Part shown: piece by piece, positions 1 through 61,770 of the stretch | Layout: each line of letters opens with the position of its first letter | Numbering within the stretch: position 1 is the stretch's first letter | IMG/VR virus record: IMGVR_UViG_3300023301_000009 | Span: 1-61,770 of that record | Length of the DNA stretch: 61,770 nucleotides | Source: a virus | Reading direction: 5' to 3' (one strand) | Notes under the pieces: generated by a model | The model's database searches: none | What the model was told of the DNA's origin: nothing | The model's input: only the letters and a program-made list of their open reading frames with translations | Translations under genes and position numbers: made by a program

Positions 1-84
1 TATAAGATCCTCTGCAATGAACGCGCCTGCCCCGCTAGCTGCAACAGACGACCTTGTTGGGATGATGGGACTGTCAAATAACAT
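1..84 (-). CDS. Partial gene, N-terminus only, unknown function
   Basis: This is a reading frame that starts with ATG at 84 and runs off the left edge; 28 residues are visible, beginning MLFDSPIIPT. An AAGGA box lies 6 bases before the ATG. It follows the 152-residue gene by only 9 bases, so it belongs to the tail-fibre operon. Too little is visible to assign a function; by position it may be another fibre or adhesion-associated protein. Confidence 0.55.
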   Translation of the reverse strand, partial: MLFDSPIIPTRSSVAASGAGAFIAEDLI

Positions 85-93
85 AGCCGATCC

Positions 94-552
94 TTAGTCT
101 GGGGAAATGGGTGCCATCTTAATCGTCACGTCTCCGTCGTTATCCACCACCTGCACATACAGGCGCTCCACTGCTACAGTCGTCGTACGGTCTAAAAAGT
201 CTGTGCCAATATCAAGCGTACCGTCCCCCGGCACACCCCACACGCCGTCCACGTAGACCCACACCTTCACAGATGCCACCGTGGCCGTCGTGAGCGTAAT
301 GGACAAAAAGGTCTCCGCTGAACCTGATAGCATATAGCCATCGGTACTCAACGTAGGCTTAACCGTGGTTCCAGAAACCACCTCACTTATCAGCCAGACG
401 GCAGTAGCGCCTGCTCCACCTCGCGCCCTGTCTACTAAGCGTTTCACGGATCGGATAACGCCGCGCAAGCCTTGCTCGGTGGACAGCCCAAAAGCATTCG
501 GGTCGTCTACCGCATCGGCGCGCTCTCGCTTTGAATATGCAATCTGTGTCAT
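94..552 (-). CDS. Small tail-fibre-region protein, paralogue of its neighbour
   Basis: A 152-residue protein of unknown function. The N-terminal 40 residues are charged and helical; the rest is rich in Val, Thr and Asp and looks like a beta-sandwich. The pattern around LSITLTTATV, then VWVYVDGVWG and later VAVERLYVQVVDNDGD resembles the middle and end of the 117-residue protein at 562..915, so the two are probably diverged copies of one small beta domain. The start has a good AGGAG box. Location after the large fibre protein suggests a minor fibre tip or fibre-associated protein; this is inference from context. Confidence 0.75.
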   Translation of the reverse strand: MTQIAYSKRERADAVDDPNAFGLSTEQGLRGVIRSVKRLVDRARGGAGATAVWLISEVVSGTTVKPTLSTDGYMLSGSAETFLSITLTTATVASVKVWVYVDGVWGVPGDGTLDIGTDFLDRTTTVAVERLYVQVVDNDGDVTIKMAPISPD

Positions 553-561
553 ATCTTCTCC

Positions 562-915
562 TTAAACGCTTGCGTTATAAGTCTTGCGTATGTTCCACCC
601 TGTGTTCCCCGTCACGTTCGTAATTTGTGCCACAAATCTTTCGCTGGCGTAAACACCGAACACCTCAGAGTACGCTTCTGTAAAGCCCTGACCCTTGAAG
701 TGCAAGCTCCACCGCACACCATCATGCACGTAAACTTCGAGGTCGTACCCACTAACGTCTAGCAGGTCGGTTACAGACACGCGGACAAAATTCTCCCCAA
801 CTGTGCTAACCCCATAGCCTGCCCCCGGAACTGTATCGGATGCCACTATCGTCTCATCCGAAAGCTGCTCCGTAGCAAACGATTCCTTTGCAAATTCTCG
901 CCGCAGGTTGCTCAT
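562..915 (-). CDS. Small tail-fibre-region beta protein
   Basis: A 117-residue protein, not assigned to a named family. The core VRVSVTDLLDVSGYDLEVYV followed by a Gly/Phe-rich stretch and a closing RFVAQITN strand predicts a compact beta domain, similar in order to the 152-residue neighbour. The ATG at 915 has only an AAGG 2 bases upstream, and the preceding junction carries the TTGACAAACA box described separately. Probably a structural accessory of the distal tail. Confidence 0.7.
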   Translation of the reverse strand: MSNLRREFAKESFATEQLSDETIVASDTVPGAGYGVSTVGENFVRVSVTDLLDVSGYDLEVYVHDGVRWSLHFKGQGFTEAYSEVFGVYASERFVAQITNVTGNTGWNIRKTYNASV

Positions 916-954
916 AGCCTTGTCCGTTTGTGTTTAGCAGTGTTTGTCAATAAC

Positions 955-3900
955 TCAGGAATCGCCAAGCACGTTGTACGTCTCAAGCGATAAGCCGTAG
1001 TGCTCTCCAGTACCGCCATTCGCGCTGCTATTTTTCTCGCTGGGGCGATTCACTTCGATGGATGCCGTAATCCTACAGCCACAGAACGGTGGGTTGAAGC
1101 CATTGGGTACGGTGCTGTCGACCATCTGCTGTCCAAACTTGCCTGTGTACAGCACGAACATAAGCTCATGGTCTCCCGGTCCTGTCATCTCCTCGACCGT
1201 TGGAATCATGTCAGCCCAGCTCTCGCCGAAGCTACCCATTTGGTCGATGCCATGCGCAGCTTTGTTCTCCCTCACGTAGCGTAGCTCACTTACGAGGTCG
1301 ATCTCAATACCGCTGTTCTGATTCTGCCGGTCGTTCATTGCGATCTTTGCGCTAGAATCCTGTGCATTGTTGTACGCGTAGTCGAACGGGTCGGCATTGT
1401 ACGTGTCACCCGTCATGCTCATCATGTGCTCGGGAGAATCAAAGTCTGCGCCCGTTAACCGAGTATCGCCATCCAAAAGCGTCTTGGTATACAGGTTTCG
1501 CCCAGCCCCCGCGCTGTTTGCACCCAAGCTATCCGAGATCATCGGGTACAGGTGCCCAAGCTGAGCGTGATTCGGATGCTGCCTGAATGATCCGCCACCA
1601 CTGGCAGAGGGGTGCATAGATTCAAAGTGTAAATATGGCTTGTCCTCCGGTGCATTCGGGGGTTTAGGCATTGGCTTGGCTACGCCCTCCGCGCGGTCGC
1701 GTACAACGAACAGCTCAGTGAGCGACTTCGGCTTGGAGGAGCGCAGTGGGAATGCCATCCCTGAATGCTGACCCCCGCCGGGGCGTGTGTGTAAAACCCT
1801 AAACGAGCAATTCCACAGTAGCTTCTGTGCAAGCCCCATGTGTTGCACGGCCTTGAACGTGTTGATCAAAGGTGCAAACGTCGGGTCACTGCCTGCGCCG
1901 TAGGCGTCTGTGCGCTCCGCGTGCGCCAGCTCAAACATATCATGGTAAACTTCGCTGTAGTGTGCATTTTGCATGGGGCGAAGCGTCGTCTTGTCCACCG
2001 GAATTGAGAACACAAGCGGGTGCAAGTAGCTGGTGCGCTCCCGTAGCCCAGCGGGGTCGATGTTTACCGACGTACCTAGGTCTCCGACAAAGGAGGTATC
2101 TGTGGTCATCTCCGGTCCAGCACCCGGTTTGTTAAGCGCGTTGTTCGGAATGGTCGAACCATCCCAAGCGAACTTGGTTCTAACCAGATCCACAATCCCC
2201 GCCACGGTTGGCGTGCTAATGTGTGCGCGCATAACTGGGAAGGACCAGTCAAAGGACGAGTCTGTATCGTTGCTTCCCCTTCCGTACAGAAAGTAGTCAC
2301 CTGAATCGGAGTCCGTTCCTACAACGTCGCGGTCTGGCCAGTAAGCGTACTCATTCTCGTACCCATCCAGCCGCACCTTGAACAGCGGGTGGAAGTCAAC
2401 ATTGGAATCAAGATCGGCGTCAGCACCGCTATACTGCCTGAACGCAGGAACGAACACGGGACCGGGATACCCTTCAGCAGCAGTCGCCGTTCTGTCTAGG
2501 GGATCTATTGCTGAGACTTCAGGCACGAAAGGGAAGAACCCGTCCGAACCGCTTACTGTAACCTGTGTACTATCGGGCATCTGCATATCGTGCTCGTCAC
2601 CTGTGTCTCCGAACATTGAGTAGTGCGAGCCCATAATTTCACTTGCATCGGCATCATTGTTGCTCGCCTTGAAGTTATCTATGGTGCTTGTGGACTGTGC
2701 ATCAGGGGAAGTCTTATTGCGCAGCGCGCTTGGGTTGTGCACCACCGATGGAATAATTAAAGACCGTTCACCCCACTTGGCGTAAACCGAGTATCGCGTG
2801 GCAGGTCCAGGGTATTCATTGTTGCCAGTCCCTGTACTTTCGTAGGGTCTCGGTGCTTCGATGTGCTCCATGTTTGGGTGGTACCAATGTGTAAAAGGCT
2901 GGTACTTGTCCGCGAAGGGTCTCGATGTGACATCGACGTCACCAACAGTTGCCGTACCACCGTTACCCACAGCATCCGGTGACGTTTCAGTTACCAGCGG
3001 TTCCTCATTAAAATAGAGCAAGTGATCAGTTGTACCCAGCCCCTCAAGGTAATCAAGAAATAGGTCAAGCCCGCTCAAGTTGGACATGGACGCTTCAAGA
3101 GCCGGGTGTTGATGTTTGGGCATTGTAGCCCAATGCACAAGGGGTAGCGGGTCAAACCGAACGTACAAATTTAACGTGTCGACCAGTGCGTTGACCTTGG
3201 TCCCTGCTTCCTCACCGTCTGGACCGGGGTAAAAATCACCAATGTGGTAGCGCAGCCTAAACGTCGTGTTGCGATTCTCCCACACGTCCTTCATGTCAGT
3301 TGGCAGTAGCGCGTAGCGCGACCATGGTCCGTTTTGCTCATCAACCTTAATATCGCTGGTGGCATCCTCGATACTCTTTGAGCCTTTCCCATTGGTGAGC
3401 ACCCCAGCATCGCCTGTGTTATCCCACGTCTCCCCATAGGACTGGAAATTTTCTGGAGAAGCGGCTGCGTCGTTCTGTGCGCCTGTTGCGTCTTGGATAA
3501 GCCCCATCGAGCTTTTGGCTCGCGTAGCGCCGGGGCCGGTAATCGCGTTTGGATCGCCTATCCAGTAATTGAACATATCCATTTCGCCATGCGCACTCGT
3601 CTTGACCGCGAGTTTCCTGAAGTTCAGTGAGTCCCGTGCCATAATAGCTTGGGCCTTACCATCCTCAAACTTTCTACGTGTTGTATCGCTAAATGGGTTG
3701 TTCCCTCCCGTCACCCCAAGGTCATCATTCATGTAGTGTGACCAGCCATCCTCGGAGTCAACCTCGATGAACGTGCCATCCCGGAGGTAGTAGCCACCCG
3801 GCCCTGAAACGAACTCGCCAATGGCTATGTCCTTACCAGTGTCAGTACCTACAAGCGGGTCAATTGCGTGCACTGAGCCTTGCGCTGAAGCCATAGGGTT

Positions 3901-5838
3901 AAGCTGGTATTGTGAACCCACACGGTACTTGTCAGAACTTTGCCCCGATTGGAACAACGACTGCTGTGCATTCTTGAACAGAAAATTCTTAGACGAGCTG
4001 ATACGTGTCGCAGCACCATCATCATCGTAGTTCAAGTTCGTGCGGCCAAGCTGGTTCCCCAAACCCGTGATCCCAAGCACCGCAGTGTCCAACGCTGCGA
4101 AATGCTCCGCAAGCGATCCATAAAGCAAGGGCACCTGTTGCAATCCCACCTGCGCGAATAGCTGCCCCGCAGAATTGTCAAGTATTGGGCCATCATGGTT
4201 ATTTGCCGCAACCCCACGACCTACGCTAATATCGTAGCCCATCTCCTTTACGCTCATGAGCTGGGGGATGGCAGTCCACACAAATCCGGGTTCGACTTCG
4301 CCCCCACTACCCGTGATTTCCTTATACGTGTTCGGGTACGTTGCAAGTCTCGCATGGTTCGCTGGTGGATTGCCTACCTCTTGCGCAAGTCCGGGATGGA
4401 AGGACGGATGCAGCGGCTCACTACCTGTTCCACCCACAGTGCGGGAGTGTGGTGCAGTCATCATCAGCAGCACATGGTGGACCGCAGGCGCGTTTTGGCT
4501 TACGAGCTTCGCCTCCATTGCTGCACTTACTGCTTCGGGCAGTAGCTGGTTATACCCATTCCAATATTGCGAGGGGAAAGTTTGGTACTTACTGTTTACA
4601 TATTGGTGCGCGCGAGTAAGCCCAGACTCAGGCGCGCCTTGAAATGGATCTGCCCACGAGCGTACGGCGTCGGTAGCCCAGCCTGCACTGAAGCGCTGGC
4701 CATCATCAATCTCGCCAGTAAGCACATGATCCCCGTCGTTAAGCATATCGCGGGTCATATCTGCGCGGACACCTCCCGACGTATACGCGCCTGACAACAT
4801 CTTGCGTACATGGAGAGGGGCAAGCGTCGTGCCTCCGCCGCCGGTACCATCAGCGCTCATGCGTATATTCGTAGTGCGGATGCACCAGCTCAGCTTAGTT
4901 CTATGTGACACGTCCTCGGGCAAGCTCGGGTGCTCAAGCTCGGGGTCTTCGTCTGGGGAAATATCCTCCTCCCACACCATGACGTTTAGTACGGCGGTGT
5001 ACGCTCCGGCTTTGCCAGATACCCAATTTGACTCATTTGCGTTCGTTGTAGAGTTGAAATGCGTACGTTGCGCGTCCAACGCGTTGCCGGGAACAATTAC
5101 ATACTCGTCTCCGACATTGACAGGGTTAAGAAACCCTTGGTCTATGCCTAGTGTGGTCGCAGACACGCGTGATGAAATCAGGTACGGATTACCCGTGTTA
5201 GCCCCGGTCAAGAAAATGACGTTGCATGCTGGCTCCTCAAACTCGATAACCCAATCGCCAACCGTGTACGCAGGCTCGAATGGTCCCGGAGCTATGGGTC
5301 CACCCGGTACGGTCAATAAATCTGAAACCCCCGCGAGTCTGTGATTGTCTGTGAACGCCTTATTCTCGTCGACCAACTCATTTGACGTTCCAACGGCTGT
5401 CACCTGCCCTCGGAACATCACATTGGCGAACTGCCTGTCTTCTGGGCTCTCGCCACCCAGCACAGAAATTCCTGTGTAGTCAAAGATTACGGACTCAGAA
5501 AGCCCGTCTTCGCTCATTGACTTCGTATCAAGTATTCCAAAAGGTGTGGTCAGCCTTCCCAACGTCACCGCAAAGTTATCCGCATTGCGAAGGGATGCAG
5601 GGTCGCTCGCTTCCACCGGTTGCACCTGCCATTCGCGGGCAAAATCTTGTGTGAGCGCGTACCCACGGTCTGCGCGCATGTGCTGGGAGGCGCTATGATT
5701 CAGTGCATCCACCGCGTCATTAAAATCCGCCGCCACTAGGGGTTTACCCATGTTGAGCTTAACCTTGGTGTACCCCTTCTCGGGCTTGAACGTGTCGTCA
5801 CGGGATACGTTGGGCTTGTTAGACGGATCAATGGGCAT
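955..5838 (-). CDS. Very large tail fibre / baseplate-anchored adhesin
   Basis: A 1627-residue protein, the largest in the tail module. The N-terminus contains KVKLNMGKPLVAADFNDAVD, a pattern like the conserved (G+L+DADxN) segment of large phage baseplate-attached proteins. The body is rich in Gly, Asp, Asn, Tyr and His, with many short polar loops typical of fibre or receptor-binding proteins; I see no enzymatic motif. I chose the ATG at 5838 (residues MPIDPSN) because AGGAG lies 5 bases before it, whereas the GTG two codons upstream directly abuts that box. It follows the gpI-type and collar-like genes, the usual place for fibres. Confidence 0.85.
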   Translation of the reverse strand: MPIDPSNKPNVSRDDTFKPEKGYTKVKLNMGKPLVAADFNDAVDALNHSASQHMRADRGYALTQDFAREWQVQPVEASDPASLRNADNFAVTLGRLTTPFGILDTKSMSEDGLSESVIFDYTGISVLGGESPEDRQFANVMFRGQVTAVGTSNELVDENKAFTDNHRLAGVSDLLTVPGGPIAPGPFEPAYTVGDWVIEFEEPACNVIFLTGANTGNPYLISSRVSATTLGIDQGFLNPVNVGDEYVIVPGNALDAQRTHFNSTTNANESNWVSGKAGAYTAVLNVMVWEEDISPDEDPELEHPSLPEDVSHRTKLSWCIRTTNIRMSADGTGGGGTTLAPLHVRKMLSGAYTSGGVRADMTRDMLNDGDHVLTGEIDDGQRFSAGWATDAVRSWADPFQGAPESGLTRAHQYVNSKYQTFPSQYWNGYNQLLPEAVSAAMEAKLVSQNAPAVHHVLLMMTAPHSRTVGGTGSEPLHPSFHPGLAQEVGNPPANHARLATYPNTYKEITGSGGEVEPGFVWTAIPQLMSVKEMGYDISVGRGVAANNHDGPILDNSAGQLFAQVGLQQVPLLYGSLAEHFAALDTAVLGITGLGNQLGRTNLNYDDDGAATRISSSKNFLFKNAQQSLFQSGQSSDKYRVGSQYQLNPMASAQGSVHAIDPLVGTDTGKDIAIGEFVSGPGGYYLRDGTFIEVDSEDGWSHYMNDDLGVTGGNNPFSDTTRRKFEDGKAQAIMARDSLNFRKLAVKTSAHGEMDMFNYWIGDPNAITGPGATRAKSSMGLIQDATGAQNDAAASPENFQSYGETWDNTGDAGVLTNGKGSKSIEDATSDIKVDEQNGPWSRYALLPTDMKDVWENRNTTFRLRYHIGDFYPGPDGEEAGTKVNALVDTLNLYVRFDPLPLVHWATMPKHQHPALEASMSNLSGLDLFLDYLEGLGTTDHLLYFNEEPLVTETSPDAVGNGGTATVGDVDVTSRPFADKYQPFTHWYHPNMEHIEAPRPYESTGTGNNEYPGPATRYSVYAKWGERSLIIPSVVHNPSALRNKTSPDAQSTSTIDNFKASNNDADASEIMGSHYSMFGDTGDEHDMQMPDSTQVTVSGSDGFFPFVPEVSAIDPLDRTATAAEGYPGPVFVPAFRQYSGADADLDSNVDFHPLFKVRLDGYENEYAYWPDRDVVGTDSDSGDYFLYGRGSNDTDSSFDWSFPVMRAHISTPTVAGIVDLVRTKFAWDGSTIPNNALNKPGAGPEMTTDTSFVGDLGTSVNIDPAGLRERTSYLHPLVFSIPVDKTTLRPMQNAHYSEVYHDMFELAHAERTDAYGAGSDPTFAPLINTFKAVQHMGLAQKLLWNCSFRVLHTRPGGGQHSGMAFPLRSSKPKSLTELFVVRDRAEGVAKPMPKPPNAPEDKPYLHFESMHPSASGGGSFRQHPNHAQLGHLYPMISDSLGANSAGAGRNLYTKTLLDGDTRLTGADFDSPEHMMSMTGDTYNADPFDYAYNNAQDSSAKIAMNDRQNQNSGIEIDLVSELRYVRENKAAHGIDQMGSFGESWADMIPTVEEMTGPGDHELMFVLYTGKFGQQMVDSTVPNGFNPPFCGCRITASIEVNRPSEKNSSANGGTGEHYGLSLETYNVLGDS

Positions 5839-5847
5839 AGTCACTCC

Positions 5848-6405
5848 TTACACGGGGTAGGCAATCTTAATTTCTACAGTACGCACAATACTAAACGACG
5901 CATCTTTATCAATCTTCGGGTGGACGATCCAGTTGAACATCATGCCTGAGTCTGGTGCGCTCGTGGCGAGGCCACCAAACAGGCCAAACTCTCGTAGCGA
6001 GCCATTCGCTTCTGAAGATTCAAACCGTACAGACATTGAGATCACAGTGGACGGACCCACAACCACGACTCCCCCATCACCGCTGAAATCGTCAAGCCAT
6101 GCTGTATTTACAAAGGACGTCTCCTTTCGGAAACTTTCATTTTCCAGTGTTGTCTGAGTCTTGGGTTGTGTTGGTGCTGCGGCATCCCACGTCACATCGC
6201 CGCTACCAAGAACCATGTACCCAAGGGATAAAAAACTAGGGTTTGCCGCAGCCTCGCCTTTAAGCAGTGCAGCAACAAGTGGGGCAGCGGAGTTCTGAAT
6301 CTGGTTATCCGCCCACGTACCTACCACACGAGAACCATCCGCGTACTCGTAAACGTCCCGCCACCTTCCACGCATCTTTGCGATCACGCATTCACTGAAA
6401 CTCAT
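5848..6405 (-). CDS. Baseplate/tail-fibre connector protein
   Basis: A 185-residue protein of a type common between gpI and the fibre genes in contractile phages. Recognisable parts are a central YMVLGSGDVTWD segment, then an ETSFVN strand and the C-terminal SEANGSLREFGLFGG motif, shared by small baseplate-distal proteins that seat the fibres. Its ATG overlaps the stop of the gpI-like gene by one base and has a GAGGA box. A role linking baseplate to fibre is inferred from family resemblance and gene order. Confidence 0.7.
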   Translation of the reverse strand: MSFSECVIAKMRGRWRDVYEYADGSRVVGTWADNQIQNSAAPLVAALLKGEAAANPSFLSLGYMVLGSGDVTWDAAAPTQPKTQTTLENESFRKETSFVNTAWLDDFSGDGGVVVVGPSTVISMSVRFESSEANGSLREFGLFGGLATSAPDSGMMFNWIVHPKIDKDASFSIVRTVEIKIAYPV

Positions 6406-7937
6406 TAGAAATCCTCGTTTGGTAACTCTCGCCTGCGCCTGCCCATAATCTCGACGTTATTGTACGGGTCGGGTTCTGAAAATACCAGCCACGAATGCCA
6501 CGTAGCCACGTAGCGGTCGTTGGTTGTGTTAACTAGTGGCCATTTGGGGTGCGGGTATGTGTACAGCAACATCTTATCGTATGACGTGTCTAAAGCATAG
6601 TCAGCCAGTTCGTCGAACGCCAGCGTTTCATTGTAGACGTGCTCTTCCACCCACGCGTCTGAATCCAATGGCGCGTACTCCTCCTCATGAACCACGGACA
6701 GGTTAAACGTGTACGTCGCGTAGTGGCCGACGAACAATGGTGCCATCTTTGCCATTTTTTGAATAACCACTTCTGGCAACGAGACGCCTTGGTCGGGGAC
6801 AGGGTGCAGCTCAATGTACAACCCATTGGTATTCTGCCATGGCCAGCCCACTCCATTAGACGACACGATCTGGTTTGAGAAGGTGAACGTCTTGCCATCA
6901 TTGGTATTGCGTATGGACGTAACCATCGACGGGTCGTTAGGGTCGAACGTCCCAGACTTAGGTATCGAATTTACAACGTCCGCCCACACTCCATCGGTTA
7001 GTGCGTTCCACCCGGCTGGAGGATTGTTCTTATCTACAGGCTCCGCCCCATCGTGGGTTCGTAGCACCCATGGATACCCCTCCGTCACAGTCACCGCCCA
7101 ACCCGTGAGCGCTTGCAGTGCAAACTCTAACGACGGTATGCTGCCCTTCTTCTTCCATAACTCGACAGCCTGCTTCGTTTCCCTGCGGCGGTACTGTGAT
7201 GATAGCTCAAAATTCGTGGGCCACCCAAGAAACTGGTCGATGTAAGGGATGTTGGCTGCATCGGTGTTGTCCGGGTCATAGACCCTTTTGCGCGTCTGCT
7301 CAATATCCTCCCAAGCCATGTCAAAAATACGCCCAAATATGTGCGTAAGCCTTTTCAGGTCTTCGTTCGCCTCGCGCCAATCCAGCTTGCGGTCTACAGG
7401 TGGCAGGTACTCGTAAAGAACGTCTGCGTACTTTGACTCAGGTTCCCCATTTTCTCCCACGCGGTTCTGGTAGGCCCAGTTTCTTACAAAACCATGTGCT
7501 GGCGAGAAAGCCCATTTGCCCGAAACCGTGTTCTCGTAAAATATCGTGTAGTACCAAGTCGTCCCCGGATCTCCAATATCTTGGTCGAGTAGGTACCTTG
7601 AATCGTTGTAGCCCAGCGCCCCAACGTCAGGCCCATCGAAAACAATACTAGCAGAGCTGTCCGTAACGTCGTGGCAATACTCTCGGGTCTTCTTCAAAAT
7701 CTTGATACGCCCGCCGTAGGCAAAAACGGGTGACACGTCTTTAGGGACGCCAAACTCCACTTTCAGGTACGGGCCTTGGACCGTTGAAGGTTGAAAGGCT
7801 GGGCCAACCACAGACCCAACGGGTAAGTTCTCACGAGTAACGCGTAGCGGCGCGTTGGCCCCGAGGACGTTCACCTTCTCAGTAGTGTCTCCCACCTGCA
7901 CCACAAAGTGAAACTGCCAGTCGGAGTTCTTGCTCAC
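6405..7937 (-). CDS. Tail protein I-like baseplate wedge protein
   Basis: A 510-residue protein. The segment from about residue 180 to 290 matches the P2 gpI family: a helical region with FGRIFDMAWEDIEQTRKRVYD, then IPYIDQFLGWP and WKKKGSIPSLEFALQALTGW. The first about 150 residues are beta-rich and look like an added immunoglobulin-like domain, and the C-terminus is longer than in P2 gpI, so this is a larger wedge component. It starts at GTG 7937 behind GGAGG and overlaps gpJ by 4 bases. It is expected to form the baseplate wedge with gp25 and gpJ homologues. Confidence 0.85.
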   Translation of the reverse strand: MSKNSDWQFHFVVQVGDTTEKVNVLGANAPLRVTRENLPVGSVVGPAFQPSTVQGPYLKVEFGVPKDVSPVFAYGGRIKILKKTREYCHDVTDSSASIVFDGPDVGALGYNDSRYLLDQDIGDPGTTWYYTIFYENTVSGKWAFSPAHGFVRNWAYQNRVGENGEPESKYADVLYEYLPPVDRKLDWREANEDLKRLTHIFGRIFDMAWEDIEQTRKRVYDPDNTDAANIPYIDQFLGWPTNFELSSQYRRRETKQAVELWKKKGSIPSLEFALQALTGWAVTVTEGYPWVLRTHDGAEPVDKNNPPAGWNALTDGVWADVVNSIPKSGTFDPNDPSMVTSIRNTNDGKTFTFSNQIVSSNGVGWPWQNTNGLYIELHPVPDQGVSLPEVVIQKMAKMAPLFVGHYATYTFNLSVVHEEEYAPLDSDAWVEEHVYNETLAFDELADYALDTSYDKMLLYTYPHPKWPLVNTTNDRYVATWHSWLVFSEPDPYNNVEIMGRRRRELPNEDF

Positions 7938-9784
7938 TGCCTACCTCCATACGATAAGACAAATTCCTTAGCGTCAAGCTCACCAGTCGCGTATAACGTC
8001 GGGACTACCATCGCGAATTCTCCCACGCTGATATCCCCCCTAAAATTGTCTGTGGAAAAGCTGAACTTATTTCCATGCTGGGGGACGACGCCATTACCTC
8101 CAACTGTGATCTTGAAATCAAACTGTGGCAGCTCCCTAGCCCTGCGGGGGTCGTTCCCTGAATTATATTGCGTAATGGTGTACGTGTTCCCTGTTTCAAA
8201 TAGGCGCTGAACGCCTTGGGCGTCTACGACCTTGCCATAGTTCTTTGAAAACATCTTAAAACGAACATAGTTGAGCCATTCCACTTCGTACTCATCCTCA
8301 ACCTGAGAATCATAGGCACGTCCGACCGTAATGCTTGCACCGTCTATAAGATCACGGTGGCCTGTCACCAATCTCAGCGCGGGGACGTGATGGAACGCGT
8401 TGACGTTAATTTTGTAGACACCCCGGACGCCCTCCACCACGGCAATGATATCTGATTCTGGGATAGCATCACCAAATGTAGCCCCGCTATCTGTGAAATA
8501 CTTTTTAAGTGCCTCTTGGACGTAGAAGCTCACGTCGTTAACGCGGATGCCTGGCTGGTACGTGATATGTGCTTTTAGGTAGGGCCGAACTATGACGGGG
8601 CCTTCGACAAATAACCGCGCGCCACCGACCTTGAGTGACGTAAGGTACCTGCCCACCTCGCCTATAACGCCATGCCCGGCCTTCATGTCAGGGAACCACT
8701 CACCAGTCGGAACTGGGTTCGCTCCTTCAGCGGCCACGAACACATGGACCTCGTATGCGCTCCCCATGTGCGAGGCTTTTGCCATGCGGATTCCCGCGCT
8801 CGGAGTTTGCACCGCAAGTGTCTCGAAATCTCCTAGCTCCACGGCTCGGTCTAGCGCACGAAGCGACAATGGCCCATGTGCCTTGGCATGTTTGATGGAC
8901 TCCGGGTCTGCGCCACTGGACGGTTGGGCTGGGTTGCTCGCTGATACTACACCATCCACGGTTCCCGGAAGCTCAGTCAGCGTTCCCCGGCCCACGGAAT
9001 TTGCAGCTTTGCCACCGCCGACCCTGTAGGTCACTTCGATGGACTGGCCCGTCACTGGGATCTTACCATTTGTCCCATCTCCAAATTCGAGGGTCGTCTT
9101 GCCCACCTCGTCTACGAAGTACCTGAATACCTTCGCAGAATAATCCTGCTCAATAAACGTCTGGACCGGAGACCAGATACTACCTCCAACGCTTACCTCC
9201 ACTGGGTCTGCAATTCCCGGCGTCAGTGCAAGGGGCTGTCTTCCAAGCTGTACTCGCTGTCCCGCTTTCCCTGAAGTTACGCCTGCACCTTCGTCAGTCA
9301 CCGTTTCGCCGTGGACCAGCGTGACAACGTGTGTGCCCGCTGCGCTTAGCACAACTGCCTGTGCCAGCTCAAAGCGCATCGCGTCGGACTGGGCGGATGG
9401 CTTGGATTCCACAGACCATCCCGCAGGAAGCACAACGGTCGCTTTGTCTGTAAGCACTTCAACGGACACCGAAGCCGCCGCACCCGGCGATAGCTCGTAC
9501 CCGATAAGCCGTAGGATATCGACGACATTACTTCGCTGCTGCGCCGTCAGCAGGTACGACTCATTCTGTGCCCTGTCCTGCTGGTATGACAAAATGCCCG
9601 CCGCGTAGGACATGGCTTCGAGCAGGACCACTCCCGGATCGCCGGGATAGAAATCTGTCCACTCCTCGGTTAATTGCTTTGTCAGCTCGACGAGCGCTTC
9701 CCGGTAGCCCACGAAATCGCGGACCATCGGGTCGAGTTGTATGGGCAGATTCCCCAAAGAACTAAAACTCAGTTTACTAGCCAT
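7934..9784 (-). CDS. Baseplate J-like protein (T4 gp6 / P2 gpJ family)
   Basis: A 616-residue baseplate wedge protein. The N-terminal region has the family signature WTDFYPGDPGVVLLEAMSYA followed by the helical YQQDRAQNESYLLTAQQR, and an internal VTYRVGGGKAANSVG with the long beta-rich middle domain typical of gpJ. The C-terminal 120 residues extend beyond P2 gpJ. The gene sits in the conserved order gp25-gpJ-gpI and overlaps both neighbours, indicating co-translation. In contractile tails this family forms the dimeric wedge ring. Confidence 0.92.
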   Translation of the reverse strand: MASKLSFSSLGNLPIQLDPMVRDFVGYREALVELTKQLTEEWTDFYPGDPGVVLLEAMSYAAGILSYQQDRAQNESYLLTAQQRSNVVDILRLIGYELSPGAAASVSVEVLTDKATVVLPAGWSVESKPSAQSDAMRFELAQAVVLSAAGTHVVTLVHGETVTDEGAGVTSGKAGQRVQLGRQPLALTPGIADPVEVSVGGSIWSPVQTFIEQDYSAKVFRYFVDEVGKTTLEFGDGTNGKIPVTGQSIEVTYRVGGGKAANSVGRGTLTELPGTVDGVVSASNPAQPSSGADPESIKHAKAHGPLSLRALDRAVELGDFETLAVQTPSAGIRMAKASHMGSAYEVHVFVAAEGANPVPTGEWFPDMKAGHGVIGEVGRYLTSLKVGGARLFVEGPVIVRPYLKAHITYQPGIRVNDVSFYVQEALKKYFTDSGATFGDAIPESDIIAVVEGVRGVYKINVNAFHHVPALRLVTGHRDLIDGASITVGRAYDSQVEDEYEVEWLNYVRFKMFSKNYGKVVDAQGVQRLFETGNTYTITQYNSGNDPRRARELPQFDFKITVGGNGVVPQHGNKFSFSTDNFRGDISVGEFAMVVPTLYATGELDAKEFVLSYGGRQ

Positions 9785-10155
9785 TACCCTTCCATCGTGA
9801 AAGTAAGATCGTCCTCTCCACTCATACCTCGGAACCGGTAGGTAGAGGAAACTATTGCTTCGCCCGTGTTGGGGTCGCTAGTCACGTCAATGCGTCGCAC
9901 GGAAACTCTCGGCTCCCACTGCGCGACACATTTCCCTAGCTCATCAGAAATAACCACGGCGTTTGAATAGCTAAGATCTCTGAACACCATCGCCATGTTG
10001 AGCGTACCTACTCTTGGTGACATAGGTCTGTCACCTTTGCGAGTCTGCATCAGGTGCTCCAGATTCTCCCGGATTTTCTGCGCACCCTCTGCCCGCTCCA
10101 AATGACCAAGCGGCCCAAACCGAACTGGGAAAGAGAGTCCTTTAGGTTTACTCAT
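9784..10155 (-). CDS. gp25/gpW-like baseplate wedge protein
   Basis: A 123-residue protein of the T4 gp25 / P2 gpW family. Visible hallmarks are the N-terminal LSFPVRFGPLGHLERAEGAQKI (split here by description), the conserved RKGDRPMSPRVGT loop, and ISDELGKCVAQWEPRVSV before paired C-terminal strands. gp25 links sheath and baseplate and starts sheath polymerisation. The start codon lies inside the stop of the preceding 318-residue gene (shared ATGAGTAA), and the stop overlaps the gpJ start. Confidence 0.92.
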   Translation of the reverse strand: MSKPKGLSFPVRFGPLGHLERAEGAQKIRENLEHLMQTRKGDRPMSPRVGTLNMAMVFRDLSYSNAVVISDELGKCVAQWEPRVSVRRIDVTSDPNTGEAIVSSTYRFRGMSGEDDLTFTMEG

Positions 10156-11104
10156 CGTTCATCCTCAGTAGGGTAACAAGCGCGTCGAGCGCAGGCTTAG
10201 TCGAAGGTTGCATGTGCAAAACGATGCACGCAGAAATTTTTCCTTTGGGCGCACCCGATAACAAATGCGCGTTTCGCAGTGCTTGTGTTTGGGAGCGCGT
10301 GTCACCTTGGCCATACACAGATAGGCTGAACACATCAGCAGCGTTTGCCGTAGCAGCGAGCACGTCCGTTACTTTCAGCACGTCGTCTATCTGCCCTGTA
10401 ATCTTGTCCAGCCGCTTCTTAATCACCCCAATAGCTTTTTTGATAAAGTCGACTTGGGACTCCGCCATAGTCAGCGAGGCTTTGGCGTTCTTCAAGAATT
10501 GGACCGGTACGCTCAGGACTCCAAGCTCGGATAGCTTTAGTGAGCGCCAGTCCGGTGCCATGCCTTGCCCACCGAAACTTGCTGTTGTTGCACGCTCCCT
10601 AATCTCCTCATCCGACATGACCTCGAATTCGATGGGGATGCCAAATAGCTCCATGAAGGGCTTGAACAGGTCTATAAGCTCTTGTAGCGAATCCATTGTA
10701 GCAATAACAATGTAAGACGCAAAGTACGTCTCCGAGCTTTTTGCTTGTGGCCGCTCATCGTCTGTCTTGTCATAATAGCTTTGGGCTACCTTTGCTAGCG
10801 TGCCCTCAACCGTATCAGCTTGGCGATATGACTTTGGGATAACCCATGTCATGCCAAGCTCCGTTTCATCAAACAGCTCCAGCGCTTTATCAATCGCAGC
10901 AATCACCGCTTTAAGGGCTTGTGCCGCTAGGTCAACGTCCGCGCTCCGCGTGAGTAGTGCAGCTTCCAACGCCGTCGTCACAACGGCGATCGCGTCCCCT
11001 AGTGTCCCTACAACTGAGTCGATGGCTGACACCGCATCTGTGATCTCGCTTCCGATAAGCTCCGACAACGCTGGGGTGCCCCATTTGGTTTCTATCTGTG
11101 CCAT
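10148..11104 (-). CDS. Tail/baseplate-region helical protein, unknown
   Basis: A 318-residue, strongly alpha-helical protein, Ala/Val-rich in the first 120 residues with heptad-like spacing, so probably a coiled-coil oligomer. No named family was recognised. The ATG at 11104 is preceded by GAGGA about 9 bases upstream, and the start lies inside the end of the neighbouring 139-residue frame. The position between spike and gp25 genes suggests a baseplate accessory or internal tail protein. Confidence 0.7.
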   Translation of the reverse strand: MAQIETKWGTPALSELIGSEITDAVSAIDSVVGTLGDAIAVVTTALEAALLTRSADVDLAAQALKAVIAAIDKALELFDETELGMTWVIPKSYRQADTVEGTLAKVAQSYYDKTDDERPQAKSSETYFASYIVIATMDSLQELIDLFKPFMELFGIPIEFEVMSDEEIRERATTASFGGQGMAPDWRSLKLSELGVLSVPVQFLKNAKASLTMAESQVDFIKKAIGVIKKRLDKITGQIDDVLKVTDVLAATANAADVFSLSVYGQGDTRSQTQALRNAHLLSGAPKGKISACIVLHMQPSTKPALDALVTLLRMNDE

Positions 11105-11351
11105 GTAGTTGCTTCCTCTTTGCGGTCTGGGCGAGTGCGTGTATCTGCATCGCAGCTTTGCACGTTGCTACCCAGCCGACCAGCTTTAATGCAGACCCGA
11201 TGCTCTCGGATAGTGGGCGGTTCAGCGTCACATCTTCACCGGACAACGCTTGCCCAATTTTTATAAAATCGTCGCGGACGGTGGTCATGAATACTGTCGA
11301 CGAGTCACCCCAAGGTACGGGAATCTTGTCTAGCACCTTAACCATACTCAT
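10932..11351 (-). CDS. Small tail-region protein with out-of-frame-looking tail
   Basis: A 139-residue frame starting at ATG 11351 behind GGGAG. The first about 82 residues look like a normal protein (KVLDKIPVPWGDSS, then SESIGSALKLVGWVATCKAA). After residue 82 composition changes to Arg/Cys/His-rich and overlaps the start of the 318-residue gene by 173 bases. Either the two genes truly overlap this far, or a frameshift (biological or a sequencing error) should join or truncate the frame. Function unknown. Confidence 0.5.
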   Translation of the reverse strand: MSMVKVLDKIPVPWGDSSTVFMTTVRDDFIKIGQALSGEDVTLNRPLSESIGSALKLVGWVATCKAAMQIHALAQTAKRKQLHGTDRNQMGHPSVVGAYRKRDHRCGVSHRLSCRDTRGRDRRCDDGVGSCTTHAERGR

Positions 11352-11608
11352 GTAATGCTCCCAACACCTGTACCCGGTCCAGTGGTCACGCCGGTCTGAG
11401 CTGCCGGAGACCCTGCTGTAGCGACGGGCGTTCCCGGAGCCACAGTCACATTCACCGTCGCTTGTCTTATGTACGCGTCTATTGCCATCGCTATTTTCTG
11501 GTTCTTCTGCTGGATGCGCTGTTTGACGTCTGGTTCTACCTCAGCGCCCTGCACCTCCATGTCGATATCGGTCAAGTTGGCTGCTAGCTTTGTTGGATTC
11601 AACGGCAT
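11348..11608 (-). CDS. Small Thr/Ala/Gly-tailed baseplate-region protein
   Basis: An 86-residue protein. Residues 1-50 are helical with KQRIQQKNQKIAMAIDAYI; the last 35 are low-complexity Val/Thr/Pro/Gly. No family recognised. The ATG has no strong Shine-Dalgarno site; instead a TTTACAAACACAGG box ends 17 bases before it, as at a few other starts in this window. It lies directly after the spike gene and may be a spike-associated or structural protein. Confidence 0.6.
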   Translation of the reverse strand: MPLNPTKLAANLTDIDMEVQGAEVEPDVKQRIQQKNQKIAMAIDAYIRQATVNVTVAPGTPVATAGSPAAQTGVTTGPGTGVGSIT

Positions 11609-11636
11609 GATGGTTTACCTGTGTTTGTAAATAACT

Positions 11637-13046
11637 CTAACCTTTAGAGACGTGTACGGTATCTGAAAGTATAGCAGGTCGAGCCTTCGGACTGGTAGGA
11701 GCCAAGTATTGTGCTTGCAACATCTTGATTTGTGGCGTGAGCACTCCGGCCATCGCAGCCGAAGTGTACGATGGACTGAACCACGGGTGTCCATGGGCCA
11801 AGTAATCTGAAAGCCATATATCCAGAAAACTCACAAGGTCGTTCAAGAACCCCGAAAGCTGATCTCCCATAACAGATGGCTCAAACGCGTCCGCACTCAG
11901 GTTCCCAATATTCACGAATGGCCCATCGTCGCCCACAAGGGCAATAGGTGACTGAGCAAGTGAGGACAACGGCTGTACGTCAATACCCATTTTGCTCACC
12001 GAGCCAGTCATGTCGGAAGCGAACATCTCCAGCCTACCATTAAGCACGCCCAATTCTGCTGTCAATGTCGACGCCCCCTTTACGTTCATCGCGTTGCTGA
12101 AAATTAAAGAGCCGGAACCTGCCACGGTCAACAGCAGATTGTCTTGTACTCCTACGTTCATGGCCTTGCCCGAGACCACCTCAAAATTGTTCAACGATTC
12201 AAAGGAAGTACTACCTGCCACCTCGTAACGTAAGTCACCGTCAACTGTGTGCGCCTCATCTCCTGATACACCCCACGTTAGGCTGCTGCCTACCGAGCGC
12301 TCAGATTTTCCTTCTACAGTATGCGTGTGGTTCCCCTTAATTTCGCTCAGGTCGTCTGCTGAAACCTTGCGTGTGCTTGGCCCATCAACTATCTCAGATT
12401 TTCCGACGCTGTATTCTATTTTGTTGCCGGGGGATACGACGTGTATCGACCCATCCGGCTGGATTTCTATGTACCCGCCTTTGGCATGCGATATCTGAAT
12501 TCGCTCAGCTCCGGGCGTGTCATCGAATTCTATAATATGCCCACCCGGTGTCTTGCGTACTTTGTTGTTCGGGTACTCCGCAGCGTAATTCGATTCTGGC
12601 ACGCCGCTCGTTCCCCGAAGCGTTCCACCAACATCGCTGCTGTCCTTGTGTCCTCTCGCCCTGCGTGCCACGGGGTTTGGGTCTTGCTGCGTCACTGGTG
12701 CTTCGGCTACAGGGGAACCATCTGACGGTCGACCCAAGGGGTTGGGCGAAAAGAAGAACCCCGTGTAAATTGGGTAGGCTGCTTTACCCTCCTCAAACTC
12801 CATCCAGACACCTGCGTCTATCGGAGGCACGTTTACGTCCCCGTTCTCCGGGTGCCCGCCCGATGGGAAGCAAGGCATGGCCCAAGGGCTTAAATCATTT
12901 CCATAAACGGTTGGACAGTACACGCGGACGCGCCCCAGCTCCTTGGGGTCTTTGTTACTCTTTACCACCGCCCTAACTTTACCGAAGTGCCTGCCCGCAA
13001 ACCTGTCGAAAAATTCTGTTGGGCCGAGCAAGTAGTTACTGCTCAT
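11637..13046 (-). CDS. Baseplate spike (gp5/VgrG-like OB fold with beta-helix)
   Basis: A 469-residue protein. Near the N-terminus is a gp5-type OB fold (VRAVVKSNKDPKELGRVRVY, then PWAMPCFPSGG, and VWMEFEEGKAAYPIYTGFFF). Residues about 160-300 contain repeated short strands (NHTHTVEGKSE, DEAHTVDGDLRYEV) characteristic of the spike beta-helix. Together they form the central membrane-piercing spike. I start at ATG 13046 because AAGGA is 7 bases upstream; a GTG one codon earlier is possible. It follows the hub gene, as in other contractile injection machines. Confidence 0.88.
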   Translation of the reverse strand: MSSNYLLGPTEFFDRFAGRHFGKVRAVVKSNKDPKELGRVRVYCPTVYGNDLSPWAMPCFPSGGHPENGDVNVPPIDAGVWMEFEEGKAAYPIYTGFFFSPNPLGRPSDGSPVAEAPVTQQDPNPVARRARGHKDSSDVGGTLRGTSGVPESNYAAEYPNNKVRKTPGGHIIEFDDTPGAERIQISHAKGGYIEIQPDGSIHVVSPGNKIEYSVGKSEIVDGPSTRKVSADDLSEIKGNHTHTVEGKSERSVGSSLTWGVSGDEAHTVDGDLRYEVAGSTSFESLNNFEVVSGKAMNVGVQDNLLLTVAGSGSLIFSNAMNVKGASTLTAELGVLNGRLEMFASDMTGSVSKMGIDVQPLSSLAQSPIALVGDDGPFVNIGNLSADAFEPSVMGDQLSGFLNDLVSFLDIWLSDYLAHGHPWFSPSYTSAAMAGVLTPQIKMLQAQYLAPTSPKARPAILSDTVHVSKG

Positions 13047-13048
13047 CA

Positions 13049-14488
13049 CTATTTCCTTTGTGCGTTACCAAATTTGTCAATCGTGACTGTCGTCGCACCT
13101 TGCACGTCACTGCTCCACATCTCCGCGTAGTCCGGTGTCGTCTCTTCCTCAGTCGGCTGGGGCACAAAGTAATTTCCTGACCCTAAGTTTCCCGGTTCCG
13201 TAACCGCAGGCTTGGACTTCTTTCTGACCCAGCCGCTCTTCATTGTAACCGTAGTCTTAAACCCTGTGCTAAATTCATGCTTCACCTTCGCAGCGCGGTA
13301 GTCCCCATCTACCTTCTTTCCTGCTCCAAGAAATGACACCTTCTGCTTTGGCTTAAACCACATCGACCCCATCATGAGTCCGACCTCAAGCTCTACCACG
13401 GACGACCCGCGTGCGACCCCTTTAGCAACCCGCACCTTTTCCGCTCGCTTTTTATTCTCGTGCTCCGCTCCCGCAGGCTCGCGTGTTGGTTCTGGTTCAG
13501 CGGAGCCGGATGCTTCAAACACGACCCTGTTTCCGTAGGCGTCAATCTTCACGCGCTGCGTGCTCGCCTTTGGTTTTTTCTCTTTGGGCGTTTCTTTCTT
13601 ATACGCGCTGTCGAACACACTCCCTTGCAGCATGTCCTTCACCCCTGCGTCCGTCCCAACCATCTGGGAAAGCGTATCAGTAGGACTCCACGCGGTGCTA
13701 GCCAAAGAGTGGGGCATTACAATGGCGACAGCTTTGTCTACTTTGGACTGCGCGTTCTTTAAGTCTGCCGGAAGTTTCGGCCCTGCCTGCTTAACGCGAG
13801 GTTTGCGCTCCTTTAGCTTGAGCGACGTGGTGTTAGCATCTGCTCTGTTATATCGTAGTTCAATAACCCCCAATGATTTTCTGGCGAAAGGCGGCGAGAA
13901 CATTACCTTGCCGCGAGCGCATGTCATGTGCCACCCATACTGGTTCGCTATCGTCTGAAGGAATTGCGCGTCCGTCTCTCCGGTCTGTACGAGCGCGTAG
14001 TCTGCGTCGATGGGTATATCCAAAGCCCCGTCATCGTTAGCCTCAAACTCGACGTCGTAGCCGTGGCTACGAACGATCTCCTCCAACACGCTTTTAACAG
14101 TCCCTTTGGTTATGACTCGCTTTGTCGCGCTGCTTGCGAGCTTGGAGCCTTGGCGTGCTTTGATCTTTAGCTTCGCGTCCCCGCTCACTGTGGTCACGTC
14201 CACGTCTTCGATATCAAAAGGCCCCCGCGACTCATAGCTTGTTCTGTATCCGCAGTATAGCATTACGCTCTGGCCGCGTCTGAAATATGGCTTGTTCAAG
14301 TGATTGGCGTCGGGGTCAAAATAATCCAACGTGAGCTGCGCGCGTTGGTTCTCCGTCTCTTCCAGAATTACGCTGCGAATATTACGGTGCTGCTCGCCCG
14401 TCATTTTCTCGCCATTTATCTCCACCCGGAAATATGGCTCTAATTCCACCATCAGGCTCGGCGAGTATATATACTTCAGCACGTTCAT
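13049..14488 (-). CDS. Baseplate hub protein (gpD / T4 gp27-like)
   Basis: A 479-residue hub protein of the phage late-control D family. Visible features are the first tube-like domain (PYFRVEINGEKM, TLDYFDPDANHLN, GQSVMLYCGY), the middle RGPFDIEDVDVTT strand, the GTVKSVLEEIVRSHG helix and the TDAQFLQTIANQYGWHM segment that is nearly diagnostic of gpD/VgrG N-termini. The C-terminus adds a Lys-rich linker and strand region. The hub forms the platform between tail tube and spike; its neighbours are the LysM protein and the spike. Confidence 0.9.
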   Translation of the reverse strand: MNVLKYIYSPSLMVELEPYFRVEINGEKMTGEQHRNIRSVILEETENQRAQLTLDYFDPDANHLNKPYFRRGQSVMLYCGYRTSYESRGPFDIEDVDVTTVSGDAKLKIKARQGSKLASSATKRVITKGTVKSVLEEIVRSHGYDVEFEANDDGALDIPIDADYALVQTGETDAQFLQTIANQYGWHMTCARGKVMFSPPFARKSLGVIELRYNRADANTTSLKLKERKPRVKQAGPKLPADLKNAQSKVDKAVAIVMPHSLASTAWSPTDTLSQMVGTDAGVKDMLQGSVFDSAYKKETPKEKKPKASTQRVKIDAYGNRVVFEASGSAEPEPTREPAGAEHENKKRAEKVRVAKGVARGSSVVELEVGLMMGSMWFKPKQKVSFLGAGKKVDGDYRAAKVKHEFSTGFKTTVTMKSGWVRKKSKPAVTEPGNLGSGNYFVPQPTEEETTPDYAEMWSSDVQGATTVTIDKFGNAQRK

Positions 14489-14820
14489 GAAAACTCCAGC
14501 CCAGCATACGTCAACGGCGGCACGTTAATATTCTCTCCAATAGGCAGCTCGGTTACGTCGTACACCTGTGGATTAAAATCGGCGAGCACGTACCAAAGCA
14601 TAGGGTCGCTGTAAAAGCGGTACGCGAGTATCTGGTATGTCTCGCCTTCTCGAACGCGGTACTGGACCATACCGTCGACTGGGGCGAAGGTCGTGTACCT
14701 ACGACCAAACACCCTATCAACGCGCTCCGGCGAATCCCCAGATAACGCACCCGGAGAATACTGGGCTGCCCTCTCGATGCGTGCCTGCATGTACCGGGAC
14801 TTGGTATATATTTTAGCCAC
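14485..14820 (-). CDS. LysM-containing baseplate protein (gp53-like)
   Basis: A protein of about 111 residues ending in a LysM domain (YRVREGETYQILAYRFYSD, LWYVLADFNP, LPIGENINVPP). In phages such proteins bind the inner tube or hub and bridge it to the wedges. Two GTG starts exist: 14829 has no clear ribosome site, while 14820 has AGGTGA 5 bases before it, so I prefer 14820. The frame overlaps the preceding tube-adaptor gene and the hub gene, implying coupled translation. Confidence 0.85.
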   Translation of the reverse strand: MAKIYTKSRYMQARIERAAQYSPGALSGDSPERVDRVFGRRYTTFAPVDGMVQYRVREGETYQILAYRFYSDPMLWYVLADFNPQVYDVTELPIGENINVPPLTYAGLEFS

Positions 14821-15337
14821 TAAGCTCACCTGCGTATTGGCGGATTCGTTCGAGGAAGGCGACGTCGTTCTGTACGCCCGTGGAGATCACGGTAAACTGG
14901 AGCGACGCCCGAAGCGACACTGTGTTCATCTGCCGGTCCATGATTTCATGGGTGAACTTGATCCGGGGGATAATGACATCCCAAGGGTGCTTGCCAATAA
15001 CGAGTTTCGCCCGGCCCGGTGACACGAACTGTGTGGACTCGATTCCAAAGTCGGGGCCGGGAGACGCAAACAGCTCAAGGCGTGCCCGAGACTCCTCCAC
15101 GTTGTTCTCACCGTCCCTTCCATAGAATAGCAGATCCATTTTAATCGTGCGCTCGCCTATTTTATTAAATGACGCAGATGGCAAGAACTGACCGGGGGAA
15201 TCGCTGAGGTTCCAGTCGACGCCTAGCTCCTCCTCATATTTTGTCGGGTTAAACTGGAACTCAAGCTGGTCGACCACGGAGTCTTTCACAATGCGGTAGA
15301 GCTTGCCTTTTTCTAGTGGGGACTGTCCATAGCTCAT
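14813..15337 (-). CDS. Contractile-tail tube adaptor (CIS_tube-like)
   Basis: A 174-residue protein with the LEFQFNPTKYEEEL motif near residue 25, seen in contractile injection system tube/LysM adaptor proteins, followed by KMDLLFYGRDGENN and GKHPWDVIIPRI beta segments. It should form the transition between tail tube and baseplate hub together with the LysM protein just downstream. The start has AGGAG and lies behind a variant TGACAAACA box in the intergenic gap after the tape measure gene. Confidence 0.8.
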   Translation of the reverse strand: MSYGQSPLEKGKLYRIVKDSVVDQLEFQFNPTKYEEELGVDWNLSDSPGQFLPSASFNKIGERTIKMDLLFYGRDGENNVEESRARLELFASPGPDFGIESTQFVSPGRAKLVIGKHPWDVIIPRIKFTHEIMDRQMNTVSLRASLQFTVISTGVQNDVAFLERIRQYAGELSG

Positions 15338-15363
15338 AACGCTATTCTCCTGTTTGTCAGAAA

Positions 15364-18300
15364 CTACCCGAGGTTCATGCCCTCGACCTTATCTCGAATC
15401 TTGTCACCAAGACGTTCCGATAACAACTCAACCAAATCGTCTAGGCCCTTGTCGTCTAGTGAGCTTGGGTCAACCCGTAAATTATCAATCTGTATTGGGA
15501 CTGTGACACTCACCGTGTGTGCCTCACTTCTGAGTTCACTGCTGTTGCTGCTTGAGTTCTCCACACTCGTCTGTTCTAGCACACGCATTGGGGACTCGGC
15601 CCTCGCTGGTTCAGCAGGCCCTTGGCCCGTGAACGCGCTAATACCTAGCCCGTCGGAAGCACTTGGAAAATCACCAAGAAGGTCTGCCCAAAAGCCTGGC
15701 ACGCTTCCACCGCCTGAATCAGCAACACCACTTATCTGCGCTTGGATATGGCTTGTGACTCCTGAGATAGCTTGGTCGACCGGCGCTTTCGCGCTGCGCA
15801 TCCCATCGGCCAGCATCTCCATGATGTTGCCACCCGCCTCGTCTGGGGGATTGTTCCGTAGCGGTCCTGCCTTGGCTGGGGAGAATGGTAGGAACTCGCG
15901 AACGCTGCTGACCGCTTCACCCATTGCACCTTTGACGGATTCGACTCCGGCCATGATGCCTTTGCGTATTGACTCCATAATTGACATACCAGCCCCGAAC
16001 CACGTATCCGGTGATAGCATCAGGTCAATGACACCACCCCAGAACGACACAACCCAATCCTTGTACGCAAGGAAGCCGCCTTTGACCAAGTTCCAAACAC
16101 CTTGGATTCCTACCCAGACAGCAGTAGCAGCACTGATGAACGCATCCTTAATAGTTGTACCTAGGCCACTAAAGAACTGTGTGATCTTTGCCCAATGGTC
16201 ATAGATTTTCTTCACGATTAGAACTATTGCGCCAATGATCAGCGCGGGGATACCGAGGAACAGCGCAGCAACGCCTGCGACGACCGCTATCGTGACATCG
16301 AGTATATCAAAGAATCCGCCCGTCCACGCGTCGACTGTTCCCCACAACGTATTTCGCAAATTCCACACCCATACAACCAGTGCAATAATTGCCGCGACCA
16401 GAAGTAAAGGCCATAGCACCATCACTGCTCCAAGCACTCCCACGACTAGCATCGCAGCCGCCAGCACAAGCATAACCCCTACCACAACGCCAAGCACGGC
16501 ACCCAACCATTTGAGTATGCCACCCATATTCTCTAGCATGCCTTTGGAGAACTCGACGTAGCCTAACATCTCCGCAATGGCGTCTACGAAGCCTAGAACT
16601 TTCTCGACGAGCCAACCTAGCACTGAACCCACCACCCCCATGACAGGAAGGAAACTCGACTTGAACCCATCCACCCATTCCTTAGCCAAGTGCCACGCGA
16701 CTGTGAATGTTTTACCTAGGTCTTTGGCTGTGTCACTCATCTCATCCCAACGCTCAGTGCTTACCCCTTTGCCGCTGATGACCCCGCGAATTAACTCCCA
16801 TGCGTGCACAACGTCTGTGACCCAGCCGTCAATAAAGTCTTTCAGTCCACCAAAATTTTCCCGATATGCCAAGGCCACTAGTGCGGTGGCCGCAACGATC
16901 GCGGACATCGCAAGGAGCACTGGGGTGATGGCAGCAAGCAGCGGCAGTAGTGCAGTCTCAAACAGCGCAGCTCCCGCAGCCGCAAAACTAAACCCTCCGC
17001 CTGCTACAGCGCCCGTAGGACCAAGAATCATCATTGCGCCCTGTGCGCCAGCCATAGCGCCAATGCCAACAGCTAAGATGGCAGCCAGTGCGGCCACCGC
17101 TACGGTCAGTCCTATAAACGCTTTAGCGAGGATTGGGTTCGCAGTAATAAGGCTCGTAATCACGTTGAGCAGGGGCGTCGCAAAGTCAAGTACGGGCACC
17201 ACGAAGGACTTGACCAGTTTACCTACAGCTATTTTCAAAAGGTCGATTGTGCTTGAGAGAATATTCCCTTTCCCCGTGACAGTGTTGAGAAAATTAGCCT
17301 GCGCAGCTTTGGCATCCCCATCTGCGGCCTCAATCCCTTGGGCGAACTCGTTGAAACTTTTCATCCCCTTATTCTTCATGAATTGTAGCTGCTTCTGAAA
17401 CATCTCGACAGCGCGCGCGTCCATGCCCTTAAACAAGTTCATGCCCACGTCAGCCTGTGACATTCCCTCGTCCATAGACTTCTGCATCTTGCCCGTGATG
17501 TTATCAATCAAGTCTGGGAGTGTGTTCATCTCTCCTGTCAGTTCATTGATAAAATCGCCTTTTTCGATACCTAGCGCGGTGAGCGCCTTAAACTTGTCCC
17601 CATTCCCACTTTCTAGTCCCTTGAGCACTTGCGGAATGGTGCGACTCAGCCCTCGTACCATCTGGGCAGACCTGCCCGCCGTTGTACCCATCGTGCGCAG
17701 TGCGCCAACCGTAGCTAGAATGTCCGCTGGGGCAGTATCCTTAAACGTGGTCGCAGTAGCACCAAGGCCACGCATGACTTGGTTCATCTCCGTCATGGAC
17801 AACTTTGACTTGTTCGTGAGGCGAATTAGCATATCCATCGTATGCCCTGTGCCCTCCGCTCCAGTCTGTAGCACTGCCATAGCGTTTGTCGCTAGGTCAG
17901 CAGCTTCCTCAAGCTCCACCGCTCCTGCCGACGCAGATGAAAACGCCTGTGTGCTGTCGATGGCCGAGAGCGCTTCTTTTGCTGAAAGCCCCGACTGGAG
18001 TAGGTTGGTAAACGCATCCTCGATATCCCTTGTCGTGAACTCAGTTTCGCGACCTAATTTTTGGATACGTTCTTCAATAAGGTCGAAGTCTTTGACTAGG
18101 CCCGGAAGCTGCGCACGGTCTCCGATCTTGCCCATGACCACTTCGATGTTATTCAGCCCCACCTCGTGCTCAGCGTATGAGTCCAGCGAGGATTCTAGCA
18201 CTGAGGTGATACCTGTAGCTATACCAGTGAGTGCACGTTGGGCCATTTGTAGCCCTTGGACCATGCGCTCGCTTTCATTAGTGACGTTCGTAGCCGCGTC

Positions 18301-18438
18301 GTCGAACTGGTCCATCCCCGTTTTGGCGCCATGCCCTGCCTGCTTCACTTGGTCCAGACCGTCACCAAGACGCCGCGCACTAGTGATCGCACCCTTGGCG
18401 TTTAGTTCTAGCTCAATTCCAATTACGCTGCCAGCCAT
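15364..18438 (-). CDS. Tail tape measure protein
   Basis: A 1024-residue tape measure of the TP901/P2 gpT type. It has an N-terminal helical region with heptads, a conserved tape-measure block (TEFTTRDIEDAFTNLLQSGL; AADLATNAMAVLQ; GLGATATTFKDTAPADILA), and long hydrophobic stretches around residues 440-525 and 645-745 predicted to insert in the host membrane on ejection. The C-terminal region has LPFSPAKAGPLR, a motif recurring in tape measures. Length predicts tail length. It follows the tail-assembly chaperone pair, the canonical order. Confidence 0.95.
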   Translation of the reverse strand: MAGSVIGIELELNAKGAITSARRLGDGLDQVKQAGHGAKTGMDQFDDAATNVTNESERMVQGLQMAQRALTGIATGITSVLESSLDSYAEHEVGLNNIEVVMGKIGDRAQLPGLVKDFDLIEERIQKLGRETEFTTRDIEDAFTNLLQSGLSAKEALSAIDSTQAFSSASAGAVELEEAADLATNAMAVLQTGAEGTGHTMDMLIRLTNKSKLSMTEMNQVMRGLGATATTFKDTAPADILATVGALRTMGTTAGRSAQMVRGLSRTIPQVLKGLESGNGDKFKALTALGIEKGDFINELTGEMNTLPDLIDNITGKMQKSMDEGMSQADVGMNLFKGMDARAVEMFQKQLQFMKNKGMKSFNEFAQGIEAADGDAKAAQANFLNTVTGKGNILSSTIDLLKIAVGKLVKSFVVPVLDFATPLLNVITSLITANPILAKAFIGLTVAVAALAAILAVGIGAMAGAQGAMMILGPTGAVAGGGFSFAAAGAALFETALLPLLAAITPVLLAMSAIVAATALVALAYRENFGGLKDFIDGWVTDVVHAWELIRGVISGKGVSTERWDEMSDTAKDLGKTFTVAWHLAKEWVDGFKSSFLPVMGVVGSVLGWLVEKVLGFVDAIAEMLGYVEFSKGMLENMGGILKWLGAVLGVVVGVMLVLAAAMLVVGVLGAVMVLWPLLLVAAIIALVVWVWNLRNTLWGTVDAWTGGFFDILDVTIAVVAGVAALFLGIPALIIGAIVLIVKKIYDHWAKITQFFSGLGTTIKDAFISAATAVWVGIQGVWNLVKGGFLAYKDWVVSFWGGVIDLMLSPDTWFGAGMSIMESIRKGIMAGVESVKGAMGEAVSSVREFLPFSPAKAGPLRNNPPDEAGGNIMEMLADGMRSAKAPVDQAISGVTSHIQAQISGVADSGGGSVPGFWADLLGDFPSASDGLGISAFTGQGPAEPARAESPMRVLEQTSVENSSSNSSELRSEAHTVSVTVPIQIDNLRVDPSSLDDKGLDDLVELLSERLGDKIRDKVEGMNLG

Positions 18439-18452
18439 GTCTCCGTCCGCTG

Positions 18453-18722
18453 TTAGTGTTTGCTCCTCGCCTTTCGAGTCTGCTGTCTTTGTCGGTCCAT
18501 TATCTCCCCGAGTTCTTCTAGGAACATTTCACGCTTACGGACGGATAGGTGTAGCACCGTGTTGGGAGCCCATCCCCAATGCTGCGCGAAGCTGGCACAA
18601 ATTCTTACGAGATTCATCTCTTTTTGAGCCGTCCACGTGCGCCACTCTTCGTAGCCCTCTTCGGTGCCTTGTTCCCCCCGCGAATAAAATTTGCTGGGGA
18701 AATGCTCGCAAGCCATGACCAA
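18453..18722 (-). CDS. Tail-assembly chaperone second frame (gpT-like extension)
   Basis: An open frame of 89 codons in the -1 frame of the upstream 276-residue gene, overlapping its last 109 bases. It probably has no free start of its own. A C AAA AAG run at 18620..18626, one codon before the upstream stop, or a G6 run at 18674..18679, would move ribosomes into it by -1. Alternatively an ATG that overlaps the stop (ATGA at about 18614) could start a 54-residue protein beginning MNLVRICASF. Position between tube and tape measure matches the frameshifted chaperones of many phages. Confidence 0.65.
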   Translation of the reverse strand: MVMACEHFPSKFYSRGEQGTEEGYEEWRTWTAQKEMNLVRICASFAQHWGWAPNTVLHLSVRKREMFLEELGEIMDRQRQQTRKARSKH

Positions 18723-19444
18723 TCACACCGGTCACAGATTGCTTCGTGTCGTAGGTCAACTCCAGGAGTCCACTCCGACACAATCGTCATTGCGTGCTCA
18801 CGATCTCGAAATGACATGCGCTTGACTGTTTCGGAGTCAAGCGGACCCTCCATGTCAGGCACAGTCAAGCATGCTGCTAACGTCGCTGTCTGGACTTCGT
18901 GCCTCGGGAGGCCAGCAATCCGTTCTTGTAGCGACCCCTTTGGGAAATTCCAAACCACGTCCTTGTACACTACGCCATCACGCTCAATGCCACGGGGTAG
19001 TTTGACCTCAACGCAGGGTCGAGACGTGGGGTTATCCTCGGGGCCTTCCCATTCCAGTACGTCCATTTTGGCAAGGTCAATCTCAATGCTATTCTTCTCA
19101 GAACAGTTTGGGCACTGGAGCGAGATTTCAATCTCAGGGTCCATCCCAAGCAAACGAATGCTGATGAACAGAAAATCCCTATCCGCCACGTACATACGCC
19201 TAAACAGGTCTGCGCTTAGGAGCATGAACGGGTCGGACTTGCCTTCGGTTAACCCAACAATCTCCTGCACGCATCGGCGTAGTAATCGGGACACAGCTTT
19301 CGCCCCATTGTTGCGGATCTCCTTCTTCGACAAGTTCTCTTCATCCACGCCCGTCATCTCGTCAATGCGGATGGTGCGGTATCGCTCGCCTTCCCAGTCG
19401 AGTCCAATGGGTAGTGTAACTTCGTTGCTTGGTAACAGTGCCAT
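18614..19444 (-). CDS. Tail-assembly chaperone / T4-type baseplate-like protein with Zn knuckles
   Basis: A 276-residue protein. The N-terminal VTLPIGLDWEGERYRTIRI segment and the following helices resemble the T4 baseplate/tail-chaperone family found just before tape measure genes in myophages. Two CxxC pairs, LQCPNCSEKN and AICDRCDWSW, are likely to bind one zinc. The last 40 residues are basic and are bypassed if the frameshift into the next frame occurs. GAGGA precedes the ATG. It probably chaperones the tape measure during tail assembly; this is inferred from position and the frameshift architecture. Confidence 0.75.
   Translation of the reverse strand: MALLPSNEVTLPIGLDWEGERYRTIRIDEMTGVDEENLSKKEIRNNGAKAVSRLLRRCVQEIVGLTEGKSDPFMLLSADLFRRMYVADRDFLFISIRLLGMDPEIEISLQCPNCSEKNSIEIDLAKMDVLEWEGPEDNPTSRPCVEVKLPRGIERDGVVYKDVVWNFPKGSLQERIAGLPRHEVQTATLAACLTVPDMEGPLDSETVKRMSFRDREHAMTIVSEWTPGVDLRHEAICDRCDWSWLASISPANFIRGGNKAPKRATKSGARGRLKKR
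18620..18626 (-). other. Candidate -1 ribosomal frameshift site
   Basis: On the coding strand the 276-residue gene ends CTC AAA AAG AGA TGA. A slip of one base back on AAA AAG leads into the open 89-codon frame and yields a fused product. The heptamer is C AAA AAG rather than the ideal A AAA AAG; a second possible slip point is the GGG GGG pair at 18674..18679. An overlapping ATGA also allows stop-start translation. Confidence 0.45.
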
Positions 19445-19492
19445 GTGTTTCCTCTTAGTCAGATATTAGTTCTGTGTCTCAATTCTCCCAGC

Positions 19493-19954
19493 TTATGCTA
19501 GGTTCTCTTCCTTGATGCCTTCGTTCTGAATCTCCAATGTTTCGATAAGCACGTCGTTGCCACTCGCGTCTAAGTCTCCAACGGTTCTGCTGCTTGGCCA
19601 CGCGTTGAACACCGTCCACTTCTTCACGCGGTCGCCCGCTTTGTTCTTCAAGTAGATTGTAATATCTTTCCTGAAGCTCTCATCGTCACCTTGGGCACCC
19701 GCAACCGCATCGAGATTAAAAATCTCTTTTGCCCAATCGTTGAAATCGTTAAACGCACCCGTGCCTCGCTCAAGAGTAACAGGATCGAAGCTCGATTGTC
19801 CGGGGAGCTTGCGGCTGGTCTCGTTCTCACCGCCTTCCCGGTATTCAATTACCTCGATGGTGTGGCTCAACCCTGTTACCTTGGCAAAACCTAGATGCGT
19901 GAAGCCATCAATCTCGACTTCAAACTTATAATTTCTAAATGGATCTCGTGCCAT
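19493..19954 (-). CDS. Major tail tube protein
   Basis: A 153-residue protein of the T4 gp19-like tube family: DPFRNYKFEVEIDGFTHLGF at the N-terminus, then VTGLSHTIEVIEYREGGEN, PGQSSFDPVTLERG and a final NAWPSSRTVGDLDASGNDVL strand pair ending IETLEIQNEG. These are the recurrent tube motifs of contractile injection systems. It polymerises into the inner tube inside the sheath, whose gene is immediately upstream. Confidence 0.95.
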   Translation of the reverse strand: MARDPFRNYKFEVEIDGFTHLGFAKVTGLSHTIEVIEYREGGENETSRKLPGQSSFDPVTLERGTGAFNDFNDWAKEIFNLDAVAGAQGDDESFRKDITIYLKNKAGDRVKKWTVFNAWPSSRTVGDLDASGNDVLIETLEIQNEGIKEENLA

Positions 19955-19969
19955 TGTTTAGCGCTCCGA

Positions 19970-22501
19970 TTATAGTTCGGTGATTGTAGACTGGCCGGAT
20001 TCGAGCAAACCGAATCGGAACCGGATAAACTCAGCAGGCTTTTTAGGCGCAATTCCAATTTCGCCTAAAAGAACACCACTGTCGATCTCATCGCTTGTGG
20101 TCGTCGACTCGTCGATGCGCACGTAGAACGCTTCCTCGGAAGTACGTCCCGCCAGCATCTTGGATGAATGCGTGCGACGCAGAAATGTAGTAACGCGGTC
20201 GCTCAACTCTCCCCAAAGTAGGAAATCATTGTCACGAAACACAGCATAACGTGAACCCTCGATGATGGACTGCTCCACGTAGGTCAACAAACGGCGTACC
20301 TGAATGTAGCGCCATGTCTGTGAGCTGCTCAAAGTACGTGCGCCATAGACGGTCACACCCGGATTCGCGCTGCGCACGAAATTGCGGATCGCGTTAATGC
20401 CCTCGGGATTGAGTGTGCCTTGCACCTTGTCATCCACCTGAAATGCCAGACCAAGGACACCATGTATTTTACCGAATGCGCCTTCGCCAGCCGGAGCAGT
20501 AGACACGCCGCCGTTGGGTGGAGCCATTGCATCGACACGGGCGTACAACCCAAGAATGTGTCCTGAGTTCGGAACATCAACCACGCCGTTCTTCGCAGAC
20601 GACAGCGGGTCGGCTACGCGTAGCGCTGGGTAGTAGATCGCACCCCAAGCTGTGTCGAGGCCAAGCACGTTGGACCGGTAGTTAAGCGCAGCCTCCGGCG
20701 TCATTCCCACCTCAAAATCGAGAACGGGGTAACAGTCGTGACGGTCTTCCGAGTACGTCGAAAGGGCCGTGTGCACGATTGGGTTTGCCCCAATCGTTAC
20801 CGTACCCCCAAAGCTGGGAGGACAAGCCAAGGAGTTAATCGGTTGGCCGTCAAACACATACAGCCCAGTACGCGCTGTGGCGACACCCACCACGTCCGCG
20901 TCAGCAAAGCCTACAGTCTCCGACGTACCTCCCGTAAGGGGCGTCTTGCTCAAACCAACCGCGACGCTTTCAGGGAACAGGAGTTCATGGTCCTCCACCG
21001 TGATTGTGACCGAACCCAGTACGGTATCGTTAATCCGGGAAACAATAAAATCTTCCCTTGCAGGGTCAAACGATACACCTTCGATGGTCTCAAGAACGCG
21101 ACGCCCGTCGTAGACAATCAGGGTTACTTCTGTTGAGGCTAATGCCGTGGATGCTGAGGTAAATGAATTCACCAGCGCAGCATCAAGGAGTGCAGTGCGT
21201 GTTACTCCAGAACCGCTCACTTGGGTCGTGACGCCGAGCACCCGCACGAGTTCCATACTCATGCCGTCCACTAGCATTAGAATTGACCCTTCGGTGATTC
21301 CCTTTGCAGACACGAGCTGCAACTCATTTGAGCCAGCATTCGCGTCTACTGTTAGGGCAACCCCCGGTTCAGATTCTGCCTTTGGTGTGGCAGAGGCAAC
21401 AATGGCGAGGCGGTTTCCGTATTGGCCGGGGGACACGATCCCTTTATAACCAGCCCGGATGGTATATGGCAGTGACATCGACCCCGGCTGTCCACCAACC
21501 TGCTGCCCGTTTGCTAAGCCTAATGCAATGTCCAACCCTGTAGAGAAGTTACTGGACAGTAGGTCCGACGTTACGGCGCTAACAGACTCGTCCACAACGA
21601 CGAGCACCAGAAAACCAGCACGGCTGCCCACGTCAACTTGGGGATCGCTGTTACCATCTTGGACGTCACGGTCGAGCACGGTCTGTAGCTCAGCAAGGGA
21701 AACACTATCTGCATCCGCAACGTCGTTGCCCGTTGAAATAGCAGACCCAACACTGAATCCGGTTTCGGCGGCGAAGTCTGCGCCCACACTCACAATTTCG
21801 ATAGATGCGCTCGAACCCCTGCGGTCGGTACTGATTATAACGTCACCCGTTACAGTGCTTGCCTTAACGCCATCCATTAACTGCCCAAGCAAAGAAGCAT
21901 ACCCTGCTGCGTCAGCGGTAGGCGGCGTGTTGGTAGAAAGGTCAACCCTCTTGGTCGGACCCCCATTCACGCTGTAGTCCGCGAAGCACGAAGCGCCCGC
22001 AGTGGCGGGGAAGCTCGCGCTTGCTCCGGTCATCTCAGCAGGCTTGGTCGTGATGGTCGCAGTCTGGGGAGACCCTAAGTTCACAGCTAGGTCAAAGGTA
22101 TGTACCTCGCCAGTTGGTAAGACAACACCTTCGCTCATCGGACCACCTGTGAGCGTTGCATAAGCAGGACCACCAAACCCAGCAAGGTCTACTCCCGCCG
22201 CGCTGCCCACCAGCGTGTTCTTATCCGCAGGATCGCTGAGATGGCCAAGCCTGTTCACGTACACTTCCGTGCCGCCATTGTTAAAAAAGCCTCGTACGGC
22301 GTAGTGCAACGATTCACCGGCCATTGCCCCACCGTAGATTCGCTCAAAAGCAGCAAAGCTCTTCACGCTCACGGACTCACCAATGGGTCCACGCTGGGCA
22401 ATCCCTGCGATTCCGGCAACGGCTGTGCTCACCCCAGAAATGGGCTGTCGGCGAGTAGCCTCTTCGGTGATGCTTACGCCCGGTACTTGCGGTTGTGCCA
22501 T
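19970..22501 (-). CDS. Tail sheath protein
   Basis: An 843-residue contractile sheath protein. The N-terminus QVPGVSITEE and VAGIAGIAQRGPIGE, and the C-terminal domain (RTLSSSQTWRYIQVRRLLTY, then FLLWGELSDRVTTFLR and a closing RFRFGLL strand) are diagnostic. It is longer than many sheaths, with an extended beta-rich middle region that probably decorates the outer surface. Start is supported by AGGAG 7 bases before the ATG. The gene defines the contractile tail. Confidence 0.96.
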   Translation of the reverse strand: MAQPQVPGVSITEEATRRQPISGVSTAVAGIAGIAQRGPIGESVSVKSFAAFERIYGGAMAGESLHYAVRGFFNNGGTEVYVNRLGHLSDPADKNTLVGSAAGVDLAGFGGPAYATLTGGPMSEGVVLPTGEVHTFDLAVNLGSPQTATITTKPAEMTGASASFPATAGASCFADYSVNGGPTKRVDLSTNTPPTADAAGYASLLGQLMDGVKASTVTGDVIISTDRRGSSASIEIVSVGADFAAETGFSVGSAISTGNDVADADSVSLAELQTVLDRDVQDGNSDPQVDVGSRAGFLVLVVVDESVSAVTSDLLSSNFSTGLDIALGLANGQQVGGQPGSMSLPYTIRAGYKGIVSPGQYGNRLAIVASATPKAESEPGVALTVDANAGSNELQLVSAKGITEGSILMLVDGMSMELVRVLGVTTQVSGSGVTRTALLDAALVNSFTSASTALASTEVTLIVYDGRRVLETIEGVSFDPAREDFIVSRINDTVLGSVTITVEDHELLFPESVAVGLSKTPLTGGTSETVGFADADVVGVATARTGLYVFDGQPINSLACPPSFGGTVTIGANPIVHTALSTYSEDRHDCYPVLDFEVGMTPEAALNYRSNVLGLDTAWGAIYYPALRVADPLSSAKNGVVDVPNSGHILGLYARVDAMAPPNGGVSTAPAGEGAFGKIHGVLGLAFQVDDKVQGTLNPEGINAIRNFVRSANPGVTVYGARTLSSSQTWRYIQVRRLLTYVEQSIIEGSRYAVFRDNDFLLWGELSDRVTTFLRRTHSSKMLAGRTSEEAFYVRIDESTTTSDEIDSGVLLGEIGIAPKKPAEFIRFRFGLLESGQSTITEL

Positions 22502-22513
22502 GCTATGCTCCTA

Positions 22514-23263
22514 TTACGGTATCCAGAAGTTTGATTCGTTAAACCCGACAACGCCTGCTGAAGTAACTGTGGCCTTGGCCGCTGTAACTACTTCGTTTTG
22601 TGTATTAACCGGAACGAGCCGACCCTTATAAAGAGATCGCCCACCTTGTTGATCCGTAAGCACCTGAGCTTTAGCTTTGTCTTGGTCTATTGCTTTCAGT
22701 TGAACGATTCCGGTTCTGAACTGTACCTCGTGAACCTGCTTGCCTACGAAGTCTCTTTGATATGGTACAAAGTCGACTATCACCTCAATGGACCACACCC
22801 GGTGATAAATCATCTGGTCCCCGTCCTTACCGTTGGCACTGTCCGCCCCCGATCGGAACAGGTGGTAGTTCTCTTGGTCGACAGTTATCATATCACGGAC
22901 GAGCTTTCGAGTGTCCACTAACTCGACAAGCTGCCTGTCGGCCATAGCATCATCTGCTACCCACGAGTGTAGCTGAAATTCTAAAACGTACCAAGGTGGC
23001 GCTTCGCGGGTCTTTGTCGTGTGTGGAATTACGGTCGTGTCCTCTTCTACCCGGATGTACGTGGTCGACTCTTGCATCCCCGACGCTTCGTGGTATCCGA
23101 GAAGTTCTAATGTAAGCGCGGGAAACGTCTGCACCTTGTTACTTTGATACCACGGCGTGTCCTGAATAAACGGGACTGTCACAACGCTTCCATCAATTAG
23201 CTCGATAGCCCCGCTGCTGTACACGTCGTCTATCGCCTGCTCAACTTTTGCTATAGTGGTCAT
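22514..23263 (-). CDS. Probable tail terminator protein
   Basis: A 249-residue protein lying between the neck gene and the sheath, the usual place of the tail terminator. It starts with a helix (AKVEQAIDDVYSSG) followed by strands TFPALTLELLGYH and APPWYVLEFQLHSW, an arrangement typical of terminator folds; a C-terminal 60-residue extension is extra. The start lacks a Shine-Dalgarno site and instead has TTGACAAACACCTTG 16 bases upstream. Function is inferred from position and fold pattern. Confidence 0.65.
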   Translation of the reverse strand: MTTIAKVEQAIDDVYSSGAIELIDGSVVTVPFIQDTPWYQSNKVQTFPALTLELLGYHEASGMQESTTYIRVEEDTTVIPHTTKTREAPPWYVLEFQLHSWVADDAMADRQLVELVDTRKLVRDMITVDQENYHLFRSGADSANGKDGDQMIYHRVWSIEVIVDFVPYQRDFVGKQVHEVQFRTGIVQLKAIDQDKAKAQVLTDQQGGRSLYKGRLVPVNTQNEVVTAAKATVTSAGVVGFNESNFWIP

Positions 23264-23281
23264 ATAGTATCAAGGTGTTTG

Positions 23282-23788
23282 TCAAAAAGGTGAGCTAATT
23301 TCCACACGTATTCTATCTTGAATGGACTTAGTGAATTTGTCCATTGGCTTGTACTTGCCTCTTTTGATTGCTCGGTACACGGGTGTAAGCACAGGGCGGC
23401 CCGGCATCTTGGTCGTTCCATATTCTAGCCACTTAAACAAAGTAGACGTGCGCATGTTAGCCTCGGGGTGCACTTTGTCTGTGACGGTCGTAATCAAGGA
23501 CGTGCGACCCAACCGACCCACTTTTACCGAAACCTCCATCGCGTTGTCTATCATCCAGCCGGACTGGTACCATCGCAGGTTGGGAAATGGATATCCCTGC
23601 TGCGCCTTTCGTTCTATCGTCATCGCCGCTAGTACAGGAGGCGGGTTACTTTTCATGTTCGCTATAACATCCGCTGCAATATTGTCACCAAGTATTTGCA
23701 GCTCTTCCTTGGCTGGCCCAGCTATTGTGTCCTTCATATCTTTGAGCTTGCTGGTAACTCGCCTCCACGGCCCTTTGAATATGGACAT
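23282..23788 (-). CDS. Neck / HK97 gp10-like protein
   Basis: A 168-residue protein of the HK97-gp10-like group that completes the head-tail junction. Its C-terminal half has the recurring FKWLEYGTTKMPGRPVLTPV segment with the family's G-T-x-x-M-x-x-R-P core, following an N-terminal helix. It acts at the neck, between the head closure protein and the tail terminator, and the gene order agrees. Confidence 0.75.
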   Translation of the reverse strand: MSIFKGPWRRVTSKLKDMKDTIAGPAKEELQILGDNIAADVIANMKSNPPPVLAAMTIERKAQQGYPFPNLRWYQSGWMIDNAMEVSVKVGRLGRTSLITTVTDKVHPEANMRTSTLFKWLEYGTTKMPGRPVLTPVYRAIKRGKYKPMDKFTKSIQDRIRVEISSPF

Positions 23789-23789
23789 G

Positions 23790-24200
23790 CTACACCTTTG
23801 GGTTGAATGCTACTACCAGCACTTCCGGCTCCTGCGATATCCTAGCCGTCGGATGGACGCTGGTCACGGCGTACCTCTTGCCTTCCAACACAAGCTCATC
23901 GTCGCCCGTTATGGTGTCGACGATCTCTTCACTGGGAAATGCTTTCTCAAGGTCTGTCCTAATGAACGAGATAACCCCCGCGACAGGTTCCAGTATCCCA
24001 AGCTGCGTTCGCTCTTCAGGGTTCGGGTCGTACACAAGAATGCCACGAACCATGACCGCGTTGGCGTAGGTTCGCTCCGCTTGGCCGTACTGGTTACTCG
24101 TGCCCTGCCCGGTGAACCGGTGCACTGCGATCTGATCGCCAACGCCTGCGGTGTTCATCGCCCACGCAAGATATTTCCCGACGTTGGAGCGTAAGGTCAT
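23790..24200 (-). CDS. Probable head closure (stopper) protein
   Basis: A 136-residue beta-rich protein between the connector and the neck protein. Strands such as AVMVRGILVYDPNPEE and DDELVLEGKRYAVTSVHP fit the small beta-barrel stoppers of siphophages and myophages. It would plug the portal after packaging. It overlaps the upstream connector gene by 4 bases (ATGA) and has a GAGG site. Confidence 0.65.
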   Translation of the reverse strand: MTLRSNVGKYLAWAMNTAGVGDQIAVHRFTGQGTSNQYGQAERTYANAVMVRGILVYDPNPEERTQLGILEPVAGVISFIRTDLEKAFPSEEIVDTITGDDELVLEGKRYAVTSVHPTARISQEPEVLVVAFNPKV

Positions 24201-25156
24201 ATTGTCACCTCAACAATGGGCGTCACGCTCTTGAGCTGATTCATGTTCACCAAGGTGAGCTGGTAGAACCATGTGCCGCTGCCCGGCTCGTCCACGAACT
24301 TCGTAATATGATTGTCAGGCTGTACATATATCACTTTTGCGTCTCCCATCTGCGCATCCGCTGACGCACGGACTTGGTAAACTCGAAACTGCATATCGCG
24401 AACCACGTCCCATGAGAGCAAAACCATTCCTCCTTCAACGCCGACGGCAAATGCTGGGGCAGGTATGGGTGAATCCATCACTCTCGGCGTTCGGCGGCCT
24501 GTGGCTCGATTCGTTCTAAACACAACTTGGCTTTGTACGGTCGAAGCCGTGGTGCCATCGGCCATATCAAACTTTGCCAGCAGGTTCTCATACTCCGCTT
24601 CTAACGCGCGGGCGAGTTCAACCCAGAACTTAGGGCCACGCTTGGCGCTTACCGTAGACGACACAGACAGGTTAGGGACGCTAACAGACTGAACAGCCCC
24701 AGATGGGTTCTGATGTATATCGTCGGTAGCGTCTTCGGCTGCGCGTACCCAGCACATTTCAATAGTAGCCCTTATTTCGAGCAGGTAGGTATACTTTAAG
24801 GGTAGCTGCGCAAGACTGTAGTTTTGGTCGATATCCAGATTGACTCTACTCAGTCCCCGTTCCACTGCGTCTTTGTAAACATAATTCGGGTAGAACGGCT
24901 TGACGCTTAGCTCAACTGTAAAGTCTCCATCTGCCACAGCAATATACGCAAGCTCACCCAAGTAGACAATTCCGTACCAATCCACATCACGAGTCCATAC
25001 GTCAAAAGGCCCATCCGTTTCGGGGATGGACCCCACGGATGGACCAGCTTTGACCGCGTACACGTCCGCAGGGTCGGTGGTTAGTGCTACCTCGCCTATA
25101 TAGGTATCATGCACACGCCTTCGGACTTTAACAATCAGGTCTGATTCGACAGCCAC
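24197..25156 (-). CDS. Head-tail connector with C-terminal FnIII-like domain
   Basis: A 319-residue protein. Residues about 90-200 form the helical adaptor (KDAVERGLSRVNLDIDQNYS, LARALEAEYENLLAKF) that docks under the portal. The C-terminal about 90 residues (PAPAFAVGVEGGMVLLSWD, RVYQVRASA, WFYQLTLVNMN) have the pattern of a fibronectin type III domain, which would be displayed on the neck. GTG start with GAGG upstream. The order after the capsid gene matches a gp6-like adaptor. Confidence 0.65.
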   Translation of the reverse strand: MAVESDLIVKVRRRVHDTYIGEVALTTDPADVYAVKAGPSVGSIPETDGPFDVWTRDVDWYGIVYLGELAYIAVADGDFTVELSVKPFYPNYVYKDAVERGLSRVNLDIDQNYSLAQLPLKYTYLLEIRATIEMCWVRAAEDATDDIHQNPSGAVQSVSVPNLSVSSTVSAKRGPKFWVELARALEAEYENLLAKFDMADGTTASTVQSQVVFRTNRATGRRTPRVMDSPIPAPAFAVGVEGGMVLLSWDVVRDMQFRVYQVRASADAQMGDAKVIYVQPDNHITKFVDEPGSGTWFYQLTLVNMNQLKSVTPIVEVTI

Positions 25157-25164
25157 GGCTTACC

Positions 25165-25671
25165 TCATTGCTCTGCACGGTTCGTTTTTCGGAGCCATCC
25201 AGCTACTTCGGTGGGGACTGAGGACGACACGCCTTTTCGCAAGCGCATTTTGATGGTCCCGTATTGAACTGCTTGCGTCACCGTTGCTATAATCTCCTCA
25301 TGCTTCAACGCAGGCTTCGACGCAGGCTTCTTCTCTACGTGCTTTTCTTGCTGCACAGCTTCTTCGAGACTATCCATCTTCTCAACGTCGGGGTCATCAG
25401 CTTTGGTCTGTAGGGACGTTAGCTTAGTCTTGAGTGCCTTCGCAACTTCAGGCTTCGTGATGCTGCTTGACAGCGGCGCTTCGGAAAGATCCGATAGAAG
25501 CGAGCGCATGTGTCCGCCATGGTTCTCGTCAAGAGAGTCTTCAATCTCTTCAATCTGCTTTTCGTAATCGTCCACTGCGTCTCTCCGCTGAGGTTGAACA
25601 ACAAAGGCAGGCCACTGGTTTTGCCAATGGCCCTTACCCTTATGCTGTGATGATGTGATGAACGTAATCAT
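25165..25671 (-). CDS. Hypothetical head-module protein
   Basis: About 168 residues from an ATG that lies 32 bases inside the capsid gene. It begins MITFITSSQHKGKGHWQNQW, followed by a charged helical middle (DYEKQIEEIEDSLDEN) and a basic C-terminus. No family recognised; could be a head decoration or head-tail accessory. The exact start is uncertain because the next in-frame ATG is much further downstream. Confidence 0.6.
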   Translation of the reverse strand: MITFITSSQHKGKGHWQNQWPAFVVQPQRRDAVDDYEKQIEEIEDSLDENHGGHMRSLLSDLSEAPLSSSITKPEVAKALKTKLTSLQTKADDPDVEKMDSLEEAVQQEKHVEKKPASKPALKHEEIIATVTQAVQYGTIKMRLRKGVSSSVPTEVAGWLRKTNRAEQ

Positions 25672-26596
25672 TTTCAAGCACTTTCGCACCCCAGATCCCA
25701 TACCACGCCAACCCATGCAAACGACCGAAGTCCTTTACACCATCGTCACGAAGCTCGACTGGTAATGCGTCAGCAAGGCCAATAGCTTGATCGGAAAACA
25801 GGGTTGCGCGGTATAGATCTGCGGCGGCAGCGCCCGTTCCAACAAGCGTCGCGTCGTACCCCGCGTCGGCACTTCCGGCAACGCCATTACCCTGATGCGT
25901 GGTTTGGATGAACACAACATCTTCCCAACGGCCAATTTCTCCGTTGAAGATTCGTCGTGAACCAGCATACCGCTGAGCGGAAATCCACTCAGGATCACGC
26001 TTGAGCGCAGCAGCCTGATGCGGATGCACAAAGCAGATGTAGAAATCGCCACGGAACTTTGGAGCGTTTGCCGTGCTTAGGTTCTCCACACCGAGGCGGA
26101 TCACTTCAACGTCCATAACGTCGTCATCGGTCACGCCAACCAACGCACTCGCACTCGGGTTGGCAAAAATCACATTGCCACCAGCCACCAGCGCATCGCG
26201 GAGCATGAGATCACGCACGGTAGCGTAGTCACGCCCCAAAAGGACTGAGCCTTCGGCCATCATGTCATCCCATGAAAGCTGCGCCAGCCGTTCGGTAAGC
26301 CCAATCGCGTTACCAAACTCCTTGACAAGAATCTTTGCCTCGGTGGCCGACATGCTCTTTGTCTCCAGTGAGATGCCCTCCGTCAGCTCTCCACCTCGTG
26401 CCAGATTGTTGTAGGTTGTGACCGTGATACTATCACCGGGCGCAGTTCCGAGTTCGGTCTTTTGGACCGCGAACTCCTCGTAGCGCATAACACCCATCGC
26501 CTCATGCTCAATATCGAGCGAGTAGATGGAGCGAAGCGCAGATGGATTTGCCACCACGTTTCCCGAAGTATCTGTACCTGTATACTGATTAGCCAT
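25640..26596 (-). CDS. Major capsid protein (N4-gp56 family type)
   Basis: A 318-residue HK97-fold capsid protein resembling the N4-gp56 family: N-terminal EFAVQKTELGTAPGDSITVT, ETKSMSATEAKILVKEFGNA, the spine-helix segment LRDALVAGGNVIFAN, and FVHPHQAAALKRDPEWIS. The domain with GEIGRWEDVVFIQT is also typical of this group. It follows a scaffold-like coiled-coil gene. No prohead protease gene was recognised in the window, and the N-terminus has no obvious cleavable delta domain. Confidence 0.9.
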   Translation of the reverse strand: MANQYTGTDTSGNVVANPSALRSIYSLDIEHEAMGVMRYEEFAVQKTELGTAPGDSITVTTYNNLARGGELTEGISLETKSMSATEAKILVKEFGNAIGLTERLAQLSWDDMMAEGSVLLGRDYATVRDLMLRDALVAGGNVIFANPSASALVGVTDDDVMDVEVIRLGVENLSTANAPKFRGDFYICFVHPHQAAALKRDPEWISAQRYAGSRRIFNGEIGRWEDVVFIQTTHQGNGVAGSADAGYDATLVGTGAAAADLYRATLFSDQAIGLADALPVELRDDGVKDFGRLHGLAWYGIWGAKVLENDYVHHIITA

Positions 26597-26635
26597 TTTC
26601 TCTCCAAGATTCTTAGTTTGCCCTAGTTCCAGCCT

Positions 26636-27439
26636 TTACCCGCCTTGCGCGTCTTGGGCTGCCTGTCTCATTTGTGTGCGTACTTTATTAAACTCCTCGG
26701 GAGGTAGCTGCGCGATATCACGTCGGGACATGCCATTAAAAAATGCTTCTTTGTTGACAGGCTTTGACGCGTTCGGCTCCGGGGGGGCTTTCTCATCCCG
26801 AGGTCGGGGAACTTGTGTGCCGATCTCATCTTGAAGTTCACTCTCTACCTCTTGGCGTGCTGCTTCGCGCGCCTTGTCATAGATCACTTTCTCGCGCTCC
26901 ACTTGCTGGGTGATAGCCGCATCCACTTCTTCCTTCGTGGTGCCCTTCACAAGCTCGGGGAACTGGAGATCAGCAGATTGTAATTTCTGCTGCGTGTACT
27001 GTTCGAGGCGTAGCTCTTCGAGCCGCACCTCTTGTTGGACTTTGGTTTCGCTTAACTCTTCGCGTAGGGTCAGATTGTCCTGCTCCAGCGCTTCCAGCTT
27101 CGCGAGAATTTGTGCAGAGGTGTTTTGCTTCTCCTCGTCTTGCTTCTCTTCGTTTTGCTTGTCCAGATCGTTCATGAGTTTCTCACTCTTCTTTTCGAGG
27201 GTGGATACTTTCTCCTCCAACTCACTTCGATCCGTACGCAACTGCTTTATGGTTGGATACAGCTTGTTCTTCTCCTGCTTACGCGCAGCTTCGATGCGTT
27301 GCGTAATATTGCCTTCCGATTGTGCATCATTGACAGGAGCTTCGGGCTGTTGCGTATTTTCTTGAGTTGAGGACTTTTGCAGAGTCGGGTCTTCTTTCGA
27401 GGTCTCGTCCTCCGGCGTACTCTTAATCGTGTCTGGCAT
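26636..27439 (-). CDS. Probable scaffolding protein
   Basis: A 267-residue, extremely charged protein: an acidic Gln/Glu-rich N-terminus, a long coiled coil from about residue 45 to 165 (EARKQEKNKLYPTIKQL; RSELEEKVSTLEKKSEKL), and a C-terminal helix-turn-helix-like end (SRRDIAQLPPEEFNKVRTQM) resembling capsid-binding ends of scaffolds. It directly precedes the major capsid gene, the canonical position. A 7-bp hairpin lies just upstream of its start. Confidence 0.8.
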   Translation of the reverse strand: MPDTIKSTPEDETSKEDPTLQKSSTQENTQQPEAPVNDAQSEGNITQRIEAARKQEKNKLYPTIKQLRTDRSELEEKVSTLEKKSEKLMNDLDKQNEEKQDEEKQNTSAQILAKLEALEQDNLTLREELSETKVQQEVRLEELRLEQYTQQKLQSADLQFPELVKGTTKEEVDAAITQQVEREKVIYDKAREAARQEVESELQDEIGTQVPRPRDEKAPPEPNASKPVNKEAFFNGMSRRDIAQLPPEEFNKVRTQMRQAAQDAQGG

Positions 27440-27457
27440 CTAGGTCTCCTCGTGGAA

Positions 27458-27486
27458 TGCCCCACCTACGCTACGCAGATGGGGCA
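27458..27486 (-). other. Intergenic hairpin before the scaffold gene
   Basis: An inverted repeat TGCCCCA/TGGGGCA with further inner pairing sits 19 bases upstream of the scaffold start codon and lacks a T-tract, so it is unlikely to be a simple terminator. It could be a processing or stability element of the late mRNA. Confidence 0.45.
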
Positions 27487-27491
27487 GTTGA

Positions 27492-27695
27492 TCATACGGA
27501 CTGTGGACGCATCGGTGCTCGACGGTAATGCTTGCCGGGCAGGTTGCGTTTCTTCTGGAGTGTAGCAGAGGTAATTTGTGCACTCTTGCGACCACCCGGA
27601 ATGCTCGGCACGCCATTAAAGACCGTGACCGATGCGCGATTATCGTCAGTGGGTTCTGCGCCAGTGGCGATGTTCGGGTTTGCTGATGTAGCCAT
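27492..27695 (-). CDS. Small basic head-module protein
   Basis: A 67-residue protein with a neutral N-terminus and a basic C-terminus (KKRNLPGKHYRRAPMRP). It has a strong AGGAG site and lies between the coiled-coil gene and the scaffold gene. No family recognised. A longer alternative frame in this interval (27440..27745) has no ribosome site and was rejected. Confidence 0.6.
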   Translation of the reverse strand: MATSANPNIATGAEPTDDNRASVTVFNGVPSIPGGRKSAQITSATLQKKRNLPGKHYRRAPMRPQSV

Positions 27696-27704
27696 TTCTC
27701 TCTC

Positions 27705-28097
27705 CTAGTTTTGCTTACGACTGTCGAGTGTGACCACCATGTCACCGTTGTTATATTTCATATCAGGAATCATGGCGTTGTCAATCGAAACTGTCCCGAT
27801 GGCCTCGCGTGTGTCCTCTAAATCTAGCCCTACGCGATGCAAGTCGTGGGCGGTGGCGAGGTACAAAATCATCTCGTTTTCTGTAGCTAGCTCCTCACGC
27901 ACAAGCACCTCAAGGCGCTTTTTCGTTTCGGTTAGACTTTGCTCCCTGCGTTGCAACGCCTCAAACCGTTGGAGCAACTGCGCTTTTAATCGGTTTGTCA
28001 ATAAGTCGAGATCGTCAGCAAGGTTCTTCAACGCAGGTCCAACGCCCGCAATGTTATTCTCTGTTGGTTCCAAACTTATTCTCCCTAGATTCTTCAC
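27705..28097 (-). CDS. Coiled-coil head-module protein
   Basis: A 130-residue protein with a heptad-rich helix through residues 25-80 (LADDLDLLTNRLKAQLLQRF; RREQSLTETKKRLEVLVREE) and a small C-terminal beta part. GTG start overlapping the end of the MuF-helicase gene by 44 bases. Unknown function; could be a minor head or scaffold partner. Confidence 0.6.
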   Translation of the reverse strand: MKNLGRISLEPTENNIAGVGPALKNLADDLDLLTNRLKAQLLQRFEALQRREQSLTETKKRLEVLVREELATENEMILYLATAHDLHRVGLDLEDTREAIGTVSIDNAMIPDMKYNNGDMVVTLDSRKQN

Positions 28098-31000
28098 TCA
28101 TCAACGCGACCGCTGGTGCATGTGTGTTGACAGTAGCTGTAATTATTTCTTCATTCAAGGCTAACTCTTTGGTGATGGCCTTGAGTAGCGACTCGGCCTC
28201 CACCTTAGATCTCTTCGCTTTTATCTCGCTGTACGTTGTGAACTCCTTTCGCTTCTGTGTATCAAGCAGCGTAAGCGGTGACATGCGGTCTTCAACTTTT
28301 ACTACCTCGTCGAGCGCAGACAGTATCATACCTTTTTGTTGCATCAGCTCCAGACGCCGCCGGTCTGTGTTCGAGTCTACATTCGTTAGGACATACGAGT
28401 CCACATCCTTCTTCTGCTTCGTTCGCCAGTTGCGTGCTTCCCGCTGCGCGAATTCCGCAAAGGTCCACGGCGTGTCGAAGTGAATCGTGCCAGTAGATTT
28501 CTTTTGAAGGTTCACGCCCGTCGAACCCGCGCGAGTCACAAGTAGCGTGTCGTACTCTCCTGAGTTAAACTTTTGTTTGGCGGTCGACTTCTCCGCGTCG
28601 CTCATGCCACCATGGTATTCGCCTACAACCAAGCCCTTAGATTCTAAAGCGGCCCTAAGCATGTTCTTTGACCCTATTCGCTCAAGATGAATAATCGGCT
28701 TCTTGTCTTTAAGCTCGTTGTCTAGCAGGCGGACGACCTCCTGTGCTTTGGCATTCGTCTTCCAATCGCCTCCGTGAATATTTTTATGGTGCTGGTTGTT
28801 TCTCCATGATTCAGGGTTGAACGTATTCTTAACTCCTTCAATCCTATCCCGATATTTAATCGCACGCTTCATCTTGCGGGACCGCATCCCTGTCGGCCTA
28901 AACTTGTTCGGGTCTATGTCCGTGTCGTACAACACCTTTTCGAGTTCTGGGAACTCTTGAAAATACGCACGTAGACTCGCTTCATCATCTGTCCTTTGGC
29001 TGCGCAATTTCACCTTCGCCTCCGCGTCCATTTTCAACTGGCGCATCTTGAAGCCGGTAAACTCTCCTTCAATCTGTGCAGCACGCTCCTTCTGCTTAGG
29101 CGTCATGGTTAACTCTCTAAGATACTTCGCTTTCTCTGCATCTGAACGCTTCGTCCCATCGGGGTGATAATCTCTAAATGGGTTATTAAGTCTCTTATCC
29201 AGCGGTGACGCTCGCGTAAACGTGTAGGTATCCATCTCCCGTCGGAGCTGCGCCACCATCGACTCGCCAAACACGTTCGAGTTGAGCGTGATATTATCGT
29301 ACTGCTTCGTGAATTCATCTTTGGGCGGAAACTGGCCGGGGTTCAACCAGTTCGATATATCCCAAAACTCACCCATGTTGTTCTTAGCTGCCGTGCCTGT
29401 AAGGCCGACGCGGTACTTCAACCTTCCACCAACCAGCTTTTGTAAACCCTCCGCTTTAGCAGACCCTCCCGTCGGACTCGCAGACGTCATCTGGTGAATC
29501 TCATCAATAGCCATAAAGTCAAACGTGTCCTTAGCCTGTGCAGCGGACGCCGCCAAATCATCATGTGAGATGATCGTGAACAGCGCACCATCTCTTCTGT
29601 CCTCTGCATAGTTGCGCTCCATTGCCACCACATCGTCTTGGAATCCCTTGACCGTGACTCTCGTTAGGCGTGTCGCAATCTCAGCTTCGATTGTGTCGGC
29701 GTACGCTTCTGGTAATCTACTACGGTCTGGTAGTTTCTCACCATCCTCGCCACGGACAAATGGCACGTTCTCCATAACTACATCTCGCACCTTCTCCCTG
29801 ATATCACGCTCAACATCAACCCTGCTGCTGGCAGACGTATAGAGAACGATCTTACCCTTCTCGTTGAACTGCATGATCTCTTGTACCATTTGGTTCCTAA
29901 GTGCCGCAGGCGTTGATATACACCCCGCGTCAATTTCACCCTTAGCATGCAGGTCGGAGACCGCCCCAATGATAGTTGGGGTCTTACCTAGCCCAGCCCC
30001 AAAGTGGAGGAGCGACTGCTTGGCCTCCTCAATGAATTTGATGCCCGACTGCTGCTCGACGTGCATGGCAATTTTGAACCCACCCGTGGGGTCATCGGTC
30101 TCCGGTTGCCACGCCTCGATATGATCTTGCATCCCCAGCGGTGAGATCGCTATTTCATCTGCCTTGATGCGGCGCAGCAAGTCATTTCTTTTCGCATGCT
30201 TCTTTAGCGGCCAAGTGCTTGTTGCCTGCGGGTCCATCTCGACTATGTACTTACCCTTGTCCTTGAGTATCTTGTATGCGCCAGACTCAGGTGGGAATCC
30301 GTTGGCAAGCATAAACTGCCCTAACTCCTCTTTCGTGGTTGCAGAGTTTGAGTGCATTGGCTTACGCTCTCCACCTATATGATTCTCAAGCGACTGGAGA
30401 AGTGCGGCATTTGTTCCAGCCTGTTGCAACTCCCTCGCATACTCCATGCGAATGTTCGCTACCTCCGTAGCCTTAGTGATTGAGCTGAGTGCAGATTCGC
30501 CTAGTACCGCTGCCTCCAACTTATCCCTATGCTCTCCTGCTTTGTTAACACCCTCCATAATCTGCGGTAGCATCCGCTCTTTAATCTCTTGGAGCGTTCC
30601 GCGCATTCGCACACGGTCGAAACCCTCAACCTGCGCCATAAGCAGATTCGCCGCCCCGTCAATTCCCAGCATCGACGCCGCGTGTCTGTCAAATTGCGCG
30701 TTGATTCCCATCTCGCCTGCAACAGCATTAAGCGACGCAGCTACGTTATCTGGAACTTGGCTGGATGACATCGTGTCTTTAGGAAATGGCCTATTCTCAA
30801 CCAGTTGGTCGAGAATAAGCATGCTCAGCTCCTTTGGTGGATGCCACGGCTCTTGGTAGCACATGCAATGCGGGTGGGGCAGACTCGGATATTCCACAAC
30901 TAGGTACATACCCGATATGTCCACATCGCTTAGGTCTACGTCGAACTCCGCGAGCTTTGCTATAACGCCAGCTCCTGTGCCTGATGCCAGTATCTCACAT

Positions 31001-31821
31001 ACCTCATGTCCGCTGTGCCACGCGTGGCTACTGCTCAACCGCCAGTAGCTAAACGCCACCCCTAACTCTTTGTACAAAGCCAAGTTTGCTTCTCTCGCCG
31101 CGCGGGCCTGTTCAGTCCTGTTGATGCGTTGCAGCGACTTGCCCACGGAGCCGCCGTCAACTCTCGTATGCCCCGGCTTTGGGTCGTGTAACCCCCGGCG
31201 CATGTAGTCCATCGCCTTCGTGGAATCCTCGCCGAGCTTAGACTTGATAACACGGTCGTAGCGCAGCTTCGCCTTCCCCGCTTCTCTTGCTAGCCGATCC
31301 TTAGTTGTAGTCTGCGTTCCGGGGAACGGATTGTTCATCGCATTGTTCGTAGCAGTGGCCGAGAGCTGGGCGAGCTTCGCGTCTGTTTGCTTCGGGATGC
31401 CGAGCTTTGCAAGTACCTCAGACTGTGCCCGCAGGTCTCGTTGGACTGCGAGTGCAATGTTTGACTTCATGGACTCTTGAACCTTCCCCATTGCCCCACG
31501 AATCTGTGTGTTCGCTAGTTGGTCTAACTCTAAGCGTGCCTTGGTTGTAAATTCACCAGACTCGGTGCGCGAGCTTTTATTCTTCTCACGGACCTCTGCT
31601 GAGAACGCTACTGTCCCATCCCTGAAATGCTGTCGTAGTGTGCCCGCCTGTTTATGTGATTGGCGTAACGACGTACCCCTAGCACCACGCATTTCTTCTG
31701 GGCCACGCTGAATCAGCTCTTGGCCAATAGCCGCTTCGTCTACTGTCACTCCACCCACCTTGGCCGCATCAACGGGCGTGCTCGATTCGGGTCGCTCATT
31801 TTCTTCTGGTCTCTCAGCCAA
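28054..31821 (-). CDS. MuF minor head domain fused to SNF2-type helicase
   Basis: A 1255-residue protein between portal and capsid genes. Residues about 215-330 match MuF/SPP1-gp7 minor head proteins (RTEQARAAREANLALYKELG; SHAWHSGHEVCEIL; LPHPHCMCYQEPW). From about residue 600 a superfamily 2 SNF2-like helicase follows: Walker A FGAGLGKT near 605, DEIH near 772, LTGTAAKNN near 808, and a C-terminal RecA lobe with VGEYHGGMSDAEK, LLVTRAGSTGVNLQ and QREARNWRTKQ. The helicase motifs look intact. The start is TTG with GGAG upstream. A head-bound, possibly injected DNA translocase or helicase is inferred; MuF-linked multidomain proteins are known from phage polyvalent proteins. Confidence 0.88.
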   Translation of the reverse strand: MAERPEENERPESSTPVDAAKVGGVTVDEAAIGQELIQRGPEEMRGARGTSLRQSHKQAGTLRQHFRDGTVAFSAEVREKNKSSRTESGEFTTKARLELDQLANTQIRGAMGKVQESMKSNIALAVQRDLRAQSEVLAKLGIPKQTDAKLAQLSATATNNAMNNPFPGTQTTTKDRLAREAGKAKLRYDRVIKSKLGEDSTKAMDYMRRGLHDPKPGHTRVDGGSVGKSLQRINRTEQARAAREANLALYKELGVAFSYWRLSSSHAWHSGHEVCEILASGTGAGVIAKLAEFDVDLSDVDISGMYLVVEYPSLPHPHCMCYQEPWHPPKELSMLILDQLVENRPFPKDTMSSSQVPDNVAASLNAVAGEMGINAQFDRHAASMLGIDGAANLLMAQVEGFDRVRMRGTLQEIKERMLPQIMEGVNKAGEHRDKLEAAVLGESALSSITKATEVANIRMEYARELQQAGTNAALLQSLENHIGGERKPMHSNSATTKEELGQFMLANGFPPESGAYKILKDKGKYIVEMDPQATSTWPLKKHAKRNDLLRRIKADEIAISPLGMQDHIEAWQPETDDPTGGFKIAMHVEQQSGIKFIEEAKQSLLHFGAGLGKTPTIIGAVSDLHAKGEIDAGCISTPAALRNQMVQEIMQFNEKGKIVLYTSASSRVDVERDIREKVRDVVMENVPFVRGEDGEKLPDRSRLPEAYADTIEAEIATRLTRVTVKGFQDDVVAMERNYAEDRRDGALFTIISHDDLAASAAQAKDTFDFMAIDEIHQMTSASPTGGSAKAEGLQKLVGGRLKYRVGLTGTAAKNNMGEFWDISNWLNPGQFPPKDEFTKQYDNITLNSNVFGESMVAQLRREMDTYTFTRASPLDKRLNNPFRDYHPDGTKRSDAEKAKYLRELTMTPKQKERAAQIEGEFTGFKMRQLKMDAEAKVKLRSQRTDDEASLRAYFQEFPELEKVLYDTDIDPNKFRPTGMRSRKMKRAIKYRDRIEGVKNTFNPESWRNNQHHKNIHGGDWKTNAKAQEVVRLLDNELKDKKPIIHLERIGSKNMLRAALESKGLVVGEYHGGMSDAEKSTAKQKFNSGEYDTLLVTRAGSTGVNLQKKSTGTIHFDTPWTFAEFAQREARNWRTKQKKDVDSYVLTNVDSNTDRRRLELMQQKGMILSALDEVVKVEDRMSPLTLLDTQKRKEFTTYSEIKAKRSKVEAESLLKAITKELALNEEIITATVNTHAPAVALMSEESRENKFGTNRE

Positions 31822-31861
31822 AGCTACTCCACGTCATGCTAATATATATTTCGGTCTCGGC

Positions 31862-33400
31862 TTACGCCAAGTCTCGCTGTGCAGCGATGGAACGCTTCTC
31901 GCCTTGCACGGTCGGCTCAGGCCGGGTCGGGTTTGGGTTGCCACCCCGATTTGCTTGTTCTTTATCTGGCATCAGCTCTTGCCCGATATTCATCTCAAGC
32001 TGCGCACGTCGCACAAGCTCCTCCTCGCCTACCTTCATGGTGCGCGTAACCTCGGCCTGCGACTTGCCCATGTTCTCCATTTCTTCTTCCCGTGTACTCA
32101 GCCCAAGATCCAGACGCTTGCCCGCCTTCTCCAGCTCCATAAGCTCATCGCGTGGAAGTGGGTCGGGGAACGTGACCTGCGTTCTATAGCGATTCTCTTT
32201 TGGCAGCTTCACCATCTTACGTCTGAACGTAGTGTTCATTAAGGCTTCAAACTTGAGCATGAGCCTGTTCACTTTGCACAGCCCAATCCCATAGGTCAAG
32301 ATTTTCAGGTTCCGTCTCTCATACATAGGCAAGAAGCGCATCGCGAGCGCGACCGCAGATTCCTTACCTCCCCCGCCCATCGCCGCTGGCGGCACGTCGC
32401 CTATTTCGTGCAAATGGTCACGCAGCCTATCGAGGTACGTCAGTGACGTTCCAAGTTCGCCATCTAGTGCTAGGTTCTCGACCGAGGAGTCCATAGGCAT
32501 TGTCCACATGCGGTTAGCGCCGCGTTCGACCTGCCCCAGCTTTGCCCCTTTAACAATCGTGACTGGGCTGCCCTGATAATTGATCACATCGGACACGTCC
32601 GTCATTTTCTCGTTGTACTCGCGGTTCAGCTCCTCCACCAATTCAATATCGCTATCACCATAATGACTCGTTCCGCTGGGGACGTTCGGTACATGTACTA
32701 ACGGAATCTCGCCTAGCACGTTCTTTCGCTCAGTGAGTTCGTTACCGTCCCAGATAAGCACCTTGTCGGGATACCAAGTTTCAATAACAAGCTGGACGAC
32801 CTTGTTCCCCTTCTTGGCCGAGCCTGCTCGCGTTGGCGCGTCTTTATACTCAGGGTACACAATAGTCACGTTCTCCATCTTGGAATTCGGATTCCCCGCT
32901 GGTCCCGAGAACACTGGAAACACCTGCTTGGAATGCAGGATCTCAGCTTTTGGGTATGAGACTGCTGCCGTGTCGTCGTCCTCCTCCCAAGAGACCCGCA
33001 CAAACAAGTCTCCCGTCACGCTCCCCATCTGTCCTGCTTTCCACGCCCATAAGTTCTTATCGTTTAGTGACCAAATGCGTTCGAGCTTCTGTCGGACAAA
33101 CTCGCGCTCGGCTTCCTCGTTCACATCTGTGCTTGGGTCATCGGGAACCACGAGCTTGAACCCCTTACCAAACGTGAAGTTCGTGTGCTTGTTCGCAAAC
33201 TTCTTGCAATAGTTCACCGTCACGACCGGATCGTCTGTCGGAGTCGCGTAGGTCCAGTGCTTACCCTCATAGAAATTCCAGTGCTTCTTATATCTGCGCA
33301 GCCGAATCCGATGCTCCTCTTCTAGCTCCGTCGCAATAGACATCGCAGAGTGGCGAGTTTTCTCAGTTGGAAAATCTCTAAACAGTTCCATTAAACCCAC
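31862..33400 (-). CDS. Portal protein
   Basis: A 512-residue portal of the SPP1 gp6-like type. It begins with a helical arm, then HWNFYEGKHWTYAT and VNYCKKFANKHTNFTFGKGF, and has the wing/stem pattern with VSWEEDDDTAAVSYPK, DVINYQGSPVTIVKGAK and the clip-to-stem helix RFLPMYERRNLKILTYGIGL. The GTG start at 33400 is chosen because AGGAG lies 6 bases upstream. It forms the dodecameric DNA channel and follows TerL and a 62-residue gene, the conserved order. Confidence 0.92.
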   Translation of the reverse strand: MGLMELFRDFPTEKTRHSAMSIATELEEEHRIRLRRYKKHWNFYEGKHWTYATPTDDPVVTVNYCKKFANKHTNFTFGKGFKLVVPDDPSTDVNEEAEREFVRQKLERIWSLNDKNLWAWKAGQMGSVTGDLFVRVSWEEDDDTAAVSYPKAEILHSKQVFPVFSGPAGNPNSKMENVTIVYPEYKDAPTRAGSAKKGNKVVQLVIETWYPDKVLIWDGNELTERKNVLGEIPLVHVPNVPSGTSHYGDSDIELVEELNREYNEKMTDVSDVINYQGSPVTIVKGAKLGQVERGANRMWTMPMDSSVENLALDGELGTSLTYLDRLRDHLHEIGDVPPAAMGGGGKESAVALAMRFLPMYERRNLKILTYGIGLCKVNRLMLKFEALMNTTFRRKMVKLPKENRYRTQVTFPDPLPRDELMELEKAGKRLDLGLSTREEEMENMGKSQAEVTRTMKVGEEELVRRAQLEMNIGQELMPDKEQANRGGNPNPTRPEPTVQGEKRSIAAQRDLA

Positions 33401-33402
33401 GG

Positions 33403-33591
33403 TCAGCTCCTAGTCCCTTGGTTCTTTCTACCCGCGCTAATCCGGGCACGGTACAAAATACCCTCTCGGTAGGTAGCATTAAACGAACCCTTTGCCGATT
33501 GGCTGCCATCATGAAAATACTTGACTAGGGTCTTGACCTGCTCGGTCCCTGCCATATCAAGTTTTGTCGGTTTGTCAATAACTTTGGTCAT
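33403..33591 (-). CDS. Small protein between TerL and portal
   Basis: A 62-residue protein beginning MTKVIDKPTK and ending with a basic, Arg-rich tail. ATG overlaps the TerL stop (ATGA). No family recognised; conserved short genes of unknown role often sit here. The MTKVIDKP coding sequence incidentally contains the TTGACAAAC box seen in intergenic gaps. Confidence 0.55.
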   Translation of the reverse strand: MTKVIDKPTKLDMAGTEQVKTLVKYFHDGSQSAKGSFNATYREGILYRARISAGRKNQGTRS

Positions 33592-35408
33592 TTTACCCTG
33601 TTCTTAAATGATGGGCGGCGCGACTGCGTGTTGTTGACAAGTCTCTCACGTCCGTACCTTTTGGCATCCTCAGTAGCACTGCGGTCGTAAAATGGGTTGT
33701 CTGCCGATTCGACTCTGTACTCACCAGTGCCATTGACGAGCCAGCATAGCATCATCCACGAATCTGGGTAATCGTCCTTTGCAGTCGAGTTACCAAATTT
33801 GAGCCTATTGCCCTTGTGGTTGGACGGCGCTTCGACAACCATGTGCTTTCCTTTCCAGATCTTTACAAGTTCGGTCGTCTGTTGCACGAACCGTTTCCAC
33901 TTGCGCATACGCTGTGCCCCGGCCCCCGCCGGGTACGTGATTCGCTCCTTTGTAACCTCCTGCTTGAGCAGCTTATATCCACGATGCTTTGAGACCCGGC
34001 TGAAATTGAACGGACGAACGCGGACCTCGCCTTCTATCCCGTGCTCCGGTGCGCCATATTGCAGGTCGTATCTCATTCGATCGTAGATCGGTTCACCCCG
34101 CCCGGTCGAATCGACAATGACCTGTGACACGCTATAGTTTCCCAGAAAATCTAGTATTTGTGGGTACTGCACCTCATGATCGTCGCCGTGAATCTCCAGC
34201 CAGTTCACAACGTGCAGATAATATCGCTGGTCGCCTGAGTATGCTATCGGATTGTCCCACCACACCCGGCCAATCGTGACAACGGTCGAATCTTTGCTCC
34301 GTCCAAAGTCAATGGAGGCTACCTGATCCCGTGTTGTCCTGTCATGTGTAGCTGGGTAGTCTGGTCTCACGAACGTGGTGCGCACGATGTTGGCACCGTC
34401 ATAAACTTTCGCCTTGAGCTTGTCGCGGTTCACGATACCAAGGCTGTCCAACTGCTCGGGTGCAATAAACTGCGAACGCTCTATAAGCCAGTGAAGCCTG
34501 TACGCCATGCGAAATTCGTCAGAGTCGTACCCAAGCCGCTCAATCTCTTTCTTAACATAGCGGTTGTATTTCGGGTTCGCCTTTGCTGCCGCGTGGTAGT
34601 CAAATCGGAAGTGTCGCTGTAGCTGGTGCGTCTCTTTCTCAAGGTCATGCTTCCTACCTCGTGCGCAGGCGTCGTAAAAATCATTCCTGTGCGGGTTCGG
34701 TGTACCAATCTTCACGATGGTACCGTTGGTTGCAGCCAACATAGGATGAATCGACTTTTTGAGTTTGTAGTTCGATATATCCTGCGTCTCCTCGCACAAT
34801 ACTAGATGGTATGTCTTGCCCTCGATATTCGTTTGTGGCCCCGCTGAGTTACAATCGACAAAAGAACCATTGCGCAGTCTGAGAATTTTGGAACCAAACC
34901 CCGGCTCCATGTCAATCTCAGGATCTCGAAGCGTATCGCGCATTTGCTCCGATGACATGCGCATTGCCATACGGCGGTGCATGATTCCAGACTGCTCGTA
35001 GGTCGGCGCGAAAATACCTACCCACAGCCCATCCTTGAACTGGGAGATCCGCGAATCCTCTTTAATCCCGTCGATGGTCGCTAGAATTGGGAGGATGACC
35101 TCACACCCGCACACTATGTTCGCGACTGTCTCAGTCTTACCCGCTTGCCTACTGAACAATGCTGTAATCTCGTCGCCGTCGTTGAGTAGAATGGACTGTA
35201 TAACCCGCAGGCCAAACTGTGCCTGAAATGGGAATAGCTTAACTCCAGTCGACGCTTCGCAGAAGGCGAATACCTTGTCCGCGATATCCAACACCTCCTC
35301 GCGTGTCAGTATAAGATTCTCTTCCAGCGCGTAGCCTTCTGTGGCATCGTTCTGCTCATCCCAGGTTTCGATGCTGTGTGCGTCTGGCTCTTGGTAAAAC
35401 TCTGTCAC
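33588..35408 (-). CDS. terL: Terminase large subunit
   Basis: A 606-residue packaging motor. The ATPase domain shows the adenine-binding FPFQAQ segment, a Walker A-like SRQAGKT at residues 86-92 and Walker B LVLCEETQD at 202-210. The C-terminal RNase H-like nuclease has SIDFGRSKDS (Asp 367), VIVDSTGRG (Asp 433) and a later DDYPDSWM acidic motif. All key residues are present. The start is GTG 35408 with GGAG 6 bases before it. No small terminase gene is recognisable next to it in this window. Confidence 0.95.
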   Translation of the reverse strand: MTEFYQEPDAHSIETWDEQNDATEGYALEENLILTREEVLDIADKVFAFCEASTGVKLFPFQAQFGLRVIQSILLNDGDEITALFSRQAGKTETVANIVCGCEVILPILATIDGIKEDSRISQFKDGLWVGIFAPTYEQSGIMHRRMAMRMSSEQMRDTLRDPEIDMEPGFGSKILRLRNGSFVDCNSAGPQTNIEGKTYHLVLCEETQDISNYKLKKSIHPMLAATNGTIVKIGTPNPHRNDFYDACARGRKHDLEKETHQLQRHFRFDYHAAAKANPKYNRYVKKEIERLGYDSDEFRMAYRLHWLIERSQFIAPEQLDSLGIVNRDKLKAKVYDGANIVRTTFVRPDYPATHDRTTRDQVASIDFGRSKDSTVVTIGRVWWDNPIAYSGDQRYYLHVVNWLEIHGDDHEVQYPQILDFLGNYSVSQVIVDSTGRGEPIYDRMRYDLQYGAPEHGIEGEVRVRPFNFSRVSKHRGYKLLKQEVTKERITYPAGAGAQRMRKWKRFVQQTTELVKIWKGKHMVVEAPSNHKGNRLKFGNSTAKDDYPDSWMMLCWLVNGTGEYRVESADNPFYDRSATEDAKRYGRERLVNNTQSRRPSFKNRVK

Positions 35409-35503
35409 TTGCTACTCCAAAGTAAGTTGGCTTCGGGCCACAGTAGCGGACGAGCACTACTTGGGCAAACTTGCTGGGGACTGTAGCACAGCCAAGCACA
35501 GCA

Positions 35504-35531
35504 AAGGGCACATGCTTTCACACGCGCCCTT
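35504..35531 (-). other. Strong hairpin in the TerL leader
   Basis: On the coding strand AAGGGCGCGTGT pairs with GCATGTGCCCTT around a GAAA tetraloop: a 12-bp stem with three G-T pairs, about 100 bases upstream of the TerL start. There is no T-run after it. It may protect or shape the late mRNA; terminator function seems weak. Confidence 0.5.
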
Positions 35532-35546
35532 GGTTATATCTGTTTG

Positions 35547-35768
35547 TCAATCCAACGTAATAATCCCAGACTTACAACCTTCGTCTGTAGACTCAATCCT
35601 AATCCCGTTCACTTCAATCGCCCAGCCCATCACAGTACCTGTGCCATTGCAGTCCCATTCAGAACAGGAGAACGATTCTCCACATGGCAGCTCGTACAAA
35701 CCAGTCCCCCGACAGGCGGGGCAAGTTACGTCTTGGACTCCTCCGAATATACACTTCTCAACGACCAC
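35547..35768 (-). CDS. DnaJ-type zinc-ribbon protein
   Basis: A 73-residue protein with cysteine knuckles CPACRGTG and CSEWDCNGTG in the order of the DnaJ central zinc domain, followed by a short beta tail ending LD. Such isolated zinc ribbons occur in phages with unknown roles. GTG start behind AAGGAG. Its stop is embedded in a TTGACAAACAG box that is repeated after the upstream gene. Confidence 0.65.
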   Translation of the reverse strand: MVVEKCIFGGVQDVTCPACRGTGLYELPCGESFSCSEWDCNGTGTVMGWAIEVNGIRIESTDEGCKSGIITLD

Positions 35769-35814
35769 TTGTAACTCCTTACTTATCCAAGGCGCCCTTG
35801 GTTATACCTGTTTG

Positions 35815-36057
35815 TCAATCCAGTGCAATAATCTCGGACTCGTAACCTTGGCGGCTGGCGTCCGCCTTTGTGCGTTCCGCGCAATCTGGGCATAGCCTGT
35901 GAATTGACATCTCGCTGTAGTCTGCCTTCGTGTCGTAGTAGATGATCACGCGCTTGGTGGCTTCGCTGCTGGAGCACTGCGGCTTGAGTACGCCGAAGCC
36001 TTGGGTGCTTGAGTTGTCGCAAACGCGTTGTCTAAGCGAACGTCGGTGGTGATGCAC
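35815..36057 (-). CDS. Small zinc-knuckle protein
   Basis: An 80-residue frame with GTG start and GGAGG upstream. The C-terminal half contains HRLCPDCAERTK, a CxxC knuckle with a possible His ligand. Its last residues (IIALD) and the 30 bases after them closely match the end of the next gene, so the two small zinc genes may share a duplicated 3' junction. A competing frame 35783..36022 has no ribosome site. Confidence 0.5.
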   Translation of the reverse strand: MHHHRRSLRQRVCDNSSTQGFGVLKPQCSSSEATKRVIIYYDTKADYSEMSIHRLCPDCAERTKADASRQGYESEIIALD

Positions 36058-36088
36058 GGGTTCCTCCGTATGGTTGGGGTATGGGGTA

Positions 36089-36112
36089 GTGCCCCAGTAT
36101 GAACTGAGGCAC
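36089..36112 (-). other. Intergenic hairpin
   Basis: On the coding strand GTGCCTCAGT pairs with ACTGGGGCAC (one G-T pair) around a TCAT loop in the gap between two small genes. No T-tract follows, so it is more likely an RNA processing or stability hairpin than a terminator. Confidence 0.4.
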
Positions 36113-36130
36113 TGTGGTTGTGCGGCGTTC

Positions 36131-36373
36131 TTATCTCTCGTCTTCGTACACCTGTGACATCAGCGTGTGGAATACGCCGCTGGGGATCTGGGCGACGAAC
36201 CGTATAATCATATCAAAGGGTATGAACAATTTCGCGATGCCGTCTGAGTTATGCCGCTCAACGATCAGCCAAGTGCCCTCCTGCTTTACATGCAAGAAAT
36301 ACTTTGTCTTACCCACTCGCGATTTTACCTTCACGTCTTTGAGCACTTCGGCTACGCCTTTTGAATGCTTCAT
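36131..36373 (-). CDS. Hypothetical accessory protein
   Basis: An 80-residue protein with a basic N-terminus (KVKSRVGKTKYFLHVKQEG) and central beta strands. No family recognised. ATG overlaps the previous stop by 4 bases and has AGGAGG, so it is co-translated in the 37.5-36.1 kb operon. Confidence 0.6.
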   Translation of the reverse strand: MKHSKGVAEVLKDVKVKSRVGKTKYFLHVKQEGTWLIVERHNSDGIAKLFIPFDMIIRFVAQIPSGVFHTLMSQVYEDER

Positions 36374-36693
36374 GTGTCCCTCCTTGTGTTTTGTAGGTTA
36401 AGCGCGGCAACCATCGCCTCTTCTGCTTGATACATGGTCCTAAAATCGGCCATACGCCCGGCCCATCTCGTGAGCGCTCCTGAGTCATGTGGCGTAACGA
36501 CAATACTTAGATCATGACAGGTGGACTCTTTAGGTAGGTGTTCGTAATACCGCACGCTCCTCCCTGTTGCTTGCTCGAACCAAGCACCCTCAGACGTAAA
36601 TACTACGTCTTTGCGCGAGTGTGTAAATCCGACCACCTTATGCACGCGGGCAGAACCTACGGTCCTGTACCGTTTCCCTATTTCGAGAATCAT
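36370..36693 (-). CDS. Hypothetical accessory protein
   Basis: A 107-residue protein starting MILEIGKRYRTVG, chosen because AGGAGG precedes it and the ATG overlaps the previous stop; the open frame extends upstream but without such support. The middle ARVHKVVGFTHSRKDVVFTS looks like a small beta barrel. Unknown function. Confidence 0.6.
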   Translation of the reverse strand: MILEIGKRYRTVGSARVHKVVGFTHSRKDVVFTSEGAWFEQATGRSVRYYEHLPKESTCHDLSIVVTPHDSGALTRWAGRMADFRTMYQAEEAMVAALNLQNTRRDT

Positions 36694-37061
36694 GCTTCCT
36701 CCTTTGTAGGCCCGCCTTCCATCCCGTAAACCGTCACGATATTTGCTGGGGCACCGAATGGGCCAATTTGCAAACGCCATAGCGGCTTGCTCACGATTCC
36801 AGCTTGGTACAGAATTTCCGACCAGCCCTCGTATTCCGAGTAATTCCGAATCATGCACTCGTATGGTCCCACCTCAACAAGTGACTTGTGCCGGGGGGTC
36901 ATCGTCGGCATCGAGTACAGGATACCATCACTGCCTTGGACCAGTAACGCTATGGGCGATAGTGCCTCGGGGTCTTGAAACTGTGTTGCATAAACAAACA
37001 GCTCCTCGCCTTTATACTGAAACTTGCCAATCATCTCTGCTAACTGCTTTTCATGTTCCAT
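36690..37061 (-). CDS. Hypothetical accessory protein
   Basis: A 123-residue protein, mixed alpha/beta, with a Gly/Pro-rich second half. AGGAG ribosome site. No family recognised; part of a run of short, tightly spaced genes. Confidence 0.6.
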   Translation of the reverse strand: MEHEKQLAEMIGKFQYKGEELFVYATQFQDPEALSPIALLVQGSDGILYSMPTMTPRHKSLVEVGPYECMIRNYSEYEGWSEILYQAGIVSKPLWRLQIGPFGAPANIVTVYGMEGGPTKEEA

Positions 37062-37096
37062 GTGCTACTCCTTTAGTTGTCTGAATGCTTGGTCTG

Positions 37097-37468
37097 TTAC
37101 TCATTGTCGTCGGCCAGCGATCGTATCTTCACCAGTCCTCGCGTGTTGGTTGTCGTAAAGCCAGAACCCAGCTCGTATTGTGCGGCCTTGTGAATCGCTT
37201 CGAGCTTTGCCTCCAGCATGTCAATTGTTGCAAGTGCGGCTGGCAGTGCCTCCCTCGCACCCGCGACGAATTTACAGAACGTCTCCGTATGGCCATCAAT
37301 GAACGTCCCCCAACCGAAGGGAGAATCGTCATTGCCGACGCACCATTCCTCATCATCGAGCATATCGTCACATCCCCCAATCCCCGGTCGCGCCTCCCAT
37401 GGCCCCCTCGGTACGCCCGCGCATAGTTCCTTTGCTTGCTCTCTTCCCTTCTTCGTCAGTGTCTTCAT
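37097..37468 (-). CDS. Ead/Ea22-like protein
   Basis: A 123-residue protein with the N-terminal arrangement (helix, then GPWEARPG, later KFVAGAREALPAALATIDML and a short coiled coil) seen in Ead/Ea22-like phage proteins of unknown role. Cys residues in the loop (GCDDMLDDEEWC) are additional. Good AGGAG site. Confidence 0.65.
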   Translation of the reverse strand: MKTLTKKGREQAKELCAGVPRGPWEARPGIGGCDDMLDDEEWCVGNDDSPFGWGTFIDGHTETFCKFVAGAREALPAALATIDMLEAKLEAIHKAAQYELGSGFTTTNTRGLVKIRSLADDNE

Positions 37469-37507
37469 TTTGTCTCCTTTTGGAGCGTTGTTTGTGAATT
37501 GCTACCC

Positions 37508-37714
37508 TTAGTGCTTCTTCGTCAGGTCATCGAAGAACTCCTTACTTTTGGTTTTACTGTATGCCAGCGCCTCCTCCCAAGTATCAGCTTCAAATACCTC
37601 CTCAACGACAAGCCCCTCCTCCTCGTGCATAGATGTTAAGGGTTCAACTCCCTGCTCGTGCATTGCGCTAGGGTATCCCGAAATGGGATCTTTCCACCGT
37701 ATGTACGTCACCAT
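37508..37714 (-). CDS. Hypothetical acidic small protein
   Basis: A 68-residue protein starting MVTYIRWKDP after AGGAGGAG; ends in a helix with EEALAYSKTKSKEFFDDL. No family recognised. Confidence 0.6.
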   Translation of the reverse strand: MVTYIRWKDPISGYPSAMHEQGVEPLTSMHEEEGLVVEEVFEADTWEEALAYSKTKSKEFFDDLTKKH

Positions 37715-37745
37715 GTTTCTCCTCCTATGCTGAGCGCACACTTCC

Positions 37746-37991
37746 TTAGAAGTACAGCCCTAGCTTATTGCGCTTATTGCGCTTCTTTTGTATTTCCAAA
37801 ATATGCTTCGCCTTTTCCAGCGAGACACTAATACTCAGAAGCAGCAAGGCTCGCTCCGCTTCCAACGCGTCGATGGTGTCGAGGGCGCGCGCCATCTCAC
37901 CGGAATTAAATGTATGCGCGAAGAGATCAATATTGGGGCGGGCTGTAAACTCTCGCCACTCTTCGCGCTCTTCTTTCGTCAAAATACTCAT
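37746..37991 (-). CDS. Small coiled-coil Ea22-like protein
   Basis: An 81-residue helical protein with TKEEREEWREFTARP then MARALDTIDALEAERALLLL and a basic end (KKRNKRNKLG). The layout is like a shortened Ea22-type protein and like the protein at 37097..37468. Function unknown. Confidence 0.6.
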   Translation of the reverse strand: MSILTKEEREEWREFTARPNIDLFAHTFNSGEMARALDTIDALEAERALLLLSISVSLEKAKHILEIQKKRNKRNKLGLYF

Positions 37992-37996
37992 AGATT

Positions 37997-38209
37997 CTAC
38001 TCCTTCATTCTAGCTAAAAAATAGTGCATAGTTTCCTCAATGCAGTCGTCACATGAGGCAAATGTCTCAGATACTGCCTTGCTACGCAGCGTTACAAAAT
38101 GCGTGGCAGGCGGTGCTTTGCCATCCTTGCACAGAACACACCTGTGGTACTTCGTAAAAAGAAACTTGCCGTTTCTTATTGGCTCAACTTTGATTGTGAA
38201 CTCTTTCAT
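37997..38209 (-). CDS. Small zinc-finger-like protein
   Basis: A 70-residue protein with paired knuckles CVLCKDG and CDDCIEE separated by about 26 residues, consistent with one bound zinc. AGGAG before the ATG. May bind nucleic acid or a protein partner; not assigned to a family. Confidence 0.6.
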   Translation of the reverse strand: MKEFTIKVEPIRNGKFLFTKYHRCVLCKDGKAPPATHFVTLRSKAVSETFASCDDCIEETMHYFLARMKE

Positions 38210-38225
38210 ATCAACTCCTTTAGTA

Positions 38226-38327
38226 TTACTTTCCCCAAGTGCCTGTTGCCCATGCGGCGAAGCCGTACATTGTCAGTGCTGTTAGTGCACAGGTTATACT
38301 CAATATAAACAAGTGTTCCCAACTCAT
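38226..38327 (-). CDS. Tiny single-pass membrane protein
   Basis: A 33-residue protein starting MSWEHLFILS with a hydrophobic stretch through most of its length and a final GTWGK. The ribosome site AGGAGGAAGG is among the strongest in the window, and spacing to neighbours is tight, supporting it as real. It could be a small inner-membrane protein, for example superinfection- or lysis-related; function unknown. Confidence 0.6.
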   Translation of the reverse strand: MSWEHLFILSITCALTALTMYGFAAWATGTWGK

Positions 38328-38342
38328 CCTTCCTCCTTTGGT

Positions 38343-39287
38343 TTACAGTTCTCGGTATTTCATATCGGCCAACGCCGCATTCAGGTCGTGCACGCAGTCC
38401 TGCATTTTCTGCTGCGTCCCCCGAACGCCTGTGCTCACCACCCCCGGCAGTCCTAAGATACTGGCCACCGCTTTCCGTGCGTGACTCGCCGCCTCCTCCA
38501 GACCTTCGACCTGTTCGTACAGTGCGCTGTCGGTCACGGGCTTTTCCCCCGTCATGTCGTGGTGGATTGTCTCGGCGAGCCGGATTCTCGCGCTTAGCTT
38601 CGGGTTCGCCAATCGTGTTCGCTTAAACCCGTACGGGTCTTCTTCGTGGAGAAGCACAAGGTTCGCGTAGCTTTGCGCCATATTGAACACCGCCCTTGTG
38701 TGCAGGTCCGTTTGCCCACGCTTCTTTCCCTCCTTATACCGCCGGTGCCACTCATCGAACCCCGACGCGTTCTGGAACATCGCCTCCTGCGTTTCGGGCA
38801 CAGCCTCGATGGCGCGCAAAAACGAATGCTTGTGCCCCTCAGATGCGACTGTAAGCAAGTACCGTGAACTGCGGCTCATCAACGCACCGCACATATTCCA
38901 GTATTCATCCGTCAACTCTTGTACTCGAATCGCCACCTCTTCGTTTGTCATGCTCCGTATACGTCGGGTCAGCAGCGCCTCCTTGAGCGTGTCCGCCACT
39001 TCGTGACCGAGCTTCCCGAATTCGCCTAACGTGTAAATCGTTTCGTTGACCCACGCCCAGACTCCATACTCATTGTGGAACCACGTCCCTGCTCGGCCCT
39101 CGGAATCCAGCGTGCTCAGTATCACCGCCTTTCTCTCCACCTCCACCAGCGAGTTCAGAAAATCCGCAGGTTCCAACCCTTCCAGCCGTCCTCCGGTCCC
39201 CCACTTATCGAACGCGCTCTTGGCAACGTGCTGGAGGAATGTCGGTGTCGATTCAACGGCCAATGCTTTCAATATTTCTTTGTACAT
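38343..39287 (-). CDS. Hypothetical 314-residue helical protein
   Basis: A 314-residue, mainly helical protein with many conserved-looking charged helices; motifs such as RTRLANPKLSARIRLAETIHH do not identify a family for me. Good AGGAG site. It is the largest protein in the accessory block. Confidence 0.65.
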   Translation of the reverse strand: MYKEILKALAVESTPTFLQHVAKSAFDKWGTGGRLEGLEPADFLNSLVEVERKAVILSTLDSEGRAGTWFHNEYGVWAWVNETIYTLGEFGKLGHEVADTLKEALLTRRIRSMTNEEVAIRVQELTDEYWNMCGALMSRSSRYLLTVASEGHKHSFLRAIEAVPETQEAMFQNASGFDEWHRRYKEGKKRGQTDLHTRAVFNMAQSYANLVLLHEEDPYGFKRTRLANPKLSARIRLAETIHHDMTGEKPVTDSALYEQVEGLEEAASHARKAVASILGLPGVVSTGVRGTQQKMQDCVHDLNAALADMKYREL

Positions 39288-39383
39288 CTGCTACTCCTTC
39301 TCAATGTGGGACCGTTTAGACCCCGTTGGGAGCTTTGGCCAAATTACCAGCCAAAACCCGCGTTTAGTATAGAAATAACAACC

Positions 39384-39947
39384 CTATTTTCGCTCGATCA
39401 CCTCCATATCCTTAAAGCGTATATCCAGATTCGCCCACGCCCCCGTAAGGCGTATTACGCCCTCGGGGAACGCTTCGAGCAACTGCTTACGGTACTCGTC
39501 TTTGTAGTAGCGCGCCGTTCGGCCCCGCCCCCCGAGTACGCGTGACTCAATCTCCACCTTGTCCTCCACATGCACCTGCCAAAGCAGCTTGAGCACGTCG
39601 CCGGTCTTAACCAGCTCCCACCACGCTTTCGCGTAATCGTGCAACCCTTCCTCGGAGCAGCACCACGTAAACGCGCCCCAATCCAGATACAGCGAACAGA
39701 TTGGCACGCGTCCCTTCACCATCGCGGCACTGGCGCACGATGATATCTCCCAGAGCTCACGCGGCTCCAACTCCTTGTACTCCGCCAACTCGTAAATCTT
39801 GAGCCAGTCTGCCCCGTCGCGCCCGTCGCGCCCCCATGTCAGCCTCGGATGGTAGTGAATCATTTTCTTCAGCAATCCCACCTCAACGACCTGTGCATTG
39901 GTAGCAATCTCAATTACGTTCGTGTCTAATTTTCGCTGTCCAGTCAT
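39384..39947 (-). CDS. Hypothetical protein
   Basis: A 187-residue protein starting MTGQRKLDTNVIEI, chosen for GGAG 7 bases upstream. Trp- and Cys-rich middle (LYLDWGAFTWCCSEEGLHD) and Arg-rich loop (GGRGRTARYYKDEYRK). No family recognised. Confidence 0.6.
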   Translation of the reverse strand: MTGQRKLDTNVIEIATNAQVVEVGLLKKMIHYHPRLTWGRDGRDGADWLKIYELAEYKELEPRELWEISSCASAAMVKGRVPICSLYLDWGAFTWCCSEEGLHDYAKAWWELVKTGDVLKLLWQVHVEDKVEIESRVLGGRGRTARYYKDEYRKQLLEAFPEGVIRLTGAWANLDIRFKDMEVIERK

Positions 39948-39997
39948 CTCACTACTCCATGTGCTTGTTTCGTTAATGCTTCCCAATCGTTTCTTAC

Positions 39998-40600
39998 TCA
40001 GTCCCACCAGATCCGCAGTCCCTCGTCTGGGTAGTTCGAGGAATTAAACGTCTGGCTCCAATCCAGCTCATCCGCGATCCGATGCTTCTTGAAATACGCG
40101 TAAACCTGCTGGAGCAAATCCGTCGGCCCGCTCACGTACACCACTGGGGAGGATTCCCTTCCCGGCGTCAGCATCAGGTGCTGCACATCTGCTACACTCA
40201 CCGCATCCCGAAATGCTCGCGCGACGTGTTGTGCCGTGAATTCGTTGTAGTTCCCCGGCACGGCCATCAACATCAGCCATTCCCAATCGAATAGCGACAG
40301 CTTCAGCTCGGACCTGAAACCTAAATCCCGCTCCTTCTTGCTCAGCTCGTTGGCATCCGAGTACGCATCCACCACCGTCTTATGCTCCGGCCCAAGCTCT
40401 GAGAACCCAAGCGTCCGCGCGTCATCCACAATCAGCGACGTCTGGTAAACCCCATCGAGCAGCTCCTCAACTTTGCTGTTGAGCATTGCCACCATCCGGT
40501 CCTGCTCCTCCTTGGTGCTGGCCAGATATTCCTTCAACTCCCGTCTCGCCTCTTCCAAATCCAACGCGATCTGTATCAACTCTTTATTACTAAGTGGCAT
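39998..40600 (-). CDS. Hypothetical protein with coiled-coil N-terminus
   Basis: A 200-residue protein starting MPLSNKELIQ (AGGAG 7 bases upstream). Residues 1-70 are a charged coiled coil; the rest is mixed with a Trp-rich patch (FDWEWLMLMAVPG). Unknown function. Confidence 0.6.
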   Translation of the reverse strand: MPLSNKELIQIALDLEEARRELKEYLASTKEEQDRMVAMLNSKVEELLDGVYQTSLIVDDARTLGFSELGPEHKTVVDAYSDANELSKKERDLGFRSELKLSLFDWEWLMLMAVPGNYNEFTAQHVARAFRDAVSVADVQHLMLTPGRESSPVVYVSGPTDLLQQVYAYFKKHRIADELDWSQTFNSSNYPDEGLRIWWD

Positions 40601-40666
40601 TGCTAGTCTCCTGAACTCGTTCGTGTTGTCTGGGGAGGCGCAGCCCATTGACCACGCCCCAGTAAA

Positions 40667-40873
40667 TTAAATCATCCCTGCGTCGTGCAGTGGTGACGAC
40701 AGCGTCCCTTCGCACCCTTCACTTTGACACGCGTACTCTCGGGCATCCGGCTCCACCGTGCGCTCCGCCCCGCAATCCGTGCACGTTGCTTCCACCGACC
40801 CGTAATCCTGCATCTGGCGAAACGCCTCCATCACACTCTGCGATTGCTCGTAATCTTTTCGTTCGTCCAACAT
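40667..40873 (-). CDS. Zinc-ribbon protein under the P1 promoter
   Basis: A 68-residue protein with CTDCGAE and a second pair CQSEGCEG, i.e. a compact zinc ribbon. It is the first gene after promoter P1 and leader module L1 (about 175 bases of leader). AAGGAG site. It may bind nucleic acid or polymerase, as small zinc ribbons of phages sometimes do; that is speculative. Confidence 0.6.
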   Translation of the reverse strand: MLDERKDYEQSQSVMEAFRQMQDYGSVEATCTDCGAERTVEPDAREYACQSEGCEGTLSSPLHDAGMI

Positions 40874-40976
40874 CCGCTTCTCCTTACCTGTTTTCCAATT
40901 CAGTGCCCCACTCGCCCCATTGGCTCGTAGTGGCTTCGTACTCGCACACCTGTAGAATTATCTGCTATCAGATTCG

Positions 40977-41000
40977 TCCTCGGGCATCGTTGCCGTCTTC
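40977..41000 (-). promoter_or_regulatory. Leader hairpin module L1
   Basis: A copy of the conserved leader element: AAGACGGC, loop, then GCCCGAGGA; here the stem GGCA/TGCC closes an ACGA loop. It lies 100 bases upstream of its gene, unlike the other copies that touch the start codon. Confidence 0.5.
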
Positions 41001-41023
41001 AGATGTTTTCTCGTTGCTCAGTA

Positions 41024-41048
41024 CACCCACGCTGAAATTTTGTGGGTG
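41024..41048 (-). promoter_or_regulatory. 5'-terminal hairpin of the P1 transcript
   Basis: CACCCAC and GTGGGTG form a 7-bp stem around a 11-base AT-rich loop, positioned where transcription from P1 should begin. Equivalent hairpins follow P2 and P3. Confidence 0.55.
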
Positions 41049-41054
41049 CTCCTT

Positions 41055-41083
41055 AGTATATATAATATTTATGTGTTTGTCAA
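41055..41083 (-). promoter_or_regulatory. Promoter P1 (sigma70 type)
   Basis: TTGACA (41083..41078), 17-base AT-rich spacer, TATACT (41060..41055) on the minus strand. It drives the zinc-ribbon gene and the accessory block to its left. The -35 box is part of the recurring TTGACAAACA sequence. Confidence 0.8.
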
Positions 41084-41302
41084 TAAGTATTTAATGATAG
41101 GTAGTCCACCGTTCTCCACCTTGGTTCGCCTTACCTCGTAATGGCTCCGCTTTGCTCCTACTCAGGTGACGTGGATTCTGCTTGGGCTTAGCTCGTACCA
41201 AAGGGTCTTAGTTCTTAAATTTTCTCATCTGTGAAGATAGCAGTAGGGTGGGTTTTGTGGCAGATCTTGGCGGGGGTCCGAACTGGACTTGGCCTGAATC
41301 TT

Positions 41303-41487
41303 TTTCTGGATTTTGCTTGACACCTAGCTTTTTTCATGAGTGAGCTTTGGCTTGGCTTGGGGCCAAATTATTCCTGGATTTTGCTTGACACCTAGCTTTT
41401 TTTATGAGTGAGCTTTGGCTTGACTTGGCACCAAATTATTTCTGGATTTTGCTTGACACCTAGCTTTTTTTATGAATGAGCTTTGGG
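41303..41487. repeat. Tandem repeat, about 67 bp, nearly three copies
   Basis: Copies begin near 41304, 41371 and 41439. Each contains TTTTGCTTGACACCTAGC followed by a T-run, ATGA, and a GAGCTTTGGCTTG segment. The third copy is cut short, and a fragment TTTTGCTTGACAT recurs at 41670. Iteron-like spacing suggests a protein-binding or origin function. Confidence 0.75.
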
Positions 41488-41943
41488 CTCGGCTGCCCAT
41501 AAATCCAAAACCAGATTCGGTAGCTGGGCTGGCTTGTCGTCACTGGGGAAAGGACTTGTCGGGGCTGGCTTTGCTTGCCGCATAAAATTCAGATCTTGAA
41601 CTACGCTCGCCAGCGAATCCTAGCATGCCAATCCATACGCCCAAACCGGCTCCCAAGGCTTTCCATGGGTTTTGCTTGACATCATAGTTCTACCCTTTTC
41701 TCGGAGGGGGGGCCTAATTCCTAAACCAAAATCCTCACCTTGACATACACTACTGAACATAGGGGCGGCTCTTAATCATGGCAGCTCCAAATCCCAGTCC
41801 TATGCCCAGCCATGGGGGTCGCCACATTTACGCGTCTAATGGGCTGAGACAAAACACGGGGAATTCCGGCACTACCCCTCGCCAGAAAAATCCATATAAC
41901 GCTTTTACTAGCGCCAAATATCAATCCGTAATTCCAATTCGCG

Positions 41944-42035
41944 CCTAAAAAGTTCCTGACAAACCTACCCAAACCCTATGCACCAAACCTGACCCTAAAA
42001 AAGTTCCTGTCAAACCTACCCAAACGCTATATGCC
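41944..42035. repeat. Direct repeat, two copies about 50 bp apart
   Basis: Two near-identical blocks start at about 41944 and 41994, each with CCTAAAAA then GTTCCTG(A/T)CAAACC and TACCCAAAC. They lie in the same non-coding hub as the tandem repeats. Confidence 0.65.
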
Positions 42036-42371
42036 AGCACGTATATCTGTGCATTTGTCAGAACCAAGACTGCCAACCAAGTGCCAAAGTCGCTCTAAGT
42101 AGCCACATCGGGATCGTCCTCTATGGTACGTCTCTACCCTTACTCTCTGTACTACTACTTATACACCTCATAGATCGCCTCCGGCTCTCTCTCCCCGCAA
42201 AACCTGGGAAATACCGTGCCTGCCAGTGTGCTCATGGGGGTGTGCTTATACGTTCTCTAGCGCTTTGCCTTGCTAACACTCTCCTTGAATACATGCTTTC
42301 AAATGTTTTCTTGCTCCCCGCCTATTTCAGCTTTCGGGCTGCTCGGTCCTGCTATAGACCCCACCACACCA

Positions 42372-42413
42372 AAAGGGCAGGGAGGACCAAATCAACTGGC
42401 CTTCCGCTGCCCT
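42372..42413 (-). terminator. Terminator-like hairpin after the 42.5-kb gene
   Basis: On the minus strand AAGGGCAG and CTGCCCTT pair over 8 bp with additional inner pairing, followed by TTTTGG. It sits about 60 bases after the stop of the gene at 42469..42681, a sensible place for an operon end, but the T-tract is short. Confidence 0.5.
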
Positions 42414-42468
42414 TACGTGAGGGTCTATATGCTTTCTTGCTACTCGCTGCTCAAACCGTACCTAATAA

Positions 42469-42681
42469 CTAGATGACCTCAAAATATTTCGCTGCTGTAG
42501 CAAGAAGCATATTGTAATCACCAGCCATCATCTCAGCCAATAACTTATCAACCTCCTCCTTATTGCAACCATACTCTCTGGCCGCACGCTGACATCTGCC
42601 CATTACACTATACGCATTCCCATCCTCTCCAGCCAACTTTACTTCAGGCTTGCCTGCTTCCAAATCACTTAGCGTTTTCAT
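42469..42681 (-). CDS. Small helical phage protein
   Basis: A 70-residue protein, helical, with MGRCQRAAREYGCNKEEVDK and an acidic, Met-rich C-terminal helix. AGGAG site. Last gene of its operon before the non-coding hub. Unknown function. Confidence 0.6.
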   Translation of the reverse strand: MKTLSDLEAGKPEVKLAGEDGNAYSVMGRCQRAAREYGCNKEEVDKLLAEMMAGDYNMLLATAAKYFEVI

Positions 42682-42961
42682 TCTCTTCTCCTTTCATGAC
42701 TGGGGTATCAAGCCCCTTGGGTAGTTCACTCTCTTCTTTAACCGCTCTCCCTCGCTGGGGAGTTGCGCTCCTGGCTAACTCTTCCGCGAATCTCAGGACT
42801 GTTCTCGCACTCGTCCAGCTACCTTTGCTGAAGCTACCATCTCCCGATTCTGAGTTCTGGTTTCTCCATACGATCTCCGCTAACTCCTGTAGCTCTTTTG
42901 GGTGGGGAGCCAATCGTTTAATCAGCTCCGCCGCCCTCGCTTTGTCTGATAACTTGCACAT
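42665..42961 (-). CDS. Hypothetical helical protein
   Basis: A 98-residue protein with charged helices (KARAAELIKRLAPHPKELQE) and a Ser/Gly-rich middle. GGAGAAGGAG before the ATG. Overlaps the next gene by 17 bases. Confidence 0.55.
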   Translation of the reverse strand: MCKLSDKARAAELIKRLAPHPKELQELAEIVWRNQNSESGDGSFSKGSWTSARTVLRFAEELARSATPQRGRAVKEESELPKGLDTPVMKGEENENAK

Positions 42962-43027
42962 CTCCTTCTCCTACCTGTGGTTTCTGGGGGATAACTCATT
43001 GATTCTTCCGCGAATCTCAGCTTAAAC

Positions 43028-43390
43028 CTACCTCCTCATTTTCAGCACTCCAACCATCGCCCTCCCCTTCCTCATGGAACACCTAAAATCCACTTTCCTT
43101 CCACGGAAACTAGCTGTCCCCTCGACCACTGTCTTCCGCTCGCTCCCGCTCACAGCTTGAGGCACGATGGACGGGTATGCGAGAACCACAGGTGATTTCT
43201 GTGAAATTACGTGCTTACAGAGAACCCATGCCTCGACCTTTTTCTGGGTACTGAGCTTCTTTTCAGTGGTTTTCCGTAGCTCTCTTGGTGGTGGTTCCGG
43301 TGCACTTCTATCACGCGATGTCACAACTACGAGTAACACAACCGCCATTATCGCAAACGTAACCAACACTTTCACACTGTTACTAGGCAT
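43028..43390 (-). CDS. Membrane-anchored or exported small protein
   Basis: A 120-residue protein with an N-terminal hydrophobic helix (VKVLVTFAIMAVVLLVVVTS, residues 7-26) that serves as signal anchor, a Pro/Lys-rich linker, and a small C-terminal domain with two Cys. It would sit in the inner membrane with the domain outside. Function unknown; a lysis accessory is possible but not supported. Confidence 0.65.
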   Translation of the reverse strand: MPSNSVKVLVTFAIMAVVLLVVVTSRDRSAPEPPPRELRKTTEKKLSTQKKVEAWVLCKHVISQKSPVVLAYPSIVPQAVSGSERKTVVEGTASFRGRKVDFRCSMRKGRAMVGVLKMRR

Positions 43391-43414
43391 CTTCTTACCT
43401 TCTCTTAGGGGGAA

Positions 43415-43906
43415 TTATTCTCCGATAACCGTTAGGTCATTTAGTGCTATGCACGCCTCTCGTCCTACAATCCAGACTACTGCTTTGCCATTTTCTACGC
43501 GTGCCACCCGCCGGGTTTTCGCCACTGCGCTATCCATTCCTTCAGGCAGCTCTCGAATTCGGGTGCCTACTGCGTGAAGCCCGTTCCACAATTCCGCATA
43601 CATTTGCTCATCTTGTAGGGGAGTAACCCAGTTATTTTCATGAATTTTCTGGAGATGCTCTTCTATGGACGTAATTCTTTGGCGGACTAAGCGTAATTCC
43701 TGTAGGACAGCAGTGTTTTCGGCTACTTTTTCTGCATCTATTTGCTCCCCATTATCTGTTATCCAGTCCGTTAACCATGAGTGTAAATCGTCAAACAAAT
43801 GCACACTCAACTCACGTCCATCACCATCTCTACGGAGTAAAACTCCCAATATTTTCTGTAGCATCTCGAATTTTATCTTGTCTTTTCCTGGGATTTTCCT
43901 ACTCAT
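43415..43906 (-). CDS. Hypothetical helical protein
   Basis: A 163-residue protein starting MSRKIPGKDK; this ATG overlaps the previous stop and has AAGG 8 bases away, better than the GTG three codons earlier. Helices with coiled-coil character (LRLVRQRITSIEEHLQKIHE). No family recognised. Confidence 0.6.
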   Translation of the reverse strand: MSRKIPGKDKIKFEMLQKILGVLLRRDGDGRELSVHLFDDLHSWLTDWITDNGEQIDAEKVAENTAVLQELRLVRQRITSIEEHLQKIHENNWVTPLQDEQMYAELWNGLHAVGTRIRELPEGMDSAVAKTRRVARVENGKAVVWIVGREACIALNDLTVIGE

Positions 43907-44136
43907 TTCTTGCACCTTTTTACTGAAAAATTACCAATATCTTGATGGTCTCTAAGCACTTCTCTCAGGGGAAATTCCTGCTCCAAAGCAGTGAAAATCT
44001 CCTTAGATCTTTGGGTGTCGCTGGGGTGTAATCCAGTCCTCATAACCACCCATGTCCTGTTGTGAGAATACGTTATCTCACCAATGATTTTAGCTGCTTT
44101 TCTCATGCGATTTCGCATCACGCCGAGCGTCTCCAT
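43903..44136 (-). CDS. Hypothetical small basic protein
   Basis: A 77-residue basic protein (MRNRMRKAAKIIGE at its start) with a short strand-helix pattern. The ribosome site is GGAATGGA-like and weak. Unknown function. Confidence 0.5.
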   Translation of the reverse strand: METLGVMRNRMRKAAKIIGEITYSHNRTWVVMRTGLHPSDTQRSKEIFTALEQEFPLREVLRDHQDIGNFSVKRCKK

Positions 44137-44159
44137 ATTCCATTCCGTACCATGCGTGG

Positions 44160-44330
44160 TTAACAGTGTAGCCCGTAGTAGAACTCCGCCTCTTCACATA
44201 CGCCCAAGTCGTTGTGTACATCTTTAAGACGCTGTAAGCGCTTTCTGTTCAAGTAATTCCTATGTCCCTCTGGCCTCCAGTCTCCCGCTGACTTCATACC
44301 AAACCTGCTTTTCGGCTTATAGCTTTTCAT
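44160..44330 (-). CDS. Small basic protein, 56 residues
   Basis: A short frame starting MKSYKPKSRFGMKSAG and ending EFYYGLHC. Its ATG lies inside the stop of the upstream gene (overlap 14 bases) with AAGGG nearby. The Lys/Arg-rich first half suggests nucleic-acid contact. Not assigned to a family; supported by tight spacing and codon-like composition. Confidence 0.5.
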   Translation of the reverse strand: MKSYKPKSRFGMKSAGDWRPEGHRNYLNRKRLQRLKDVHNDLGVCEEAEFYYGLHC

Positions 44331-44628
44331 AACATCCCTTTGAAATGTACTCCGTGAATAACCACTCGGGCTCTCCCCAGTTCGTCACTGTGACTATCTC
44401 CCCTGACAAAACCCGGTCACGCACAAGGCGTAAACCCGTCACCATAAGCACCGCCTTTGACGTGGTGTGCCCTCGTATTTTATCAGCTATCTGCACGTAC
44501 ATCACGGGCTTGCCATAGTGGGTAATCACAGCCTCCTTAACCCCTGCCTGATGCTGCATAAATTCAGTAGAACTCAGTATTAAATTCTCATGTTTCCAAG
44601 GTGCCCATTTCGTGTTTTTCTTCCTCAT
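44317..44628 (-). CDS. Hypothetical protein
   Basis: A 103-residue protein starting MRKKNTKWAPWKHEN; this ATG has GAGG five bases upstream, while the frame extends further without a site. Middle strands KPVMYVQIADKIRG resemble a beta core. Unknown function. Confidence 0.55.
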   Translation of the reverse strand: MRKKNTKWAPWKHENLILSSTEFMQHQAGVKEAVITHYGKPVMYVQIADKIRGHTTSKAVLMVTGLRLVRDRVLSGEIVTVTNWGEPEWLFTEYISKGCYEKL

Positions 44629-44662
44629 AATTTCCTCGGCCTTAGTGGCGTCTTCGGTTTTC

Positions 44663-44983
44663 TTAATTATCGAATTTGTACTGCATACTATACTCACCAT
44701 CCTCCTTGGCTATATCGCTCAGCTTAATCATCATCCTCCCTGCGTTCGGCATGGAATTATCCCATTGGGATTCTGATACCTTCAGTAGCATCATGTGCGG
44801 CCCTTCGACCTTGTACTCCTTCATCATGTGTGGCTCTTCGATCTTGTATAAAAAGCCGATTCCATCGGGCATGAACGCTGCTCCTTCTGGCTCGGCTGGG
44901 ACCGCATACTGCTGGGGTAGGTTTCTTGCGATTTTCGCTACTGTCTCGTTCTGTAACGTCTTTTTTGAGAATGTGATTTTCAA
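44663..44983 (-). CDS. Hypothetical protein with internal repeat
   Basis: A 106-residue protein from a TTG start with GGAG upstream. Residues near 48-67 carry a duplicated EEPHMMKEYK / EGPHMMLLKV unit. A competing frame (44757..45026) has a shadow-like composition. Unknown function. Confidence 0.5.
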   Translation of the reverse strand: MKITFSKKTLQNETVAKIARNLPQQYAVPAEPEGAAFMPDGIGFLYKIEEPHMMKEYKVEGPHMMLLKVSESQWDNSMPNAGRMMIKLSDIAKEDGEYSMQYKFDN

Positions 44984-45035
44984 CGTCCTTCTCCGCTTGT
45001 GTGAATGTGAGTCTCAATGTCACCAACCATCTCGC

Positions 45036-45332
45036 TCATATTGCGAGGACTTCGTAGGCGGCTGTGCCTTCCTCGCATGTGAGTACCACCTCGACCGAGG
45101 CTCCTGTTCCGCTCCTGCGGCAAAGGTGAATTGCCTCTTTCGCCGTTCCGTTGAGTGCGCCGTGGATCATGTTGAGAATCATCGCAACTTCCGCTTTGTC
45201 ATCGAAGTGTCGTACGGCGTAGGGCGCGAAACTTTCTGGGACGTCGAACATCGTAACCCTGATTCGAGCGTTGACGAAGGACTTGAGAATGGCGAGAGTT
45301 TCATTGTCTGTGATTTTCTTCATTTTGTTCAT
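45036..45332 (-). CDS. Hypothetical protein under P2
   Basis: A 98-residue protein beginning MNKMKKITDNETL, first gene after promoter P2 and leader L2. Mixed alpha/beta with two Cys-containing strands (HLCRRSGTGASVEVVLTCEE). Unknown function; probably expressed early. Confidence 0.6.
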   Translation of the reverse strand: MNKMKKITDNETLAILKSFVNARIRVTMFDVPESFAPYAVRHFDDKAEVAMILNMIHGALNGTAKEAIHLCRRSGTGASVEVVLTCEEGTAAYEVLAI

Positions 45333-45338
45333 TTTGTT

Positions 45339-45362
45339 TCCTCGGGCTTGGTTGCCGTCTTA
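45339..45362 (-). promoter_or_regulatory. Leader hairpin module L2
   Basis: AAGACGGC, loop AACCAA, GCCCGAGGA. The GAGGA part is the ribosome site of the 98-residue gene, 6 bases from its ATG. Confidence 0.6.
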
Positions 45363-45382
45363 GGTTTTATGGGTGAAGTGCT

Positions 45383-45405
45383 TACCCGCAATGTTTTTTG
45401 GGGTA
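45383..45405 (-). promoter_or_regulatory. 5'-terminal hairpin of the P2 transcript
   Basis: TACCC and GGGTA pair around a 13-base A-rich loop at the expected P2 start point, equivalent to the hairpins after P1 and P3. Confidence 0.5.
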
Positions 45406-45411
45406 TGCCTC

Positions 45412-45440
45412 AGTATATATGATTTTTATGTGTTTGTCAA
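45412..45440 (-). promoter_or_regulatory. Promoter P2 (sigma70 type)
   Basis: TTGACA and TATACT on the minus strand with 17 bases between, preceded by CATTTATAC as at P3. Drives leader L2 and the gene at 45036..45332 and those after it. Confidence 0.8.
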
Positions 45441-45480
45441 GTATAAATGGGGAATAGTGTTCCAACGACTCTCAGTCTGA

Positions 45481-45984
45481 TCAACCCCAAATCATCTCGC
45501 TCACTGCTTTGCCTTCCTTGGACACCACCAGCACATCGTAACCTGCCTCCTTCTCAATCTCGGCAAACCCTGCCTCGACCAATTCGTCATCTCCCGCTGG
45601 GCAAAACCACACTCTCTCACTTCTACTCCTATGAAACTCCCAGAGCCTTTCAGCGGCCCTAGCGCTTAACGCGTTTCCTGCGCTTAGCATCTCCTCGTCA
45701 GTTGCATACTTCTCTTGTGTTCTCAAATACGACATTGCCGTACTCCAGCTAAGCACAAAATACAGCCCCACTTCGCTCCCATCAAACCGCAACTGGTAAC
45801 TACACACATGCGCTGATTGCTCCACTCGGGCAGATTCTTTAAGCAAGTCAAAAATCGCACCCATGCCCTGCGACCCTCTGACTGTACTTATGTTAAACTC
45901 ATTCTCCAGTGCTGATACCACAATATCCTGTGATTGCATTACTACATCAATAAGCGCGAATAATCTTTTCGTATGGTCTTTCAT
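45481..45984 (-). CDS. Hypothetical protein under leader L3
   Basis: A 167-residue protein, mixed alpha/beta, starting MKDHTKRLFALIDVV. Its ATG overlaps the stop of a 21-residue leader frame and uses GAGGA of leader module L3. No family recognised. Confidence 0.6.
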   Translation of the reverse strand: MKDHTKRLFALIDVVMQSQDIVVSALENEFNISTVRGSQGMGAIFDLLKESARVEQSAHVCSYQLRFDGSEVGLYFVLSWSTAMSYLRTQEKYATDEEMLSAGNALSARAAERLWEFHRSRSERVWFCPAGDDELVEAGFAEIEKEAGYDVLVVSKEGKAVSEMIWG

Positions 45985-46046
45985 AGTGTCCTCGGGCTTG
46001 TGGCCGTCTTAGGTTTCTGTGCATACCTTACGCGAATGTAAAGCAT
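45981..46046 (-). CDS. Possible 21-residue leader peptide
   Basis: A short frame MLYIRVRYAQ...TL whose stop (TGA) overlaps the next gene's ATG, and which spans leader module L3. It lacks a Shine-Dalgarno site; a TTTACAAACACCTTG box ends 16 bases before its ATG. It could couple translation of the downstream gene, or the ATG may be unused. Confidence 0.3.
   Translation of the reverse strand: MLYIRVRYAQKPKTATSPRTL
45989..46010 (-). promoter_or_regulatory. Leader hairpin module L3
   Basis: AAGACGGCC, loop, GCCCGAGGA directly before the ATG at 45984; the stem is GGC/GCC around a CACAA loop. Confidence 0.55.
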
Positions 46047-46123
46047 GATGTTTCAAGGTGTTTGTAAAGAACTATTACGGAGCCGGTTACGGTACTGGCT
46101 CTTCGCTGTGGTGGCAACGCCAA

Positions 46124-46363
46124 TCACTTTACTCTTTTCATTCCTTTGGTTTGAATCTTAATGCTAAGATTCTGGCCAAGCGGTTCAAGACTTAGCTCGC
46201 ACTCCCCAGCCTCCACTGCCTGAAGCACAGCGCCATATAATGTCAGGGCCTTCTTAACTAATTCAGTCGCATCTTTTGAACTCGACTTACGAACTAGTTC
46301 TCCAACCTTGCGCACCATATCGCCGTCAACCGTCACGACAAGCTGGGGGGTATCATCACTCAC
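46124..46363 (-). CDS. Possible ribbon-helix-helix protein
   Basis: A 79-residue protein: strand LVVTVDGDMVRKVGE, then helices SSSKDATELVKKALTLYGAV, which fits a ribbon-helix-helix DNA-binding layout, followed by a short beta tail. GTG start immediately after the previous TAA. Repressor or DNA-binding role is inference. Confidence 0.5.
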   Translation of the reverse strand: MSDDTPQLVVTVDGDMVRKVGELVRKSSSKDATELVKKALTLYGAVLQAVEAGECELSLEPLGQNLSIKIQTKGMKRVK

Positions 46364-46699
46364 TTACTGTATGTCACCTTGTGTCTGAGCCTCTTCATAG
46401 AACTTAGCAGCACCAGCTCGATCTCGCTCCGCGAAGGCGCGCTGAATTACTTGCTTCTGCGTCATCGTAGCTACGTGGCCCAAATCATTCACTACCTCCA
46501 CCATCTTCATGGAGTTGATGAACTCACCTTCCGCGAGATGATCATTGACTAGGCACCCCATAGCCTCCTCCTCCAGCGCAGCCCGACACATCTCAGCCTC
46601 CATCTTAACTACCTCAGCGACGAACTCTTGCTTTGCTCGCTCGCTCGCTTCTTCAGTCGTTTCTAAACTCACAATCACCAACGTATCTCGCAAACTCAT
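46364..46699 (-). CDS. Hypothetical acidic helical protein
   Basis: A 111-residue protein starting MSLRDTLVIVSLE, chosen for GGAG 8 bases upstream. Strongly acidic helices (EEASERAKQEFVAEVVKMEAE). No family recognised. Confidence 0.55.
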   Translation of the reverse strand: MSLRDTLVIVSLETTEEASERAKQEFVAEVVKMEAEMCRAALEEEAMGCLVNDHLAEGEFINSMKMVEVVNDLGHVATMTQKQVIQRAFAERDRAGAAKFYEEAQTQGDIQ

Positions 46700-46728
46700 A
46701 ACTACTACTCCAGTCACTACTTGGGTGC

Positions 46729-46755
46729 GGGGTAGGCCCACCATGGACCTACCCC
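46729..46755 (-). other. Intergenic hairpin
   Basis: GGGGTAGG and CCTACCCC form an 8-bp stem between two small genes. On the plus strand it is followed by ATTTTATT, so it would terminate plus-strand transcripts if any existed; on the minus strand it lacks a T-run. Confidence 0.4.
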
Positions 46756-46761
46756 ATTTTA

Positions 46762-47082
46762 TTACTCGGCTACTTTATCCTCTTCGTTCATCTGAGCTTC
46801 CATCTCCTCCGTGCTCATGCCAGTCGCTTTCGGGTTAAGATCCTCCACTACGGTCTGTGTCACCGTCTGAGTTTTTACGCCCAACTCTTTCATCACACGG
46901 ACAACCAAGTACGTGCCTTCCTCATCACATTCTTTGATAAACCGTTCCGCCTCTTTCGATGAATTGCTTTCAAACTCTCGTTCGACGAACACGTACTCTA
47001 CGCGTGCAAAGGGTTCTCCCTCTTCCGCTGCGAACTTGTTATCGACTTCTTTCATTACTGCAACATCTCCGAATCTACTCAT
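46762..47082 (-). CDS. Hypothetical acidic protein
   Basis: A 106-residue protein, Glu-rich, with KELGVKTQTVTQTVVEDL and an acidic Met/Glu C-terminus. AAGGA site. Unknown. Confidence 0.5.
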   Translation of the reverse strand: MSRFGDVAVMKEVDNKFAAEEGEPFARVEYVFVEREFESNSSKEAERFIKECDEEGTYLVVRVMKELGVKTQTVTQTVVEDLNPKATGMSTEEMEAQMNEEDKVAE

Positions 47083-47281
47083 GCTGGGTATCCTTGGTTT
47101 CGCAGTTTTTCGTCTTCACGACGAACTGCTGTTTATGTAATCCACACCGCAGGATTTTTACCTGTCGGTTTCCTTCACCCTCGGGAGGCGTGTAGCCTGC
47201 CCTTAGATACTTTTCGCGAAGCTCATCGGCTTCCTCAAAATCTTGTGTGTATAACTTTGACCTCCATACCTTGTGTGCCAT
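47075..47281 (-). CDS. Hypothetical small protein
   Basis: A 68-residue protein starting MAHKVWRSKLY; AGGAG is 6 bases from this ATG but abuts the ATG two codons earlier. Cys and Lys-rich C-terminal half. Unknown. Confidence 0.5.
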   Translation of the reverse strand: MAHKVWRSKLYTQDFEEADELREKYLRAGYTPPEGEGNRQVKILRCGLHKQQFVVKTKNCETKDTQHE

Positions 47282-47317
47282 CGCCATCTCCTACGCTTGA
47301 GTTACTTGTTACTTGGC

Positions 47318-48682
47318 TCAGTGCATGAGTGATGCAATGATCTCAGCACTGATCATCTCAATCTTGCTCGTATGCGACCGCGCTCCATCATCCCCGTAAA
47401 CGTGTGCGACCTCATGAATCATCACACGTACCAAGTCCACGAAACTTGCGACAACACCGCGCGCTATCTCAATGGAAAAGTCCGCTCCTCGGAATCGCCC
47501 CAACGTGCGCTCGTCGAAGAAATCCACGATATTCACATGCTCCAAAATATCGGCTCCCCAATCCCCGGCTTCGAGGCATGGGTTTATCAGGTCACACACC
47601 TCCCTCAAATTCTCACGCTCGGCTGGAGTAAGATCCTTATGCGAGTACAGCTTCTTCGCTTCCTTCGCGGCTTGTTCCCTTTGCTCTTCAAAGGTTCCTT
47701 TGCGCACCACGATGAGCTCACGCATTGCCTTTGATACAACGACTCCTGTCTTCCCGAAATGCTCCAGCTCCTTTGACTGGCTCATGTTCTCAACGGGTAT
47801 AGCATCTACGCCGTGCTTCTCCTCGAACTGGGCAACCACCTTACTAACCAAGGCTTTGCTATCCTTTAGTGCGTACACCTCGGATACCTCCAACGCGTTT
47901 CCTTCCTCGATCATGCCGAGTATCTCTTCAGTGAAATCTTGGTCGCTAAACTCGAACATCGCCTGCGTCATCCTATTCAGCTCCCATTTAAGATCCCATT
48001 CACTCATCATGTGGCGATCCCGGTTCAACTCCATTCCGCTTAAATCGTAACCGTACCGCATGCTATCCCGTTGCTGCACGAATACACCCTTATGATACAG
48101 CTTCCCCTTGTATCGGTCTTGGAGCAGCACCCTGTTATCTGAATACGCACCCGGCTTGACCGACTGCTTTGGGTCGTAATGCACATCGGTGAACAGGAAC
48201 CTCGTTTGCATCTCCTCCCACTGCTCCTGCTCGACCCCTTCCACAATCACTTGGAATACACCGCGAGACTTCTTCAGCTTCCTCGTTTTCACAGCCAGCA
48301 CATGCGTACCATACGTGTCGGACCACGCGATTTCTGGATACCAAGCCATATCATCATTGTAGACCTTGACCTTGTATCCAGCCATTCTCGACAGCGTGAG
48401 CAACGCCATAGGCAAGCCTTCCCCGAATTGGCCAATCGCATCCTTTCTCTTACGCGAACCCGACGTGCCCATCAGCAGCGCGTTCAGCTCCACCTGCACC
48501 CCAGAATTCTCAACCACCAACACCTTATTGTGCTCGTGATAGACAACTCGCATCGCACCTCTTGCTCGTGAGGCTGATGCTAGTTCTGCGTCTCGTGCGT
48601 TGCTGATAATCTCTCGCACAGCTTCCCACAATCCCCAACTTTCTTGGTAACTCACATCTAAACTTAACTCGAACTTTGCCAT
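47318..48682 (-). CDS. GHKL-ATPase domain fused to HExxH metallopeptidase-like domain
   Basis: A 454-residue protein. The N-terminus is a GHKL ATP-binding domain: N-box EIISNARDAE (Glu 24, Asn 28, Asp 31), VVENSGV near 57-61 in place of DxGxG, and GQFGEGLPMAL (84-94). The C-terminus has MIHEVAHVYGDDGARSH, an HExxH zinc site at residues 423-427 with further His downstream. I start at MAKFELS because GAGGAG of leader L4 is 6 bases upstream; the frame extends to 48814 but spans structured leader RNA. A stress- or host-targeting enzyme is conceivable; function unknown. Confidence 0.75.
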   Translation of the reverse strand: MAKFELSLDVSYQESWGLWEAVREIISNARDAELASASRARGAMRVVYHEHNKVLVVENSGVQVELNALLMGTSGSRKRKDAIGQFGEGLPMALLTLSRMAGYKVKVYNDDMAWYPEIAWSDTYGTHVLAVKTRKLKKSRGVFQVIVEGVEQEQWEEMQTRFLFTDVHYDPKQSVKPGAYSDNRVLLQDRYKGKLYHKGVFVQQRDSMRYGYDLSGMELNRDRHMMSEWDLKWELNRMTQAMFEFSDQDFTEEILGMIEEGNALEVSEVYALKDSKALVSKVVAQFEEKHGVDAIPVENMSQSKELEHFGKTGVVVSKAMRELIVVRKGTFEEQREQAAKEAKKLYSHKDLTPAERENLREVCDLINPCLEAGDWGADILEHVNIVDFFDERTLGRFRGADFSIEIARGVVASFVDLVRVMIHEVAHVYGDDGARSHTSKIEMISAEIIASLMH

Positions 48683-48689
48683 GCTGCTC

Positions 48690-48713
48690 TCCTCGGGCGT
48701 AATCGCCGTCTTC
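48690..48713 (-). promoter_or_regulatory. Leader hairpin module L4
   Basis: GGCG ATTA CGCC stem-loop inside AAGACGGCGATTACGCCCGA, followed by GAGGAG, the ribosome site of the GHKL-peptidase gene. Two more hairpins precede it: TGGC GAGA GCCA (GNRA loop) and TGTGGGA/TCCCACA at 48735..48751. Confidence 0.6.
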
Positions 48714-48752
48714 AGTTTATTGGCTCTCGCCATTTGTGGGATAATCCCACAG

Positions 48753-48792
48753 GGCTGGGGGAGGAGTCGAACCTTCCCTACACCATCCAGCC
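48753..48792 (-). other. tRNA T-arm-like element T1
   Basis: A closing stem GGCTGG/CCAGCC (6 bp) encloses GAAGG TTCGACT CCTC, a T-stem-loop with the tRNA B-box sequence GGTTCGACTCC. There is no room for a D-arm or a normal anticodon arm, so it is not a full tRNA, but a preceding CTAGC/GCTAG hairpin (48795..48808) gives a two-arm layout. It lies in the leader of the GHKL gene. Confidence 0.45.
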
Positions 48793-48810
48793 AACTAGCA
48801 CACGCTAGAC

Positions 48811-49203
48811 TCACATTGACATATCTTCATCCTGCAACTCGCTGAGCGTTCGGCGGTTTCGCTGTAGCACCGTCACGCCTCGAACCTTCGTCTGCATCTC
48901 TTCATACGCATCGGAATCGGAAGCGACGCGTACATGAGACACCACTGCATCCCTATCGAAGTTCCACGCGTACCTAACCATTGCGTAGGACGTTTCCTCA
49001 TGGGCTGCTGTCGGGTCTACATCGTACACCTCTGCTACTGCGTCTTCTCGCGCACCTATCATCTGCACCATCCCTATCGCTGCAACCATCGCGTCCTCTA
49101 AATCATCAAAAGACACATGCAGTTCCGTGGTGCCTTTGGACGTGTGCACGTAGAACAGGGGCTTGTTCGCATCGTAATCTGACTTACTCGTGAACTTAAT
49201 CAT
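48811..49203 (-). CDS. Hypothetical protein under leader L5
   Basis: A 130-residue protein, mixed alpha/beta, starting MIKFTSKSDYDANKP. Ribosome site GAGGA belongs to leader L5. No family recognised; a C-terminal acidic MSELQDEDMSM-like end is followed by the T1 element. Confidence 0.6.
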   Translation of the reverse strand: MIKFTSKSDYDANKPLFYVHTSKGTTELHVSFDDLEDAMVAAIGMVQMIGAREDAVAEVYDVDPTAAHEETSYAMVRYAWNFDRDAVVSHVRVASDSDAYEEMQTKVRGVTVLQRNRRTLSELQDEDMSM

Positions 49204-49209
49204 TTTGTT

Positions 49210-49231
49210 TCCTCGGGCTTTCGCCGTCTTC
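49210..49231 (-). promoter_or_regulatory. Leader hairpin module L5
   Basis: AAGACGGC GAAA GCCCGAGGA: stem GGC/GCC with a GAAA (GNRA) tetraloop and the ribosome site of the 130-residue gene. A 14-codon leader frame ends just upstream. Confidence 0.6.
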
Positions 49232-49234
49232 AGT

Positions 49235-49279
49235 TTACGCCTCGCTACCGGCTAAGGCGGGGTTTACTCTTACTCGCAT
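49235..49279 (-). CDS. Possible 14-residue leader peptide
   Basis: A short frame MRVRVNPALAGSEA with a GAGGAG site before the ATG, ending just upstream of leader hairpin L5. Arg/Val-rich; translation of it could modulate folding of the downstream leader. It could also be chance. Confidence 0.3.
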   Translation of the reverse strand: MRVRVNPALAGSEA

Positions 49280-49331
49280 ACCTCTCCTCTTATGAGTGAA
49301 GGTCGCCGGATTTTCTCGGGTTGCCCCGAAG

Positions 49332-49376
49332 CCGCTGGAAGGAATCGAACCTTGCCTTGAACACCAGTAGCAGCGG
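49332..49376 (-). other. tRNA T-arm-like element T2
   Basis: Stem CCGCTG/CAGCGG (6 bp) encloses AAGG TTCGATT CCTT, again a tRNA T-arm with GGTTCGATTCC. The 5' stem strand also belongs to an AGCAGC/GCTGCT hairpin (49369..49383), so the two folds exclude each other. A TCGGG GCAA CCCGA hairpin follows on the coding strand. Confidence 0.45.
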
Positions 49377-49382
49377 TGCTGC

Positions 49383-50186
49383 TTAGATGTCTTCTGGTTT
49401 CAGGTGGCGGGGTGAGCTTCCGCCGTACCATTTGTCATGAGCCATCTTCTTCATCCCTTGCACTTGGTCATGTGCCGGAAGGTGTGGAACTCCCGAGCCT
49501 GCCCCAACGATCTTGCGGAGGGTTTGCCATGTGCTTTGGCAAACATGCGCCTTGAGCCGGTGCTCGTCGTAGCGCCAATCGGGCTTTACGATTTTCTTTC
49601 TGGTGAACGTCTGTGAGTTGCCGTTCCCATCCGTCCCCTTGAATCTAATTTTTGAACTCACGTCGCTGGGTTCGACCACTGGGATTCTTGCGAAGGCGAT
49701 TGGAATTTTAGGGTCAACGATTACAACCTCTAAAATGTGAGCCTCGTACAAACCGCTGTATGCTTTCATCCGCTGCTTCCAATCCTTGCGTAGCCACTGG
49801 AGTACGACCCACCTACTGCCAACTAGTAAAGTATGGTCGCTCGCGAGGGTCTTGAGACGTTCCCTGTGGATTCCCGCTTTCACCTTATTGTCTTTGCGAG
49901 TTGCGCTACCTTTCTTGCCGCCCACCTTTCTCGTTGTTGTGGCCGCCATCGCATGTTGTTCATCGGGCGTCAGCATTTGGAACTTGCCCCACAACTCGTC
50001 GTGTTGCTCGGGAGTGATAAGGTTTGACGCCGCGAGCCACTTCAGCGCTTTGTCGTACTTGACTTCTGCTGCGTGAGTAATCTTTGCATCTCGCTCGCTC
50101 TCGGTTTGCCACCCTGTTGTGTGGTCGGAAGGTCCAAAGCAGCTTAGGTCTCTAAGAAGTCCTCGTCCAAAATTGATTTGAGCCAT
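49383..50186 (-). CDS. Hypothetical basic protein under P3
   Basis: A 267-residue basic protein with KWLAASNLITPEQHDELWGK and TRKVGGKKGSATRKD, and Trp-rich middle (RWVVLQWLRKDWKQRM). It is the first gene after promoter P3 and leader L6. Basic character suggests nucleic-acid binding. No family recognised. Confidence 0.65.
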   Translation of the reverse strand: MAQINFGRGLLRDLSCFGPSDHTTGWQTESERDAKITHAAEVKYDKALKWLAASNLITPEQHDELWGKFQMLTPDEQHAMAATTTRKVGGKKGSATRKDNKVKAGIHRERLKTLASDHTLLVGSRWVVLQWLRKDWKQRMKAYSGLYEAHILEVVIVDPKIPIAFARIPVVEPSDVSSKIRFKGTDGNGNSQTFTRKKIVKPDWRYDEHRLKAHVCQSTWQTLRKIVGAGSGVPHLPAHDQVQGMKKMAHDKWYGGSSPRHLKPEDI

Positions 50187-50192
50187 TTTGTT

Positions 50193-50216
50193 TCCTCGGG
50201 CTTGATTGCCGTCTTC
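50193..50216 (-). promoter_or_regulatory. Leader hairpin module L6
   Basis: AAGACGGC, loop AATCAA, GCCCGAGGA, with GAGGA as ribosome site 6 bases before the 267-residue gene. Confidence 0.6.
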
Positions 50217-50242
50217 GGTCTAAGTTAATTACTGGTTGTTCA

Positions 50243-50267
50243 ACACCCGCAGTAAAATTTGGGGTGT
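50243..50267 (-). promoter_or_regulatory. 5'-terminal hairpin of the P3 transcript
   Basis: ACACCC and GGGTGT form a 6-bp stem around a 13-base A/T-rich loop at the predicted P3 start. Confidence 0.55.
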
Positions 50268-50272
50268 GCCTT

Positions 50273-50301
50273 AGTATATATGATGTTTGTGTGTTTGTCA
50301 A
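50273..50301 (-). promoter_or_regulatory. Promoter P3 (sigma70 type)
   Basis: TTGACA and TATACT with a 17-base spacer on the minus strand, preceded by CATTTATAC. Drives L6 and the 267-residue gene. It lies just past the end of the csrA-like gene, so that operon ends upstream of it. Confidence 0.8.
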
Positions 50302-50329
50302 GTATAAATGAGAGATAGGTGTGCGAGGG

Positions 50330-50518
50330 TTATTTGGTCGTACCTCCGTACTTTGCCTCATCTACTTCTGCGCGGTTCACAGGATACTGTCGCGGAGCTT
50401 TTACCCCAAGCCGCACTTGGCTCCCGCGTAACTCCACGACCATGACCGTTGCTATCTCCTTACCTTGTTCATCCCTGATCACTAGCTCCTCGCCTTCCTT
50501 GCGCGATATCGTAAGCAT
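50330..50518 (-). CDS. csrA: CsrA-like RNA-binding regulator
   Basis: A 62-residue CsrA homologue: MLTISRKEGEELVIRDEQGK, VMVVELRGSQVRLGVKAP, and RQYPVNRAEV, matching CsrA's first strand, GxQVRxGxxAP core and RxEI end. The start ATG at 50518 has GAGGAG and lies directly after the RusA stop; an ATG five codons earlier is less likely. CsrA binds GGA motifs in mRNA leaders to control translation and decay. The repeated GAGGA leaders L1-L6 nearby are possible targets, which is speculative. Confidence 0.9.
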   Translation of the reverse strand: MLTISRKEGEELVIRDEQGKEIATVMVVELRGSQVRLGVKAPRQYPVNRAEVDEAKYGGTTK

Positions 50519-50522
50519 CCCT

Positions 50523-51014
50523 TTACTCCTCAATATTCATGTGAGTGAAACCTAAACTCTGAATCTCAAAAACCGGCAGCACTTCGCTGGGGGATATCCG
50601 AACCATGATTCTTGGTGGCTTGTCTATCTCCGCGTACGCCTTCGCAGTGGTGCCCATCACTATCTGCTTGTCGTCCTCGTAGAACCCCTCGTCTTCCATC
50701 ACGTCCTCAACCGGCTTACGCAGGTTTACGATATCCGGCCTGCTTGCAAACCAGATCATGCCTTTCGGATATTTGTATAGCCCTGTTTTCTTATACTTGA
50801 ACTGCATGTATTTCGGCCTTGGATATATCGCTACGATATCAACCCTAAGTGGTACACTCAATGGCTTCGGGGGCCGATGCGGTCGTATGAGCTTTGCAAA
50901 CTTCTTCTCCCAATCACGCATCACCTTTGGCTTGAATGCCCCACCTTTACCAAATCGTACAGATTGCTTTGCCTTTGGCTTAATCGGCCCAACTACGAAT
51001 TCAATGATATCCAT
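50523..51014 (-). CDS. rusA: RusA-like Holliday junction resolvase
   Basis: A 163-residue RusA homologue: VVGPIKPKAKQSVRFG and strand PLRVDIVAIYPRPK, then SRPDIVNLRKPVEDVMED and FYEDDKQIVM. Conserved acidic residues Asp 94, Asp 104 and Asp 114-115 are present, but the usual second Asp of PDxDN is Val 96 here. RusA cleaves Holliday junctions during phage recombination and replication. It overlaps no gene but is one base from the DpdA-like stop. Confidence 0.85.
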   Translation of the reverse strand: MDIIEFVVGPIKPKAKQSVRFGKGGAFKPKVMRDWEKKFAKLIRPHRPPKPLSVPLRVDIVAIYPRPKYMQFKYKKTGLYKYPKGMIWFASRPDIVNLRKPVEDVMEDEGFYEDDKQIVMGTTAKAYAEIDKPPRIMVRISPSEVLPVFEIQSLGFTHMNIEE

Positions 51015-51015
51015 A

Positions 51016-52563
51016 TCAGTTACCTCGGTCGTACCACGGTCGCTCGGCTAACACTTTTTCTGGCTCATCATCCATTTCAATGACCCCATCTTCGACGTCG
51101 CTATCCTCTAGCGCCTCTCGTTTTTTCTGGTCATCAAAATTCTCATACTCATCTGCGTCATACCTATGGTCCTTACCTGTCTCCGATGGTTTCGTTCCCC
51201 CGCCTTTCCCGTAGCCACCAAATAGCTGGGAAATAATACCATTCCCTTTTGCTTTAATCTCAATCGAATCCTGCGGGTTCAGTATTTCCCGAACTTTTTG
51301 ACAAACATGCACAAACCGGTCTATCTCTTTTGATATATCTGGGTTGACCAGCCCACCCTTAGCCTTCTCCGCTACCAACGCAAACTGCAATCGCTCGTAC
51401 GTCTGCTCGACCACCGCGTTGAGCGCCTTCTCGATACTGAATTTCCCTGCGTGCTCACCCTGTGCCTTTAGCGCAGCTTTCTTAAATGGTATGGAACACG
51501 TCGAGTCCTTTTTGTAGAAGGGACATTTATCTGCGATGTAGCACGTATTGCAATGGTACCCGAACTCGGCCGTCTGGTCCTTCCCTCTTACCTCGGGCCT
51601 TTGGACGGCCTTAATTTCTTTGCGCTCCCCTGCTGCAATCACCGAAGCATCGTTTCGGTGCATCGGGGTTATGACTAGGTTCTGGTACTCAACCCACATT
51701 GACGCGTTGAACTGGTTCACTGCGCCGGAGCTGTCATCCATAAGTGCCGCGTAATCAATACTGTGTTTCTCACACCAGTCTTCATAGTTCGCGCGCACGC
51801 TCTTGTGATCGGGGTCTTTTGTCTTTAGCTCATCACCACTGAATACATACGTCACACCATATTGTGCCCCCATCATCCACGATGTCGAATCAACTGAGTA
51901 GAACGTAAGATTGCGGAACACGTCCTTGTTCGTCATCGCGAACCCGTGAACCTTCCTTCCCGCTTTGTCAGATATCTGTAACATCTCGATGTACTCCGAC
52001 TTCTCCATACCACCTTGTATGCCGATGTACTCATACTTCTCGACCAACTTCGTCCACTCCCTTTTGCGCGTGGTGAGCTGTTCCATTGGGCTGTCATATC
52101 CGTAGTACCCCTCGTAAGACGTGTGGTATACCGGCATGGGAGTTAGTCCCTCCTCCTCCATCAACGCCCGCCACTCCTCAATTTTTTCCACACCTACAAT
52201 GCTGTCAATATCCAGTTCGACGTACACGTCAAAGTAGTGCCCAAACTTTTTAAGCCATGAGATGTATTCTAAAATATACACTTCCGGCTCGACATAACCC
52301 TTTGGCTTCTCCTTCGCTACTGAACTGCCTGCTATATGCTTGCGGTGGAACAGCGACTTGCCGTGAAAACTGAAGTACGTGTGCGCACCAGAATCCAGCA
52401 TCACAAACGCGCCCGCCTCCTTAGCCTTCTCTAAAATCGTGGTCGCCTTCGAGTCGCTCATCTTGCGAAAGTAGAAGTACGAGCACAACAAATTTTCGGC
52501 ACCGACCGACAGTAGCTCGTCCATCGAGCGCTCTTTCTCAGCTCCGGCAAAACAAATTCTCAT
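51016..52563 (-). CDS. dpdA: TGT-superfamily protein resembling DpdA (DNA transglycosylase)
   Basis: A 515-residue protein of the tRNA-guanine transglycosylase barrel superfamily. It has MLDSGAHTYFSF (Asp 57, aligned with the TDSGGFQ motif of TGT), VYVELDID (116-120), IGIQGG (180-185), VHGFAMT (205-211) like the GLAVGE loop, and FYSVDSTSW with Asp 225 at the place of the catalytic nucleophile. A C-terminal HCNTCYIADKCPFY...C cluster (Cys 338, 341, 347, 356) probably binds zinc. With FolE, QueD and QueE nearby, insertion of a preQ0-like base into DNA is the likely role, exchanging guanine. A tRNA substrate cannot be excluded. Confidence 0.85.
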   Translation of the reverse strand: MRICFAGAEKERSMDELLSVGAENLLCSYFYFRKMSDSKATTILEKAKEAGAFVMLDSGAHTYFSFHGKSLFHRKHIAGSSVAKEKPKGYVEPEVYILEYISWLKKFGHYFDVYVELDIDSIVGVEKIEEWRALMEEEGLTPMPVYHTSYEGYYGYDSPMEQLTTRKREWTKLVEKYEYIGIQGGMEKSEYIEMLQISDKAGRKVHGFAMTNKDVFRNLTFYSVDSTSWMMGAQYGVTYVFSGDELKTKDPDHKSVRANYEDWCEKHSIDYAALMDDSSGAVNQFNASMWVEYQNLVITPMHRNDASVIAAGERKEIKAVQRPEVRGKDQTAEFGYHCNTCYIADKCPFYKKDSTCSIPFKKAALKAQGEHAGKFSIEKALNAVVEQTYERLQFALVAEKAKGGLVNPDISKEIDRFVHVCQKVREILNPQDSIEIKAKGNGIISQLFGGYGKGGGTKPSETGKDHRYDADEYENFDDQKKREALEDSDVEDGVIEMDDEPEKVLAERPWYDRGN

Positions 52564-52599
52564 TCCGTGAGTCCTCTTGTGCAGTGTGCGTTAACTTGC

Positions 52600-53598
52600 T
52601 CATTCTATTTCTTGCTTAACACCTTGGGCTTGGGTGTACTCGTGGAATACGCTAGCCATTCGCTGAGCCACCGCAGACTTCTCGTACTTCTCGACACGCT
52701 GTAGTGAATGCGGAGCAAACAGCGCATCCTGTACACATTGTTGAATCTCTTCAATAAGACTTGGGCGGTAGAAAAATTGATCAAGATACTCGTAGTACGG
52801 AGTGCACCCCGGTGCTACCGGATTCGCACCACAAATAACGCCCTCAATTAGCGACACATTTAGTGTGTCAGCCAACCCGCCGGTCACAACTACTTTTGCT
52901 TGGCACAGCAAGTCAGTGAACTCCTTAGCTTTGCAGTATGGCACAACAGCGTACCCGGTCCTGACCAAGTATTTATATACTTCTCCACCAGACGATCGTG
53001 TATCGAGGTCTTGTCCTGTTGAGAATACCACGCGATCCTTAAATGGCCGCAGTGCTTCAGACAAAATCATGGCCTGCTGCTTCTCTGGGGAAAACCTTCC
53101 CGGAACCACGATATACTTCTTCATATATCTAGTGTGATCGGGATAGTCATCCATATCAATGGGGAATCCAGTGACCTTAATAGGTGGCATGTTCTCATAC
53201 GCATCCTGTATCTGCGCTTTATGACTTTCCGTATTCACGGTCATGAAACTCAGCCGAGGCGTCCACTCCGAGAAGTCTATGATGCCACCCGTTGTTGGGG
53301 AATTCATCACCACGTCTATAAACTGTCTTGTTTCAATCCCACCATGGCAATGGGCCGCCGCCGGCTCGTCCCTGATATCCAAAACGTACGGCAGCGCCCA
53401 ATCGTGCTGCCGTTGAAAATACCAAAGGTCACACGGCGGAGCATCTATCACAGCTTGCTTAATCATATTGTATGGCAGTAGCGTAAGGTCGACCTCATGC
53501 ACCTCAATGTTGTTCTCCGCCATCCCCGCTAATACCGCCGCTGAAAACTGCGCAGACCAATCACCTGTACTTTTCTGGCAAACGTAATTCACTTTCAT
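52600..53598 (-). CDS. GT-B glycosyltransferase (GT4-like)
   Basis: A 332-residue transferase with the two Rossmann-like halves of GT-B enzymes: VPGRFSPEKQQAMILSEALR, the nucleotide-binding turn, and DTLNVSLIEGVICGANPVAP which matches the E-x7-E region of GT4 donors. It overlaps the TagF-like gene by 4 bases. Donor and acceptor are unknown; genomic context suggests a sugar added to a phage-modified base. Confidence 0.7.
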   Translation of the reverse strand: MKVNYVCQKSTGDWSAQFSAAVLAGMAENNIEVHEVDLTLLPYNMIKQAVIDAPPCDLWYFQRQHDWALPYVLDIRDEPAAAHCHGGIETRQFIDVVMNSPTTGGIIDFSEWTPRLSFMTVNTESHKAQIQDAYENMPPIKVTGFPIDMDDYPDHTRYMKKYIVVPGRFSPEKQQAMILSEALRPFKDRVVFSTGQDLDTRSSGGEVYKYLVRTGYAVVPYCKAKEFTDLLCQAKVVVTGGLADTLNVSLIEGVICGANPVAPGCTPYYEYLDQFFYRPSLIEEIQQCVQDALFAPHSLQRVEKYEKSAVAQRMASVFHEYTQAQGVKQEIE

Positions 53599-54575
53599 AG
53601 TGTATCCTCAGTAATATAACTAGCAATCCTTTCGCACACCTTACCATCTAACATCGCACCAAATAGCATATCAACCCTTGCAGCTCTTTTCGTGGCGAGC
53701 AAGTCTTTGCCTCCCAGCACTCCGCCCATCATGACCTCCAGCTCATCCATGCTGCTGAACTGATAAAAGCAGTCCCTCCACCGGAATGACAAATCATCTG
53801 GGTCAAAGCTAGTGTCCACCGCAGGGTCACAAAGGTCTGTTCGCTTCCTGTCAAACCACCACCTGAACGAATTGTACGCGAACACAGGCTTTCCTGTCGG
53901 TAAGAACTCAAACAGTGCAGACCCCATATCCCCAATAAGTGCATTTGCTCCATCAAAACTTGCGACCAAGCCCCCCAAATTTTCTGCTGCCATTGTCACG
54001 CCGTGATGCCTAGCAGCTTCGCTGGCAATCTGCTGCTTGTACCCGGTGGCCGTCATCGGGTGAAGCTGGACTACTACCTCCTGTGGAATCATCGGGGCGA
54101 ATCGGCGGAGGAAATCTACAACCCAACCATCCCCTATCCCAAATTCGTGATTCCAAGTGGGAGCAACCACTATTTTTCCAGAACCTTCCACCGGTCCTCT
54201 TACCAGTTCGTCCATTTCCATGTAGCCGACGGGCACACACTTTGACACGTTCCTACCGCGCCTCTTCGCTTCTTCTATTGCAAAATTCGAGGCAACAAAT
54301 TCGGCCACCATTCTCTCATCCTTCTCCGCGTACGTCGTATTCTTGCTCGACCCTACCCCATGATGCACATGGTACCCGCGAATTTTAATGTCCGCAGCTA
54401 TCGTACGCAGGAACAAATGGTTTGCTACAACCACAATGTCTCCATCAGACGGCTCCCCTTGCCACTCTCCGAGCGCAACCATGTCAACGGCCACGCTATG
54501 CTTTGCAAGCTCGCCCTGTAGCCTCAGCAGCGTCCTGCGCTCCGCTTCTCCAGCGTACAACAACCAATAATTCAT
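53595..54575 (-). CDS. TagF/TagB-like CDP-glycerol (or CDP-polyol) transferase
   Basis: A 326-residue GT-B enzyme similar to the glycerophosphotransferase family of teichoic acid synthesis: HHGVGSSKN (residues 71-79), VVAPTWNHE (137-144), VQLHPMTA (169-176) and GDMGSALFEFLPTGKPVFAY (215-234), which correspond to the His, substrate-binding and acidic/Pro motifs of TagF. It would transfer glycerol phosphate or a similar CDP-linked group. A LicC-like NTP transferase three genes upstream could supply the CDP donor. Confidence 0.75.
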   Translation of the reverse strand: MNYWLLYAGEAERRTLLRLQGELAKHSVAVDMVALGEWQGEPSDGDIVVVANHLFLRTIAADIKIRGYHVHHGVGSSKNTTYAEKDERMVAEFVASNFAIEEAKRRGRNVSKCVPVGYMEMDELVRGPVEGSGKIVVAPTWNHEFGIGDGWVVDFLRRFAPMIPQEVVVQLHPMTATGYKQQIASEAARHHGVTMAAENLGGLVASFDGANALIGDMGSALFEFLPTGKPVFAYNSFRWWFDRKRTDLCDPAVDTSFDPDDLSFRWRDCFYQFSSMDELEVMMGGVLGGKDLLATKRAARVDMLFGAMLDGKVCERIASYITEDTL

Positions 54576-55132
54576 GCGCCATCCGTAGGATCATTAGTGA
54601 CATGATCATACCGTTGCGCAGCCGAGTCTTGAACCCCACCTGCAATTCGGCTTGGCAACTTGTTTCGCAGACGCACTGCCAAATCCTCCGGCCCGACCTC
54701 AGTGTCATCTTCCCAAATTGGCTGCGACTGCAAAAATGCCAACCCGTTTCCTTTGCGCATCTTAACCGTCAGCGGCGCTTCAGTCCTAAATACAACATCA
54801 ACTCTGCGGTTACCCGCAAACACCAATGATGCGTCTCTTGCCGCAACATAGTCGTCCGTCTCGAATGTAATCTTTTGCTCACCCCATGACAGGCATTCAT
54901 GAATAAGTGCTGGGGGAAGACTCGTTTCTCTTGCTCCGATATAAATACGGTCGACTTCATACACGCTTGCAAGTGCACGCAGCTCATCTGGCAGGAACCG
55001 CTCACCGCCCGCATCTGAAACTCCAGACGCGACGTTGCCAATATTATCCTGCTCCACATCGAACACGAACAGCGTCAGGTCGCCACGCCCTACTGGCTCT
55101 TTCTCTTCGTCAACAAACGCGCTGTACTTCAT
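54572..55132 (-). CDS. Hypothetical protein in the glycosyltransferase operon
   Basis: A 186-residue protein of unknown function. Beta-rich N-terminus (LTLFVFDVEQDNIGNVASGV) and FETDDYVAARDASLVFAGNR, with an acidic C-terminus. Overlaps both neighbours by ATGA, so it is co-translated with the GT genes and probably acts with them. Confidence 0.6.
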   Translation of the reverse strand: MKYSAFVDEEKEPVGRGDLTLFVFDVEQDNIGNVASGVSDAGGERFLPDELRALASVYEVDRIYIGARETSLPPALIHECLSWGEQKITFETDDYVAARDASLVFAGNRRVDVVFRTEAPLTVKMRKGNGLAFLQSQPIWEDDTEVGPEDLAVRLRNKLPSRIAGGVQDSAAQRYDHVTNDPTDGA

Positions 55133-56097
55133 CGTGCCTCCTTAATAACCATCCGTAGTTTCTTAAATGCTTGCGTGCCATGTCTCACTCTTAGCTCTTC
55201 CAACTCCTTACGCGAAAGTGGTACTGGCCTTGCCTCTACGCGCCAAACCATATCTTTAGTCGCGCGTACAATGAACCGCTTATCGTACAATTCTGGGTAG
55301 GACAACCTATTGGGCATCAAGCAGTGTGCCCCAAGGTACAAGGCTTCGAGCATAGCAATCCCGAAGGTTTCTTGGCGGTTCCACGATACTACAAACTTAG
55401 CGCTCCCGAGCACTTGGTAGTACCCTCCCTTTGAGCCAGCTTCTTCCTTCGTCACGACTACACTATGCCCACGCCTTCTAAGCTCCTCTATCAACCACGG
55501 GCTTTTCTCAGGGTCCAGCCTATGCGGAAATACTACATCGTGTACTTTGTGAGTGACACGGTACTGTTCAAGCTCTTCGAGTTTATACGGAAACGGGAGC
55601 ACGCGAACTTTACTCGCCAGCAGCTTGCGGTTCTGGAGGACGAGCTGCTTGTGGTATTCACTGAACACCACCACACGGTCGATGCGCTTGAACCAACCAT
55701 TTTCTACGTCTTGGCCCCAGACTGACATCCCGCTTCGGTGCAGAAAATCATTGGGGTCGTAAGAACCAGCGTGCAATATGCCAACCGTCTTCACGTCCAG
55801 TGCTGTTGCGTCGAGCATGTAAAAAATCTGCTCAAGTGGAAACCACATATCATGGAACACCAGCACGTCACCGTCTGCAATTGCGCCATCCCGCATCAGC
55901 TTCGCAATCTGTTGAACCTGTGTCGCCTTGTAGTGGTGCGTGGAATACACGTCTAAAAACGAACCTGTTTCTACCTCTTCGCTTAGGGGTGTCCCCCAGA
56001 TAAACTCGTCCTCCGAATACTCCTCCTTAAACCATCGCATCCACTGCGCGGAATACCTGTCCTCAATCGGCTCGATAGGTACATGCCAAATGCTCAT
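55129..56097 (-). CDS. GT-B glycosyltransferase (GT4-like)
   Basis: A 322-residue enzyme: VLVFHDMWFPLEQIFYML and VKTVGILHAGSYDPNDFL in the first half, FPHRLDPEKSPWLIEELRR and SWNRQETFGIAMLEALYLGA with the GT4 E-x7-E in the second half. Donor unknown. It lies in one operon with the TagF-like and nucleotidyltransferase genes. Confidence 0.8.
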   Translation of the reverse strand: MSIWHVPIEPIEDRYSAQWMRWFKEEYSEDEFIWGTPLSEEVETGSFLDVYSTHHYKATQVQQIAKLMRDGAIADGDVLVFHDMWFPLEQIFYMLDATALDVKTVGILHAGSYDPNDFLHRSGMSVWGQDVENGWFKRIDRVVVFSEYHKQLVLQNRKLLASKVRVLPFPYKLEELEQYRVTHKVHDVVFPHRLDPEKSPWLIEELRRRGHSVVVTKEEAGSKGGYYQVLGSAKFVVSWNRQETFGIAMLEALYLGAHCLMPNRLSYPELYDKRFIVRATKDMVWRVEARPVPLSRKELEELRVRHGTQAFKKLRMVIKEAR

Positions 56098-56813
56098 GCC
56101 TCCTCCGATAATTTTAACTCAATAGCTTTAAGGTCGCTGGGGGAATCGAACTCTTTGACACACCAGCCGTCTGCTTGCGCCACCATCGTTTCCGTAGATA
56201 GCAGCTCGTTAATGACATCTTCATGATATGCCATCATGTGACTCGGCACGTTGAACTTAGCCTTATACTTGCTAGCCATGCTCTTGCTTAGGAAATACAC
56301 ACCAACCGCTTCTCCGAGTACCACCGCACCAAGGGGGAGCACTTTGCCAAGCTGCGTAATCCTACCACCGTCCTCCGCGCTAGATACCACGGCCTTTACG
56401 TCCTCATCGAGAACGTGTCGTGGGTGGACGAGCGCGGCAGAACCTCCAGCGACTAACTTCTCCAAATCGGGGCGTGCGTAGAACACAAGGTCGCCGTTCA
56501 CCACAATGGTTTCGTCGCTGTGCATTCCCGCAAGTGCAGCATCAAGTGAATACGCGGTGTTCGTAGTAGCATATTCCATATTGTAACAGATGGTCATGTG
56601 GTGGCGTCTGCTAAGCACTGCCTCATGTGCTGCCTTGATGACCTTCTCATGCTCGAACCCAACAACAACGATTATCTCGTCGACCAAGGGCGAAAACATT
56701 GCAACGGTTTTCTCCATGGGGATTCCATACCCTTTGACCGGGTGTATGACCTTCGCTGCCCCACCCAACCGCCGACCCATACCCGCCGCCAATATCACTA
56801 GTGCCCTGCTCAT
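56094..56813 (-). CDS. LicC-like nucleotidyltransferase
   Basis: A 239-residue sugar- or alcohol-phosphate nucleotidyltransferase: VILAAGMGRRLGG (residues 6-18) with Lys 21, YATTNTAYSLDAAL (81-93) as in choline-phosphate cytidylyltransferases, VVNGDLVF (104-110) with the metal-binding Asp, and a later YHEDVINELLS segment. It would make a CDP- (or other NDP-) activated donor, for example for the TagF-like enzyme. Substrate is not certain. Confidence 0.8.
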   Translation of the reverse strand: MSRALVILAAGMGRRLGGAAKVIHPVKGYGIPMEKTVAMFSPLVDEIIVVVGFEHEKVIKAAHEAVLSRRHHMTICYNMEYATTNTAYSLDAALAGMHSDETIVVNGDLVFYARPDLEKLVAGGSAALVHPRHVLDEDVKAVVSSAEDGGRITQLGKVLPLGAVVLGEAVGVYFLSKSMASKYKAKFNVPSHMMAYHEDVINELLSTETMVAQADGWCVKEFDSPSDLKAIELKLSEEA

Positions 56814-57406
56814 TACGTCTCCTTTGTTATTTCAAAATCAGGGTACTCACCTGAAATTTTCTTGTCTAATATTTGATCTCGAATCGACTCGATGATTCGT
56901 CTGGGAGAAGTATGTGCCCATAAATACGCTGACGTTCCAAGGTTATCGCAGATCCAGTTCACTGTAGCGTACTGCACAAACCCAGTCTCTTCCATTTCCA
57001 CAATCATGTTCTGTGCGTAACCACGTAGCTCCCACTTGAAACGCGTCGTCCAGACCGCAGGCAACACAAGCGTGTAGCTGAAGGGGAACCACACCGGGTT
57101 TGCGAACCAATCGCGTAGATGGACCGCTTCATGCCGAAGCAACCCATATCGCTGAAAGTTTTTACTGAAATACTTAACCCCATCGTCGTGCCCCAAAGGC
57201 AGGTAAATCGTATCACCCAGTGTGGTCACGGTGTTCTCGTAAAACCAGTCCTCGAACTTTGGTGCTACTAAGCCCACAAGGGTCATAAACACGGGTATGG
57301 CCTTATGCCACCACCTACGCCAGTTGCCTTTTTCTCGAATCTCCAGCGAGGGCACGTCGTAACGCATCCGTACTAGGTAATCTGTGACTGCACCTGTGTA
57401 GCCCAT
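56813..57406 (-). CDS. HExxH zincin-like protein
   Basis: A 197-residue protein with LLRHEAVHLRDW (HExxH, residues 92-96) and a downstream WELRGYAQNM that could supply the third zinc ligand (Glu 126). Hydrophobic patches around the site (FMTLVGLVAPKF; FPFSYTLVLPAVW) suggest membrane association. The start has no Shine-Dalgarno site and instead a TTTACAAACACCTGG box 17 bases upstream. Function unknown; a peptidase role is inferred. Confidence 0.6.
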   Translation of the reverse strand: MGYTGAVTDYLVRMRYDVPSLEIREKGNWRRWWHKAIPVFMTLVGLVAPKFEDWFYENTVTTLGDTIYLPLGHDDGVKYFSKNFQRYGLLRHEAVHLRDWFANPVWFPFSYTLVLPAVWTTRFKWELRGYAQNMIVEMEETGFVQYATVNWICDNLGTSAYLWAHTSPRRIIESIRDQILDKKISGEYPDFEITKET

Positions 57407-57439
57407 GATGTTTTCCAGGTGTTTGTAAAGAACTACTGC

Positions 57440-57802
57440 TTACGCTTGGAATATTAAAACGGCACCATTCTCACCATCCTCGTTTACCTCAACTGTCATG
57501 CTTCTCTCGCCGTACGTGACAGTCATCCATCTTGCTATTTCCACTGCCATCATCTCGCAGCTAAAGTATTCCTTGAACTCGCTTGTGACAAACTGTGCAA
57601 GCTGCTCGTCCAACGCATCCTTGAGTGCAAGGTACTCAAGATCCCTGTCATCATGGTGCTGCTCGACCAACAGCTCGACGTGGAACTCGTGGCGATGCCT
57701 ATTGCGTAAGTGCTCATGCTTGCCTGCGGGTGCGTTCGGCCAGTTGTGCATGAACTGAAACCGTGTACGAACCACTGCCATTAGCTTACTGTCCGTAGCC
57801 AT
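57440..57802 (-). CDS. Second QueD/PTPS-like T-fold protein
   Basis: A 120-residue protein with the shape of 6-carboxytetrahydropterin synthase: FQFMHNWPNAPAGKHEHL, NRHRHEFHVELLVE in place of the GHRYxVEV zinc site, ALKDALDEQL, SCEMMAVEIARWM and VEVNEDGENGAVL. The catalytic Cys of QueD is missing and the His pattern is changed, so it may be a divergent or regulatory paralogue of the true QueD at 60593..61051, possibly acting on a pterin or deazaguanine intermediate. Confidence 0.6.
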   Translation of the reverse strand: MATDSKLMAVVRTRFQFMHNWPNAPAGKHEHLRNRHRHEFHVELLVEQHHDDRDLEYLALKDALDEQLAQFVTSEFKEYFSCEMMAVEIARWMTVTYGERSMTVEVNEDGENGAVLIFQA

Positions 57803-58328
57803 CTAAAACCTCCTTGTACTGTTTGCCCCTCACAGTGCGTAATACATCAAAAAATTCGCTACCCAATTCTTCTACAAGCTGGTCGAGTACATCATTGCCA
57901 TCTGCGTAATCAACCCACGCGAAGCGCATGTCAATCTCTTTATCAAGGATCATCCCTAATGACACACCCACCACGCGTATTGCAATAGCAAGCTCTTCAG
58001 AGTCTACATAGGGGAATACAAACTCGTAGTGCTTGGCCTGTGGCCACAGCGCAATGGCAGTAAGCGGGTATGTTACTAGCTCTACTCGCGTGACAATGTC
58101 CCCCATCAGTAAGGCGTCTGGATTGATCTTCAAAAGCAGGTCAGCCACCAAAGCTACATCAAGTTGCTGGGCGAAGATCGGTGCTACCTGCTCTTGTGCA
58201 GGTGTTAACTTAGTTGCTATCAGCTTGACCGTGCCCGGCGTCTTCAATTCCCTCATCACCGTACCCACTGCTATTGGCGATGCGTCGAATGCAACGAGTT
58301 TTAAGTGTCTTTCTGTTTCTGCAACCAT
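57786..58328 (-). CDS. Hypothetical protein in the deazaguanine operon
   Basis: A 180-residue protein of unknown function, mixed alpha/beta, with several hydrophobic strands (HYEFVFPYVDSEELAIAIRV) and an acidic middle. GGAGG before the ATG; overlaps the QueD-like gene by 17 bases. Probably acts in the same pathway. Confidence 0.6.
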   Translation of the reverse strand: MVAETERHLKLVAFDASPIAVGTVMRELKTPGTVKLIATKLTPAQEQVAPIFAQQLDVALVADLLLKINPDALLMGDIVTRVELVTYPLTAIALWPQAKHYEFVFPYVDSEELAIAIRVVGVSLGMILDKEIDMRFAWVDYADGNDVLDQLVEELGSEFFDVLRTVRGKQYKEVLDGYGQ

Positions 58329-58366
58329 TTGCTGCCTCCACGGTCTTGAGTCTAGGTCTGTTTCAC

Positions 58367-58612
58367 TTATTTGATAGCCAGCGAGTATATACGCGTAGCG
58401 CCATCGGCTGCTGCTTTTATTCTCGTTCTATACGCACCCAACTCGACGTGCGCGTGTACTTTTCTCGGCCCGCCTGTTGAACTAATCTTAATCCCGATAA
58501 TCAGCTCCTCCCACCCATGGTCCTTTGCCTTTTTCATGTAGGCTTCCAGCTCGGGCACCAGCTCCTCAGTAGTGCATGACACTACTACGTCAATTATCAT
58601 TTCAGGTTTCAT
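58367..58612 (-). CDS. Hypothetical small protein
   Basis: An 81-residue alpha/beta protein (MIIDVVVSCTTEELVPELEA start). ATGA overlaps the FolE stop, so it is tied to folE. No family recognised. Confidence 0.55.
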   Translation of the reverse strand: MKPEMIIDVVVSCTTEELVPELEAYMKKAKDHGWEELIIGIKISSTGGPRKVHAHVELGAYRTRIKAAADGATRIYSLAIK

Positions 58613-59154
58613 GTATGCTTCCTTTGCGCCATCTGCACAAGCTGGAGGAATTCATTTTTGTCTATGTTCCCTCGAATAGCATGAGTCGTTGTGTTTGAAT
58701 GCGGGTCTTCTACGCCTCGAATTGACATGCATAGGTGCTCGGCTGTCATCACCACGCAAACCCCCAGCGGCTCCAGCTCTTTGAACAGGTGGTCTACAAT
58801 TTGTACGGTCAACCTCTCCTGAATCTGTAAGCGATGTGCGAAGTGCCGAACAACCCTTGGTATCTTCGATAGGCCAATCACCTTCTTACCTGGGATATAC
58901 CCGACGTGTGCGGTCCCAATAAATGGCAAAAGGTGGTGCTCACATAAAGAGTTGAACTGAATGTCTGTCAGCAACACCATTTCATCACAGTGCACGCCAT
59001 CCCTATCAGCGGGAAATGTAGTTAACTCAGGTGGTTCGTCATGTCGGACTAGCTCCTTCCACATACGTGCAACCCTAGCTGGGGTCTCCTTCAACCCCTC
59101 CCGCTCAGGATCTTCGCCAAGCTGTTGGAGCAACGTGTAAATTGTGCTCTCCAT
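58609..59154 (-). CDS. folE: GTP cyclohydrolase I
   Basis: A 181-residue type I enzyme: helices GLKETPARVARMWKELV, zinc ligands in CEHHLLPF (Cys 71, His 74) and EHLCMSIRG (Cys 142), HVGYIPGKKVIGLSKIPR, and RRLQIQERLTVQI-type helix. It opens GTP to dihydroneopterin triphosphate, the first step to 7-deazaguanines (and folate). It sits with QueD and QueE in one operon, so the 7-deazaguanine role is likely. Confidence 0.95.
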   Translation of the reverse strand: MESTIYTLLQQLGEDPEREGLKETPARVARMWKELVRHDEPPELTTFPADRDGVHCDEMVLLTDIQFNSLCEHHLLPFIGTAHVGYIPGKKVIGLSKIPRVVRHFAHRLQIQERLTVQIVDHLFKELEPLGVCVVMTAEHLCMSIRGVEDPHSNTTTHAIRGNIDKNEFLQLVQMAQRKHT

Positions 59155-59156
59155 AA

Positions 59157-59603
59157 TTATTCTCCCTTCGATTTTTGGATAATCTGGGCTGTCCCGCTGA
59201 GAATCCGTTGCTCAGCCCGTTGGAAGAACTGCTTCTGCAACTGCCCCAGCTCTCCAATTACGCGTAGCGTACTAATTTGGTCTTGCACGTCTGCGCACAT
59301 GCGGAACACTTCATGTGGTGTGGCCCTGTGGTGTACGTCGACGTCTTCCAAGTTCATGATTGGGAGCACCGCCCCATTCTTATAACGCACCAAAAGTACA
59401 GCAGTTACAATATCAGATGCCGTTGCTTTTTCGGGGTCGACCTCGCCGTGCGGCTCATCGGGCATATCCTCCTGCGTGAACCACTCTCCCGGCGTAGGCT
59501 CTCCCTTCGGCTTTGCTTTACCTTCCGGCTGCGGCTGTTCCTCTTGTGCTGCGTCCGGCTCGTTCGCTGCGTTCCCTTCCCTGTACGGCGTTTCTTCACT
59601 CAT
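59157..59603 (-). CDS. Hypothetical protein with acidic low-complexity N-terminus
   Basis: A 148-residue protein: the first 55 residues are Glu/Pro/Gln-rich and disordered, the rest helical with VHHRATPHEVFRMCADVQDQ. Located in the FolE/QueE operon; function unknown. Confidence 0.6.
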   Translation of the reverse strand: MSEETPYREGNAANEPDAAQEEQPQPEGKAKPKGEPTPGEWFTQEDMPDEPHGEVDPEKATASDIVTAVLLVRYKNGAVLPIMNLEDVDVHHRATPHEVFRMCADVQDQISTLRVIGELGQLQKQFFQRAEQRILSGTAQIIQKSKGE

Positions 59604-59606
59604 ATC

Positions 59607-59918
59607 TTATACCTCAAATTTATATTCAACTTCGGTTAATTGACGGCTTGTGACTTTGCTGATGCTAACTTCGGTGTACATGCGCTCGTGCTTCTCGCTG
59701 AGATAACAGGTCAATTCATGCCACACGGCAAACACAACCTCCGCGCCAAACACGCCTTCCCTGCTGAAATCGTCGGTCCACCACTTCTGCAAAACTTCCT
59801 TGGCTTCTGCTATCCCAAGGATCTCCCCATTCTCAGGAAGTTCTTGACAAACAGCTTCAACCTCAAACGTGGCTACCGGATTAGAAAGCTGAACTAGGAC
59901 AACGACGGAAAATCTCAT
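59607..59918 (-). CDS. Hypothetical protein
   Basis: A 103-residue protein with beta strands VVVLVQLSNPVATFEVEAV and a helical middle with WWTDDF. Position directly after queE; function unknown. Confidence 0.55.
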   Translation of the reverse strand: MRFSVVVLVQLSNPVATFEVEAVCQELPENGEILGIAEAKEVLQKWWTDDFSREGVFGAEVVFAVWHELTCYLSEKHERMYTEVSISKVTSRQLTEVEYKFEV

Positions 59919-59919
59919 C

Positions 59920-60600
59920 TTAGTCTAGCCCCATCACTTTGTGCATCTGGACCGACACGCGCCATGCGGGATTTTTGCAGATGAATTCGTAACAGTCCGT
60001 ATAATGCTGTGCGAGATTTTCATCGTCAACCGGCTGGACGTACTTATGCTCAGCGAGATGTGCGAAATCTGTGGGGTTGAATAGGGGGAATAGCACCTTA
60101 ACCTCATCGTAGTGTTGGTACACCGGCTGGGAAGGAGGCTTGGGTGATACCGTTACCCAGTCAGGCCGACCCTCTTTCGGCATCTTGTTCGTGCCATTGG
60201 TTTCAATGGACGTGAAGAATCCTGCTGCCTTCAAAGCCTGTACCAATTCGGTATCAACTTGCAGCGTTGGCTCGCCCCCTGTCAGGACAATCATCATGCT
60301 TTCTTTGTTCTCCTCCCCAAAATGCGTATTCCATACCCGTGTTGCCTGCTCCGCGATCTCAGCAGAAGTTTTTTTGCCCCCCTGAGCCGTAATATCACGC
60401 ATGGTAAATTTCGTATCACATATAGCAGCGCAACCGCCTTTCTCTTTGGCGTTCATCCCGCGCGTGGCCTCGTAGCCAGACCATATATTACAGCCTGTGA
60501 ACCGGATAAACACCGCAGCTCTACCGGCGTGAACACCTTCGCCCTGAAGGGTTGCAAATAAATCTACGACTATATACCTCTTAGCTTTTTCTTTACTCAT
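59920..60600 (-). CDS. queE: 7-carboxy-7-deazaguanine synthase
   Basis: A 226-residue radical-SAM QueE: DLFATLQGEGVHAGRA, FIRFTGCNIW, then GGCAAICDTKF supplying the remaining cluster cysteines, GGEPTLQVD, SIETNGTNK, TVSPKPP and KYVQPVDDEN. It converts 6-carboxytetrahydropterin to 7-carboxy-7-deazaguanine. The cysteines are spaced C-x19-C-x3-C, not the common C-x3-C-x2-C or C-x14-C-x2-C. I start at the ATG with AAGGA 6 bases upstream, inside the queD stop. Confidence 0.93.
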   Translation of the reverse strand: MSKEKAKRYIVVDLFATLQGEGVHAGRAAVFIRFTGCNIWSGYEATRGMNAKEKGGCAAICDTKFTMRDITAQGGKKTSAEIAEQATRVWNTHFGEENKESMMIVLTGGEPTLQVDTELVQALKAAGFFTSIETNGTNKMPKEGRPDWVTVSPKPPSQPVYQHYDEVKVLFPLFNPTDFAHLAEHKYVQPVDDENLAQHYTDCYEFICKNPAWRVSVQMHKVMGLD

Positions 60601-61051
60601 CATCTGTCCTTGCCAGTTGTTCCGGCGTCCACTCAAAATAATCTGCGTAGCAATTCGGAGTTTCGTGAATCCTCACTCGCGTCACCAGCAGTTGCGTTTG
60701 CTCAAGCTGTAGCTTGGCTACTCCAAATAACTCCTTCGCGATATTCTCCGCAGTGGGGTTGCCACTCAGCATTCGGTAGTGCTTCCACTTGTTCCTCTTG
60801 CACAGCTCTATCAACTCTCGGTCTTCGGTGTTGAGTATCACGCCGTGGTCCCAGCACTCGTCAATCCAACCCCCGATCTTCTCCTTGAGAATACTGAAGT
60901 CTATGACACGCCCAAGGCTGTCCAGCCCACTCATGTCTTGTACAAAAATTTCCGCAGCATACCTGTGCCCGTGCAGATTTTTACACTTGCTCTCGTGGCG
61001 CATCACACGATGAGCAGCATCGAACTCGATTCTCCGCATGATCTCAAACAT
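60593..61051 (-). CDS. queD: 6-carboxy-5,6,7,8-tetrahydropterin synthase
   Basis: A 152-residue QueD: FDAAHRVMRHESKCKNLHGH provides the zinc His (14, 27, 29) and catalytic Cys 23, followed by VIDFSILKEKIGGWID, CWDHGVILNTEDREL, NPTAENIAKELF and VRIHETPNCYADY. It makes 6-carboxytetrahydropterin for QueE. Start ATG 61051 overlaps the SpoVS-like stop by eight bases; the open frame extends further but with no support. Confidence 0.93.
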   Translation of the reverse strand: MFEIMRRIEFDAAHRVMRHESKCKNLHGHRYAAEIFVQDMSGLDSLGRVIDFSILKEKIGGWIDECWDHGVILNTEDRELIELCKRNKWKHYRMLSGNPTAENIAKELFGVAKLQLEQTQLLVTRVRIHETPNCYADYFEWTPEQLARTDDE

Positions 61052-61343
61052 GGATACGCTCCCAGATCTCCTGCTCACTCTCAACGCGAAAGCGGAGGCC
61101 CGTTGTTTCCATACCTTGCACTTGCTCTTGGGTAAACTCAGGAATAAATACTAACTTTATCCCATTGTCTTCTCCCATACGTCGGGCGATAGCACACGCT
61201 TTTGTCATCTGATTTACTGCGCCTGCCCCAATGGCAACAATGGTTACTGTCTTTCCCTCTTGGAAATTCATAACTAGCGCTCCCGCTGCTCCGGGTGCGT
61301 GTGTGTCGCCTGCGACTTTAAGTTCTATGCTTTGTTTTGCCAT
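61044..61343 (-). CDS. SpoVS-like protein
   Basis: A 99-residue protein similar to stage V sporulation protein S (SpoVS/Alba-type fold): ELKVAGDTHAPGAAGALVMN, VAIGAGAVNQMTKACAIARR, KLVFIPEFTQEQVQG and TGLRFRVES. In bacteria SpoVS affects sporulation and development and may bind nucleic acid. Its presence at the head of a queuosine-type operon in a phage is unexplained; it could modulate host physiology or coat DNA. Confidence 0.88.
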   Translation of the reverse strand: MAKQSIELKVAGDTHAPGAAGALVMNFQEGKTVTIVAIGAGAVNQMTKACAIARRMGEDNGIKLVFIPEFTQEQVQGMETTGLRFRVESEQEIWERIHV

Positions 61344-61770
61344 CAGCTCATTTCTCGTTCTTTCTCGCGTCTCGAAATCTCGCGAGAGATTGCGTTGTAT
61401 TTCTTCTCGTATCCATCCAGCAGCGCGCCGATAATCTCAGCGTCATTCTTAATCTGCATTGCTTGGCGTTGCTTACTTCTCACAGCCCGATTCGCACCTG
61501 TAAGGTGCCTCTTGTCTGTAACATGCTTGTGCGAGTCGCTGGCGTAGCGCGCGTCAAACTCTTGGTCAGCCTCAAGCTGCGCTCGCCTTGCTGATGAACT
61601 AAACACCGCGAGCTGGAATCTGCAATAGGCAGCCAGCCCCGTCCAGTATGCAAGATGCTCGGATAGTGCATCACCACGTATATCACTTAGGTCGCTGGGG
61701 AATGCTAAATCTGTGGTTGGCTTGTTTGGGAAGGGTAACTTTTTGCCCTTGGCTAACTCCCTTGCTCGCT
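61343..61770 (-). CDS. Partial gene, C-terminal 141 residues, helical phage protein
   Basis: An open frame that enters from the right edge and stops at 61343. The first visible residues include PFPNKPTTDLAFPSDLSDIR and ALSEHLAYWTGLAAYCRFQL, followed by charged coiled-coil sequence (RRAQLEADQEFDARYASD, KKYNAISREISRREKER). Such proteins occur beside phage recombination genes, but I cannot name the family. Its stop overlaps the SpoVS-like start. Confidence 0.6.
   Translation of the reverse strand, partial: RARELAKGKKLPFPNKPTTDLAFPSDLSDIRGDALSEHLAYWTGLAAYCRFQLAVFSSSARRAQLEADQEFDARYASDSHKHVTDKRHLTGANRAVRSKQRQAMQIKNDAEIIGALLDGYEKKYNAISREISRREKEREMS

Follow-up and report, generated by a model that had tools for sequence, protein, structure and literature searches.

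The 61,770-bp myovirus record IMGVR_UViG_3300023301_000009 carries a minus-strand operon in which the genes for FolE, QueD, QueE and a DpdA-type transglycosylase are combined with a QueD-like gene, which takes the place of queC, and with a block of glycosyltransferase (GT) and sugar-activation genes. We consider it reasonably probable, and the best explanation, that 7-deazaguanine is made without QueC, inserted into the phage DNA and then glycosylated. The gene content, the enzyme folds and families, the operon structure, the absence of queC and the association between gene families are observed; from these we infer the chemistry, namely a base without 7-substituent, a glycosyltransferase acting on it in DNA, and the atom and sugar used.

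Organisation of the operon

The window analysed here is the complete IMG/VR record (61,770 bp), which may itself be a fragment. Consistent with the initial annotation, which described FolE, QueD, QueE and a DpdA-like protein of the TGT superfamily in a tight block on one strand, family matches and spacing agree: between an 87-aa ORF at 61606 and position 50330, the distance from one reading frame to the next is -17 to +38 nt, and the genes across 56813-52600 are translationally coupled, with overlaps of 1-4 nt. That annotation recognised the deazaguanine genes but overlooked the genes that separate dpdA from folE, a coupled block coding for a nucleotidyltransferase, a glycerophosphotransferase-like protein and two glycosyltransferases of GT4 fold that are paralogues of each other. 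All the features described below lie on the minus strand.

Briefly, QueD (6-carboxytetrahydropterin synthase, 60593..61051) matches PF01242 (E=1.2e-29) and phrog_2389 (E=1.2e-35), and its CxxxHGH, DH and E motifs are conserved; its ATG is at 61051 and the longest frame runs from a TTG at 61084. QueE (7-carboxy-7-deazaguanine synthase, radical SAM, 59920..60603; ATG at 60603, longest frame from a TTG at 60636) matches phrog_2076 (E=1.4e-32) and TIGR04508, in the latter case with 194 bits, under the cut-off of 240, despite E=3e-57. Signature motifs had been described as intact, which holds for the CxxxHGH of QueD but not for the cluster motif of QueE, which reads C-x19-C-x3-C (..GCNIWSGYEATRGMNAKEKGGCAAICDT..) instead of the textbook Cx14CxxC or CxxxCxxC. 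This spacing is unique among the sequences compared, phage QueEs are variable at this motif, and the non-canonical arrangement counts against our preferred explanation. FolE (GTP cyclohydrolase I, 58609..59154) is matched by PF01227 (E=5.8e-65) and TIGR00063 (197.9 bits for a cut-off of 181.6).

The operon also encodes small proteins: one of 103 aa (59607..59918) whose ydhR mono-oxygenase match is weak and does not reach the cut-off (E=0.0011), one of 148 aa (59157..59603) without family matches, an 81-aa ORF (58367..58612) which shares 4 nt with the end of folE and has no significant family, a 180-aa protein (57786..58328) without family matches and seen in this record only, and a 197-aa protein (56813..57406), also without family matches, in which a HEAVH (HExxH) motif was recognised by sequence reading.

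The DpdA-type transglycosylase

The DpdA-type DNA-guanine transglycosylase (51016..52563), which has a Cys-rich C-terminal extension, is strongly matched by the phage DpdA family phrog_887 (E=9.3e-57) and, by phmmer, matches VpKK5 of the Queuovirinae (E=7.5e-9); no Pfam TGT match was obtained at E<=1. Its predicted model, of moderate quality (mean pLDDT 58, about 85-90 in the core, with a low-confidence C-terminal half), matches the TGT fold in VIA-align (Z 13.3, rmsd 3.7 over 247 residues with the archaeal TGT 1j2b), all 50 of the 50 entries listed being TGTs. Foldseek E-values put generic TIM barrels first for this model, TGTs being singled out by VIA-align only. Residues D57, H206 and D225 are invariant in the viral alignment; D57 and D225 belong to the two active-site Asp motifs, and H206 is aligned with His196 of the phage 9g DpdA, a His that is missing from DpdA2 (PMC6884629). 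The profile and structure checks proposed in the initial annotation thus gave a DpdA family match and a TGT fold, and the placement among tRNA TGTs that it named as the opposite outcome was not seen, given the phrog_887 match, the lack of a Pfam TGT match and the retained 9g His. Since this DpdA-type enzyme shares an operon with FolE, QueD and QueE, post-replicative insertion of 7-deazaguanine into phage DNA is therefore suggested, as was first proposed, and the protein would act on DNA.

Single-protein scans of viral contigs found no close relatives of this DpdA, QueE, the nucleotidyltransferase or the glycerophosphotransferase-like protein, and a PDB sequence search with the DpdA profile and the QueD-like family profile gave no meaningful match.

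A QueD-like protein in the place of QueC

The candidate DpdL is a T-fold protein (57440..57802) which matches phrog_17812 (E=4.5e-16) and is related to QueD by profile-profile comparison (hhalign prob 92, E=6.5e-7). In this family the His triad H19/H36/H38, which corresponds to the zinc site of the QueD-type T-fold, is invariant, and the QueD catalytic Cys is replaced by Leu in all the 190 members having the motif; the family also matches a protein of Cellulophaga phage phiST (E=6e-6). We tentatively equate phrog_17812 with DpdL, in part from its exclusion of QueC, and the protein is probably this predicted 7-carboxy-7-deazaguanine (CDG) decarboxylase. A 2023 study by Cui et al. reportedly describes dDG/dCDG phages with DpdL.

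Exclusion of QueC was found from both sides. Among 80 IMG/VR loci selected by phrog_17812, queC is present in none and the main glycosyltransferase in 50, and the 26 whole phage records with phrog_17812 contain no queC above cut-off; conversely, phages with queC lack phrog_17812, and the family occurs in 0-1 of 65 QueC-selected, DpdA-positive viral loci. A weak and partial QueC match in Vibrio phage D479 (positions 133-201) was not retained as a true QueC, and a lone marginal phrog_17812 match in the QueC locus L240 (E=6e-4) is probably a cross-reaction with QueD. The initial annotation had envisaged a preQ0 endpoint, with QueC possibly encoded to the right or supplied by the host. There is no right-hand adjoining sequence in which to look for queC, because the window is the entire record, and no QueC (PF06508) was found in these 61,770 bp, a possible fragment; the record has phrog_17812 instead, and the preQ0 endpoint is not supported.

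Glycosyltransferases and sugar-activation genes

The main glycosyltransferase (55129..56097) was assigned to the retaining, GT4-like GT-B enzymes by PF13439 (E=6.6e-7) and by its fold. Its AlphaFold2 model (pLDDT 88.6) matches MshA (3c4q; Foldseek E=3.3e-12), its sequence has R193, K198 and the catalytic EX7E motif as E243-x7-E251, and an EX7E pattern is found in 146 of the 147 family members. This fold and motif are shared with MshA, BshA and the tetrahydrobiopterin glucosyltransferase (GT4; VIA-align Z about 21-22), but identity to them is only about 11-17% and their acceptors are small molecules, not DNA. The second, divergent paralogue (52600..53598) was recognised by phmmer, against the main enzyme (E=3.2e-5) and the Phosso glycosyltransferase (E=7.4e-6), and by the GT-family HMM (E=5.4e-10).

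Between the two paralogues lie a 186-aa protein (54572..55132) without family matches, with a 4-nt overlap at each side, and a protein resembling CDP-glycerol:poly(glycerophosphate) glycerophosphotransferases (TagF-like, 53595..54575), with a PF04464 match below cut-off (E=0.0021) and the motifs APTW, LHP and D-x-GS-x-x-F-E-F by sequence reading. Upstream, a sugar- or polyol-phosphate nucleotidyltransferase (56094..56813) matches PF12804 (E=2e-12) and TIGR03992 (E=1.8e-10), its closest solved sequences being the CTP:inositol-1-phosphate cytidylyltransferase 2xme (E=4.5e-6) and 4mnd. Relatives of the nucleotidyltransferase and of the TagF-like protein were not found in the other loci, the latter being unique to this record, and this counts against our explanation.

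Association of the glycosyltransferase with QueC-less loci

In the 79 viral loci selected by the main GT family, dpd/que genes are always present (79/79), the QueD-like gene occurs in 77 (the other two are short contigs) and queC in none; after dereplication (70% identity, at least 15 kb), the QueD-like gene and DpdA were found together in 25 of 25. The reverse control, made of 80 QueC-selected loci, contained the glycosyltransferase in none and the QueD-like gene in 0-1. Only 16 of 50,697 phage records (five lineages) have the glycosyltransferase, all within the 26 with phrog_17812, QueE relatives being present in 255. The main GT family is tied to the QueC-less deazaguanine branch, an association which shows a shared pathway and not the acceptor; on this gene association, the enzyme may transfer a sugar to a base in DNA.

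These counts also bear on the reading in which the host supplies QueC, dPreQ0 or another derivative of preQ0 is present in the DNA, and the block of glycosyltransferase genes is unrelated cargo. FolE, QueD, QueE and DpdA are all present and many bacteria encode QueC, and that the host could supply preQ0 counts against our explanation. Nevertheless, we judge this reading quite improbable: phrog_17812 is present and excludes queC across viral loci, the glycosyltransferase is always found with deazaguanine genes and never with queC, and the GT genes are joined by 4-nt overlaps.

The gene signature is also found in isolates, namely Acidovorax phage ACP17, Pseudomonas phage PA5oct and relatives, Xanthomonas phage X1, Synechococcus phage BUCT-ZZ01 and Sinorhizobium phage Phosso. 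Phages phiST and D479 have phrog_17812 without the glycosyltransferase, and large phages commonly carry sugar genes, both of which favour plain dDG or dCDG formed by the QueC-less route, with glycosyltransferases acting elsewhere, for instance on host surface glycans or the virion. We hold this to be rather unlikely, as the enzyme is confined to the vicinity of phrog_17812 and DpdA in five isolate lineages and the 79 uncultivated loci, with a median gap of 276 nt to phrog_17812, and there is no reason to expect DNA-modification genes as constant companions of a surface-glycan enzyme; surface-glycan cargo was set aside because the association is too strict. Nucleotide-sugar genes were present in 20 of 29 loci with the glycosyltransferase and in 0 of 9 without it, a contrast confounded by phage lineage.

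Finally, 7-deazaguanine and its glycosylated form might serve a tRNA or a small molecule. Vertebrate tRNA contains glycosylated queuosine, 7-deazapurine nucleoside antibiotics exist, and the Streptomyces locus L202 has phrog_17812, FolE and QueD without DpdA. This is very improbable in our view, since the transglycosylase is a relative of phage DpdA and not a tRNA TGT, and a DpdA of some kind accompanies the module in 77 of 80 phrog_17812-selected and 74 of 79 GT-selected loci, the exceptions being short contigs.

A GT gene travelling with base-exchange genes in many unrelated phages suggests that a glycosylated-deazaguanine disguise of DNA is widespread and apparently undescribed; a literature search, largely of papers other than preprints, found no report of phage DNA that carries a glycosylated deazaguanine. 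Phages with sugar-modified cytosine in their DNA are known, and, if our explanation is true, a sugar-modified guanine analogue would join the list of such bases. A function is now hypothesised for phrog_17812 and a large family of phage glycosyltransferases, and the gene signature predicts the phages that should resist cleavage at guanine-containing restriction sites and those that should meet glycosylation-dependent Type IV restriction enzymes.

Proposed pathway

In the glycosylated 7-deazaguanine pathway that we favour, FolE, QueD and QueE would convert GTP into CDG, and the QueD-like T-fold enzyme, probably DpdL and not QueC, would convert CDG into 7-deazaguanine. DpdA would then exchange guanines of the replicated phage DNA for this base, and one or two GT4-type glycosyltransferases would add a sugar to it. 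The phage nucleotidyltransferase would provide part of the activated sugar or polyol, which the TagF-like protein might extend. The resulting DNA would be shielded against restriction and other nucleases. Plain 7-deazaguanine offers no obvious handle at C7 for O- or N-glycosylation, which counts against this scheme. If this is the base, its free C7-H would point to a C-glycoside; the alternative linkage is an ester formed with a carboxyl that has been retained. A further elaboration, which we regard as unlikely, is that a C-glycoside at the pyrrole carbon freed by DpdL is extended by the second glycosyltransferase and capped by the TagF-like protein with a CDP-activated polyol phosphate, forming a teichoic-acid-like coat on the base, with the glycosylated-deazaguanine core present in many unrelated phage lineages.

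Comparison with known systems

Phage 7-deazaguanine DNA modification of the 9g, CAjan and Rosebush types combines DpdA with FolE, QueD, QueE and QueC (PMC6884629). The window shares with them the first base-forming steps and a DpdA-type post-replicative exchange, and its DpdA retains the counterpart of 9g His196 together with the two Asp motifs of the active site; it differs by a QueD-like protein instead of QueC or Gat-QueC and by additional glycosyltransferase and sugar-nucleotide genes. The QueC-less FolE-QueD-QueE-phrog_17812 set is that of the dDG/dCDG phages with DpdL; phiST carries the phrog_17812 family, but has a DpdA of another subfamily and no glycosyltransferase within the 24 kb examined.

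As in the T-even phages with glucosyl-5-hydroxymethylcytosine and the phages with glycosylated 5-hydroxycytosine, a base change would be followed by GT-B glycosylation in DNA; unlike there, the base would be a guanine analogue introduced by transglycosylation and not by the polymerase, and the glycosyltransferase belongs to a retaining, GT4-like family. QTMAN and QTGAL are queuosine glycosyltransferases. The window enzyme, likened to them by its proposed function, would also glycosylate a 7-deazaguanine nucleotide within a nucleic acid, but QTMAN and QTGAL act on tRNA and use a cyclopentenediol handle.

The virus and its predicted modification operon

The window is the whole of an IMG/VR virus record, 61,770 bases with linear ends. 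It encodes a tail sheath, baseplate J, a portal and a large terminase, and the virus is therefore a contractile-tailed phage. Its structural region had nucleotide-level matches in 0 of 50,697 phage records, and no tRNA genes were found in the window. A single 1255-aa frame (28054-31821) has a head-morphogenesis-like N-terminus (phrog_1657) and a SNF2-type helicase C-terminus (PF00271/PF00176).

As the initial annotation had proposed, FolE (58609-59154), QueD (60593-61051), QueE (59920-60603) and a DpdA-type transglycosylase (51016-52563) lie on one strand; family profiles bore this out, with all four on the minus strand and a strong TIGR04508 match for QueE, whose iron-sulfur motif, Cx19Cx3C, has a spacing found in no other phage QueE collected here. 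The DpdA assignment was likewise upheld by profile search (phrog_887, E=9.3e-57), the Pfam TGT profile giving no match at E<=1, and by structure prediction: in a model of low confidence outside its core, that core aligns structurally with tRNA-guanine transglycosylases (best Z 13.3, rmsd 3.7 over 247 residues), which make up 50/50 of the entries listed. The active-site residues D57 and D225, along with H206, the equivalent of His196 in the phage 9g enzyme, are conserved among viral relatives. By its DpdA and FolE/QueD/QueE genes, shared with 7-deazaguanine DNA modification systems, the operon is assigned to this kind, the modified base itself being predicted. Unlike the known systems, it adds a predicted glycosylation module, of which no description was found in the literature searched.

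Residues about 337-430 of DpdA form a C-terminal Cys-rich extension (CNTCYIADKCPFYKKDSTC), common to proteins of Streptomyces phage BRock/LuckySocke and Bacteroides phage BS162P1 and weakly matching the terminase small-subunit family phrog_6902. In a fecal phage locus (L005, 11950-14148), an intein- or homing-endonuclease-like insertion seems to split the DpdA frame at the catalytic DSS motif.

A QueD-like protein in place of QueC

The preQ0 pathway of the initial annotation, with QueC lying outside or supplied by the host, was not sustained, its defining QueC (PF06508) having no match above cut-off in the whole 61,770-base window. The operon encodes a 120-aa QueD-like protein (57440-57802) of phrog_17812 (E=4.5e-16), which profile comparison links to QueD (prob 92, E=6.5e-7). 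All three zinc-binding histidines of QueD are kept, and the position four residues before HxH, a catalytic Cys in 66/73 QueDs, is Leu in all 190 phrog_17812 members with the motif.

QueC above cut-off was found in 0/26 whole viral records with phrog_17812; of 11 such phages searched with PF06508, ten had none above cut-off and the eleventh a partial match, and phrog_17812 was not found in phages with full QueC. The 80 viral loci selected by phrog_17812 contained, in the stretches of DNA retrieved, QueC in 0/80 and a DpdA of some subfamily in 77/80 (the other three being contigs of only 4-10 kb), and the 80 selected by QueC, 65 with DpdA, contained phrog_17812 at most once, as a marginal match; these counts are not independent events, since each set is the best-scoring 80 of several hundred, relatives included. 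This distribution argues that the phrog_17812 protein replaces QueC. We take the family to be DpdL, which Cui et al. in 2023 reportedly predicted to be a 7-carboxy-7-deazaguanine (CDG) decarboxylase; the phiST locus agrees with this, FolE, QueD, QueE and phrog_17812 being present there and QueC absent from the record. Two Streptomyces sp. NEAU-Y11 loci (L202/L203) carry phrog_17812, FolE and QueD without DpdA, possibly a 7-deazapurine natural-product cluster.

A predicted glycosylation module

The dpdA-folE interval, passed over by the initial annotation, contains genes linked mostly by 1-4 nt overlaps. Among their products is a GT4-type glycosyltransferase (GT, 55129-56097), which has a divergent paralogue at 52600-53598 (E=3e-5). 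The others are a nucleotidyltransferase (56094-56813), which among sequences of solved structure matched CTP:inositol-1-phosphate cytidylyltransferases alone at E<=0.01, a TagF-like protein (53595-54575) with weak likeness to CDP-glycerol glycerophosphotransferases (E=0.002), and several proteins without assigned role. A 197-aa operon protein (56813-57406) has a metallopeptidase-like HEAVH (HExxH) motif. Relatives of the nucleotidyltransferase and TagF-like protein were found in none of the other loci compared; these two proteins, together with the second GT, suggest a longer or phosphorylated decoration in this phage.

The model of the GT, of good quality (pLDDT 88.6), resembles retaining GT4 enzymes, among them MshA, BshA, sucrose-phosphate synthase and tetrahydrobiopterin glucosyltransferase, and E243 and E251 form the EX7E catalytic motif. 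By tblastn of the window GT against the phage collection, homologues occur in 16 records of five lineages (Acidovorax ACP17, Sinorhizobium Phosso, the PA5oct group, Xanthomonas X1 and Synechococcus BUCT-ZZ01), inside a folE/queD/queE/transglycosylase cluster in the one member examined per lineage. Set against the 255 records with QueE relatives, the GT marks a subset, and all 16 GT records fall among the 26 with phrog_17812. In 79 viral loci selected on GT sequence alone (best-scoring of several hundred, relatives included, and so likewise not independent), some dpd/que gene was present in 79, phrog_17812 in 77 (the other two being 6-8 kb contigs), DpdA in 74 and QueC in none. The association is strict after dereplication at 70% identity (phrog_17812 and DpdA both in 25/25 loci with >=15 kb of DNA); the median GT to phrog_17812 distance is 276 nt, and none of the 80 QueC-selected loci has the GT. 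These gene distributions place the GT in the QueC-less phrog_17812 branch. Magnetospirillum genome contigs (L188, L189, L191, L193; one of 1.4 Mb) also combine GT, phrog_17812, QueD and a DpdA-like gene, in what may be a prophage or a chromosomal island.

Proposed pathway and neighbouring genes

FolE, QueD and QueE make CDG, which DpdL would decarboxylate, and the resulting 7-deazaguanine would be inserted into phage DNA. DpdA puts deazaguanines into phage DNA, giving protection from restriction (PMC6884629). The GT would then glycosylate the inserted base with partly phage-made donors; genes for nucleotide sugars (epimerase, HldE/TagD-like nucleotidyltransferase, UDP-sugar dehydrogenase, two sugar oxidoreductase families) occur in 20/29 GT-positive versus 0/9 GT-negative phrog_17812-selected loci of >=15 kb, with lineage as a confounder. 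If the base is 7-deazaguanine, its nucleophilic pyrrole carbon C7 makes a C-glycoside chemically reasonable; a retained carboxyl could carry a glycosyl ester. A radical SAM enzyme, in one case with a SPASM domain, adjoins the GT in several clusters with window-like DpdA (L043 10310-11251, L068 10302-11285, L104 8349-9647, L105 8709-10004, L108 7005-8324, L114 8341-9690 and L197 10296-11642), a possible additional decoration step; further decoration would therefore vary.

A SpoVS gene (61044-61343) overlaps queD, and four compared loci (L002, L003, L004, L005) likewise have SpoVS relatives no more than about 10 kb from DpdA genes. Directly downstream of dpdA are genes for a CsrA-like regulator (50330-50533) and a RusA resolvase (50523-51014).
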